64,000 nt of DNA, from assembly GCF_028389875.1 (NCBI RefSeq), contig NC_084663.1:682001-746000 (forward strand), read 5' to 3'. The position numbers and the translations under genes were made by a program. How positions within the stretch are numbered: position 1 is the first letter of the stretch; every line of letters starts with the position of its first letter. The stretch is from Rhea pennata (taxonomy: Eukaryota; Chordata; Aves; Rheiformes; Rheidae). The notes below the pieces were generated by a model. The model worked only from the letters and a program-made list of their open reading frames with translations, was not told where the DNA came from and ran no database searches. Below, piece after piece: positions 1-64,000 of this stretch.

Positions 1-4451
<4,451 letters not shown>

Positions 4452-5550
4452 GCGGCCTGTGCCCGTGCCTCCTCAGTCCTGCCCGCGCCGCGCTTGGACT
4501 CTGCAGCCTCTCTCTGGCCTGGCACAGATGCCAGGTGACATCTGTGTCCAGCCACGGCCCCACGCACCGGCCAGAGACAGGGTACACGGTTCTGTGGGTG
4601 GGCCATCTCCTTGCTTGCTGTGAGAGGGGCTGCCCCACGCTCTGGGTGCACACGTGCCAGGAGGCTGCCTGGGATCAATGCTGCAACGGTTCGGGGGCAA
4701 GCAGGGGGCTAGTACTTGCCCCAGCTTGCCCCACTGTATATGTAAAAGGGTGATGAGTAGGTTCAGTTCCCAAGGCTCCGCGACTGTGTTGGGAGAGAGG
4801 TAGGTCTGCCCAAGCGTGCACCTCGTCAATGGAGGAGGCTGTGGAGAGGTTCTGTGGGTGAACACGTTGTGGCTTGTCGCCCATGGGTTCTGCTTCCTTT
4901 GGCACTGCGTTTGCAGAGAGGGCTCCTGGCAGAGGGAGGAAGCTGTGGCCTCAGCACTCCCCTATTTCCCTGCCGGTCCCGGCAGGCAGCCTACGGCTGA
5001 CCCATCATTGCTCTATGGCATGCTCTCTCCACAGTGACGTGTCCCTTGCCCAGAGCTCTCTCTGCTCCTGGCACCAGGTGTGGGTTTGAGCAGAGTGTCC
5101 TGAGCTGCTGGCAGGAGCCTTGGTCCCCCCTTTGCTGATGGGATCCTTCTGTTCCTCTCCCCCAGCAGCCGGGAGGCTGGTGCAGCCTGGACCAGGAGGG
5201 GTGAGTGGGTGGCTGCCCGGCTGCCTCTTGCATGATCCTACCTGGACCTGCTGCTGCCTTTGCTGAGGTGGTTTGGAGTGCTGCTCAGAGCGGAAGGGGT
5301 GGGGGGGTCTACGGTTGTATCTCATTTCACACCCCGCAGCCCCTCTCCAGACCTGCTGGGGCTGAGGCAGGGCTGCCAGCTGCACTGCCAGCCCCTCCTC
5401 TGCCTCGCTGCCAGTGCTCCGGGCGGTCTGCACTAGCTGTGTTTTGCTGCACGGTGTCGCTGCTCTCCCGGCTGGGGCTGGGCCCTCTCCTCCCTCTGAC
5501 AGCAGAATGTAAACTGTACTCAGACCAATAAACACTGCAGCAGCTCCACG
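4452..5550 (+). other. CHKB: CHKB 3' UTR with poly(A) signal
   Basis: The region after the TGA at 4449-4451 has no convincing coding frame. A canonical AATAAA lies at 5527-5532 followed by a GT-rich stretch (cacggtgtctgcttgcagtc). It is the first such signal downstream, so the 3' UTR is about 1.1 kb. Confidence 0.65.
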
Positions 5551-7480
5551 GTGTCTGCTTGCAGTCTGTCCTGGCCCTTGGCCCCTCCCTGCTCATGGCT
5601 TGTGTCAGGGACACTGGGACACCTTGCGTCCCATGAACATGGGGCCTCCCTGCCCCCATGGCCTGCTGCGGCGAGGGACGTGGTCGCAGCACACAGAGGC
5701 TGCGAGAGCTGGGCAGGAGCATGATGGCATCGCTCTGCTTGGTGCGGCCCCGGGTGCCTCCCGCTTCTGGGCTGATGCAGCATGGCAGGGCTAGTTCACA
5801 GCAGTGTGCACATTGCCTCCTCTCCAAAGCGCTCAGCCAGCGCCATGCCTCCCTGCTCGCCTTCGCCTCCCTTCCCGGAGAGAGTTTGGGAGGAGAGTGG
5901 GTGCCCTGGCTGGCATCTGCACAGCACAGGGCTGGCAGGATTTGTCTGTTCAGCACAACCTGCTCTGGCCCCCGGGCCTGAAGATGCAATTACCAAAGTC
6001 CTTGGACCCAGGGCAGCCTGGGGAGGCTGGGGGAGCCCTGAGCAGGCTGGGGAGCAGAGGCTGTGGAGAGCCAAGGAAACACCACCTTCCAGCTCCCCGA
6101 GCACGGGCTCACACGGCCTGTGCGTGCTGTCCTTTGCCCCATCCAGAGCATCGCTCTCCATGCCTGGGTTCCCCATATCCCGCCCAAATCCTGGAGCCAC
6201 TGGTGTTTCATGAGCTGCTGGTGGACAGGGTGAGGATGTTCTTGCCCCCTTGGCCCCACTACAGCTGTGGCCTCCCCTTGCAAAGGACAGGCTGACAGAG
6301 GGTCTCGGGGGGGCAAGGTGGGCTGTGGACTGCCCGGGGGGGGGGCTGCCCCACTGATAGCAGTGCAAGGACTGCAGCCCAGCAGCAGGACAGGTGTGTG
6401 AGAGCTGCCCCCTCCGACTGCCCCCAGTAACACCCCTGCTTGGGGCCCTGCCTGCTCTGCCCCCCACCCAGCCCAGGGCCCTACAAGCAGGAGGGACCAC
6501 GAGGTCCGCTGGGGCCTGTCCCAGCCCTGACTGCCTCTGTGTGTGTCTGCACACAGCTGTGCGTGCACACGCGCACATGCATTGGTGCGTGCATGGTTGT
6601 GTACATGCGCATGTGTGGCACATGCACGTGCAGTGGTGCGTGTGTCAGCAGAAGGCTGTGCACCCGTGGCTGTGTTTCTGCCGGTGCTTTGTGCCGTGAG
6701 CACCTCCGGCCCGCCGCCCTCCCGGGGCGCGTGATGGGCAGAGCGCCGCACGCGCTCCTCGGAGGCAGCCGGTCCCCTGCTGGGGCCTCCTCTCTCTTTC
6801 TTCTTTCCGCAGTGTGCCCTGGCACCTCCTCTCCTGTGTCTCAAGGCGCAGTTAGCCAAGCCCAGCTCCAAGGACCCAGCTCGTGCTCTTTTCCAGCATC
6901 CAGCCTCTCCCTAATCTCGGGTGCTCAGGGCCGTCCAGACCCCACGAGGGAGAGGAGGCAGCACGGGAACGGGGGAGATTAGGAGCCCGCCCCGCATCTT
7001 GGCCACCCAGCCCCACTGCCGGTCCCGACCCGTGCCCAGCCCGTGGGGCCCTGGTGCTGACCCAGCCCCTGCGTGCTAGCAGTGCCCCTGGGCCCAAGCC
7101 CCCTGTCTGGGGCCAGGGTGCTCTGTCCTGGAGCTGGGCCAGGGGCTCAGCTCCCTGCCAGACTGCGGCGCTGGGGGACTCGGCTCTCAGCAACAAACAG
7201 GCTTAAAATAGCCCCGCTGCAATCACCGGCCCGGCCCGACGCCTGCCGGGCTTGCACCAGCCGCGCTGCCCCCTCCCCTCGCCAGGGCTCGGCACTGCGG
7301 CAGAGCCTGCAAGGGGGCACGGAGCCCCCACCCCTCTGCCGTGGGGCTTGGGGCCAGGAGCCGGGCGCTGCAGGGTGTCCCGTGGGGCTCAGCGCTCCTC
7401 CGTGGTGCTGTGCACAGCTGCAGGAGCATGGCCCACCGTGGCCCCGTGGCCCCTCAAGGGAACCAGGTGCCCAGTCTGGC
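5551..7480. other. Intergenic region, no gene recognised
   Basis: GC-rich single-copy-looking sequence. It holds a short purine/pyrimidine-alternating tract rich in GTGCATG/ACACGCG at about 6540-6660, and an AT-rich motif cttaaaatag at about 7201-7210 that resembles a MEF2 site or a weak TATA element and lies about 280 bases before the first kelch-like codons. No family-like reading frame was found. Confidence 0.5.
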
Positions 7481-7487
7481 CCCAGGG

Positions 7488-8830
7488 CACCACATGGCTC
7501 TTCAACTACCTCTTCCTCATTGGTGGTTATGGAGAGGTCCCTGGCCCCCACAGGACCCCCCCAGCTCCTGGAGATCCCTGGCCCCCATGAGATGCCCTAG
7601 TTCTTCAAGGTCCCTGGCCCTCATATGATGCACCAGCTCTCAGATGGACCTGGACCCTGTAGGACCACCCAACTCTGAGAGGTCCCTGGCCCCATAGGAT
7701 CCCCCAGCTCCTGGAGATCCCAGTGCCCATGAGATGTCCCAGGTCCCAGAGCTGCCTGGCCCCTATAGGACCCCCCAGCTCCCGAAGGCCCCCAACTCCC
7801 CTTGTCTGTGTGGCTCCAGCTCCCAGGCTGCCCTCCCTGGAGGGCAAGGATGTGGGGCACCTGGCCCTCAGCTCGGGGCCCTCCACAACACAGCCCTCCT
7901 GAAGGCCAGTGCTGAGCAGCTGTGGACAAGGCTATGTAAGTGTGCCCTGGCTTGACACCACGGTGAGGGGCTCCCTGTGGCCACTGCCTGGGGGCAAGGG
8001 GAACCCCATGCCCCAGACTCGCTGCGCCCTGTCCCCTTGCACCAGCAGCACTTCAGCACTGTTGTGACAGAGCAGCACATGTACATGGTCGGGGGCTACA
8101 TGAGGTGCTGCTGCTGCTGGGCGCCAGCACAGCGCGGCACGCGTCCATGGAGCGCTGTGACCCCTGGAGCGACTCCTGGGCCTTCATCTGCTCCCTGTCC
8201 CTTGCCAGCTTCACCGTCTCGCTCTCCACCATGTACCGCTTTGCACGGCAGCCACCCCTGTGCCCTGCTACGATGTCCACGCAGGTGAGCGGCCATGGTC
8301 CTGCACTCCCACGCCCCGGCAGCGGGCTGCTCCACGCAGCTCAGGGCAGCTCAGCACCACAGGCACGTGGCATGGGGGAAAGTCCCCCAGGCACTGCGGG
8401 AGGCCACATGGCCGGTGTGGGGCCGGAGGACCGCGGGGCATCCGCCCTGCCCTGTTCTCTCTGTGCAGACACATGGTATGAGCTGCTGCCTCCTCCTCCA
8501 CGTGCCACCACCAACCTACCCAAGCCGCATGTCCTGGGGAGCTCCGAGCCCCTATATGTTCTGGGAGAGCATGGTGGCCTCCTTCAGCCCCTTGGCTGGG
8601 CGCTGGCCCCTAGATCCAGTCCAAGGACATTGCGTGGGGCAGCTGCCTCTTTGCAGCCACACCAGAGCACAGTGCTGGAGCCAGAGCTGGACGTGCTGCC
8701 AGCTGCCTGCTGCCCGAGCCTCCCTGCCGGCTCCACTGCGAGGCCCTCTTCCTCCTACACTTCCCACCCACCAAGGAAGAGGATGGCAAGAGGGAGCCAG
8801 AGATGGAGACCACCTGGGGGGCTGGGAGCA
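7488..8830 (+). pseudogene. Decayed kelch-repeat gene remnant
   Basis: Kelch motifs are visible but scattered over all three plus frames. About 7493-7540 encodes WLFNYLFLIGGYGE. About 8038-8100 encodes HFSTVVTEQHMYMVGGY. About 8130-8240 encodes MERCDPWSDSWAF. The frame then changes again to CYDVHA, ending at a GT donor after 8284. An acceptor (ctctctgtgcag) precedes 8469, and the junction G|AC joins to CYDVHADTWYELLPP, a perfect kelch blade (YD followed by D-x-W). After 8469 follow LYVLGEHGG and another frame change. At least three frame disruptions are needed, so it is called a pseudogene, although assembly errors in GC-rich DNA could mimic this. KLHDC7B is a kelch gene in the same mammalian synteny block, but identity with it cannot be shown by eye. 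A repeat arm (7540-7862) sits inside it. Confidence 0.5.
7540..7862 (+). repeat. Left arm of a large inverted repeat
   Basis: Tandem-like copies of a gaccccccagctcctggagatccctggccccca type unit, ending with a segment containing gctgccctccctggagggca (about 7830-7850). The reverse complement of the same composite occurs at 9421-9690, with the end segment and the tandem part in mirrored order. The arms are about 1.55 kb apart. Confidence 0.7.
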
Positions 8831-9029
8831 CCATGGGGCGGGGGGTACCTGGGAGCTGCTCCCACCCTGAGCCAGGGCTGTAGGATGCCTGGGAGGCTCT
8901 GGACCAGCACGAGGGGCTGCGTGGGCTGCCCAGGGTGCAGGAGCCCCAGGGATGCTGAGCTGTCACCGGGGTCTGCGGTGGCACCACCGTCACTGCCAGA
9001 GCAGAGCGCTGCGCCAGGCTCTGCTGCGC

Positions 9030-9180
9030 CGGACCCCACCCGGATCCTGCCCAGATCCTGCCAGGTCCTGCCTGGATCCTGCTCTGGATCCTGCCCCTGC
9101 TCCTGCCCCTGCCCAGATCCCGCCCAGATCCTGCCCCGGATCCCGCCCGGATCCTGTCCCTGCTCCTGCCTCGGCCCCTG
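9030..9180 (+). repeat. Short tandem tract of gatcctgcc/cctgctcctgcc
   Basis: Imperfect copies of ggatcctgcccagatcctgc and cccctgctcctgcc, period 10-20 bases, without coding signal. Confidence 0.6.
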
Positions 9181-9420
9181 TCTGCTCCCCGGCCACGGCG
9201 AGCATCTCCCGGCCGCTCGCCCCGTCCCCGCGGAGCCCGACGCGCGGGGATCGCGGGGGGCGCGGGGGGCGCGGGGCCGCGGGGGCGGCGCAGGCCCGTC
9301 GGCCGCCCTGGCCGCTCGCCCAGCTCCTCTTTCACCCACATACCCGGTTATTTATAGCGGCGCAGCGCTGCCGGGAGCGGAGCCCCGGCCCCGCCGGCTC
9401 CCGGAGCGGGTCCGGCCTCC

Positions 9421-9690
9421 CACGTCCTCGCCCTCCAGGGAGGGCAGCCCGGGAGCTGGGGCCGCGCAGGCAACGGAAAGCCGGGCGCCTTCGGGAGCTG
9501 GGGGGTCCTATGGGGGCCAGGCACCTCCAGGAACCGGGGCACCTCGTGGGAGCCAGGATCTCCAGGAGCTGGGGCATCATATGGGGGCCAGGCACCTCCG
9601 GGAGCTGGGGGGTCCTATGGCAGCCAGGCACCTCCGGGAGCTGGGGGGGGTCCTATGGGAGCTAGGGACCTCCGGGACCTGGGGCATGAG
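9421..9690 (-). repeat. Right arm of the large inverted repeat
   Basis: Starts with cctccagggagggcagcccg, the complement of the left-arm end segment, then runs through copies of gggagctggggggtcctatggg and gccaggcacctcc, the complement of the left-arm tandem unit. Together with 7540-7862 it brackets the 3' part of the kelch relic. Confidence 0.7.
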
Positions 9691-9819
9691 CCAGGGACCT
9701 CGGGCAATGCAGAGTCCCTGCCCAACGGTGCGGGGTACCCCCCCAAGGGTGATGCGGGGACCCTGCCCGGCGGTGCAGGGTCCCCCCGGGCGGTGCGGGG
9801 TCCCTGCCCGGCGGTGCGG

Positions 9820-10088
9820 GGTCGCTGCCCGGGGAGGGAGCGGCGCGGGCGCGGGCGCGGGCGCGGGGCGCGGGGCTCGGCGCGGGCCGGGGCGGGCGCG
9901 GGGGCGGAGCGGCCCGGCCGCCCCTGCCATTTCGGGCCATGCAGCGGGGCCGGCCCGGGGCCGGTGTCCTCTTACAGGCCCGGGGGGGCCGCGCGGGGCG
10001 CACGCAGCCGCCGGGCCCGGGGCGCACCGGGCGCTCGGAGCTGCCGTCCCCGGGGCGCTGCCCCCCGCCGTTTGCACCCCCCGAGCAG
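9820..10088 (+). other. CpG island with a possible orphan first exon
   Basis: Dense CpG with alternating gcgggc repeats at 9845-9905, then an ATG at 9939 opening a 50-codon frame beginning MQRGRPGAGVLLQ and rich in Arg, Gly and Pro. It stops at a possible donor (gag cag|gtaccg) near 10088. Several weak acceptors exist near 10325-10340 but no downstream exon is recognisable. It may be an unrelated CpG island or a relic promoter; no function is assigned. Confidence 0.25.
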
Positions 10089-10924
10089 GTACCGGGCAGC
10101 GGGGGGGGGGCGGGGGGCTGCGGCGCCCCGAAGCACCTGGGGAGCCCCGCGGGGGCCGGGGGAGCGAAGCCGGGGGAGCGAAGCTCCTCTGCCCCGGTGG
10201 GGGGGTCCCCTCCCTGCCCGTGCCATGCCATGCAGCCTTGGCTATCACCGAGAGCCCCTCGCCCTGCCCCCCATGCTCCCCCCTGCTCTGGGTCCCCCCC
10301 CCATCGTTGGTGGATCCCCCAGTTCCCAGGTACATGCCCTCACCAGCGGGCACCCGCAGGACCGTGAGTGAGCCCAAGGTTGTGCCCTGGTGCCCAGAAG
10401 GCATCTCTGAGACCTGCAGGCCTGGCTGACTCTGGCAGGGGTCGAGCTGCCCTTCCCGGCTCCCCACAGCAAACGGTCCTGCAGGGGGGCCCTGCCATGG
10501 CTCCAGCAGCAGGTGCCCAGAGCACCCTGCTCCCTCGCGGTACCACCTCACGGCCCACAGGCTTGGGGATGCTGTGGCCATCACAGCTTTCCACCCAGGC
10601 TCGCCACGGCAGGCCTTGGGCCATGCAGACCCTCCTGGGCTGAGTCCTTGGGGAAAGACACTGGCGGACTTGGCAATAGGCTCCCTCCTTGGGGACGTGT
10701 CCCTTGACAGTGCTACACGTCCCATCAAGGCCTGTCCCAGCTCTGCACAACCCCAGTGACCTTGTGAGGCTTGTCTGCTCTTGCAGACTGGCTCCCCGGG
10801 CCCCAGCTCTAGTGTGCTAGGAGGCGGAGATGTGGCCAGGGTGTGGGTCAGGGGCCCAAGGAACAGCCCCTGTCCCACCCCTGGCATGGGCCACACAGAC
10901 TTGCTTGGAGCCTGAGGTGCTGTG
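10089..10924. other. Unassigned intergenic sequence
   Basis: No domain-bearing frame, repeat array or RNA gene is recognised. The sequence is less GC-biased than its flanks. Confidence 0.4.
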
Positions 10925-11265
10925 CAGCGCAATGCTGTGCAACACAGCACAGTGCAGTGCAATGCAGTTCAGTGCCGTGCAGTGTGATGTGGTATAATGC
11001 AGTGCTGTGTAGTGTAATGCCGTTTAGTGCAGTGTTGTGCAATGCATTTGGTGCAGTGCAGTGTGATGCGGTGCAGTGCAGTTCAGTGCAATGCATTTGG
11101 TGCAGTGCAGTGGGATGCGGTGCAGTGCAGTTCAGTGCAGTGTTGTGCAATGCAGTCTGGTGCAGTGCAGTGTGATGCAGTGGAATGCCATTAAGTGCAG
11201 TGCTGTGCTGTGCAGTGCATTTGGTGCAGTGCAGTGTGATGCAGTGCAGCACAGTGCAGTAGTAG
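10925..11265 (+). repeat. Short-period (gtgca/atgca) simple repeat array
   Basis: Imperfect 5-base-like units gtgca, atgca and gttca are repeated over about 340 bases (for example gtgcagtgcaatgcagttca). It is similar in composition, in complement, to the array at 36640-37510. Confidence 0.85.
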
Positions 11266-12412
11266 CTGGCGTGACTCTCGGCTCTTGCTGAGCGGTTGCT
11301 GTCCAGCTGCAGCCTGCGGAGGCTCCTAGGAGAGGGCACCCTTGGCAGACCCACACCAGGGGCATCTCCAGGTGTCTCCCCGCCCCCTTCCAAGCAGCCG
11401 GCAAGCCCCAAGGTCCTGGGCTGAGCCGCGTTCCCATGTGCCGAGCAGCCTGGTCTGAACCCAGGCAGGGCAGCAGCTGCGCCGACAGCAGTGGGAGCCC
11501 AGGCTGCTTGGAGCAGCACCCTCTTTGCTTGCAGCCAGGAGGGGATCCTTGAGGAACGAGATGCCCTGGAGATCCCCCAAGGGAGCCCGGCGGTGCCCGG
11601 AGAGGGGTCGTGGCTCCGTGCTCCCGGCTTGGCTGGAGGCGTTCCCGGGAACGCTGTGTGCAGCGATGTGCGCGGCACGGCGGGGTGGCAGGGCAGGTGC
11701 TGCGCATGGCTCGCGTGCCGCCAGGGTGCTGCAGCCCCGGGGAGGGAGGGGGGGGCACGGGCTGCGCTGCCCCCGCGCAGGCAGGGTGGTGTGGGGCCTG
11801 GCCCGCGCCCCGAGCCGGGACGTGCCGGGTGCCCGCGAGCCGCGGGAACGGGCGTCCTGGGCCGCACGGCTGTGCGCCCGCCGCGGCGCGCGGCTGCCCG
11901 GCGAGGCCGGCGGCATCTCACCCTTCCCTCAGTGGGCGCCCGGCCAAGCCCACGTGATGGGAAGGGCCCGGGAGCCCTCCCAGCCGGCAGCGCCCGGCAC
12001 GCGCCCGGGGCCGGGGACGCAGCTGTGCTGGCGCGGCTGCCGGCACGCGGCGTGACCGGGCGCCGGGGCCGTCGCGGTGCTCGGCGTGACCACGGGGCTG
12101 GCGCTGGTGGAGCAGCGCCGGGGCCTCGGCACCGGGCTGGGGCGCTCGGCCGTTCCCGTGCGCCGCCCGGCCGGGCGTCCGGAGGGTGGTGCTGGCTGCA
12201 GCCCGCTGCTCCCAGACGGTGCGGGTGCCAATGCCGGTGCCGCTGCCGGTGCCGGTGCCGGCAGGACGGGCGTCGGGCCGTGCTCAGAGGAGCGGGACGG
12301 ACCCCGCGGCGTGCACGCCGTGCGGGCGCCGGCGGTCCCGGCGCGGCGGCGGGGGCGCCCGCTCCCGGCTCCGGGCCCTGGCTCCGGGCGACGTCGGCAC
12401 GCTCTCCCGCAG
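11266..12412 (+). other. CPT1B: CPT1B upstream region with probable 5' non-coding exon
   Basis: GC- and CpG-rich sequence without a recognisable protein. The CPT1B start codon lies 19 bases inside an exon whose acceptor (gctctcccgcag) ends at 12412, so at least one 5' non-coding exon must lie upstream here. Several GT donors are possible and I cannot choose one. A direct repeat of gccggtgccg stands at about 12230-12260. Confidence 0.45.
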
Positions 12413-12431
12413 GCGCCGGCGGACCCCCAGG

Positions 12432-15400
12432 ATGGCGGAGGCTCACCAGGCCGTGGCCTTCCAGTTCACCGTCACCCCCGAGGGCTTTGACTTCCACCTC
12501 GGCCGCGAGGCCCTCAGGCAGCTCTACCTCTCCGGCGTCTACTCGTGGAAGAAGCGCTTCGTCTGCGCCAAGGTGGGGCCGGCCGGGGCGGCCGTGGGGC
12601 GCCGGCCGTGGGGCGCCGGCCGCCCTGACCCACGCTGCGCCCACAGAACAGCTTCCTGAGTGGGGTCTACCCGGCGTCGCCCTCCAGCTGGGTGGTGGTG
12701 GTCATGGCCACCGCCGGCTCCTTCTACTGCCGGATCGACCCCTCCATGGGCATGATCGCCCGCATCCGCCACTACCTGCCGGGCAGGTGGGCGCCCCACG
12801 GCGCGGCCCCGGGGGTCCCTCCCCACACGGCCCCCAGCCCCACGTCGCGGCCGCGGGGGTCCCTCCCCACACGGCCCCCAGCCCCACGGCGCGGCCTCGG
12901 GGGTCCCTCCCCACACGGCCCCCAGCCCCACGGCGCGGCCCCGGGGGTCCCTCCCCACACAGCCCCCGGCCCCACGGCGCGGCCCCAGGGGTCCCTCCCC
13001 ACACGGCCCCCGGCCCCGCGTCGCGGCCGCGGGGGTCCCTCCCCACACGGCCCCCGGCCCCACGGCGCGGCCCCGGGGGTCCCTCCCCACACGGCCCCCG
13101 GCCCCGCGTCGCGGCCCCGGGGGTCCCTCCCCACACGGCCCCCGGCCCCACGGCGCGGCCGCGGGGGTCCCTCCCCACACGGCCCCCGGCCCTGTGTCAC
13201 GGCCCCGGGGGTCCCTCCCCACACGGCCCCCAGCCCCACGGCGCGGCCTCGGGGGTCCCTCCCTACACAGCCCCCAGCCCCATGGCGTGCCCCCTGGGGT
13301 CCTGGTGTGCATGGCCCCCAGCCCCACGGCGCAGCCGCGGGGGTCCCTCCCCACATGGCCCCCAGCCCCATGGCATGCCCCCGGGGGTCCCGGCACGCAT
13401 GGCCCCAAGCCCCATTATGTGGCCCCGGGGTCCCTCCCCACACGGCCCCCAGCCCCACAGCATGGTCCCAGCTGGGGGACAACCCCGAGGGGTCCTGCCC
13501 CACACGGCCCCTCATCCCGCTGGCGCTGGGGGGAGCAGGCGCCGGGCGAGTTCCCGTCCTCTCCGCTCCCCGGCCCCGGCCCCGCGGTGCCTCCCCGACC
13601 CCGGGGCAGTCCCCACGGTCCGGCCCTCCGGCCCCACGGTCCGGCCCTCCCGCCCCACGGTCCCGGCCCTCCGGCCCCACGGTCCCGGCCCTCCCGCCCC
13701 ACGGTCCGGCCCTCCCGCCCCGGCAGCCGCTTCCTGAGCCTCCAGGGCCGGACCGTGGTGAGCGCCGCGCTCTTCTCCACCGGCGTCTGGCTCTCGGCCG
13801 TCCTGCTCTTCCGGCGCACCCTGAAGCTGCTGCTCTCCTACCACGGCTGGATGTTCGAGCCCCACGGCAGGATGAGCCGCAGCACCAAGATCTGGGCGGT
13901 GAGCAGCGCCCCACGGCTGCATGGGCATCCCGCTGCCCCAGGGAGCCGGGGCTCTGCCGTGCCCACGCCCCCTCCAGCCCCTCCGCTGGCCCCACAGGCG
14001 CTGGTGAAGGTGCTCTCTGGCCGCAAGCCCCTGCTCTACAGCTTCCAGACCTCCCTGCCCAAGCTCCCCGTGCCCCCCGTGGAGGCCACCATCGCCAGGG
14101 TAAGGGGCTGGTGGGGGGCTGCTGTGGGACCTGGGGCCACCGCCGCTGGGTCCTGCCTGGGCTCTGCCCGGCTGTGGGGCCACCAGGGCCAGCAGTCCTG
14201 TCCCTGCAGTACCTGGAGTCCGTGCACCCACTGATGGACGAGGAGAAGTACCAGAGGATGGAGGCTCTGGCCAAGGAGTTCAAGGAGAAGACGGCGCCCC
14301 GGCTGCAGAAGTACCTGATCTTCAAGTCCTGGTGGACCACCAACTACGTGAGCACCCAGCCCCACTGCGGCCACCCCGGTGCCGCTGAGCTCGGGGGATT
14401 CGGTCCCACAGGAGGCTTCAGCCCCATGTCCAGAGCTGCTGGCCCCGGTCCTGCTCCCCCGCTGGGGCCCTGGGCGGGGGACACGTGAGCACTGTCCTTT
14501 CTCGGGGCCTTGAGGCCCCAAGTGAGCCCCACGGGGCAGGGTAGGGGGTCTGGCACACTGGGGGGCTGCCTCAGCCCAGCCGTGGGGAGAGTGGGGGGCT
14601 CCCCCCCTGCCCAAGCCCGGCCACTGCCCCAGAGCCCCTGCCCCATCCCTGCCCCTGTCCCTATCACCGTCCTGTTCCCTGTCACTGTCCCCATCCCTTG
14701 CCCTGTCCCCTGCCCCGATGCTGCCCCATTCCGATCATCGTCCTATCCCTTGACCCCATCACCATCCCTGCCCCATCCTCTGTCCCTGTCACCATCCCTA
14801 TCCCATCCCATTCCCCGTTCCTGTCACCATCCCTTTTCCCCTGCCCCCTCTGCCTGTGACCATCCCTGCCCCCCTGCCCCTGCACCCTGCTTCTGTCCCT
14901 GTCCCCTGCCACCACCTCTGCACTGTCCCTGTCCCTTCCCTTGCCCTGTCCCCTGCCCCATCCCCATCCCCTGCCCATTGCCACCCCCTATCCCCTGCCC
15001 CCCCTCCCCTGTGCCATCCCCTGTCCCCTGCCCCATCCTGTCCCCTGCCCCATCTCCATCCACTGCCCCATGTCCTTCTCCCTTGTGCCATCCCCTGTCC
15101 CCTGCCCCATCCCGTCCGCTGCCCCATCTCCGTCCACTGCCCCAAGTCCTTCTCCCCTGTGCCATCCCCTGTCCCCTGCCCCATCCCGTTCCCTGCCCCA
15201 TCTCCATCCACTGCCCCAAGTCCTTCTCCCTTGTGCCATCCCCTGTCCCCTGCCCCATCCCGTTCCCTGCCCCATCTCCATCCACTGCCCCAAGTCCTTC
15301 TCCCCTGTGCAATCCCCTGTCCCCTGCCCCATCCCGTTCCCTGCCCCATCTCCATCCACTGCCCCAAGTCCTTCTCCCCTGTGCAATCCCCTGTCCCCTG

Positions 15401-18400
15401 CACCATCCCGTTCCCTGCCCCATCTCCATCCACTGCCCCAAGTCCTTCTCCCTTGTGCCATGCCCTGTCCCCTGCCCCATCCCTGTCCCATTCCTGCACC
15501 ATGTCCTTCTCCCCTGTCCCCTGTGCCCCATCCCCTGGGCCATTGCTGTCCCCCATCTCCTGTCCCATCCCTTTCTGCTACCCCATGTCCCCCATGCGCT
15601 GCCCCACCACTGTCCCCCGCCCCACCGCTGCCTCACAGCCGTGCCGGTGCGGTGCCGGCGTGCGCCCAGCGCTGTCTCTGGCAGGTGAGCGACTGGTGGG
15701 AAGAGTACATCTACCTGCGGGGCCGCAGCCCGCTCATGGTCAACAGCAACTACTACGCCATGGTGAGGCCGGGCGCCATGGGGCGCGGGGACCCCCGGCT
15801 GGGCCGGCCCCCAGCCCCGCGCTCACCGGCCCCTCCTGGCCCCCAGGATCTCCTGTACGTGACGCCGAGCCGCGTGCAGGCCGCCCGGGCGGGCAACGCG
15901 GTGCACGCGATGCTGCTGTACCGCCGCAAGCTGGACCGCGGCGAGCTGCCCCCCGTCAGCACCCTGCCCCAGGGGCTGCTGCGGGCACGGGGGCTCCGGG
16001 GGGCGGGAGGTTCCAGGGGGCTTCAGGGTGGTTCCAGGGGGCTGGGGCCATGGCGGGAGGAGGGGTGGGGAAAGCAGGGGGCTGGCTGTGGGGAGAGAGG
16101 GGTAGGGCTGGGGGCAAGGCACCGTGGGGCAGGTGTGGGGTCCCTGGGCTGGGGGTGGGAATGGGATGGGGTCAGGGATGAGGATCAGGGTGGAGCTGGG
16201 GGTCAGGGTTGAGGGTAGGAATGGGGCTGGAGATCAGGGATGAGGGTGGGAGAGGGGCTGGGGGTCAGGGATGAGGGTAGGAATGGGGCTGGAGGTCAGG
16301 GCTGGGGGTGGGAGAGGAGCTGGGGGTCAGGGCTGGGGGTGGGAGAGGGGTTGGGGGTCAGTAATGAGGGTGGTAATGGGGCTGGGGGTCAGGGCTGGGG
16401 GTGGGAGAGGGGTTGGGGGTCAGTAATGAGGGTGGTAATGGGGCTGGGGGTCAGGGCTGGGGGTGGGAGAGGGGTTGGGGGTCAGTAATGAGGGTGGTAA
16501 TGGGGCTGGGGGTCAGGGCTGGGGGTGGGAGAGGGGTTGGGGGTCAGTAATGAGGGTGGTAATGGGGCTGGGGTCAAGACTGGGGATGGGAGCGGGCATA
16601 GGTGTCACAGCCTGAGGTCGGGGCTGGGGTCAGGGCCGGGGGTGAGCGTGGGGCCGGGGGTCAGGAGTGGGGCCGGCGGTGGCCGCGGTCCGGGCGCGTG
16701 CCGCAGCCGGGCCGCCCCGCCCCACGCGCAGGTGATGGCCCTGGGCATGGTGCCCATGTGCTCCAACCAGATGGAGAGGATGTTCAACACGACCCGCGTC
16801 CCCGGGAAGGAATCGGGTAGGCGGCGCGCGCGGCGTGGGGCTCGGCGCCCCACGGCCCCCCGCCGCGGGGCCGCCGCGGGGCGTGACGGGGCCGCCGTCC
16901 CCGCAGACGCGCTGCTGCACCTGCTGAACAGCAGGCACCTGGCCGTGTACCACAAGGGCCGCTTCTACAAGGTCTGGCTCTTCCACGGCGGCTCGCTGCT
17001 CCGGCCCCGCGACCTGCAGATGCAGTTCCAGCGCATCCTGGACGACCCGTCGCCCCCGCAGCCCGGCGAGCAGCGGCTCGCGGCCCTCACCGCCGGCGAG
17101 AGGTGCCCGCGGCGGGCGCGGGCGGCGGGGGACGCCAGGAGGGGCCGCGGACGGGGCCCCCGACCCGGCCCCGCGGGGAGCGTGGGGCGCCCGTGGGGCG
17201 GCCGGGGGCTGCGGCGGGGGTCCGGGCACGGGCGGCGGCGGCGCCAGCCCTCACCCCTCGCCGGCGCCGGGCAGGGTGCCCTGGGCCGAGGCTCGGGCCA
17301 GGTTCTTCGGCTGCGGGAGGAACAAGACCTCCCTGGACGCCGTCGAGCGGGCGGCCTTCTTCCTGACGCTGGACGAGGAGGCGCACGGCTACGCCCCGGA
17401 CAAGGCGGACTGCATGGACACCTACGCCAAGTCCCTGCTGCACGGGAAGTGCTACGACCGGTGAGCAGCACCGGGCGCCGCGCCGCCGCCCCGCTCCGCC
17501 GGCCGCCCCGCGCCGCTCACCGCCGCCTCCCCGCAGCTGGTTCGACAAGTCCTTCACCCTGGTCGTCTACAAGAACGGCAAGCTGGGTGCCAACGCTGAG
17601 CACTCGTGGGCCGACGCGCCCATCATCGGGCATCTCTGGGAGGTAACGGATGGGCGCCCTGGCCGGGCACCGCGGGACGGGCCCAGATGCGCGCCCCCGG
17701 GATGGGCAGCCCCACGTGTGCACCCCCAGCCTGGGCACCCCCTACTTGGCCCAGATGTGCACCAGATGCATGGGGCACCTTTGCACAGTGCCCCCAGATG
17801 TTCACCCCAGGCTGGGCTCCTCCAGATGTGTGTTTCCAGGCTGCTCCCCCTCCCAGATGTGCAATCCCAGGCTGGGGGCAAGGAAGGGCCGAAGGGGGCT
17901 GCTCTGGAGGTGCTTGGGCCGCCCTGAAGGACCTGGACAGTGCTGCCATGCTGGGGGGGCATGCCCTGGGGGGCCCCAGGGGTGGTGGTGGAATGGGCCA
18001 CACGGGGGGTTGCATGAGGCTGCTTTAGGGGAGCTGAGTGGGACCATCCTGGAGGTGACTGGGGTCTCCTGGGAGGGTGGGGGCAATGGGGCTGCCATGG
18101 GGGGATTGGAAGGTGGATGGGGCTGCCTTAGAGAGAGCCTGGGGTGCTGTGGGGCCACCGTCCCCACACTCAGGCCCTGCCTCTCCTCCCAGTTCGTGCT
18201 GGGGACAGACCGATTCCAGCTGGGTTACGATGACGGGGGCCACTGCCACGGCGAGCCCAACACGCAGCTGGCGCCCCCCCAGCGCCTCCAGTGGGACATC
18301 CCCCAGGAGGTTGGTTCTGCCCCATGGCCCCGCTGGGTCCCTGCTGAGCCCACCAGTCCTCCAGCCCTGGCCCAACATCCGCGCACTCTGTGCCCCATTC

Positions 18401-21400
18401 AGCCTTCTGACCCCACAGCATTGGCATAGACTCCTTGTCCTGTCCAGCCCCCTACCCCATGGCATCAGCGTGGGCTCCATGCCCCGTCCAGCCTCCAACC
18501 CCATGGCATCAGCATGGACTCTCTGCCCCATCCAGCCCCCTAACCCCACTGCATCGGTGCAGGCTCCATGCCCCATCCAGCTCCCCAACCCCATGGCATC
18601 AGCATGGACTCTCTGCCCCATCCAGCCCCCTAACCCCACTGCATCGGTGCAGGCTCCATGCCCCATCCAGCTCCCCAACCCCATGGCATCAGCATGGGCT
18701 CTCTGCCCCATCCAGCCCCCTAACCCCACTGCATCGGTGCAGGCTCCATGCCCCATCCAGCTCCCCAACCCCATGGCATCAGCATGGACTCTCTGCCCCA
18801 TCCAGCCCCCTAACCCCACTGCATCGGTGCAGGCTCCATGCCCCATCCAGCTCCCCAACCCCATGGCATCAGCATGGGCTCTCTGCCCCATCCAGCCCCC
18901 TAACCCCACTGCATCGGTGCAGGCTCCATGCCCCATCCAGCTCCCCAACCCCATGGCATCAGCATGGACTCTCTGCCCCATCCAGCCCCCTAACCCCACT
19001 GCATCGGTGCAGGCTCCATGCCCCATCCAGCTCCCCAACCCCATGGCATCAGCATGGGCTCCGTGCCCCATCCAGCCCCCTAACCCCACTGCATCGGTGC
19101 AGGCTGCATGCCCCATCCAGCCTCCCAGCCCCATAGCGTCAGCGCAGGGCTGGGGTAGGGGCAGAGGCACCCGCTCTGCCCATGAGCCAGGCGATGCCGC
19201 CGGGCAATCCGCACTGCCGCAGGACCTGGACGAGGCTGCGGGGACCCTGCTGCGTGCTGCCGTGCCGGAGCAACCACCGGTGCCACGCACATGGCACGGC
19301 CTCGGCGGGTCCCCTGCCCTGAGCCGACTTGCCACCACACTGCGCCTGTCCCCGCAGTGCCAGGACATCATCGAGAGGTCCTACCGCGTGGCCAAGGCGC
19401 TAGCGGACGACGTGGACTTCTGCTGCTTCCAGTTCTCCCAGTTTGGGAAGGGTCTGATCAAGCGGTGCCGGACCAGCCCCGATGCCTTCATCCAGATCTC
19501 CCTGCAGCTGGCCCACTTCCGTGTGAGAGCCCCCGCGCGCCCGCTGCCCTGGCCCCGGGGACACAGGGACGCATCCCCCGTGTGCCGGCCTCACCCCGGC
19601 TTCTCCCCCCAGGACAAGGGCTGCTTCTGCCTCACCTACGAGGCGTCCATGACGCGGCTCTTCCGAGAGGGCCGCACGGAGACGGTGAGGTCCTGCACCG
19701 CCGAGTCGACAGCCTTTGTGCGGAGCATGGGGGACACCAGGCAGAGCGTGAGTGAGGCACCGCCGGGGCCCAGCCCATCCCTCACATGCTGGAGATGGGT
19801 CTCCAGCCCTCCCCCCTCCCTGAGCCCTGCTGCTTGTCCTCCCTCCTAGCCCTCTGACCATGTCCTGTTGGCCTCAGACAGGTCTAGGCTGTTCCCATGC
19901 AGCCTGGCCTCATTCAGGACATCCTTGGTCCCAAGTGGCCCCATCCCCTAAGGTCTCTTTGGGTGTTTCTTGGAGACATCCCTATATCTGGGACAGGTCC
20001 CCATTCCTTGGGGATGTCCCTGTCACCTTCAACAGCTCCATCTCTGGAAGAGGTCCCCATCCCTTGAACAAGTCCCTGTTCCTTGGGAAGATCCTCATCT
20101 CTGGAGGAATTCCACATTGCTCAGGGTGGTCCCCAGTCCCTTGGGGACATCCCTATCTTTGGAAGAGATCCCTACTGGTTGGGGGCATCCCAGTCCCTTG
20201 GACGCATCTCCATCTCTGAAGGAGGTCTCTATCCCTCAGGGAGATCCTCAGCCCTTGGGGAGTCCCTCTTGCTGGAGAAGGTCCCCATCCCTAGGGCATG
20301 TCTCTATTTCTGCAGGCGGTCCCTATCTGTCAGGGAGGCCCCCATCCCTCAGGGAGATCCCCTGGGAACATCCCTGTCTCTGGAGGAGGTCCCTATTTCT
20401 TGGGGAGGTCCACATTCCTTGTGGTTGTTCCTGTCTCTGGAGGATTATCCCATCCCTAGGGAGGTCCCCATCCCTTGAGAAGGTCCCTGTCCCTTGGGGT
20501 TGTCTCCGTTTTTGGAGGAGCACCCTATCACTTGGGGAGGTCTCCATCCATCTCTGGAGGAGGCCCCTATGTGGTGGGAAGGTCCCCATCCCTCAGGGAG
20601 TCCTTGGTGGAGCAGTGCCTTCCCCGGGCAGGACCAAGGCGGTTCTCCACAGCTGGGGCAGCTGGGGGCGACTTGGGCCGTGTCGGCCCAGGCTCCCCGA
20701 CAGCCCCTGACCACAGCTCTCCTCAGCGGGCCGAGCGCCAGCGGCTCTTCAAGCTGGCGGCCAACAAGCACCAGCACATGTACCGCATGGCCATGACCGG
20801 GGCCGGCATCGACCGGCACCTCTTCTGCCTCTACGTGGTGTCCCGCTACCTGGGGGTGCAGTCACCCTTCTTGGCGCAGGTGAGCTGGGGCCCGGCCCCT
20901 CTGGGTGCCTGGGGCTGGTGGGGTGTGCAGGCAGAGCAGGGACGCTGCACACGTGGGCAGGGGTGCAGGGTGCTCACACCCCGACATGCACCACCCCGGC
21001 ACCGGCAGCAGGGACACTGCACACGTGGGCAGGGGCGCAGGGTGCTCACACCCCGACATGCACCACCCCGGCACCGGCAGCAGGGACACTGCACACGTGG
21101 GCAGGGGCGCAGGGCGCTCACACCCCGACATGCACCACCCCGGCACCGGCAGCAGGGACACTGCACACGTGGGCAGGGGTGCAGGGCGCTCACACCCCGA
21201 CATGCACCACCCCGGCACCGGCACCAGGGACACTGCACACGTGGGCAGGGGCGCAGGGCGCTCACACCCCGACATGCACCACCCCGGCACCGGCAGCAGG
21301 GACACTGCACACGTGGGCAGGGGTGCAGGGCGCTCACACCCCGACATGCACCACCCCGGCACCGGCACCAGGGACACTGCACACGTGGGCAGGGGTGCAG

Positions 21401-24400
21401 GGTGCTCACACCCCGACATGCACCACCCCGGCACCGGCACCAGGGACACTGCACACGTGGGCAGGGGTGCAGGGTGCTCACACCCCGACATGCACCACCC
21501 CGGCACCGGCACCAGGGACACTGCACACGTGGGCAGGGGCGCAGGGCGCTCACGCCCCGACATGCACCACCCCGGCACCGGCAGCAGGGACACTGCACAC
21601 GTGGGCAGGGGCGCAGGGCGCTCACACCCCGACATGCACCACCCCGGCACCGGCAGCAGGGACGCTGCACACGTGGGCAGGGGCGCAGGGCGCTCACGCC
21701 CCGACATGCACCACCCCGGCACCGGCACCAGGGACACTGCACACGTGGGCAGGGGCGCAGGGTGCTCACACCCCGACATGCACCACCCCGGCACCGGCAC
21801 CAGGGACACTGCACACGTGGGCAGGGGCGCAGGGCGCTCACACCCCGACATGCACCACCCCGGCACCGGCACCAGGGACACTGCACACGTGGGCAGGGGC
21901 GCAGGGTGCTCACACCCCGACATGCACCACCCCGGCACCGGCAGCAGGGACACTGCACACGTGGGCAGGGGCGCAGGGCGCTCACACCCCGACATGCACC
22001 ACCCTGGCACCGGCACCAGGGACACTGCACACGTGGGCAGGGGCGCAGGGTGCTCACACCCCGACATGCACCACCCTGGCACCGGCAGCAGGGACACTGC
22101 ACACGTGGGCAGGGGCGCAGGGCGCTCACACCCCGACATGCACCACCCCGGCACCGGCACCAGGGACACTGCACACGTGGGCAGGGGCGCAGGGCGCTCA
22201 CACCCCGACATGCACCACCCCGGCACCATCAGCAGGGACACTGCACACGTGGGCAGGGGCGCAGGGTGCTCACACCCTGACATGCACCACCCCGGCACCG
22301 GCACCAGGGACACTGCACACGTGGGCAGGGGCGCAGGGCGCTCACACCCCGACATGCACCACCCCGGCACCATCAGCAGGGACACTGCACACGTGGGCAG
22401 GGGCGCAGGGCGCTCACGCCCCGACATGCACCACCCCGGCACCGGCAGCAGGGACACTGCACACGTGGGCAGGGGCGCAGGGCGCTCACGCCCCGACATG
22501 CACCACCCCGGCACCGGCACCAGGGACACTGCACACGTGGGCAGGGGTGCAGGGTGCTCACACCCCGACATGCACCACCCCGGCACCGGCACCAGGGACA
22601 CTGCACACGTGGGCAGGGGCGCAGGGTGCTCACACCCCGACATGCACCACCCCGGCACCGGCACCAGGGACACTGCACACGTGGGCAGGGGCGCAGGGTG
22701 CTCACACCCCGACATGCACCACCCCGGCACCGGCAGCAGGGACACTGCACACGTGGGCAGGGGCGCAGGGCGCTCACGCCCCGACATGCACCACCCCGGC
22801 ACAGGCAGCAGGGACACTGCACACGTGGGCAGGGGTGCAGGGCGCTCACACCCCGACATGCACCATCCCGGCACAGGCAGCAGGGACGCTGCACACGTGG
22901 GCAGGGGTGCAGGGCGCTCACACCCCGACATGCACCACCCCGGCACCGGCACCAGGGACGCTGCACACGTGGGCGGGGGCGCAGGGTGCTCACACCCCGA
23001 CATGCACCACCCCGGCACCGGCAGCAGGGACACTGCACACGTGGGCAGGGGCGCAGGGCGCTCACGCCCCGACATGCACCACCCCGGCACCGGCAGCAGG
23101 GACACTGCACACGTGGGCAGGGGCGCAGGGCGCTCACACCCCGACATGCACCACCCCGGCACTGGCACCAGGGACACTGCACACGTGGGCAGGGGCGCAG
23201 GGTGCTCGCACACTCCAGCACCAGCAACAGTGCACACAGACACCAAATTGCATACTGCACACTGACACAACACATGCATGTGACTGTGGTCATGGCTGTG
23301 ACACCAACACACATATGGCAACACACGTGACACCAGCGTGTGCAACACGCTGTGCGCAGTGACCCGTCAGTATGGCCCCGCACACTGTACCGGTGACACC
23401 GTGTACGCGGAAGCGGGCAGTGACGGCACCCGCTGTGCGTGGCGTGGGTGCACACATACAGCAGCCACGTGCTCTGCATGTGTCACTGGCCCGCGCGGAT
23501 TCAGCAGCTGCACCCTGCGCCAGTGGCACTGAAACACGCGCAGAGGCCGTGCTGCGTGCGTGGGATGCGGCTGCGCGTGCACCCGTGTGCGTGGTGCCGG
23601 GACGCAGTGGGGCGCAGTGGGGCGCTCACGGCCCAGCCCGCAGGTGCTGTCCGAGCCCTGGCGCCTCTCCACCAGCCAGACCCCCCAGCAGCAGCTCAAG
23701 ATGTTCGACTTGAACAAGTACCCGGACCACATCTCCACCGGCGGCGGCTTCGGCCCGGTGAGCACCGCCCGGCCCCCGGGTGCTGCGGGGGCGGAGGGGC
23801 CCCGTGGGGAGATGGCAGGGCCCATGGGGCAGGGAGGGCAGTGTGTGGGGCAGGCATGCACAGGTGTGCAAGGGGCAGGCGTGCGGGTGTGCAAACGGGA
23901 CAAGTGCGTGTGGTAGGTATGTTTGGGGCCGGGCACACAGGGCTGCAGCACGCAGCCCCCAGGGCCCCCGGCCAGGGCCTGCCCCACATCCTGCCGCCCT
24001 CATCCCCCACCCCACACCCCACATCCCCCGGGCTACCCCACATCTCGCAGCCCCAGGCCGCGTGCCCCCTGCAGCCGGCCCCTGTCCCACTGAGCTCCGC
24101 TGCCGGCAGGTCGCTGACGACGGCTACGGCGTCTCCTACATCATCTCCGGCGAGAACCTCATCACCTTCCACGTGTCCAGCAAGCACTCCAGCGCCGAGA
24201 CGGTGAGGGCTCCGGGGCTGCGGCGTGTGTGGGGCTGCCGGGGGGCAGCAGCTGTGCCAGGGTGCCATGGGGTGGGGGAATGCGCTGGGGCTGCTGTGGG
24301 GCAGGGGCTGTGCCAGGGTGCCATGGGGCAGGAGGCTGTGCCAGGGCTGCTGTGGGGTGGGAGCTGTGCCATGGGGCAGTGACTGTGCGGGGGCTGCCTT

Positions 24401-24548
24401 GGGGCTGCCATGGGTCCGTGCCCATGCCGAGGCCCCTCGTGCGGGTGCTGCTCTGCAGGACTCCAAGCGCTTTGCCGCGAACATCCGCCAGGCCATGCTG
24501 GACGTCGCCGAGCTCTTCGACGTGCCGCCGCAGACAGAGGGCAAGTGA
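12432..24548 (+). CDS. CPT1B: Carnitine O-palmitoyltransferase 1, muscle type, 18 coding exons
   Basis: Transfers long-chain acyl groups from CoA to carnitine on the outer mitochondrial membrane; rate-limiting for fatty-acid oxidation and inhibited by malonyl-CoA. Coding exons: 12432-12572, 12647-12786, 13727-13898, 13998-14099, 14210-14347, 15685-15762, 15847-15954, 16732-16816, 16907-17102, 17275-17460, 17537-17642, 18193-18309, 19358-19522, 19613-19747, 20727-20879, 23644-23757, 24110-24202, 24459-24548. They join in frame to 772 aa, the same as human CPT1B. The N-terminal regulatory segment is [20 protein letters not shown]. Two membrane segments lie near 55-75 and 103-123. The catalytic His is in [16 protein letters not shown] (about residue 471). 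Further family motifs: [43 protein letters not shown]. The donor after 15954 is gtcagc, unusual but supported by the frame. Introns are full of minisatellites. CPT1B rather than 1A or 1C is chosen from the CHKB neighbour. Confidence 0.96.
12790..13500 (+). repeat. 44-bp minisatellite in CPT1B intron 2
   Basis: About 15 copies of a 44-base unit around ggtccctccccacacggccc and cccacggcgcggccgcgg. Because the unit is not a multiple of three, the same peptide cycles through the frames. Later copies (13260-13500) are more degraded. Confidence 0.85.
14690..15560 (+). repeat. C-rich 74-bp minisatellite in CPT1B intron 5
   Basis: The left part is degenerate ccctgtcccc/catccc sequence. From about 15040 to 15470 there are regular 74-base copies containing ctgtgccatcccctgtcccc and ccactgccccaagtccttct. 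It lies on the strand that makes a C-rich RNA intron. Confidence 0.85.
16160..16600 (+). repeat. G-rich 62-bp minisatellite in CPT1B intron 7
   Basis: Copies of a 62-base unit containing ggggtcagtaatgagggtgg and gtcagggctgggggtgggag; the exact period is measured between the cagtaatg motifs at 16359, 16421 and 16483. Confidence 0.85.
18440..19145 (+). repeat. 90-bp minisatellite with 180-bp higher-order pattern in CPT1B intron 12
   Basis: Units contain taaccccactgcatcggtgc and ccccaaccccatggcatcag with a 90-base period (30 codons). Over about 18690-19060, alternate units read agcatggact and agcatgggct, so the array has amplified in pairs of 180 bases. Confidence 0.85.
19900..20610 (+). repeat. 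Degenerate ggtccccatcccttgggga-type array in CPT1B intron 14
   Basis: Imperfect repetition of ggtccccatcccttggggag and atctctggaggaggtcc with a period near 27-30 bases; strongly diverged and therefore probably older than the other arrays. Confidence 0.7.
20940..23215 (+). repeat. 72-bp minisatellite, about 31 copies, in CPT1B intron 15
   Basis: Very regular 72-base units containing gggacactgcacacgtgggc and ctcacaccccgacatgcacc. Copies differ mainly at a few positions: gcagca/gcacca, ggcgca/ggtgca, ggcgctc/ggtgctc. The period is exactly 24 codons and no unit carries a stop in several of the frames, so open frames of up to about 800 codons run on both strands. The array expands the intron to 2.76 kb. 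Near-identity of copies indicates recent amplification or ongoing homogenisation. Confidence 0.95.
23216..23640. repeat. CA/TG-rich flank of the 72-bp array
   Basis: Imperfect cacac/gtgtg-rich sequence (for example acacaacacatgcatgtgac). No coding potential; the CPT1B exon at 23644 follows. Confidence 0.5.
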
Positions 24549-24780
24549 GGCTGCGGGCACCCCCTGCCCGGCACCAGCACCAGCCACCAGCACCAATACC
24601 AGCACCGGCACCGGCACCAGCACCAGCACCATGCACCAACCCGGGCAGCGGCAGCGGGCAGCGGCAGCGGGCTCGGGGCCGGAGCCACGGGGACCCTGCG
24701 GGGCGGCTGCACGCGCGGGCGCCCGGGCGAGCGCAGCGCGGGGTCCGGGGCCGTCTGTACCTGCGAATGCTCCCCATAAA
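24549..24780 (+). other. CPT1B: CPT1B 3' UTR with variant poly(A) signal
   Basis: After the stop codon comes a short ggcaccagcaccagcaccag simple repeat (about 24570-24640) and then CATAAA at 24775-24780, a weak variant signal. A canonical AATAAA further on (25702-25707) in a short AT-rich patch is an alternative distal site. Confidence 0.45.
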
Positions 24781-27700
24781 GGTTGCTTGTGCCATGCCAG
24801 CCTGGGCGCCCGGGGGGCTCTGCCCCGCTGCACCGTCCCCGCTGCCCTCGCGGCCGCGCCGGCGCCTCCCCGCAGCAGCCCTGCGGCGCTGCCAGCTCCG
24901 CGCCGAGCCGTCTCCAGCCGGCGCCCGCGGGGAGGCAGCAGCTGGCGGGCGCCGGCCCCGGGCGCAGCCGGCTCCGTCGGCAGCAGGCGCGGCGGCAGGC
25001 ATGAAAGGAGGCCGAGGGCGCCGAGCCGTTTGCCAAGCGGGGCTGCGCAGCGTGCGTAGCGGTGACGGGAGCTGTGCGCCGGGGCACGGCGGTCCCGAGC
25101 GGAGGTGCGCAGAGCCCGCGGGCCTCGTCCAGCACGGCGCGCGCAGGGCCGGGGCGGCAGCACCCCGTGTGCTCTGAATATCGAGCTTTGCAGGCTCAGC
25201 AGCACCGCGCTTTGGTGCAGTTCGTGCTGGTTGCCCGCCGGGGCTGGCAAGCGTGTCCGGCGCGCTCCTTGCGGACGACAGCCCTTCTGGTGCCGTCTGC
25301 GCCCTCTTCCACGGCTCTTCTGGGCTCACGGCGCCGCGACCCGCCGGGCTCTCCAGGGCCACGGCCGCAGCACCGAGGAGGGTTGCCAGCCGCAGGCTCA
25401 CCCTGGGCGGGGGGATGGGGGTCCTGGTGGGATGTGGGAATGCTCCAGCTGGCCCAGCACATGGCCATGGATTTCCGGGCGGATTTGCACACATCTGGCA
25501 GTGACCCAGCAGGCAGCAGCCCAGGCACCCGCAGCCTCGCGCGGGCACCGCCGTCTCGCGTCTGCACAAGCAGGGGCCACCAGCGCAGTCCAGACATTGA
25601 CACCTGCGCGGTGCAGGTCTCACCCCAGGAACCTCAAAATCTCTGGGTGATAGAGAAATCTTTTGAAAATATGGTTAATTTACCATATTCCTTGCAATTC
25701 TAATAAAACACCTGCAAGGCCCTGCACTAAGGGACCCCAGGCCAGCGAGCACCTCGTCCCAGGCAGCACCAGGGCAGCCGGGGGTGCACTGGGCTCACCC
25801 GGCTCCGGGCGAGGCTGAGCGTGGCCCTGCCGCTGCTCGGGGAGGGAGCAGCCCACCCCTGCCATCCTGCACTGCCCCACACTGTCCCATGCCCTGCTCT
25901 GCTTCCCTTCCTGTGCTTCCAGCAAGGACATCGTTCACCCCCTGAGGAGGGAGGGGGGCACGTGCCAAGAAGGTGGCACTGCAGGGTGAGGGAGGTTCCC
26001 CCAAGCAGGCACCAAGTGGGCACAGGCACGGCAGCCCCCAGGCCGTGCCCCCATCCCGGGAGCACCGATGGGCTCACACTTGGGCTGCATCATGCACTGG
26101 GGGGCTGCACTGTGCGCCAGGGGGGCTCACACTTGGGCTGCATCCCACACCTGCGAAGGCTGCAGGGAGCCAGCCCTTCCCCAGGGTCCTAGGTGCTGTG
26201 TGGGATGCAGGACTCAGCAAGACCATCCCCAAAGGCCAGCTCAGCCCCAAGGTTGGGGTAGGAGTGGGGTCTCCTGCCCGGGACTGGAGCCCCGTGCATG
26301 TGCCTCTGCCAGGCTGGGCTGCGTCAGGCGGGGCCTCCCATCACCGGGATGAGGGAGAAGGAGTTGCTGATCCATGTCTGGAGCCTCATGGTCCTCAGCC
26401 CCACAAGCTCTCTCCCTTATCTGATTCCCATAACAATGAGGCCCAGGGCACTGGCAGGTTTCCCCTGGGAGATGCTGCAAAGCTTTAACCCTCTGCTCCT
26501 CAGTGGCAGCCCTGGTTCTGGAGGGGACCTGCATGCACAAAGTGAACACTTCAGTGCTACAGGGTGCTCCCTCCCCAGCACCCTGGCCAGTGCCCATGTC
26601 CAGCCTGGGCCTGGGCCCAGGACTTTCCCCTGGTCTGTGCATGGGTCTGCCCAGGCTCTGTGCCTGGGCCTGTGCATGGGTCTGTGCCCAGGTCTGTCCT
26701 GGGCAGGTGCCCTGGTCTGTCCCCTGGTCCGTGCACGGGTATGTGCCCAAGGTCTGGCCAGGGTCTATGCCTGGGTCATCCAGGGTCTGTGCCTGGCTCC
26801 GTGCGCAGGTCTGTGCCCAGTTCTGTGCCCAGGTGCATCCCCAGCTCTGTCCCAGGCCTGTGCTCGGGTCTGCCTCTAGCTGAGTGCAGGGGTCTGTGCC
26901 TGGGTCAGTGCCCGCGCCGCGCAGCCACTGCCCAGCTGGGGCTGTGTGGGCCGAGGGCCTGCAGCTGCCACAGCCCCAGGCCCACTCCCACACCCGCGCT
27001 GCCCCCAGCTGCGTGCACCTCTCCCCAGGGACCCACAGTGGCAGGGGGATTTCTGCTGTTTCCCTTTGCTCTGTGTTGCTTCTAGACTTGGTCAGCCAGT
27101 ACTTTCCTTATATTTTCATCAAAAACTCCAGAAACTGATTGCTGCTGCACTGTGACAGTGTTGCACCCATCACCTGGCCCATTTTTCAGCGTGGTCCCGA
27201 GGTGCAGCTCGAGCCAGCACGCTGGGACCAGGACCGGCTCCCGCCGCCCCCCACTCCTTGGAGCGACAACCCGAGCCTCCAGACTGCCCAGTGCTCGCGC
27301 AAGAGCGGCAAACACCGCTGGAGCCGGCACGGCTGGGGTGCCGCGCGCAGCGGGGAGATAAGCGGGTGTGATGCGGGTCGGCCGCTGCCAGGCTGGGTCA
27401 CGACGGGGAGCCCAGCGCCTCGCGGGGCAACATCAAAAGCTGCGCAAAGCGCTGGAAAAGGGCAGAGAGCCGCAGCCGGCAGCCCGGGGTGGGGGGGGGA
27501 GTGCGCAGGGGCCCGGGTGCTGCGTCCCGAGAGCCAGGGAAGAGGCCAGTTCCCGTGCGAAGCCGGGCGCGGGTCCCTCGGGGCGCAGGCGGACGGGGCC
27601 GTCGGGGCTGAGCCCCCCGCGCTGCAAGCGCTCCGGCTGCGGGGGGCTTCGCTGCCCGCCGGGCGCGCGGCGCTTTGCACCGCGCAGAGCAGCCGACGCC
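24781..27700. other. CPT1B to lectin-cluster intergenic region
   Basis: No protein-like exon recognised on either strand. An AT-rich patch at 25640-25710 contains AATAAA. From 26560 to 26930 there is a degenerate tandem run of gtctgtgcctgggtctgtgc/cccaggtctgt. In mammals this interval begins with SYCE3, but no SYCE3-like peptide was found here. Confidence 0.5.
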
Positions 27701-27853
27701 GAGCGCGGGGCGGCGGGGGCGGCGGGGGCGGCGGGGGCGGCGGGGGCGGCGGCGCGGGGCCGGGCTGCCCGCGGCCGCTTTGATGCCGCCGGCCCCGCGC
27801 CGCTATAAAGGCTGCGGCGCCGAGCGCCCGCTCGCTCCCCGGCGAAGGAGAGG
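27700..27853 (+). promoter_or_regulatory. Promoter of lectin gene A with TATA box
   Basis: A canonical TATAAA stands at 27804-27809, 45 bases before the start codon at 27854, preceded by a ggcgggggcggc simple repeat (about 27715-27755). A TATA-driven, short-leader promoter fits a strongly induced secretory gene. Genes B and C have a different arrangement, with a separate 5' exon. Confidence 0.7.
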
Positions 27854-29429
27854 ATGAGGCCGCCGGCTTTGCTCAGCCTCTGCCTCCTCGGCTGCCTGGC
27901 CTTGCTCCCCTCGCTGCAAGGTGAGCCCCTGCCCGGCCGCCCGCCGCCTCCCCGCGGCGCCCTCGGCCCGTGCAGCGGCCGTGCAGCGCCGTGCGTCCCC
28001 GCCGGCCTCCGCAAGCCCTGGGCGGCGGGCGAGGGGGGCTGGGGCCAGTCGGGACAGCCGCGGCGCCCCGCGGAGCCGGGCATGGGGGCCTGGCAGCTGA
28101 GACCCCCCCGCCCGGGGCGGCCCCCGCCCGGCGCCGCTGCCTCTCCCCCCGCAGGGGTGCGAGCAAACAGGTGCCTCAAGGGCTGGCTGGACTTCAGGGG
28201 CAATTGCTACGGGTATTTCCGGCAGGAGCTGCCCTGGAGGAAGGCGGAGGTAAGGTCCCGCCGCCCCCCGGCCCGCGGTGCCGCCGGCCCGGAGCCCCCG
28301 GCCCGGCGCGGGCGGGGGCCGGTGCGTAACGGGGGCCGGGGCGCGCCCGCCCCTTCTCCCGTCGCAGGCATGGTGCAGGGTCGTCAGGGGCGGCTGCCAC
28401 CTCGCCTCCATCCACACCTCAGAGGAGCACAGAGCAGTCGCCAAATTCATCAGCCAGTGCCGACGGGGCGAGGAGGGAGATGATGTCTGGATCGGCCTCT
28501 ACCACTGGGTGAGCGTCCGCTGCCCTGTCCCTGCTGGGGCAGCCCCAGCAGCCGTCTGCGCTCGCTCCTGCTGCCCAGGAGCCGTGTGCACAGCTCCGGG
28601 TTGCACTGGCCCCCTGCAGACCGTGCAGCCCTGATGGCATCCAAACCCACCCACTGCCCCTCTGTGTCTGTGCAACATCTGCCCCGTCTGCATCCCTGCC
28701 CACCCACTGCCCCTCTGCATCTGCACATCTGCCCCACCTGCATCCCTGCCCACCCTCTGTGTCTGCCCAACCTCTGCCCATATCCACACGTGTCTCCTGT
28801 GCTCTCTGTAACTAGCCGAGTCCCTGCTGGGCCCCGGCACCACGCTGCTCTGCTGTCCCCATCCCAGCCCTAGACCTTTCTCTGCTGCACCGCACTTCCT
28901 GCCCAACACATGTGTTTTTACTTGCCCATCTCTGCTGCCCCCAGAACAAATCCTGGTCATGGATAGATGGATCCAAGATGCATTACTCTGCTTGGGACGA
29001 TGAGGATTTCTCAAAGGGACAATACTGTGCGGCGCTGGAGGACTCCTCAGGTGAGCGGGGGATGCAGAACCACTCACACTAGGCAGGGACCCCAGCAATC
29101 CACTGCTCCCTGCCCCCTGCACTCCCCAGGCAGCCTTCCCAAGGGCAAAATGGGCCCACACCCTGTGAGCTGCTTGCTGCAGGACCATCCCCCTGGGGCA
29201 GGGATGCTCCTGCGGCTTGTGGCCATGCGCAGCAGCAGCGCGGTGTCTTGTCCTGCCTCCTGCTCCAGGAGGCTCAGCTCTAGTGTCACACAGGGACGTG
29301 GTCGCTGAGAGGATGGAGGAAAGGGTCCCACCATAGCACTCACTCCTCTTCCCCTTTGCAGGTTTCTTGTCCTGGGAGGATGATGCTTGCAGCGAGAGGA
29401 ACGCCTTCATCTGCAAATGCGCAGCCTAG
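27854..29429 (+). CDS. Eggshell-type C-type lectin A (struthiocalcin-1/ansocalcin group)
   Basis: A 158-residue secreted C-type-lectin-like protein. Exons: 27854-27920, 28155-28249, 28368-28508, 28945-29050, 29362-29429; stop TAG 29427-29429; AATAAA at 29723-29728. Exon 1 is a signal peptide ([20 protein letters not shown]). The mature part begins near GVRANRC and shows [51 protein letters not shown] and [11 protein letters not shown], which I recognise as very close to ostrich struthiocalcin-1 and goose ansocalcin, eggshell matrix proteins that bind or nucleate calcite. The six domain cysteines are present plus extra ones in [15 protein letters not shown] and the final CKC. The EPN/QPD sugar-binding motif is absent, as usual in this family, so mineral rather than sugar binding is expected. 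Function is inferred from family, not shown here. Confidence 0.9.
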
Positions 29430-29729
29430 GCAGCAGGGTCACCACTGAGCTGCTCTCCGCCTGGACATCGCCCTGCACCCTGCTCCCCTGTGCTCTGCAC
29501 CCTGATCCCCCCGCCGTGTCCATGCACCCACTCCCTCCCGTGTCCATGCACCGTGCTCTCCTGTGTCCATGCACCCCATTCACCCCGTGTCTATGCACTC
29601 CGCTCCCCCCGTACCATGCACCCCACTCCCCTGTGCCTTGCACCCTGCGCTGTGCGCTCCCAGACCCCTGGCAGCACCACTGCAGTTGTTCCGTCTCCCC
29701 AGCGGCAGCTCAGCGAACTAGCAATAAAC

Positions 29730-31318
29730 TCCCCCAAATGCCATGGCATCTGCGTCTTTGTCTGGGCTGTGTCCCACGGCCCTCGTCTGTCCTCACCCCT
29801 GCCCAGCTGCAGCAGGGCACAAAAAGCCCCCCCCCCCCCCGAGGATGCTGCCCTGGTGCCCCACACCACGGGGTCTGTCCTGGCATGGGGGTTCCCATGG
29901 CCTCAGTGGTGGCACTGAGAGAGCTGGAGGGGTCCCATGGGAGTCCACCCCACTTAAGTGGGCAAGCAGCAGGCAACATGGGCAGGTGCCATCTCCCTGG
30001 GCAGGGATCCTGCACCATGGGTCTGTGCACCATGGGTCCATGCACCACGCACATGTGCACCATGGTCTGCGCTCTGCAGATCCTCCATGCCTGGGAGTCA
30101 GTTTCTTCCTGCTGGTACTCAGCTCCAGCAGGGCCCAAAGGGGGCCGGGAGGAGCAGGGGTGAGCTGGGTTTGCAGCCTGCCACAGGCCATCGTGCCCCC
30201 CTCTGAGACACAGCTGCCCTTACCTGTGTAAGGTGGGGGCCAGGTGGGATTGCTGGCACCTTGGTCCAAGCCCTGGGCTCCCCCAGCCCCACAGTGGGAA
30301 CCCCCTTGCCTCCAGCCTCCTTATCTGTGCCGAGATATGAGGCAGCAGTCCATGCCTGGGGGCTTCCAGCTGCAATGCTCCCTGCTCGGAGATGGCCAGG
30401 GAAAGCCACAGCCGTCGGCAGGGCCCCAGAAAGCTCCATGACCGGCAGCGGGTGCCGGCGAGAACCAACAGTGGTTGGCCCTTGCCCTACCTTCATGTTC
30501 GAAAACGACAGCCCAGGAACCTGTCATCTCAGTCTCAGCTGAAGCTCCCATGTCTGCCTTGGCTGCATTCAGTGATTCAAGTATTTGCCTACCACTCAGT
30601 GCTGTGATAAGGGAGCTGGAGCTGCCACGGGGTCGCAGCTGCCAGCCGTCAGCAGAGGGTCCCACGCTGGTGTGAGCAGCGAATGAAGCAGAAATGCCCC
30701 AGAAAGAGCATGCCTGACATATGGACCAAGGCTATCGAGAGCTTGCTCCTGCTACAACTCTGGGCTTGGAGGCAACGAGCATCTACAATTAGGGCTGGTG
30801 CAGAGTCTGACTTCAGTAGTGAATTCCCACTCGCTGTAAAATCTCCAGAAACAAGATGCAAAGTCACTGGGAGGCCATGGGAATGGGTCTGGCTCCCCCT
30901 ATAGCATGGGGAGGGGAGAGACGTGGCCAGGACGAGCCCTTGCTCCAGCTGCTGTGGTCACCTGGCAGCATGGAGCATGCGGAGCGAGAGGGGATGAAGC
31001 AGCATCAGAGAGGACACGTGCAAGATTCGAGTTCAGGCACGGAGGGAGCAACAGGGCTAAATGCTGCTGGGCTGTGGATGAGGTGCTGCCCCTGGCTACA
31101 GGTCCTTTGTCCTCTTGCTAAATGGCACCAGCAGCTTGCACAAAAATTGCCCCAAGGGCGAGCACCTGCTGCTAGCCCCTGCCTGGCCTGGGTTTCCTGG
31201 AGCCTCTGGCAGTGCCAGGCACGGTGCCCTTGACTGGGCAGCTGAGGAAGGTGATGGGAGCAGTGTGGGCTGGGCCAGGATGGGGGCAACAAGCAGCTGT
31301 GCTGGCACTGTCAGCACC
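29730..31318. other. Intergenic region between lectin A and B
   Basis: No gene recognised. It holds a C-run at about 29828-29840 and catg/tgcac-rich short repeats at 30010-30070. 30400-31100 looks single-copy with moderate AT content. Genes A and B converge on this region and their 3' ends are about 2.5 kb apart. Confidence 0.45.
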
Positions 31319-31440
31319 TGCTGCAGGGGTACGGGGTGCAGGCTGTGGGGTGCTGGGTGCACAGTGCAGGGATATGGGGTGCAGGCTGTGGGGTGCTGGA
31401 TGCACAGTGCAGGGTGCAGTGTGCAGAGTGTGGGGTGGCA
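31319..31440 (-). repeat. Inverted short copy of the lectin-C intron repeat
   Basis: Contains ggggtgcaggctgtggggtg and ctgggtgcacagtgcaggga, the exact complement of the unit that is tandemly repeated at 38517-39480. It lies just beyond the 3' end of lectin gene B. Confidence 0.8.
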
Positions 31441-31935
31441 CGGTGCACTGCATGCCAGGACACCTTGGTTAAGCTGCACGTATGCAGGCATGCACACACA
31501 TGTGCGTGCAGGGCTGTGCACACACATACTGCGTGCATGCAGGCGGGGGAGCAGGGCAGGATGCTGCAGCCCCATCCGTCCACGGGCCTGCTGCAGCCAC
31601 TCGCCCACAGGGAGCCACTGTCGGGGCTTGGCAGAGCTGGGGAGTGTGGGACAGGACCCATCTCCCAGGCTGGGACGGGGCCGTGTGGGGTAGGCCCAGC
31701 ACCTGTGCCAGGACGGGACTGTGGGGGGCAGGATCTGTGCCTGTGCCAGGATGGGGCTGTGTGGGGCCCAGCGCCCGCACCCGGCGGTGGTGGCGAAGGA
31801 GGTGCAGAGCCGGCTGGATGCTCGGGGGGAGGTTTATTGGCAGCGCGGTGACTGTGCCGGAGCCGATCCGGCGGGGGCCAGCGGTGCGGGACGTGGCCTT
31901 CCAGGGCCAGGGCAGGAGCCCAGCCAGCTGCCCGC

Positions 31936-34900
31936 CTATGCCATGGACTTGCAGACGAAGGGGTGGGCACTGCTGCAGGCGTTTCTCTGCCACGTCAAGT
32001 GCTCTGCGGGTCCGGCAGCACCGGTGCTGAGTGCAGCTACCCCTGCCCCGGCACTGTCCCAGCCCCACACACCATCCCCATTACCCCACAGCGATGCACC
32101 ATGCAGTGCCGGTGCCTGTGCAGAGCTCCATGTCACCAGCATCGCTGCTGGCCCCACACACTGTCCCCATCACCCCACAGCGATGCACCGCAAGGCGCCA
32201 GTGCCTGTGCAGAGCTCCGTGCTGCTGGCATTGCTGCTGGCCCTGCACACGGCCCCCATCACCCCGCAGCAATGCACTGCACAGTGCCAGTGCCCATGCA
32301 GAGCTCTGTGCTGCTGGCCCTACACACGGCCCCCATGACCCCGCAGCGATGCACTGCACGGTGCCAGTGCCCATGCAGAGCTCTGTGCTGCTGGCCCTAC
32401 ACACGGCCCCCATGACCCCGCAGCGATGCACTGCACGGTGCCAGTGCCCATGCAGAGCTCTGTGCTGCTGGCCCTACACACGGCCCCCATCACCCCGCAG
32501 CGATGCACTGCACGGTGCCAGTGCCCATGCAGAGCTCTGTGCCACCAGCGTCGCTGCCGGCCCCGCACACCGCCCCCACAGCGATGCACCACACGGTGCT
32601 GGTGCCCATGCATCACTGCTGGCCCATGTGCCCACCTGTGGTGGCCTCCAGAGCCACGCAGAGGTGCTTCTTGAGGCCCTCGTGCTCGTCCCATGCCTGG
32701 TACTGCACCTTGCTGCCGTCCGTCCATTCCCAGCGGAAGTTCTGCAGATACGGAAAAGGGCTCAGGGAGCCGTTGGCTGGGGAGCTGTGGGGCGCACGCC
32801 CAGGGGAGGAGGAGGAGGGAGGCTGAAAGCTCACCATGGTCATGTGGAGTCCGACCCAGACATCGTCCACGTTGTAGTGCTGCGAGCGGGAGATGAGGTC
32901 GGCGACGGCGTAGTTCTCCCTCTCACTGTGGATGGAGGCCAGGTGGATCCCAGCGCCCAGCTTCCGGCAGAAGACCTGTGGCAGGGGATGGCAGTGTGGT
33001 GCCACCGCCACAGTCACCTCACCAGGCAGCTTCATCCTCCCCCTCCTGCCTCGCGCTGGGGCTGCGAGCTCCGGACGGGCGCCTGCCGCCCCGGGCACCC
33101 CGAGGTCCCACACGACAAGTGGTACCCAGGGCACGGCGCCCAGGACATGGCTGCTCTGGCTTCTCCACGCCTTTCATGCTGATTCCTGGCATGAGGCTTA
33201 TGTCTTTGGATAGGGCTGTGAGATGAGCCCCGTATGTGGGCGCTGAGCCCCACGGGTGGGTGCTGAGCCCCACATCCAGGTACTGAGCCCTGTGAGTAGA
33301 TGCTGAGCCCCACAGCCAGGTGCTGAACCCCATGGCTGGTTGATGAATGTCATGGACGGGTGCTAAGCCCTATGGCTGGGTGACAAGCTCTGTGGCTGGG
33401 TGATGAGCCCCATGGCCACTTGATGAACCTCATGGCCAGGTGCTGAGCCCCATGGCCAGGTACTGAGCCCCAGATGCTAAGCCCCACAGCCAGGTAGCTG
33501 CCCTGCTGCTGCCTATGCCATTGCTGCAGGCCCCACAGAGCTCCAGGATGGGAAAGCCATGGTGCAGAGCCCTGGAAAGCTGTGGAGGGAGCAGCCGTGC
33601 GCCCCGCACCCTGCACCACAGCCCCCCCCCCCCCCAGCCCCTGCCTGCCACCCTGCCTGCTGCTCCTCACCTCGGCTTCCCTCCAGGGCAGCTCCTGGGG
33701 GAAGAAGCCGAAGCAGGAGCCGTCCTCATGGAGCATCAGCTGCTGGTGGCAGTCGCCCACTGCCCCTGCCGGGATGGACGCAGCGAGGGCACGGGCTGGT
33801 CCCTGTGCTGGGCCCCTTCAACGCTGTCCTGGGCAGCTTGGCCTCCCGACCACCCAGCTGCGCATCGCCCCCCAGCCATGGGGCCACGTCCACCCCGTTC
33901 CCCATTGCCCCCCCCCCAGCCCCTGTGGCTGGATCCACCCCACTCCCCATCGCTCCCCCAACCCCCACGGCTGGGTCCGCCCCGCTCCCCATCACCGCCC
34001 CAGCCATGGGGCCGCATCCACCCCACTGCCCATCACCCACCCCGGGCACCTGTGGCCAGATCTGCCCTGTTCCTCATCGCCCCCCCAGGCATAGGGCCAC
34101 ATCCACCCCGCTGTCCATCGTTCCCCAGTTGTGGGGCCACGGCTGCCCTGTTGCCCATCACCCCCCAGCCCCACAGCCAGATCCACGCCACTCCCCATTG
34201 CCCCCCGGGCAACCATGGCCAGATCTGCCCTGTTCCCCATTGCCCCCCAGCCGTAGGGCCGCATCCACCCCACTGCCCATCACCCCCCGGTTGTGGGGTC
34301 ATGTCCGCCCTGCTGCCCATCACACCCCCCGACCCCCACGGCGGGGTCCGCCCTGTTCCCCATCGCCCCCGGCCGTGGGGCCGGATCCGCCGCGCTCCAG
34401 CGAGGCTTCCCGGCACTGCTGCTGCGCAGCACCCGGCCGAGGCCGCGGCTCCGGGATGCCGCCGGTGATGAGGGTCTCCGAGGCGTCGCGCGAGGCAGGC
34501 GTGAAACGGGGAGAATCCAGGGGGCTCGGGGAGGCCACGCGCGAGCCACGCGGTGCCGGCGCGGAAAGGGCTGGGGCTGCCGCGCCGGCCCTGGCGCGGG
34601 CTGGCGTCTCCCGGCGGAGCGGGGCAGGGAGACCCAGGAGCAGCTCCGGGGCCGCTGCGACCCGGCGGGGGGGGGGGGGGGGGGTGGATGCACCCGGCGT
34701 CACGGCTGCTCCGAGCCCAGGGAGCCCGGCTGCAGCCTGCGCAGGCGACATGGCACCTGTGCGAGGGCTCCCGGCATGGGGCTGAGACCCTGGTGTGGGG
34801 CACCCAGCGGGGCTGAGCCTCCCCCCCCCCCAGCATGGGGCACCCAGCAGGACTGAGCTCCCGGTGTGGGACACCCGGCGGGGCTGAGTCCCTGGTGTGG

Positions 34901-35706
34901 GGCACCCGGTGGGACTGAGCTCCCCAGTGTGGGACATCTAGCAGGGCTGAGCCCTCTGGCGTGGGGCACCTGTCGAGACTGAACCCCCGTAGTGGGGCTC
35001 CCGGCAGGGCTGAGCACCCCAGAATGGGGCACCCAGCGGGACTGAGCTCCCCAGTGTGGGAACCCAGCAGAGATGAGCCCCCCACCATGTGGGGCACCCA
35101 GCAGGGCTGAGCTCCCCAGCACGCGGCACCCAGCAGGGCTGAGCCTCCCCCCCACTCAGCATGGGGCACCCAGCGGGACTGAGCTCCTCAGTGTGGGGCA
35201 CCCGGCAGGGCTGAGCCCCCGGTGTGGGGCACCCGGCGGGGCTGAGCTCCCCAGTGTGGGGCACCCAGCGGGACTGAGCTCCTCAGTGTGGGGCACCCAG
35301 CAGGGCTGAGGCCCCGGTGTGGGGCACCCGGCAGGGCTGAGGCCCCGGTGTGGGGCACCCGGAGGGGCTGAGCTCCCCGGTGTGGGGCACCCGGAGGGGC
35401 TGAGCTCCCCAGTGTGGGGCACCCGGCAGGGCTGAGGCCCCGGTGTGGGGCACCCGGCGGGGCTGAGGCCCCGGTGTGGGGCACCCGGCGGGGCTGAGCC
35501 CGCCAGCCGGGTGTCCCCTGCCCGGGGCTGAGCCGTGGGTCGTGGGTCCCGGTGCGGCTGCTCACCGCCGGGGGCCCGCGGTGCCGGGGGCCCCGTGCCG
35601 CGGGCACAGGCGCGGCGCGGGGCCGCCAGCCGGGCTCACCTCCCGGGGCCGGGCTGCGCAGCAGGACGGCGAGGACGGCGAGGGTGAGGCGCGCGACGGA
35701 TCCCAT
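31936..35706 (-). CDS. Eggshell-type C-type lectin B (third, inverted paralogue)
   Basis: Intact minus-strand gene encoding 158 residues. Coding exons: 35706-35640, 33765-33671, 32975-32835, 32741-32636, 32003-31936 (67, 95, 141, 106 and 68 bases, the same lengths and phases as gene A). The first coding exon starts at 35718 after an acceptor (tttctctccag), and a non-coding exon ends at 35820. The poly(A) signal AATAAA is the complement of 31833-31838. Signal peptide: MGSVARLTLAVLAVLLRS. The mature part shows GDCHQQLMLHEDGSCFGFF, LGAGIHLASIHSERENYAV, DVWVGLHMTM, WEWTDGSKVQYQAWDEHEG and NACSSAHPFVCKSMA. It has exactly the six canonical cysteines but lacks the Trp of the usual C-x-x-GW start. 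It is nearer to C in exons 2-3 (CFGFFPQELPW) but has A's shorter exon 3. It fits neither known group, and eggshell function is inference only. Confidence 0.85.
32040..32630 (+). repeat. About 77-bp array in lectin B intron 5
   Basis: Repeated units containing ctgctggccctacacacggc, ccgcagcgatgcactgcacg and ccatgcagagctctgtg, period about 77 bases, more diverged at the left end. Confidence 0.8.
33220..33500 (+). repeat. Short tandem array in lectin B intron 3
   Basis: Copies of tgctgagccccacggctggg/tgatgagccccatggccagg with a period of roughly 22 bases. Confidence 0.7.
33850..34380 (+). repeat. C-rich array in lectin B intron 2, part 1
   Basis: Degenerate units of ccccattgccccccagccat and ggggccacatccaccccgct, period about 55-60 bases. 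Confidence 0.7.
34660..35510 (+). repeat. G-tract and 27-30-bp array in lectin B intron 2, part 2
   Basis: A run of about 17 G (34667-34683) precedes many copies of a unit such as tgtggggcacccggcggggc followed by tgagctccccag, period about 27-30 bases. Such tracts are prone to length change and assembly error. Confidence 0.75.
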
Positions 35707-35819
35707 TGCCTTTTCCTCCTGGAGAGAAACGAGAACGGGGCCGTGGCCTCCCCGAGGAGCCCCGCAGCCCCTCCGCTTCCTCCGTGCCCGGCTCCCGGTC
35801 GCCTCGGCGGCGCGGATAC

Positions 35820-35915
35820 CTGCCGGCGCGATCGGGCTGGAGATAAGGAAAAAGCTCTTCCCTGGAAGGCTGGTGCAGCAGCGGAGCAGTGCTCGGAGCA
35901 GCTCCGGGATTTTTA
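35820..35915 (-). promoter_or_regulatory. Lectin B promoter and non-coding first exon
   Basis: On the minus strand a TATA-like TAAAAAT at 35915-35909 is followed, after about 90 bases, by a donor (ccggcag|gtatcc) whose exon ends at 35820. The next exon begins at 35718 after a good acceptor. This predicts a 5' exon of about 60-65 bases and an intron of 101 bases, the same plan as gene C. Confidence 0.5.
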
Positions 35916-36639
35916 CCCCCGGAGTTTCTGAGACACAAATGGGCAACCGGTGGCTGCGACCCAGGGGCACAACGCGGCGTGGCCGGAGGCTGCTTCCAGT
36001 GGGCGGTTGGACCGGAGCCCGCGCGGAGGCCGAGCCCGGGGCCAGCACCGGCACGGCGCGCTCCGGCCCTACGCCCCCTCGGCACGTCCCGTCCCGGAGC
36101 GGCGCGGCGGGGGCGCAACGCCGCCGGCGCAGCGGGGCTCTCGCGTCCTTGCTGCACCCTGCGCGGCCGCGAGATCTCCCCCACGCCGAGGGTCCCCCGT
36201 CCCCACGCGCCCACGACCCGCTCGCCGCCCTGTTGCCCACGCACCAGGCTCCTGGCCTGCACGCGCGTGCCGCGGGCAGCGCCGCCGCAGCGCCCCGGCA
36301 CCGGCCTCCCGCAACGGGGGCCCGTCCCCGAGCCGCCGCCGCCTCCCGCGACGCGCTGCCCGGGCAGCGCCGCACTCCGCGGCCGGGGCAGCGGCACGGG
36401 GAAGGGGCCGCCAGCGCCCGGCTCCCTCGGCGGGCGGCGCGGGGCCCGGCTGACTGCGCGGCGGTAGCGTTTGATCCGGGGCCCTGAATCGCTCCCCCGC
36501 AATTTGCACGGGCAGGCGGCTTCGCGCACGGCTCGCCCGGGCGCCAGGCAGCAGCGTGCGCCAGAGCCAGCCGCGGCTCCGCCGCGCAGCCCCGGACGAG
36601 CGGCCGGCGCTGGAGCGGTGCCAGGGCCGAGCGTGGCGT

Positions 36640-37510
36640 GCGGTGCCCCGTGCCACGCTGCACTGTGCGCCGCTGTGCTGTGCCGTGCAGCGCCGTGCTG
36701 TGCCATGCTGTGCTGTAGCGTCACACCGTGTCATGCTGCACCGTGCCGTGCCACATTGTGCTGTGCTGCACCGTGTTCTGCCATGCTGTGCTGTGCAGTG
36801 TCATGCTGTGCCATTCCATGCCATGCTGTGCCACACCACGCCATGCGCTGTGCTGCAACGTGTCACACCGTGCCATGCTGCACCATGCAGTGCTGTGCCA
36901 TGCCATGCTGTGCCGTGCTGTGCTGCAGCTTGTCACACCATGCCATGCTGCACTGTGCAGTGCCATGCCATGCCTTGCTGTGCTGTAGCATCACACCATG
37001 TCATACTGCATCGTACTCTGCTGTACCGTGCCATGCTGTGCTGTGCCGTGTTGTGCCTTACCATGCCATGCTGCAATCTGCTGCACTGTGCTGTGCTGTG
37101 GTGTGTCACACCATGCCATTCTGCACCATGCAATGCCGTGCCATGCTGTGCTGTACTGTGCCGTGCTGTGCTGCAGCATGTCACACCATGCCATGCTGCA
37201 CTGTGCCACACTGTGCCGTGCCATGTTGTGCTGTGCTGCTCTGTGCCATGCTGTGCCATGCCACGCCATGCTGTGCTGTGCTGCGCTGCAGTGTCACACC
37301 ATGCCACGCTGCACCATGCAGTGCCGTGCCATACTGCACTGCGCCTTGCTGTGTTGCAGTGTGTCACACCATGCCATGCTGCACCGTGCAGCGCCGTGCC
37401 ATGCCATGCCATGCCGTGATGCAGTGTGTCACACCATGCCATGCCGCACCGCGCCATACTGTGCCATGTTGTGCTGTGCCACGCTGTGCCGTGACATGCT
37501 GTGCCGCTCT
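36640..37510 (+). repeat. ccatgctgtgctg-type short-period array between lectins B and C
   Basis: About 870 bases built of ccatg, ctgtg, ccgtg and caccatg units, imperfect and of period near 5 and 10, with interspersed tgtcacaccatgccatgctg blocks. It lies in the divergent interval between the promoters of B and C. Confidence 0.85.
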
Positions 37511-38328
37511 GTGCCGGCAAACGCGTGTGCCCGCGGCGGGGAGCGCCCGCAGCAGCTCCCGGGAGGGCGCCCGGGAGCGGTTCCTGGACACTCCCGCGCC
37601 GCTCTGACCTGGCCGGGCCGGTTCTCCCCAGGGCCGCCCGCTCGCAGGCTCTGCCTCCCGCAGCCCCCGGGATCTGCCCCTTCCTTCCGGGGCGCCGGAT
37701 CCCGCGGCGCCAGCGGCCCCCGGCTCCCGCTTGCCGCTAATGCAGCCGCGGAGCCTGAGCGTGACTTCGGGGAGCATTTTACCCCAAAACCAGCTTACGA
37801 CGGTACCGGCGGCGCCGGGAGCCGGGAGGCGCCGGTGACAGCCATGGGCGCGGGAGGCTCACGGGCCGCCCGGGCGCCGGTCCCGCCGCGCCGCGGGAAG
37901 CGCGGAGCCCCCCGTGCACGGGCTGGCGGCCGCCCCGGGGCTGCGGTGAGCGCCGCCGCCGCCGCCGCCTCCGTGCGCGATGCGCTTGGCCGGGGCCGGC
38001 GGGCGCCTGACGCACGCGGCCTGGCGCGGCGGCGGCGGCGGGCACCGAGCCCCGCGCCCCGGGCTGGCCCCGGCCCCGCGGGCGCTCCCGGCCCCGCCGC
38101 TGGCAGCCGGCTCGGCCGCCGCCGCGCCAGGGCTCGCCGTGCCCCGCCGCCCGGGGCCCATCAAAGGCGGCGGCCCGGCGCCCGCGGCTCTCCCACGTGC
38201 GTCGGTGGGGCGCGGACGCGCGAGCCCTGTTTGCTTTGGGGAAGCGATGACATTTCGGGATGACATTTCGGGCCGCTCGCCCTGCGCCTCGCTCCCCCTT
38301 CCCGCCCCCCCCTCCCCGTTCCCGCGGG
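37511..38328. other. CpG-rich region upstream of lectin C
   Basis: High CpG density with GCCGCC runs (about 37950-37970). No confident exon. Likely part of the regulatory space shared by the divergent B and C genes. Confidence 0.4.
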
Positions 38329-38412
38329 GATAAAACCCCCGGGGCGCTCGTCGGCGCCCCGCACCGTCGGACCCAGCGCCCCGCGCCGCGCCGGCCTCCC
38401 GAGGGACCGCAG
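38329..38412 (+). promoter_or_regulatory. Lectin C promoter and non-coding first exon
   Basis: A TATA-like GATAAAA at 38329-38335 is followed by a donor (gaccgcag|gtgagt) after 38412. With a start site near 38360 the 5' exon would be about 50 bases. It is joined to the coding exon that begins at 40239 after ctccccag. Confidence 0.5.
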
Positions 38413-38516
38413 GTGAGTCCGTGCCGCCCCGCTCGCCCCGCCGGGCACCGCAGGCTGCGCTGCTGCGGCAGCGCCCGGCCCGGGGGCCTCGCTGCCCCAG
38501 CCCGGGACCCACAGCA

Positions 38517-39480
38517 GCCCAGTATCCCTGGCACCCTGCGCTGTGCACCCGGCACCCCAACCCTGCACCCTGCACTCATACCCCAACCCTGCCTCTTGCA
38601 CTGTGCACCCCGCAACCCAAACCCTGCACCCCATACCCCTGCACTGTGCACTCATACCCCACACCCTTGCACCCCATAGCCTGCACCCTGCACTGTACAC
38701 CCCAACCCTGCCTCTTGCACTGTGCACCTCGTAACCCAAACCCTGCACCCTACACCCCACAGCCTGCACCCCATATCCCTGCACTGTGCACCCAGCACCC
38801 CATAGCCTGCACTGTGCACCTAGCACCCCACAGCCTTGCACCCCACACCCCTGCACTGTGCACCCAGTACCCCAAACCCTGCACTGTGCACCCAGCACCC
38901 CACAGCCTGCACCCCATATCCCTGCACTGTGCACTCATACCCACACCCTTGCACCCCATAGCCTGCACCCTGCACTTTGCACCCCAACCCTGCCTCTTGC
39001 ACTGTGCACCCCATAACCCAAACCCTGCACCCTACACCCCACAGCCTGCACCCCATACCCCTGCACTGTGCACTCATACCCACACCCTTGCACCCCAAGT
39101 CCTGCACCCTGCACTGTGCACCCAGCACCTCACAGCCTGCACCCCATACCCCTGCACTGTGCACCCAGTGCCCTGCACTGTGCACCCAGAACCCCAAACC
39201 CTGCACCCTGCACTGTGCACCCAGCACCCCACAGCCTGCACCCCATATCCCTGCACTGTGCACCCAGCACCCCACAGCCTGCACTGTGCACCTAGCACCC
39301 CACAGCCTGCACCCCATACCCCTGCACTGTGCACCCAGCACCCCAAACCCTGCAGCCCTGCACTGTGCACCCAGCACCCCATAGCCTTCACCCTGCACTG
39401 TGCACCCAGTACCCCACAGCCTTGCACCCCAAAGCCTGCACCCCAGTACTGTGTACCCAGCACTCAAACTCTTGCACCCC
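38517..39480 (+). repeat. Tandem array of cagcctgcaccccata units in lectin C intron 1
   Basis: Many copies of accccacagcctgcacccca and ccctgcactgtgcacccagc, period about 45 bases with deletions. The same unit occurs once in inverted orientation at 31319-31440. Confidence 0.85.
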
Positions 39481-40238
39481 AAGCCCTATACCCAGCACCT
39501 GTGTATCTGACATGCAGTATCTGTGCATCCCTGCACCCTGCTTCCCTGCACTCTGCCACCTTACCCTCTGCATCCCCCCACCCTGCACCACCCACTGCAC
39601 CAACACACCTTGCACCCTGCGTGCTGCACCGTTGTGCCCTGCATCCCGCATCCCACACCTAGCAACCCACATTCTGCACACTAGCACCCCACACTGCACC
39701 CCAGAAAGGGACACCTGCACATCCCATTCCCCCTGCACAGGAAAGCTGTCGCCTCCTGGCACCTCCCACCTGGTAGCTGGGATTCACCTCCGCTCCTGTG
39801 CACATTGTCAGAGCACCCTGGGCCTTCCAGGCTGTAACCATGGGCTGCCCTGCACTCAGCACCACCACCCCAACACCCCTCTTACCAGCTTGGGTGCCCC
39901 TGCTTGCAGCCACAGGGCCAGCCTCAGTGCCCCCATGCACCTGCGGGGCCAGACTGGGTGCCCCCCATGCATCCACAGAGCCGGGCAGGGTGCCATCCAT
40001 GGCCCCATAGTGCCAGGCTGGGTGCCCCCTGTGGCCCCACGGTGCCAGGCTAGGTACCCCCCATGGCTCCATCTGCTCTGGGCACCACCGGCTACCACTC
40101 CAGCTCAAGGGAAGCGCCCACCTCCCGCCGTGGCCAAGGGGTCTGCACGGCGAGCGGCTGCCGCCCTGGGAAAAGCCTGCCGGTAGGATGCAGGAAAGGG
40201 CGGCCGCCCACTGGCCCCTGCCCGTGCTGTCTCCCCAG
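39481..40238 (+). other. Remainder of lectin C intron 1
   Basis: Unique-looking sequence plus short repeats of gtgccaggctgggtgccccc (39930-40080). No coding exon seen. Confidence 0.4.
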
Positions 40239-40249
40239 GTCAGCAGAAG

Positions 40250-41575
40250 ATGGGCTGGAGGACGTACTGGGGGCTCTGCCTCCTCAGTGGCTTGCTGCTC
40301 GTGCCCGCACTGCAAGGTGAGCACCCGCTGCAGCATTGCCGGCCCCAGGGTTTCGCTGTGGACGGGGCAGCTGTGCTGCTGCCCGCTGCCCACTGCCCTC
40401 ACCATGCCCCCAATGCTGCCCCTCTGCAGGCGACGAGCAGGAAGGCTGCGCGAGCGGCTGGGTCCCCTTCGACGGGCGATGCTTTGGCTTCTTCCCCCAG
40501 GAGCTGAGCTGGAGGAGAGCCGAGGTAAGGGGCTGGCAGGGCCCGGTGCCAAGCGGCACTGAGCCATGCAGCCCGCCCCGGGGGTTGCCTCCATCCTGGC
40601 CGGGGCATCCCGGCTTTGGCCCCATGTGTCCCCAGCTCTGGGAGTGCCCAGCGCACCCTGGGGAAAGGCATGGCTGAGCACACCGCAAGCATGCATGTGC
40701 GTGCACGTGTGCATGCACGTGTGCGTACACATATGCACGGGTGTGCATGTGCAGTCCAGCACCCCGTCCATCCGTGCTCCTCGGTTCCACGGGACCTGCG
40801 CACCCGTGGGGCGCTGGGCCAGGAGGAGGAGCGGGGTGAGGCCAAGGCCAGCCCCGGGGCCTCCCTTTGGCACCGGCGTCACGCCGCCCTTCATGGCACA
40901 GGGCTTCTGCCAGCGGCTGGGCGCCAGGACGCACCTGGCCTCCATCCACAGCGAGGAGGAGCACCAGGCTATCATGAGCATGCTGGCCTCCTCCCAGCCC
41001 TACAGCGAGAGCGAGGAGGAGGTGGCCGACGAGGAGGTCTGGATCGGCCTCCATCGTCCCCTGGGGGTGAGTGCCCACTGCCGCCCTTCCCCGGCGCGGA
41101 GAGCTGGACCGCCATGGGCTGCTTCTGCGGGCACCTTCCCGGGCTCTCCGTGCCCCCGAGGTGGGCCAGCTCCCCAGCGCCTCATCCCCTCCTGCCCTGC
41201 AGAGGCGACACTGGGAATGGTCGGACGGCACCAAGATGGATTACAGCTCCTGGTACAGGGAGGGCTTCCCGAGGCGGAGGGCCTGCGCGGCGCTGGAGGA
41301 CAGCACGGGTGAGCAAAGGGCTGCGCGCGCCGGCGCGGGGGCTCCCGGCGGGAGCAGGCAGCACACGGGCGCGCATGCTCACGTGCGCGCACACACACAC
41401 ACACGTGCGCACACACACGCGCGCACCGCGCACACGCAGGAGCACTGCCGGGCGGAGGGCCCGCGCCTGGCCAGCTGGAGGCTCAGGGCACTTCTCCTCC
41501 TCTCCAGACTTTGCCTCCTGGGACACGGAGCTCTGCAGCGAACGGAAGCCCTTCATCTGCGAGTACCACGTCTAG
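40250..41575 (+). CDS. Eggshell-type C-type lectin C (struthiocalcin-2/ovocleidin-17 group)
   Basis: A 166-residue secreted protein. Coding exons: 40250-40316, 40430-40524, 40902-41066, 41203-41308, 41508-41575; stop TAG 41573-41575; possible AGTAAA signal 41659-41664. Signal peptide: MGWRTYWGLCLLSGLLLVPA. The mature part starts near DEQEGCASGWVPFDGRCFGF and carries ELSWRRAE, LASIHSEEEHQAI, EEVWIGLHRPLG, WEWSDGTKMDYSSWY and ERKPFICEYHV, matching my memory of struthiocalcin-2 and, less closely, ovocleidin-17. Exon 3 is 165 bases, 24 longer than in A and B, and encodes an acidic insertion including YSESEEEVADEE. The serines sit in S-x-E contexts used by the secretory kinase FAM20C, consistent with known phosphorylation of this group. 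Six canonical cysteines, no EPN/QPD motif. It is the third member of the cluster, divergent from B. Confidence 0.9.
41375..41430 (+). repeat. (CA)n/(CG) simple repeat in lectin C last intron
   Basis: Alternating acacac and gcgcgc dinucleotides, a potential Z-DNA tract of about 55 bases. Confidence 0.8.
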
Positions 41576-41743
41576 GGCAGCCGCCGCCCATGCCGCGGCC
41601 GCCCCGGGCCACCAGCCCTGTCTCCACCCCATACAAATCCTCACGGCCGGTGGCCGGCAGTAAATATCTCCCAGTGCTCAGCCTTGTCTGTGCCTTCCTT
41701 GTCCGTGGGCACTGCCGTCCCTTGTGGTGGCGGTCGGGGGTGT

Positions 41744-41988
41744 GTGCTTGGGGGGGGGGGGGGGGACTGACCAGTCCAGGGAAGCCTGCGCTGATCCCCA
41801 GCAAACCCAGCAGCACTGCGAAGCTGCTGATGCGGCAGCACAGGGCAGGGCTGGACCGGCACTCAGGGCCTTGGGCAGAGGAGCTGCTCCAGGCCCTGCT
41901 CCCGGAGAGGGACTTTCCTGTCCCCAACTCCCAGGAAACACAGATGTGGCCCTGGCAGAGCCATGCAGAGAGACTGGAGAGGGCAAAA
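41744..41988. other. Short intergenic stretch with G run
   Basis: A run of about 15 G (41751-41765) and then unique sequence. No gene recognised. Confidence 0.4.
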
Positions 41989-42840
41989 AGCAGGGAGCAG
42001 AGCAGGGAGCAGAGCACGGAGCAGAGCGGGGAGCAGAGCAGGGAGCACAGGAAGGAGCAGAGCGGGGAGCAGAGCAGGGAGCAGAGCAGGGAGCACAGGA
42101 AGGAGCAGAGCGGGGAGCAGAGCACTGAGCAGAGCGGGGAGCACAGGAAGGAGCAGAGCGGGGAGCAGAGCACTGAGCAGAGCACGGAGCAGAGCGGGGA
42201 GCAGAGCAGGGAGCACAGGAAGGAGCAGAGCGGGGAGCAGAGCGGGGAGCAGAGCGGGGAGCACAGGAAGGAGCAGAGCGGGGAGCAGAGCAGGGAGCAG
42301 AGCACGGAGCAGAGCGGGGAGCAGAGCGGGGAGCACAGGAAGGAGCAGAGCGGGGAGCAGAGCGGGGAGCAGAGCGGGGAGCACAGGAAGGAGCAGAGCG
42401 GGGAGCAGAGCAGGGAGCAGAGCAGGGAGCACAGGAAGGAGCAGAGCGGGGAGCAGAGCGGGGAGCAGAGCGGGGAGCACAGGAAGGAGCAGAGCGGGGA
42501 GCAGAGCGGGGAGCAGAGCGGGGAGCAGAGCAGGGAGCAGAGCACGGAGCAGAGCGGGGAGCAGAGCGGGGAGCACAGGAAGGAGCAGAGCGGGGAGCAG
42601 AGCGGGGAGCAGAGCGGGGAGCACAGGAAGGAGCAGAGCGGGGAGCAGAGCAGGGAGCAGAGCAGGGAGCACAGGAAGGAGCAGAGCGGGGAGCAGAGCA
42701 GGGAGCAGAGCACGGAGCAGAGCAGGGAGCACAGGAGGGAGCAGAGCGGGGAGCAGAGTGGGAAGCAGAGCGGGGAGCAGAGCGGGGAGCACAGGAAGGA
42801 GCAGAGCGGGGAGCAGAGCAGGGAGCAGAGCAGGGAGCTA
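41989..42840 (+). repeat. 12-bp minisatellite, about 70 units
   Basis: Units of gagcagagcggg, gagcagagcagg, gagcacaggaag and similar 12-base variants are organised into larger blocks. Purine-rich on the plus strand. Because the unit equals four codons, it leaves frames open on both strands (EQSG/EHRK on the plus strand). Confidence 0.95.
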
Positions 42841-43249
42841 AGGAGCTCTAAGCTTTCCCATCTGCTCCTGCTGAGAGGTCTCGGCCGGTGCTGGGCTGTA
42901 CCCGGGTGCTCCATGTCCCCCTCAGCCCAGCTGACGGTGAAGGACGGGAGCTGCGGGGCGGCGGGGACGGGCAGCGAGGCGGCAGGTCCCGCTGTGGGCC
43001 GCAGGCTCCCCCCGCGAGCCGAGAGGCTGTGGAGCCGTCCCTGCACGGGTGGCAGAGCCCCGGACGTGGCCGAGCCCCGGTGTGTGGCAGAGGACGCGTC
43101 CCCGAGCCGAGCCATTTCCGTGCCTCGGCCGGGAGCTGCGTGGCCCGGCGGCCGGAGGAGCTCTGGGACACCAGCACCAGTGAGCTGCAGGACCAGGAAC
43201 GGTGCACGGGTGCCAGGCGAGACCTGCCCTACATTATGGGCCCCCAGGA

Positions 43250-43805
43250 GACCAGGCGACCCATGGCCCCTGCAGACCCCCATAGCCCCCGGGGACCCCC
43301 ATAGCCCCAGCAGACCCCTATGGACCCAGCAGGCCCCTACTGCCCCAGCAGACTCCCATGGCCCCAGGGACTCCCCACTGCCCCAACAGACCCCCGTGGC
43401 TCCAGCAACCCCCTACAGCTTCAGCAGACTCCCATGGCCCCAATGGACCTAGAGGCCTCCCATGGCCTCTGTGGGCTCCCACTGCCGCAGTGGACCCACA
43501 TAGCCCCAGAATACCCCCATTGCCCCAGCAGAACCCCACAGATCTCATGGGACCCCCATGGCTCCAGCAGACCCTCACTGCCCCATCAGTATCCCCATAG
43601 TCTCAGTGGGATCCCATAGCACACATGGGACCTCCATGTCCCAAGGGGCAAGAGCCCCTTTGGCCCTAGCAAAACCCTCCTGGCTCCAGCAGGATCTCCA
43701 CAGCCCCAGCAGGATCCCATGGGACCCCCATGGACCCCACAGACCTCATAGCCCCAAGGGGACCCCCATGGCCCCAGCATACTCCGTGGGACCCAGAGGA
43801 CCCAC
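43250..43805 (+). repeat. Degenerate ccccagcagacccccatggc array
   Basis: Imperfect copies of ccccagcagacccccatggc, period roughly 21-30 bases, ending where the AT-rich island begins. Confidence 0.7.
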
Positions 43806-45107
43806 CGAGAGGGTCCTCACAATACGGTGACTATTAACAGTATGAGCATAGGATATAACATGAGTTGCAGCACACTGGTGGCTTTTGGTGACCATCCTTC
43901 AAAGATGTGGTACCAATGATGTTCAGTAAGACTGGTTTCTACTTTTGCTAATCAAATTAATTCATTCTTATCATACACCATTTTCACTTCTCTTTCTTCT
44001 AAACATTTTTCCGGTTTCCAACAGATGTTGAGTAACTGTGGTGTTTTGTCTGAGAAAGTTGTCTAGTTCATGGAAGGTTACTCCGAGTGTTGCTGATGTA
44101 TTAAATGGAGCAAAAAAGACATCTTTTGTTCAGCCATGTGAGCACTCAAACACTAAGTCTGCTCAGTTATTTGGTCAAAAACAAGTCACATTACAACAGC
44201 AAATGTTGCCAGGTCCAATATTAACATCATCTTCAAGGGGAATAGCATTGAGGGTGGATACACACACACATCCAAAACTGTTGTCCCGTACTCGTGTCTC
44301 ACGCCCAGAGACACGTTGCCAGACGCAGGAACCAGAGCAGTGTTTCATCCTGCATAATTCTGGAGCTCTCGGTGTGGATGGGCAGGTCCATCCTCCACTG
44401 GAGAGCCAGTAGATGCAATGTCGAGTAATTTCGTAAGTGTCATTAGTATTACAATGCAAACGATCTCCTGCTGCCACAGGTACCCTAGCCATGGATGGCA
44501 CCAGCTGGTACAGCATATGAGTCCACGTAGACACAAGTGGCTCCTTGCTCCAGAACTATTTCCACTGCCAGATTAAAAAAAAATATTAAAAGTAATATTA
44601 AAAAGGGGGGGGGGCATGAAAACTATAGTCAAATATTATCTGTGTTCAGGGCTTTTCTCCTCCCACATTCACAATAGTCAAAGCACCTGTTCTGAACAAC
44701 AGTACTGCAGAGGAAGCCGAAGGCCTTGCAGCAACGCACGCTTTCAGGACCACTTTTTTATTACTGTGTTTCCTGAAAAGACAGTAGGGAATGAAAACTT
44801 GCAGGTTCCTGAACTATTTTAATACAACATTTCCTGAAACAAACAGGAATTTCCTGAAAAACAAACAGGAATTTAAAACTTGGTTGAAGGTGGGGGAAAA
44901 AAATAGTCCATCCTTCCTAGCAACACAATAGTTAAAGCAGAAAGAAGTGTTGGTAACTGATTTCTTATACTGCAAGACTTTAGAAGGGAGGTAATGAATC
45001 TGAAGCCCTTTGCATGCATTTAGCGAAGCTGTTGGCATAAGAGCTCTGAATCATTCAGTATTCCCCACATACGAGTCAATGTGTATTAACCACAACCAAA
45101 TTCTGAG
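43806..45107. other. AT-rich island, unassigned
   Basis: Base composition drops abruptly from very GC-rich to AT-rich. A minus-strand open frame at 44534-44175 is Cys-rich (CNTNDTYEITRHC, CSGSCVWQRVSG) and may be an old interspersed-repeat fragment, but no family is recognised. An A-run with a G-run follows at 44575-44612. No host gene seen. Confidence 0.4.
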
Positions 45108-45385
45108 AATCATAGAATCACAGGATCAGTAAGGTTGGAAGGGACCTCTGGAGATCATCCAGTCCAACCTCCCTGCTCAGCAGGGTCACCTAGAGCATGG
45201 TAGACAGGGTTGCATCCAGGTGGGCCTTGAAGATCTCCAGAGAAGGAGACTCCACAACCTCCCTGGACAACCTGGTCCAGTGCTCCGTCACTCTCTCAGT
45301 GGAGAAATTCCCCCTCACCTTCAGGTGGAACTTCCTCTGCTTCCACTTCTGCCCATTGCCTCTTGTCCTGTCACATGGGAAAAGC
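45108..45385 (-). mobile_element. CR1 LINE, 5'-truncated 3' end
   Basis: Read on the plus strand it begins agaatcatagaatcacagga, followed by ggttggaagggacctctgga: the reverse complement of the CR1 3' terminus with its short terminal repeat. About 280 bases remain, ending near ttgtcctgtcacatggg. It is parallel to, and similar to, the first part of the longer copy at 46541. Confidence 0.9.
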
Positions 45386-46540
45386 TTAAGTCAAAAGGAA
45401 ACCTAAAGAATGTTTAATCCTTCCAATTCTTCCGTACCAAGGAAGGGAACCTTAGCCTGTCAGTGGATAATTTTTGGAGCGATTGCTCACTCAGGAGCTG
45501 TATTTGCTACCTTCACGAACAGCAGAAGTCGCCATCAGTCCTTCCCAGCCTCTTCCAACCAACTGAAAGCAGCTTTGAGAATCCTATATGCACGCCGCAG
45601 ACATCTTCGGAAGAGGGACGATACTGCTGTAAAAATGGATCTTTTCAAACTGAAGCCGTTACGTGTTTGGTCGGAACTGTACATGAAGCGGACCAGGAGC
45701 TCAGATTGTGGCGTTTCAGCATTGCATGCAAGAAGTCTGTAAGTGGCAGCACCGCTGCATGCAAGGCATTTTTGGGATGACACTGTCATGGCTCATTGCC
45801 TTCAGCATTTCATTAGGTTCAGCTACATCAGCAGCCACCTCTTACGTTTTCACATTGCTTATTGAAAGGCCGTGGCTGCTGGGGTGGATGCAGACACCCG
45901 CAGAGCTTCTGAAGTTCACTAGATGGCAACATTTCAAAAAAAATCATTCAATGCTTCTTGCCCAGACGCTGCACTACCATACCAGGCTAACGATGTTTTG
46001 CCAAAAAAAATCTCTAGTCGAAACCCTTCTTCTTCTGTCCACTGTCTCATAATAAATGTGGACAAACTCTCCAGCAGCTGTACAAGCTTGCTCCCCAGAG
46101 GTCTGATGCCCAGGGAAGCAGCCATGCAAGCGAGCGGCAGCAGGGCCCCTCCGGAGCACCGAGGTGGGCAGCAGGCGGGGGTGACCGCACTACCCCACAC
46201 CCCTCTGACGGTTGCACTTTGTCCCGACCGTGACGCCAGCTCCTGTCACAGTCCAGCACTCTCTGACCCGGTTCTCTTAGATAGTCCTCACATGGAGGGT
46301 TAATGTTTAATATTAAAGCTTACTTTGAAGATATGTGATGTAACACAGGATCTTTGATTTAGCAGAGCAGTACAGCAATATACTGAAGTCACAACACAAG
46401 TGCAAGTCACACTTAGCAAACCACAGCAATTGCACTCTGCAGTTCCACCTCAATACCAGCGTGGTTTCCATTACCGGGCTCTATAATATGCTCACCGGTA
46501 CAGTCGCGGCGTGTCCCAGTACCGCAAGCCTGGACAGGGG
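45386..46540. other. Sequence between the two CR1 copies
   Basis: AT-richer, with several 100-codon frames on both strands but none matching a family I know. No repeat structure is evident. Confidence 0.35.
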
Positions 46541-49500
46541 CATCATAGAATCACAAAATGGTTGAGGCTGGAAGGGACCTCTGGAGATCATCTAGTCCAA
46601 CCTCCCTGCTCAGCAGGGTCACCTAGAGCATGGTAGAGAGGGTTGCATCCAGGTGGGCCTTGAAGATCTCCAGAGAAGGAGACTCCACAACCTCTCTAGA
46701 CAACTTGTTCCCATGCTCCGTCACTCTCACAGTGAAGAAATTGCTCCTCACGTTCAGGTGGAACTTCCTGTGCTTCAGTTTCTGCCCATTGCCTCTTGTC
46801 CTGTCACATGGGCAACTGGAAAGAGTTTGTCCCCGTCCCCTTGACTCCCTCCCTTCAGGTACTTGTACACATTGATCAGATCCCCCCTCAGTCTTCTCTT
46901 CCCCAGGCTGAAGAGGCCCAGCTCTCGCAGCCGTTCCCCACAGGGCAGATGCTCCAGCCCTCTGATCATCTTTGTAGCCCTACGTTGGTCTCTCTCCAGT
47001 AGCTCCATGTCTCTCTTGGACTGGGGAGCCCAGAACTGGACACAGGACTCGAGATGAGTCCTCCTCAGGGCTGAGCAGAGGGGCAGGATCACCTCCCTCG
47101 ACCTGCTGGCAACACTCTTCCTAATGCACCCCAGGACACCATTGGCCTTCTTGGCCACAAGGGCACATTGCTGGCTCATGGTCCCCCAGGACTCCCAAGA
47201 CCTTCTCTGCAGAACTACTCTCCAGAACGTCAGCCCCCAGCTTGTACTGGTACCTTGGGTTATTTTTCCCTAGGTGCAGGACTCTGCACTTGCCCTTGTT
47301 GAACCTCAGGAGGTTCCTCTCTGCCCAACTCTCCAGACTGTACAGGTCTCTCTGAATGGCAGCACAGCCCTCAGGTGTGTCAGCCACTCACTCCTCCCAG
47401 CTTCGTATCGTCAACGAACTTGCAGAGGATGCACTCTGTCCCCCCACCCAGGTAGTTGATAAAGAAGCTGAATAAGATTGGACCCAGTACCAGCCCCTGG
47501 GGGACACCACTAGTTACAGGCCTCCAGCTAGACTCTGCACCACTGATCACAACCCTCCGATCTCTGCCTTTCAGCCAGTTCTCAATCCACCTCACTGTCC
47601 ACTCATCTAACCTGCACTTCCTGAGCTAACCTATGGGAGATGTGTTGAAAACCTTCCTGAAGTCAAGGGGGACAACATCCACTTCTCTCCCCTCCTCTAC
47701 TCAGCCAGTCATAGAAGGCTATCAGATTAGTTAAGTATGATTTCCCCTTGCTGAATCTACACTGGCTACTCCTGATCACCTTCTTTTTTCCTCCACATGC
47801 TTAGAGATGACATCCAGAATGAGCTGTTGCATCACTTTCCAGGGATGGAGGTGAGGTTGACTGGCCTATAGTTGCCTGGGTCCTCCTTCTTGCACTTCTT
47901 GAAGACTGAAGTGACATTGGCTTTCCTCCAGGCCTCAGGCACCTCTCCTGTTCTCCATGACCTTTCAAAGGTGATGGAGAGCAGCTTGGCGATAACATCC
48001 ACCAGCTCCCTCAGCCTTTGTGGGTGCACCCCATCAGGGCCCATGGATAAATGGGTGTCAAGTTTGCCTAAATGGTCTTTAACCTGATCTTCCTCGACCA
48101 AGGGAAAGTCTTCCTTTCTCCAGACTTTCTCTTTTTTCTCCTGGCTCTGGGATTCCTGAAGGCTGCCCTTAGCAGTGCAGACTGAAGCAAAGGCAGCATT
48201 CAGTAATTCTGCCTTCTCTGTATCCTTCATCACAAGGGCACCCACTCTATTCAGCAAGGAGCTGTAACAGCCCTGCGACCACACACGAATCTCTAATTCT
48301 TCCTGTTTACTCCCCATGCTGCATGCACTGGTGTACAGGCATTTCGGAGAGGTAATCAAGCATGCATGTTTCCCAGGAGGGGTGCAGGAGGACCTTCTAT
48401 AGTCATGCCCCACATGCACTTCTTGGCTACATGCACCCACTGGAGGCATCCCAACTTGAGCTACTTTTTGTTGGCTACCCTGTCTCTATAACTCCCCCCT
48501 TCTCTCATCCTTCCTCTTTACCAGGCTGGCCAATCTGTTGGCAGAGACAAGCGTGCCCTCCTTAGTGAGGTGGATCCCATCTCTCCCCATCAGTTGTCCA
48601 TCTTCAAACAGGGTCCCATGGTCATAGAAACCAAAACCTTGCTGCTGACATCAGTGGTGCAGCCAGTTGTTAATTTGGAAAATCCATCCACTCCTCCTCC
48701 CATCCTCCCCCCTCACTGGCAGGACTGAGGAGAAAACGACCTGGGCTCCCAAACCCTTGACCACAATCCCCAGAGCTCAGTTTGATGGTTTCTAATTTGT
48801 ACTTTGTATCATTAGCACCCACACGGAAGAGCAGCAGAGGGTAATAGTCTGACATGCAGACAAGCCTTGGTAGTATTACCATGACATCTTTTATTCGAGC
48901 CCCTGGCAGGCAGCAAACCTCTCTAGACAAGAGGTCAGGTTGGCAGATAGGTGCCGTCGTCCCCTGCAGCATGGAGTCACCCACAACAATCACTCACTGC
49001 TTCTTTCAGGTGTTCCCACAAGGCACAGGGTCTGTTGGCCCAGTTGCTTTCCTCGAAGCTATGTCCAGCTCCTCCTCAGCCTGGGGGGCACAATACCTGT
49101 TCCTCAACTGCAAGCCTTCAGGAGGAGTAAGAGCCTTTCTCCTCCCACCGGAAGCGGCCAGTTTCCAGCCTTCTTCTACAGTGTTGTGATGTACTGTTTC
49201 ATTTGGCACAGAGCCCTCCACCAACTCCTCTGCTCTGGGGCACTGGGACTCCTGGAGCAGTACGGTCTCGGGGAACACCCTGTCCATCTCCTGCCCATTT
49301 TCACAGATGCCACACAGCCTACTGACTTCCTCCCATAACTCCTTTACGTGATGACACAACTCATCAACAGCAGCACACCTGCTGCAGGACTCAGCCCAGG
49401 CCCCACAGAGAGGCCCCGAGCACTCCTGTACAGCTGCATCTGCTGTCAGAGGGTCTGTCTGGGTTGAAGCTTCTGACACACCTGATGCAGTGACTCCAAC

Positions 49501-49850
49501 AGCTACAGGCAAATGTGCTTTGTGGAGTGTCATGACCATGTCTGAGGAAGTGCACACTAGTAAGATTGGAAACTGAAGTTGCCTTCTTGCATCCAGCTGT
49601 GCAAACTGCTACACAAACTCCTGCTTCTGGTCACTGTTCACTGTGCTCTAGGCCTGGCTCTCATACAGGCCTGTCCCTAGTACTGACTCACAGGGTGCTT
49701 GACCCACTCTAATCAAGGGCCAACTGGATCAAAGGCCTCAACTCCCTCTACTCAGGGGCAACCAAGAGGGCTCATTAGGAGCAGCTACACCTGGTTACAC
49801 CTAGCTTCTCCCAGGCGAAGTTAAGGCCTCCTGCGGTTGTCTTTGCCCAG
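46541..49850 (-). mobile_element. CR1 LINE, long but internally deleted copy
   Basis: The 3' end is at the left (catcatagaatcacaaaatg). On the minus strand, 47179-46775 encodes the C-terminal part of ORF2 ([39 protein letters not shown]), 47595-47380 the reverse transcriptase core ([21 protein letters not shown]), and 48449-47832 the upstream RT region (GPDGVHPQRLREL, NYRPVNLTSIPGK). 48993-48670 and 49557-49006 resemble CR1 ORF1 (VVGDSMLQGTTAPICQPDLL). The endonuclease domain expected between ORF1 and RT is missing and the RT frame is broken at several points, so the copy is inactive. The exact 5' end near 49850 is uncertain. Confidence 0.9.
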
Positions 49851-49888
49851 CTCCCCTTTCCTGTTAGCAGCAACCACCCTCTAGTTCC

Positions 49889-50460
49889 ATGGAGGGGTCC
49901 CATGGCACTGCATCCCCACGCATGGCTAGGGGTGTCCTACCACTGCATCCCTGCACATGGCTGCAGAGTGTCCCGGCATTGCGTCCCTGCACATGGCTGG
50001 GAGCATCCCACCACTGTGTCCCTGCACATGGCTGGGAGCGTCCCAGCACTGCATCCCTGCACATGGCTGCAGAGTGTCCTGGCATTGCGTCCCTGCACAT
50101 GGCTGGGAGCATCCCACCACTGCGTCCCTGCACATGGCTGGGAGCGTCCCAGCACTGCATCCCTGCACATGGCTGCAGAGTGTCCCACCACTGCGTCCCT
50201 GCACATGGCTGGGAGCGTCCCACCACTGTGTCCCTGCACATGGCTGGGAGCGTCCCAGCACTGCATCCCTGCACACGGCTGGGAGCATCCCACCACTGCG
50301 TCCCTGCACATGGCTGGGAGCGTCCCACCACTGCATCCCTGCACACGGCTGGGCGCATCCCACCACTGCGTCCCTGCACATGGCTGGGAGCGTCCCACCA
50401 CTGCATCCCTGCACACGGCTGGGCGCGTCCCACCACTGCGTCCCTGTATGAGGCTGTGAG
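49889..50460 (+). repeat. 35-36-bp minisatellite
   Basis: About 16 copies of ccctgcacatggctgggagc followed by gtcccaccactgcgt; alternate variants end in cagagtg, giving 36 bases. It sits just beyond the CR1 5' end. Confidence 0.9.
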
Positions 50461-50799
50461 CGCCCCAGAGTGCAAGAGCCCTGCCTGGGTTGGAAAGGTT
50501 GACAAGGGTTCTGGGTCCCTGCACAGAGGTTGCTCAGGGGGTCCCAGCCAGCAGGGTGCCCCCAGGGGATCACAGCGGGGTCAGGCAGGCAAGGCCCAGC
50601 CCTGGGGCCACCATCACCCTGCCCCAAGCCGGGACTGCAAGCCTGGGCTGGAAAGTGCAGCCAGTTTGTTGTCCTTGGTGTCATAGTAACTGACTGGTGA
50701 AGGAAGGAGGACAGCTCTCCCGCCGGGCCGGGAAACCTCCCCTAACCCTGGCAGATCCGGTAAGACGCCGTCCTCAGCCCAGCCTGTCTGGGGTCTTTG
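50461..50799. other. Unassigned intergenic sequence
   Basis: No gene, repeat or regulatory motif that I can support. Confidence 0.4.
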
Positions 50800-51430
50800 T
50801 CCTTGCGTGCTGGGGGCTGCATCCTGGGGGTGCTGGGGACTTCATCCGAGGAATGTTGAGAGCTGCAGTCCTTTGACTGCCAGAGTTTTCACCCATCAGA
50901 TGCTGTGGCCTCCTTCCCCAGGGTGTTGGGGCTTCTTCCCTGGGGTTCCAGGGGCTGAATCCATTGGATTCCAGAGGCAGCATCCCTTGGGTGTGGGGGA
51001 TCTAGTCCAAGAGATGCAGTGGGCTCCGTCCCTAGGGTGCTGAGGGCCACATTCCTGGGATGCTGGGGGTCACATCCCTGGGAAACTGAGGGCCGCATCC
51101 CTTGGATGCTGAGGGCCACGTCCCCAGGATGCTGAGGGCCATATCCCTGGGACACTGAGGCCACTTCCCCGGGACACTGAGGGCTGCATCCCTGGGATTC
51201 TTGAGGTTTCACCCTTGGGATCCAGAGGACTTTGTCCCCAGGGTGTTGGGGGCTTTGTCCATGGGATGCCAAGGGCTGCATCCCTTGGGTGCGGGGGGCT
51301 TAATCCAAGCGATGCTGGGAGCTGCATCCCCGGGGAGTGGGTCCTTCCTCCCCGGGCACGGGGGCTCCGTCCCTGGAGTGCCGGGGGCTGAATTCCTGGG
51401 ATGCTGGGGGCCGCATGCCCAGGGAGCAGG
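50800..51430 (+). repeat. Degenerate gggatgctgagggccacatccc array
   Basis: Roughly 30-base imperfect units such as ctgggatgctgggggtcaca and catcccttggatgctgaggg lead into the CpG island of the next gene. Confidence 0.75.
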
Positions 51431-54365
<2,935 letters not shown>

Positions 54366-54477
54366 GGGCCGCCGCCGCGCAACACGACGCTTCGAAGCAG
54401 CACGACTCCGAGCGCTGTGCGCCGCGGTGCGCCGGGCGGGAGCGCGGCGGGGGCGCCCGCCGTGCCGCGCGGAGCGG

Positions 54478-55930
54478 GGGCCGTGGGGCGCACCCCCGCA
54501 CGTCCCCGTGCGCCGGGAGCGGGGGCCGTGGGGCGCACCCCCGCACGTGCCCGTGCGCCGGGAGCGGGGGCCGTGGGGCGCATCCCCGCACGTCCCCGTG
54601 CGCCGGGAGCGGGGGCCGTGGGGCGCACCCCAGCACGTCCCCGTGCGCCGGGAGCGGGGGCCGTGGGGCGCATCCCCGCACGTCCCCGTGCGCGCGGAGC
54701 GGGGGCCGTGGGGCGCATCCCCGCACGTCCCCGTGCGCCGGGAGGGGGGGCCGTGGGGCGCATCCCCGCACGTCCCCGTGCATCGGGAGCGGCGGCCGTG
54801 GGGCGCATCCCCACATCCCGCTGCACCGGGAGCGGTGGCCATGGGGCGCATCCCTGCACGTTCCCCTGCACCGGGAGGGGGGGCCGTGGGGCGCATCCCC
54901 GCACGTCCCCGTGCGCCGGGAGGGGGGGCCATGGGGCGCACCCCCGCACGTGCCCGTGCGCCGGGAGGGGGGGCCGTGGGGCGCACCCCCGCACGTGCCC
55001 GTGCGCCGGGAGGGGGGGCCGTGGGGCGCATCCCCGCACGTCCCCGTGCACCGGGAGCGGGGGCCGTGGGGCGCATCCCCACACGTGCCCGTGCGCCGGG
55101 AGGGGGGGCCGTGGGGCACATCCCCGCACATTCCCCTGCACCGGGAGCGGCGGCTGTGGGGCGCATCCCCACACGTCCCCGTGCGCCGGGAGGGGGGGCC
55201 GTGGGGCGCATCCTCGCACATTCCCCTGCACCGGGAGCGGCGGCCGTGGGGCGCACCCCCGCACGTCCCCGTGCATCGGGAGCAGGGGCCGTGGGGCGCA
55301 CCCCCGCACGTCCCCGTGCGCCGGGAGGGGGGGCCGTGGGGCGCACCCCCGCACGTCCCCGTGCATCGGGAGCGGCGGCCGTGGGGCGCACCCCCGCACG
55401 TCCCCGTGCGCCGGGAGCAGCAGCCGTGGGGCGCATCCCCACACGTCCCCGTGCGCGCGGAGCGGGGGCCGTGGGGCGCATCCCCGCACGTCCCCGTGCG
55501 CGCGGAGGGGGGGGCCGTGGGGCACATCCCCACACGTCCCCGTGCATCGGGAGCGGGGGCCGTGGGGCGCATCCCCGCACGTCCCCGTGCGCCAAGAGGG
55601 GGGGCCGTGGGGCACATCCCCGCACATTCCCCTGCACCGGGAGCGGTGGCCATGGGGCACATCCCCACACGTCCCCGTGCATCGGGAGCGGCGGCCGTGG
55701 GGCGCATCCCCACATCCCGCTGCACCGGGAGCGGTGGCCATGGGGCACATCCCCCCACATCCCGCTGCACCGGGAGCGGTGGCCATGGGGCGCATCCCCA
55801 CACGTGCCCGTGCACCGGGAGCGGTGGCCGTGGGGCGTCCCCACATGTCCCCGCACTGGGAGCGGTGGCCCTAGAGCGTCCCCGCACGTCCCTGCATGGG
55901 GAGCGGCGGCCGTGGGGCGCACCCCCGCAC
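54478..55930 (+). repeat. 45-bp minisatellite between CIMAP1B and TYMP
   Basis: About 32 copies of a 45-base unit containing ccgtggggcgcatccccgca and cgtccccgtgcgccgggag; some copies read ttcccctgcaccgggagcgg. The unit equals 15 codons, so several frames stay open for 500 to 1100 codons. It starts about 110 bases after the CIMAP1B stop and ends about 190 bases before the TYMP start, so it occupies the TYMP 5' flank. Confidence 0.95.
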
Positions 55931-56121
55931 GCCCCAGGAGCCGCCAGGGAGCCCTCGGCCGGCGGCACCGAGGTCACCAGCCAGGGCAGACGGGCCGAGC
56001 GGGGCGGCGGGGCGGGCGCTGGGCACTGGCCGTGGAGGCTGCTCCCCGCCGCGGGGCAGAGTCCGGCCGCCGGCGCCGCCTCCGGGACGGTGCCCGGCGC
56101 GAGTGCGGCTGCGGCGGGGCC
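55931..56121 (+). promoter_or_regulatory. TYMP: TYMP proximal promoter/5' UTR
   Basis: GC-rich, TATA-less sequence directly before the start codon at 56122. It contains gggcggcggggcgggcg GC boxes near 56000. Confidence 0.4.
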
Positions 56122-59100
56122 ATGGCCGAGGGCTCCATCCCGGCGCTGATCCGGAAGAAGCGGGACGGCGAGCGGCTGCAGGACGAGGAGATCGAGAGCT
56201 TCGTGCGGGGCGTCACCGCCGGCACCGTGCAGGAGGGCCAGATCGGTGCGGGGGGGACGCGGCGTGGGGGGCCGCGGCCGGGACCCGGTGGCACCACAGG
56301 GATGTGGGGCACAGCGGGGACCCGGTGGCACCACAGGGATGTGGGGCATGGCGGAGGCAGGGATGTGGGGCACGCGGGGACGTGGCGGGGACGTGGCACG
56401 GCAGGACACGGTGGGGCAGGGCTGAGGGACAGGCAAGGGGACGTGCAAGGGGACATGGGGGGCTGGGGCCCGGCCTGGGGGCACAGCTGAGGACTGCGCA
56501 GGGGCCGGGGGGGGGCAGAGCCGGGGGTCGGGCTGGCTCGACGTGGGGGTCACAGCCGGGGGTGCAGCGAGAGGGCCCTGCCGGACCCCCAGGCCGGCTG
56601 TCCCAGGGCTGCCGGACCGGGGGGCTGCAGGGGGCGCTGTGGGGCATTGGGGCCCCTGCCATGGGGCGTGAGGTGATGGGGACCCCGCCATGGGTTGCAG
56701 GGCGATGGGGACCGCTCTGTGGGGCGCGTGGCAATGCGGCCCGCGCTGCGGAGCGCAGGGCGACGGGGACCCTGCGGTGGGGCACGGGGTGATGGGGATC
56801 CTGCTGCGGAGCGCGGGGTGCTGGGCGCCTCGCCGTGGGGCGACGGGGACCCCACTGCAGGGCGCACGGTGACGGGCACCCTGCCATGGGGCACGGGGCG
56901 CAGGCGGCGCGCCGTGGGGCACGCGGCGGGGCGGGCCCCGCGGCGGGTGCCCCACGGCGCGCGGCCCGCAGGCGCCATGCTGATGGCCATCCGGCTGCGG
57001 GGCATGGACGCGGCGGAGACGCTGGCGCTGGCGCGGGCCATGGCGGCCTCGGGGCGGGCGCTGGCGTGGCCGGAGGGCTGGCGCGGGCGCCTCGTGGACA
57101 AGCACTCCACGGGCGGCGTGGGCGACAAGGTCAGCCTGGCGCTGGCCCCCGCGCTGGCCGCCTGCGGCTGCAAGGTGGGCGCGACCCCGACGTCCCCGCG
57201 CGTCCTGACAGCGCGTGCCCTCCCAGCGGGTCCCCAGGGTCCGGGCGGTCCCCGTGGATTCCGGCAGTCCCGACGGGTCCCAATGGATCCTGTGCGTCCC
57301 AGCAGGTCCCAGCGGGTCCCCATGGTCCAGGTGGTCCCTGTGGATCCCAGCAAACCTGGCACGTCCCAATGGATCCTGTGGGTCCCAGCAGGTCCCCAAG
57401 GTCCAGGTGGTCCCCATAGATCCTGGCAAACCTGGCAGGTCCCGGTAGATCTTTTGGGTCCCAGCAGGTCCCAGGGGGTCCCTGTGGTCCAGGTGGTCCC
57501 AGTGGATCCTGGCAGATCCCAGTGGACCCAGCAGATCCCAGTGGTCCCGGTGGTCCCTGTGGATCCCATCAAGTCGACAGATCCAGCGGATCCCAGAGGG
57601 TCCCAGCAAGTCACAGTGGGTCCCAAAGCTCCAGGTGGTCCCAATGGACCCTGGTACATCTCAGCAGACCCAGCGGGTCCCAGCAGTCCCAGAGGATCTC
57701 AGCAGATCCAGCAGATTCCAATGGATCTGGTGGGTCCCAGTGGATCCTGGCAGTCCTGTCAGATCCAGCTGGTCCCTCGAGATCCCAGTGGATCCAGTGG
57801 GTCTCAGCAGTCCCAGTAGATCCCAGCAGTCCTAGCAGTGTGCCCCAGCACTCCCCAGCGGATCCAGTGGATCGCAGCAGATCCCAGAGGATCCAGCGGG
57901 TGCCGCCGACAGCCCCGGCAGCCCGCAGTGCTCTGCCGCAGGTGCCCATGATCAGCGGGCGCGGGCTGGGCCACACGGGCGGCACGTTGGACAAGCTGGA
58001 GGCCATCCCGGGCTTCAGCGCCGCCCAGAGCCCCGAGCAGGTGAGCGCGGCGCCCGCCGGCCCGGCCCGGCCCGGCCCGGCACGGCTCGGCTCGGCACGG
58101 CCCGGCTCGGCTCGGCACGCGGCGCCCGCCCAATAGCTCGCCCCGCTGCAGATGCGCCGCATCCTGGAGCAAGCGGGCTGCTGCATCGTGGGGCAGAGCG
58201 AGGAGCTGGCGCCCGCCGACCGGGTGCTCTACGCCCTGCGGGACGTCACCGCCACCGTGGACAGCCAACCGCTCGTCACGGGTGCGGGGCCGGGCCGGGC
58301 CGGGCCGGGCCGCGGGCGCCCGCAGCGCCCCGGCGAGCCCCAGCCCTGCCCGTGCCGCAGCCTCCATCCTGAGCAAGAAGGCGGCGGAGAAGGTCTCGGC
58401 GCTGGTGGTGGACGTCAAGTTCGGGAGCGCCGCGCTGTTCCCCACGCTGGAGAGCGCGCGGCAGCTGGCGCAGAGCCTGGTGAGCGGGGCGGGCGCGGGG
58501 CCGGGGCCGCGCGTGGCGCCGGGGCCGCGCGTGGGGCCGGGGCCGCGCGCTGCCCGCCCCGCCGTGCCCGCAGGTGGCCGTGGGCGGCCGGCTGGGCATC
58601 CGCACGGCGGCCGCGCTGAGCCGCATGGACGCGCCGCTCGGCCGCTGCGTGGGCAGCTCGCTGGAGGTGCTCGAGGCGCTGCAGTGCCTGGAGGGCCGCG
58701 GCCCCGCCGACCTGCGCGAGCTCGTCACCGCCCTGGGTCCGCACGGCCCCGCCGCGGCCCCTCCCAGCCCCACGCGCAGCCACGCGCCCCCTCCCAGCCC
58801 CGTATGCGGCCGTGGGTCCCCGGCCAGCCCCAGCCCCGTATCGGCCACGATTCCCTCCCAGCCCCATACACGGCCATGGGTCCCCACCCCAGCCCCAGCC
58901 GTGGGTCCCCTGCCAGCCCCATACACAGCCATGGGTCCCCTGCCAGCCCCAGATGCGGCCGTGGGTCCCCTGCCAGCCCCATACACAGCCACGGGTCCCC
59001 ATCCCAGCCCCAGATGCAGCCGTGGGTCCCCTGCCAGCCCCATACACAGCCACGGGTCCCCATCCCAGCCCTAGATGCAGCCGTGGGTCCCTTGCCAGCC

Positions 59101-62100
59101 CCATACATGGCCATGGGTCCCTTCCCAGCCCCAGATGCGGCCGTGGGTCCCCTGCCAGCCCCATACACAGCCACGGGTCCCCATCCCAGCCCCAGATGCA
59201 GCCATGGGTCCCCTGCCAGCCCCATACACAGCCACGGGTCCCCATCCCAGCCCCAGATGCGGCCATGGGTCCCCTGCCAGCCCCATACACAGCCACGGGT
59301 CCCCATCCCAGCCCCAGATGCAGCCATGGGTCCCCTGCCAGCCCCATACACAGCCACGGGTCCCCATCCCAGCCCCATACACAGCCATGGGTCCCCTGCC
59401 AGCCCCATACATGGCCACGGGTCCCTTCCCAGCCCCAGATGCAGCCATGGGTCCATGCCAGCCCCAGCCCCATACGCAGCTGTGGGTCCCCTGCCAGCTC
59501 CAGCTCCAGCCCCAGATGTGGCCGTCGGTTCCCTCCCAGCCCCATACACAGCTGTGGGCCCCCTGCCCACCCCAGACGCTCTCATGGGTCCCCTGCCAGC
59601 CCCATACACGGCCACGGGTCCCCATCCCAACCCCAGATGCGGCCGTGGGTCCCCTGCCAGCCCCATACACAGCCATGGGTCCCTGTCCCAGCCCCAGCTG
59701 TGGCCGTGGACCCCCTCCCCGCCCCAGCCCCATACGTGGCCATGGGTCCCCAGCCCAGCCCCAGCCCCAGCTGCGGCCGCGGACCCCCTCCCCTCCCCAG
59801 CCCCATACGTGGCCATGGGTCCCCAGCCCAGCCCCAGCCCCAGCTGCGGCCGCGGACCCCCTCCCCTCCCCGCCCCAGCCCCAGCCCCACGCGCGGCCGC
59901 GGCGCCCCGCCAGCCCCCGCCGCGGGATCGGGCGCGCAGGGCCCGACGGGCGCCCGCAGGCGGGCTGCTGCTGTGGCAGTGCGGGGCGGCGCCGTCGGCG
60001 GCGCGGGGCGCGGGGCGCCTGGCGCGGGCGCTGGACGACGGCTCGGCCCTGCGCGCCTTCGAGGCCATGCTGGGGGCGCAGGGGGTGCCCCCCGCCTCCG
60101 CCCGCCTCCTCTGCGCCGGCTCCGCCGCCCAGCGCCGCCGCCTCCTCGGCCAGGCCGCCACGCGCCAGGACCTGCCCGCGCCCCGCGCAGGTCAGCCGGG
60201 CCGGACCCGGCCCACGTCCCCGGCCCGCGGCCCACATCCGTCCCTGCCCCCCCGTCCCACGTCCCACGGCCCGCGCCCGTCCCTGCCCCCCTGTCCCACC
60301 TCCGGACCCCGTCCCGTGTCCCGCGGCCGTCCCTGCCCCCCCCGTCCCACGTCCCGCGCCCGTCCCTGCCCCCCCGTCCCTCCTCCGGACCCCGTCCCGC
60401 ACCCGTCCCTGCCCCCCGTCCCACCTCCGGACCCCGTCCCGCGTCCTGCACCCGTCCCTGCCCCCCCGTCTCTCCTCCGGACCCCGTCCCGCGTCCCGCA
60501 CCCGTCCCTGCCCCCCCGTCCCACCTCCAGACCCCGTCCCGCACCCGTCCCTGCCCCCCCGGCCCTCCTCCGGACCCCGTCCCGCGTCCCGCGCCCGTCC
60601 CTGCCCCCCCGTCCCTCCTCCGGACCCCGTCCCGCGTCCCGCACCCGTCCCTGCCCGCCCGTCCCTCCTCCGGACCCCGTCCCACGTCCCGCACCCGTCT
60701 CTGCCCCCCCCCGTCCCTCCTCCGGACCCCGTCCCACGTCCCGCACCCGTCTCTGCCCGCCCCGTCCCTCCTCCGGACCCCGTCCCACGTCCGTCCCTGC
60801 CCCCCCGTCCCACCTCCGGACCCCGTCCCGCGTCCCGCACCCATCTCTGCCCCCCGTCCCACCTCCGGACCCCGTCCTGCGTCCCGCGCCCGTCCCTGCC
60901 CCCCTGTCCCTCCTCCGGACCCCGTCCCGTGTCCCGCGCCCGTCCCTGCCCGCCCCGTCCCACCTCCGGACCCCGTCCCACATCCCGCACCCGTCCCTGC
61001 CCCCCCGTCCCTCCTCCGGACCCCGTCCCACGTCCCACACCCGTCCCTGCCCCCCGTCCCACCTCCGGACCACGTCCCGCGGCCCGCGCCCGTCCCTGCC
61101 CCCCCGTCCCACCTCTGGACCCCGTCCCGCGTCCCGCACCCGTCCCTGCCCCCCGTCTCTCCTCCGGACCCCGTCCCGCGTCCCGCGCCCGTCCCTGCCC
61201 GCCCCGTCCCTCCTCCGGACCCCGTCCCGCGTCCCGCACCCATCTCTGCCCCCCCCGTCCCTCCTCCGGACCCCGTCCCGCATCTGGACCCCACCCCACG
61301 TCCCACATCTGTCCCTGCCTGCCCCGGCCCTGCTCGCCCGATCCCACCTACAGACCCCACCCGGCTTACGGACCTTGTCCCGCATCCAGATCCTGTCCCG
61401 CACCCAGACCCCATCCCACCTCCCAACCCCACCCCACATCCAGACCCCATCCCTGCCCACCCTACCCCACCTACAGACCCCGTCCCACATCCGGCATCCA
61501 GACCCCATTCCTGCCCACCCGGACCCTCCTACAGACTCTGCCCCACATCCAGACCCCATCCCACGTCCCGACCCTGTCCCAAGTCCGCGTGCTCGGGTCC
61601 CCACCCCAAACACCCCCATGTCCATGTCCTCCCCCCACGCGTGGGGCTGCCCCATCCCCACATGCCCCAGGCCCTGCACTGCCCCTGCCCCACATACACC
61701 CCACATACCCCGCCCCGTGCCCAGGGCTGCCCCACACCCGTGTGTCCCAGGCCGTGTGCTCTCAGCCCCGTGCCCGTCCCAGGGCCGGCGGTTGCCCGTT
61801 CCCCAGCACCCCGGGGTCCCTCCCCGCCCCATCCCCCCCCGCGCCAGCCCCCCGCGCCAGCCCCCGTGCAAGCGGCAGCGCGCCCCGGGCAGGCACAGTG
61901 CAGCAGGTGGAAGCGCTGCCACTGGCCCGGGTGCTGCACGAGCTGGGTGCCGGGCGGACCCGGGTGGGCGACACCATCAACCCCCGTGTGGGCGCCGAGC
62001 TGCTGGTGTCTGTGGGGCAGCGTCTGCAGCCAGGTCAGGGGCCTGGCGGAGGGCAGGGGCCAGGTCGGGCTGTCGGGATGCTGTGGGGCCCAGGTGCGGT

Positions 62101-62663
62101 GCTGGGTGGAGGCCATGGGGGGGCACTGAAGCCCAGCTTGGGGGCTGTCACGGCCCACGCAGGGGGCTGCGAGGGGGGCAAGGGGGGCCGTCAGGGGCTG
62201 TGGGACTCAGGCAGGGAGCTGTCAGGTGCCGTCGGGTGCTGCAGGGCCCCGGTGGGGGCCGTGGGGAGGCTGCTGGGTGCCATGGGGTCCACGTAGGGGG
62301 CTGTGGCGGGGCTGTGGCAAGCCATGGGGGCTGGGCGGGGGGCTGGGCAGGGGGCTGTGGGGTGCCATGGGGCCTGGGTCAGGGCCGTGGAACCCAGATG
62401 GGGGCCACGGGCAGCCCTGGGGCCCCGGTGGGGGCCTGGCCGGACGCCGTGGGGGGCTGTGGGACCTGGGTGGGGGCGTGCGGTGCCGCGGGGCTGCGGC
62501 ATCAGCCCCGGCCGCCGCAGGCCAGCCCTGGCTGCGGGTGCACCACGATGGCGCGGAGCTGGGCGCCGCGCAGCGCCAGGCCCTGCAGGCCGCCCTGGCG
62601 CTCTGCGAGGACGAGCCCTTCGAGCCGGGCCCCCGCGTCGCCGAGCTCGTCCTGCCGCGCTGA
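56122..62663 (+). CDS. TYMP: Thymidine phosphorylase, 9 exons
   Basis: Cleaves thymidine (and deoxyuridine) with phosphate to the base and 2-deoxyribose-1-phosphate; cytosolic homodimer that limits nucleoside levels and so protects mitochondrial DNA. Exons: 56122-56245, 56972-57174, 57942-58040, 58152-58281, 58361-58479, 58574-58736, 59960-60190, 61893-62033, 62521-62663; 450 aa (human 482, which has a longer N-terminal leader). Motifs: phosphate-binding [10 protein letters not shown] (85-94); [15 protein letters not shown]; the thymine contacts Arg172, Ser187 and Lys191, spaced as human Arg202, Ser217 and Lys221; [13 protein letters not shown]; and C-terminal [24 protein letters not shown]-like and PWLRVHHDG. 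The poly(A) signal AATAAA is at 62731-62736. Introns 2, 6 and 7 are minisatellites. Confidence 0.95.
57200..57900 (+). repeat. Degenerate ggtcccagtggatcc array in TYMP intron 2
   Basis: Imperfect units such as ccagcaggtcccagcgggtc and caggtggtccctgtggatcc, period about 27 bases. Confidence 0.75.
58790..59885 (+). repeat. 61-bp minisatellite in TYMP intron 6
   Basis: Units contain cagccccatacacagccacg and gccccagatgcagccgtggg; a period of 61 is measured between 58980 and 59041. The last part becomes a gctgcggccgcggaccccct variant. Confidence 0.9.
60200..61345 (+). repeat. About 49-51-bp minisatellite in TYMP intron 7
   Basis: Units of cctccggaccccgtcccgcg followed by tcccgcacccgtccctgccc, with insertions. 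Degrades after 61345 into cagaccccatcccac repeats to about 61600. Confidence 0.9.
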
Positions 62664-62808
62664 GGCGCCCGGCCCGGCCCGGCCCGGCCCGGCCCGGCGG
62701 CGGCAGCGGCGGGGCCGCCCCGGGCCTGGCAATAAACCCGCCGCCACCCGCCAGCGCCGCCATCTCGCCTCCTCCGCGGGGTCGCGTCGGGTCGCGACCT
62801 CCCGCCGC

Positions 62809-62847
62809 CGGGGTCGGGGTCGGGGTCGGGGGTCGGGGTCGGGTCGG
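62809..62847 (+). other. Potential G-quadruplex tract
   Basis: Six consecutive ggggtc-type units (ggggtcggggtcggggtcgg and continuing) give more than four G runs of three or four separated by tc, just after the TYMP poly(A) site. Confidence 0.6.
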
Positions 62848-62887
62848 CGCCCCCCGGCGGCGGCGTTGGGATGCTCCGGGGCGTTGC

Positions 62888-63144
62888 AGTGCGCATGCGC
62901 GAGGCGCCGCCCGCGGGACGGGCGCAGTGCGCAAGCGCGGGAGCGCGGCCGCCGCTGCGGGCGGGGCAGTGCGCGTGCGCGGAGCCGCCGCCGGTGGGGG
63001 GGGTGCAAGGCGCATGCGCCTGCCTCGCCGCCGCCGCCGCCGCCGCGCGTGCGCAGAGCGCGCCCCGCCCCCGCGGGGCACTTCCGGGTCGCGGTGCGCG
63101 CGGAGCCGCGGCGCGGGGAGCCGCGGCCGGACGTGGGGCGAAGG
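62888..63144 (+). promoter_or_regulatory. CpG promoter with five NRF1-like sites and one ETS site (probable SCO2 promoter)
   Basis: NRF1-type palindromes: tgcgcatgcgc at 62890-62900, tgcgcaagcgc at 62928-62938, tgcgcgtgcgc at 62970-62980, gcgcatgcgcc at 63010-63020 and gcgcgtgcgca near 63045-63055. An ETS/GABP (NRF-2) motif cacttccgggt is at 63079-63089. A possible donor (gcgaag|gtcagc) follows near 63144. SCO2, a nuclear gene for mitochondrial cytochrome c oxidase assembly, is next to TYMP in mammals, and NRF1 plus GABP sites are typical of such genes. The gene body lies outside the window. Confidence 0.6.
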
Positions 63145-63439
63145 TCAGCGGGGTCAGAGGGCAGCGGCGGGGCGGGGGGTGAAGGTCGCCACAGGCGCAG
63201 GGGCGACGCGAGGGGGTCAGAGGGCACCAGGAGCTACACGGCCGGAGGTCAAAGGGCGCCTGGAGGGGCAGGAGCGAGGGTCAAGGGGCACCAAGCAGGG
63301 CGGGGGGCGAAGGGCAGCGGGGTGGGGTCGGACAGGGGTCAAGGGGCGTCGGGAGTTGAGGGCCGGGGTTCAAGGGACAAGGGTCGAGGGGTGAGGGTCG
63401 AGGGGGCAGAGGTCAAGGAGCATCAGGAGATGAGAGGAT

Positions 63440-64000
63440 GGGAGCTGAGGGGGCAGGGGTCAAGGGTCACCAGGGGGCGAGGGAGCAGGGGCTGGGGGTG
63501 CGGAGGGGGCAGAGAGCAGGGGACACCGGGGTCGAGGTGTCGGGGGTCAAGGGTGACCAGGGGGTGAGGGAGCAGGGGCTGGGGGTGCGGAGGGGGCAGA
63601 GAGCAGGGGACACCGGGGTCGAGGTGTCGGGGGTCAAGGGTCACCAGGGGGTGAGGGAGCAGGGGCTGGGGGTGCGGAGGGGGCAGAGAGCAGGGGACAC
63701 CGGGGTCGAGGTGTCGGGGGTCAAGGGTCACCAGGGGGTGAAGGAGCAGGGGCTGGGGGTGCGGAGGGGGCAGAGAGCAGGGGACACCGGGGTCGAGGTG
63801 TCGGGGGTCAAGGGTCACCAGGGGGCGAGGGAGCAGGGGCTGGGGGTGCCGCGGGGGGCAGAGAGCAGGGGACACCGGGGTCGAGGTGTCGGGGGTCAAG
63901 GGTGACCAGGGGGTGAGGGAGCAGGGGCTGGGGGTGCCGCGGGGGCAGAGAGCAGGGGACACCGGGGTCGAGGTGTCGGGGGTCGAGGGGCACCAGGGGG
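63440..64000 (+). repeat. 87-bp minisatellite running off the window end
   Basis: At least six copies of an 87-base unit containing gggagcaggggctgggggtg and gggacaccggggtcgaggtg. From 63190 to 63440 it is preceded by looser caaggggcacc-type repeats. The array continues past 64000. Confidence 0.9.

Follow-up and report, generated by a model that had tools for sequence, protein, structure and literature searches.

Three complete C-type lectin genes, spliced from the sequence with five coding exons each, lie between CPT1B and CIMAP1B in the 64-kb stretch of Rhea pennata DNA analysed here (the window). We consider that genes A and C most likely encode shell-gland lectins and that gene B is an old third paralogue, most likely a type III mucosal lectin, and we place the probability of this reading as a whole at roughly 60%. 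Eggshell lectins were first known by protein sequencing, and their GC-rich genes are absent from many bird assemblies. The home of the cluster between CPT1B and CIMAP1B is already known, and what remains is gene B.

Structure and orientation of the lectin genes

Gene A spans positions 27854-29429 on the forward strand, gene B 35706-31936 on the reverse strand and gene C 40250-41575 on the forward strand. The coding exons measure 67/95/141/106/68 nt in A and B and 67/95/165/106/68 nt in C, exon entry phases (0/1/0/0/1) are common to all three genes, GT-AG borders are present in 12/12 introns, and each frame is without an in-frame stop up to the terminal TAG. Splicing thereby confirmed to the base the preliminary description of three intact secreted lectin genes with these exon lengths and phases. 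All three products contain a C-type lectin-like domain, as indicated by matches to Pfam Lectin_C (66.1 bits for A, 64.3 for B and 66.0 for C; curated cut-off 22.6 bits). Searching the window by tblastn with the A, B and C proteins returned the same three genes, with no extra copy or substantial fragment in the 64 kb. Gene B is inverted, tail-to-tail with respect to A and head-to-head with respect to C. This inversion was absent from the preliminary description.

In gene A (+), a putative TATAAA at 27804..27809 lies 50 nt before the ATG. Coding exon 1, for the signal peptide, is at 27854..27920, followed by exon 2 (28155..28249), exon 3 (28368..28508, 141 nt), exon 4 (28945..29050) and exon 5 with the stop codon (29362..29429), and an AATAAA signal is found at 29723..29728. 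In gene B (-), the signal peptide exon is at 35640..35706, exon 2 at 33671..33765, exon 3 (141 nt) at 32835..32975, exon 4 at 32636..32741, exon 5 with the stop codon at 31936..32003 and AATAAA at 31833..31838. Extending gene B in the 5' direction by eye, the transcript exon probably starts at 35718, after an AG; a possible non-coding first exon occupies 35820..35885 (donor G/GTATCC at 35820, 5' end guessed), and a TATA-like TAAAAAT is located at 35909..35915. For gene C (+), inspection by eye gave a TATA-like GATAAAA at 38329..38335 and a possible non-coding first exon at 38360..38412 (donor CAG/GTGAGT, 5' end guessed) with an acceptor at 40238/40239. The signal peptide exon of C is at 40250..40316, exon 2 at 40430..40524, exon 3 at 40902..41066 (165 nt, the extra length being an acidic loop, the SESEEEVADEE region), exon 4 at 41203..41308 and exon 5 with the stop codon at 41508..41575, and a variant polyadenylation signal, AGTAAA, follows at 41659..41664.

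Genomic context of the cluster

On the left flank, an open frame at 17367..17924 (+) contains a CPT1B exon (carnitine acyltransferase; PF00755, 43.6 bits), and on the right flank an open frame at 53859..54362 (+) contains an exon of CIMAP1B (SHIPPO, sperm-tail PG-rich repeat; PF07004, 27.2 bits, cut-off 20), of which we take ODF3B to be a synonym. Further out, a choline-kinase exon in 2783-3178 scored 23.7 bits in Pfam, under the cut-off of 29, and a thymidine-phosphorylase exon lies in 56677-57816. Pfam searches gave no match for the frame at 53079-53738, chosen via a CIMAP motif, or for five open frames from the 44-50 kb region of the window, which is presumably a CR1 remnant. In mammals the interval is said to hold SYCE3 and KLHDC7B. 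A search for the SYCE3 family found nothing in the 64-kb window at E <= 1; family matches were located on the same contig (C1:83.66 Mb, approximately 83 Mb away; 81.4 and 41.6 bits). A human SYCE3 query gave only chance matches, and with the family located elsewhere SYCE3 was rejected as an occupant of the interval.

Excerpts of Le Roy 2021 (PMC8144736) already list LMF2, NCAPH2, TYMP, ODF3B, CPT1B and CHKB as neighbours of XCA1/XCA2, parts of the 2021 duck genome paper (PMC8505442) describe five exons in each of two duck genes, and a passage of PMC10700341 locates the chicken OC17 gene near one end of chromosome 1, at its beginning. The genomic home and exon plan offered in the preliminary description are real, but they are not new, given these published neighbours and the five duck exons.

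Assignment of genes A and C to eggshell lectin types

Gene A is identical to ostrich SCA-1 at 96/131 residues and has it as best single-domain match. The resemblance of A to struthiocalcin-1 suggested earlier was borne out by this pairing and, judged by sequence, gene A is the struthiocalcin-1 type (XCA-1, type I) gene. Type I does not extend to gene B (40.6% identical to SCA-1) or gene C (43.5%). For gene C, the best single-domain chain was OC-17 (136.2 bits), with 66/137 residues identical, and comparison with the four SCA-2 peptides that PMC5039028 lists gave 37/43 identical residues (11/12, 13/14, 6/8 and 7/9). Pairing with OC-17 and agreement with the SCA-2 peptides uphold the proposed resemblance of C to struthiocalcin-2/ovocleidin-17, and gene C is, on its predicted protein, the XCA-2/OC-17 (type II) gene. 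Its long loop reads S-E-S-E-E-E, with a putative phosphorylatable serine.

An unrooted tree without REG4 separated {A,SCA-1}, B and {C,OC-17}, with supports of 100 and 96-97. When REG4 was added, supports dropped to 47-64 (58 for C with OC-17), the clade of A with SCA-1 was lost in IQ-TREE, and FastTree joined OC-17 to REG4. As a root for B, the long REG4 branch splits both known pairs.

EPN/QPD and WND motifs are marks of calcium-dependent sugar-binding lectins. In our alignment the WND position is occupied by WED in A, WQR in B and WDT in C, and neither EPN nor QPD precedes it in any of the three.

We propose that the locus holds three members of a secreted, REG-related C-type lectin family. 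A and C most likely encode shell-gland proteins that are secreted into uterine fluid, and would influence the growth of calcium carbonate by way of their charged surfaces, not through canonical calcium-dependent sugar binding; the phosphorylatable acidic loop of C may act on calcium carbonate as well. In the literature, types I and II are expressed in uterus and OC-17 affects crystals. Orthology suggests an eggshell matrix role for A and C only. Gene B, with the same exon plan, inverted and in neither eggshell group, would be an old third paralogue and most likely a soluble mucosal (gut) lectin acting in the manner of REG proteins, an identity (type III) and role that we infer.

Gene B and the eggshell groups

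In the portions available of PMC7881572, only two eggshell lectin groups are recognised, and the criteria are sequence identity, serine phosphorylation pattern and cysteines; passages of PMC8144736 give two such lectins for each ratite shell. Applying identity, S-x-E as serine phosphorylation pattern and cysteines to gene B placed it in neither group. With A and C it shares 42-46% identity, and its 6 cysteines are as in group II only by count. S-x-E sites number 0 in B versus 2 in A, 2 in C, 1 in SCA-1 and 2 in OC-17; their absence from one protein is weak evidence. B is also without an acidic cluster, which alone is no bar to a shell role because B carries a net charge of -7, against -2 for A and -3 for SCA-1, and OC-17 is likewise without an acidic run. 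B is thus a third member as first described, intact, with its Lectin_C match, and outside {A,SCA-1} and {C,OC-17}. The term eggshell cluster suits A and C, which fit the eggshell groups, but not B, and B as an eggshell gene is not supported. Best matches to REG or snaclec lectins for all three genes, which would have spoken against the preliminary description, were not seen: among single-domain chains, A and B each scored best with SCA-1 and C scored best with OC-17.

In the 1.27-Gb genome, 17 matches to B were listed at E <= 1, of which 11 lie in the cluster and 6 elsewhere (best elsewhere E 0.005), and no second B copy was seen among the candidates scored. The searches with A (40 matches listed at E <= 10) and C (39 listed at E <= 1) gave weak off-cluster matches, the best at 38.3 and 38.7 bits, respectively. 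Among the matches listed for the three queries, no other gene of the A/B/C plan was seen in this genome. Five of the off-cluster matches to A and C were aligned (L021, L022, L023, L029 and L030) and rejected as having a different gene plan, as 5/5 run through the exon 2/3 junction; they are probably mannose-receptor and lectican domains.

A third avian type (type III), comprising pigeon CCA-3 and zebra finch taeniocalcin, is described from cDNA in sections of PMC8505442, with gut or broad expression that is low in uterus. By elimination, gene B is most likely the avian type III gene, matched by description, not sequence. Labels for the zebra finch conflict between papers, at least in the parts cited: PMC4666066 reports a major 17-kDa shell lectin resembling SCA-1, PMC8505442 a type III lectin only, and PMC8144736 names the finch gene XCA-1.

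Alternative explanations for gene B

All three genes might instead be shell-gland genes, which would make B a third eggshell calcin ('XCA-3'). The TATA-like boxes of B and C are 2.4 kb apart in this head-to-head arrangement, and the two genes might share regulation from the intervening DNA. B shares the locus and exon plan, is secreted, carries its net negative charge, matches SCA-1 best among single-domain chains (104.4 bits), and includes a segment, CFGFFPQELPWR, that is 10/12 identical to an SCA-2 peptide. However, its place outside both eggshell pairs, its zero S-x-E sites, the two groups of PMC7881572 and two lectins per ratite shell of PMC8144736 (as far as the excerpts go), and the low uterine expression given for the third avian type in part of PMC8505442 make this unlikely, though still deserving of weight. 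The introns of B are swollen with minisatellites, consistent with a recently silenced, decaying gene that is intact by chance. We regard this as improbable, since B has kept its reading frame, the GT-AG borders of its introns, the six cysteines of its lectin domain and AATAAA, has GC3 of 0.90 versus GC2 of 0.43, and in neutral simulations (2000 runs for each divergence) stayed stop-free in 19.8% of runs at 0.1 substitutions per site and 2.4% at 0.3; the former fraction would still accommodate very recent silencing.

We give very little credence to an origin of B as REG4 or another REG gene moved into the cluster, even with three lectin-domain intron phases shared with REG4 and an equal score (77.3 bits) against REG4 and OC-17. 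The REG4 of this genome is on contig C8 (locus L037), adjoining an HMG-CoA synthase gene, and the lectin cluster is on C1. The best single-domain chain for the C8 gene was REG4 (106.4 bits; SCA-1 69.2), so that a best match to REG4 and the HMG-CoA synthase neighbour coincide there and not at B. Moreover, B is 28.1% identical to REG4 versus 45-46% to A and C, and has a separate 67-nt signal exon. B as REG4 was therefore rejected, on identity and contig, and an old type III paralogue remains our preferred reading.

Evolution of the cluster

If B is type III, types I, III (inverted) and II are all present, in that order, in a single cluster. Reported repertoires are one type II copy in chicken, I and II in duck, III in zebra finch, and all three by cDNA in pigeon. 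We tentatively suggest, at somewhat less than even odds, that the window contains the full ancestral avian cluster and that patchy repertoires elsewhere reflect differential losses from this array. In that case a gut-type B, arranged head-to-head with C of the shell, would form a living link from REG-like mucosal defence to eggshell mineralisation. The contiguous trio, with its order and orientation, and REG4 from the same genome make a common array of shell and gut lectins, and its lineage losses, testable, and the exact sequences, B included, are usable for searching the Rhea pennata shell proteome.

Comparison with known lectins

By description, gene B is like the avian type III lectins in being a third lectin of the OC-17 kind that stands apart from both type I and type II. 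Gene A resembles SCA-1/XCA-1 (type I) in retaining the extra CKC cysteine and the IHTSEEHR site and in occupying the genomic home published for XCA1 (PMC8144736, in part), but has two further cysteines and fewer clustered acidic residues than SCA-1. Gene C resembles OC-17 (type II) in having six cysteines, and its longer exon-3 loop bears S-x-E where OC-17 has one; however, C is strongly acidic (net -12), whereas OC-17 is basic (+8). REG4 differs from A, B and C in its identity (28-32%) and in a fused signal exon, with no separate 67-nt one, but shares with them a secreted single lectin domain and the phases of the three lectin-domain introns, and the exon plan is therefore not peculiar to eggshell genes.

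Three lectin genes of one plan between CPT1B and CIMAP1B

Splicing of the genomic sequence gave three complete genes, A on the forward strand (27854-29429), B on the reverse strand (35706 down to 31936) and C on the forward strand (40250-41575), with A and B arranged tail-to-tail and B and C head-to-head. The coding exon lengths of both A and B are 67/95/141/106/68 nt; C (67/95/165/106/68 nt) differs in exon 3, which carries 24 additional nt, located by alignment in an acidic loop; phases are identical in all three genes and introns are GT-AG throughout. Each gene encodes one C-type lectin domain (Pfam Lectin_C), preceded in the product by a hydrophobic leader, as read by eye. Three five-exon structures of matching lengths, phases and open frames do not arise by chance, and the preliminary description of three intact lectin genes of one plan was confirmed. 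Gene A has TATAAA 50 nt upstream of the ATG, and B and C each have a TATA-like box and what looks by eye like a short non-coding first exon; the polyadenylation signal is AATAAA in A and B and the variant AGTAAA in C. Many minisatellite arrays (32062-32578, 33850-34329, 34828-35506, 36665-37515, 38526-39500 and 41989-42838) occupy the introns of B, the B-C gap, the 5' intron of C and the region directly downstream of C, and may be a cause of the locus being missing from many assemblies.

Exons recognised on the forward strand by their Pfam matches point to choline kinase at 2783-3178 (a match below the cut-off), carnitine acyltransferase at 17367-17924, the sperm-tail PG-rich repeat at 53859-54362 and thymidine phosphorylase at 56677-57816; they give the order CHKB, CPT1B, lectins A/B/C, CIMAP1B, TYMP, which bears out the proposed placement of the lectins between CPT1B and CIMAP1B. 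The counterpart interval in mammals holds SYCE3 and KLHDC7B. The genome searched comprised 1.27 Gb in 180 contigs, with the window at C1:682001-746000 of a 216.9 Mb contig. A SYCE3 family search of this genome did not find SYCE3 in the CPT1B-CIMAP1B interval; SYCE3-family exons (loci L038 and L039) lie at C1:83.66 Mb, on the same contig and ~83 Mb from CPT1B. An AT-richer stretch (44000-49700; GC 0.489 at 44001-48000) lies between C and CIMAP1B, and its minus-strand frames resemble a CR1 LINE remnant; five open frames from this stretch had no Pfam match. Using the three proteins, tblastn detected nothing of substance in the window beyond A, B and C, and searches of the rhea's own genome with A, B and C, in which only the best candidates were scored, found no further gene of this plan.

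A and C pair with known eggshell lectins and B with neither

Among solved structures, A matched ostrich struthiocalcin-1 (SCA-1) best (237.4 bits; ovocleidin-17 (OC-17) 98.5; REG4 93.5), and the best single-domain match of C was OC-17 (136.2 bits; SCA-1 118.4; REG4 83.9). Single-domain scores for B were 104.4 bits with SCA-1 and 77.3 with both OC-17 and REG4, with two snake lectins between them (84.4 and 83.5). The receptor LY75 ranked first for B and C because the scores of its several domains sum. Aligned identities were 96/131 for A and SCA-1 (35 sites differing), 66/137 for C and OC-17, 52/128 for B and SCA-1 and 44/127 for B and OC-17; among the paralogues they were 59/128 (A/B), 59/131 (B/C) and 60/131 (A/C), or 42.7%, 41.8% and 44.9% over whole precursors. 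The unrooted tree was {A,SCA-1} | B | {C,OC-17}, with supports of 100 and 96-97, and C matched four SCA-2 peptides reported in PMC5039028 at 11/12, 13/14, 6/8 and 7/9 residues. These sequence comparisons assign A to type I (XCA-1) and C to type II (XCA-2), and place B in neither type. The likenesses proposed for A (struthiocalcin-1) and C (struthiocalcin-2/ovocleidin-17) thus held; the label of an eggshell lectin cluster is supported for A and C but not for B, which falls outside both pairs in the unrooted tree.

In all three aligned proteins the canonical sugar/calcium motifs are missing, WND, the canonical C-type lectin motif, reading WED in A, WQR in B and WDT in C. A shares the additional cysteine of SCA-1; two others, not present in SCA-1, lie in exon 3 of A (28368-28508; RGGCHLAS and ISQCRR) and might pair in a further disulfide. 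The cysteine count of C is six, and its S-E-S-E-E-E loop stands at the position of an S-x-E in OC-17; B also has six cysteines but lacks any S-x-E. PMC7881572 describes two groups of eggshell lectins, divided by identity, serine phosphorylation and cysteines. The maximum number of acidic residues per 10-residue stretch is 3 in B, 3 in OC-17, 4 in A, 5 in SCA-1 and 7 in C. By our own count net charge is -7 for B, -2 for A and -3 for SCA-1, for which Table 2 of PMC5039028 gives -11. Low acidic clustering as an argument against B being a shell lectin is weakened, since OC-17 is equally low and the net charge of B is below those of A and SCA-1.

REG4 and the order of duplication

Through a weak match of A in the genome search (17.9 bits), a further lectin gene was located at C8:28.03 Mb (L037:3905-4642), whose best single-domain chain was REG4 (106.4 bits; SCA-1 69.2). 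An HMG-CoA synthase frame (256 bits) lies directly downstream, and PMC8144736 reports this gene adjoining REG4. Four coding exons (174/138/106/74 nt) result from splicing, and the three introns within the lectin domain have phases 0, 0, 1, as do those of A, B and C. Those genes have a separate signal exon and REG4 does not, its signal peptide and first lectin-domain exon being fused into a single coding exon of 174 nt. Its identity is 32.3% with A, 28.1% with B and 27.9% with C.

Rooted on REG4, three placements of B differed by 0, 2.4 and 3.3 log units (AU p 0.76, 0.33 and 0.09, from 1000 replicates, a number too small for a firm verdict), and the RELL proportion for B outside both pairs was 0.04. 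Adding REG4 lowered supports to 47-64; IQ-TREE lost the clade of A and SCA-1, and in FastTree OC-17 grouped with REG4, and B with A/SCA-1. We take this disturbance to be long-branch noise, and with such instability these trees do not fix the duplication order of A, B and C.

Proposed roles and published loci

By orthology with OC-17 and the struthiocalcins, A and C would be secreted by shell-gland cells and their charged surfaces would act on calcium carbonate, as would the phosphorylatable loop of C. For B the likeliest role would be that of a soluble, REG-type mucosal lectin. Overall, the observation in the preliminary description is confirmed and its interpretation partly supported.

PMC8505442 reports types I and II as uterus-specific in duck and pigeon, and type III, a third avian type, as broadly expressed in pigeon and, in zebra finch, expressed in gut and low in uterus. 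Labels for zebra finch conflict: type III there, XCA-1 for its gene in PMC8144736, and in PMC4666066 a 17-kDa lectin, a major one of the shell, that resembles SCA-1. In chicken, PMC10700341 finds one OC17 gene, close to the beginning of chromosome 1. The genomic home and exon plan claimed for the rhea genes are both real but not new: PMC8144736 places OC17-like/XCA2 and XCA1 side by side in birds and reptiles, with LMF2, NCAPH2, TYMP, ODF3B, CPT1B and CHKB as neighbours, and PMC8505442 gives five exons each for duck ACA-1 and ACA-2. Our literature search, which covered most hits as listings and PMC8505442 in its running text, met no statement of a third gene inverted between the two shell genes; figures or supplements of PMC8505442 may show the finch locus. 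The locus and gene types I and II are already published, and the remaining interest lies in B itself and in its inverted position between a type I and a type II gene.
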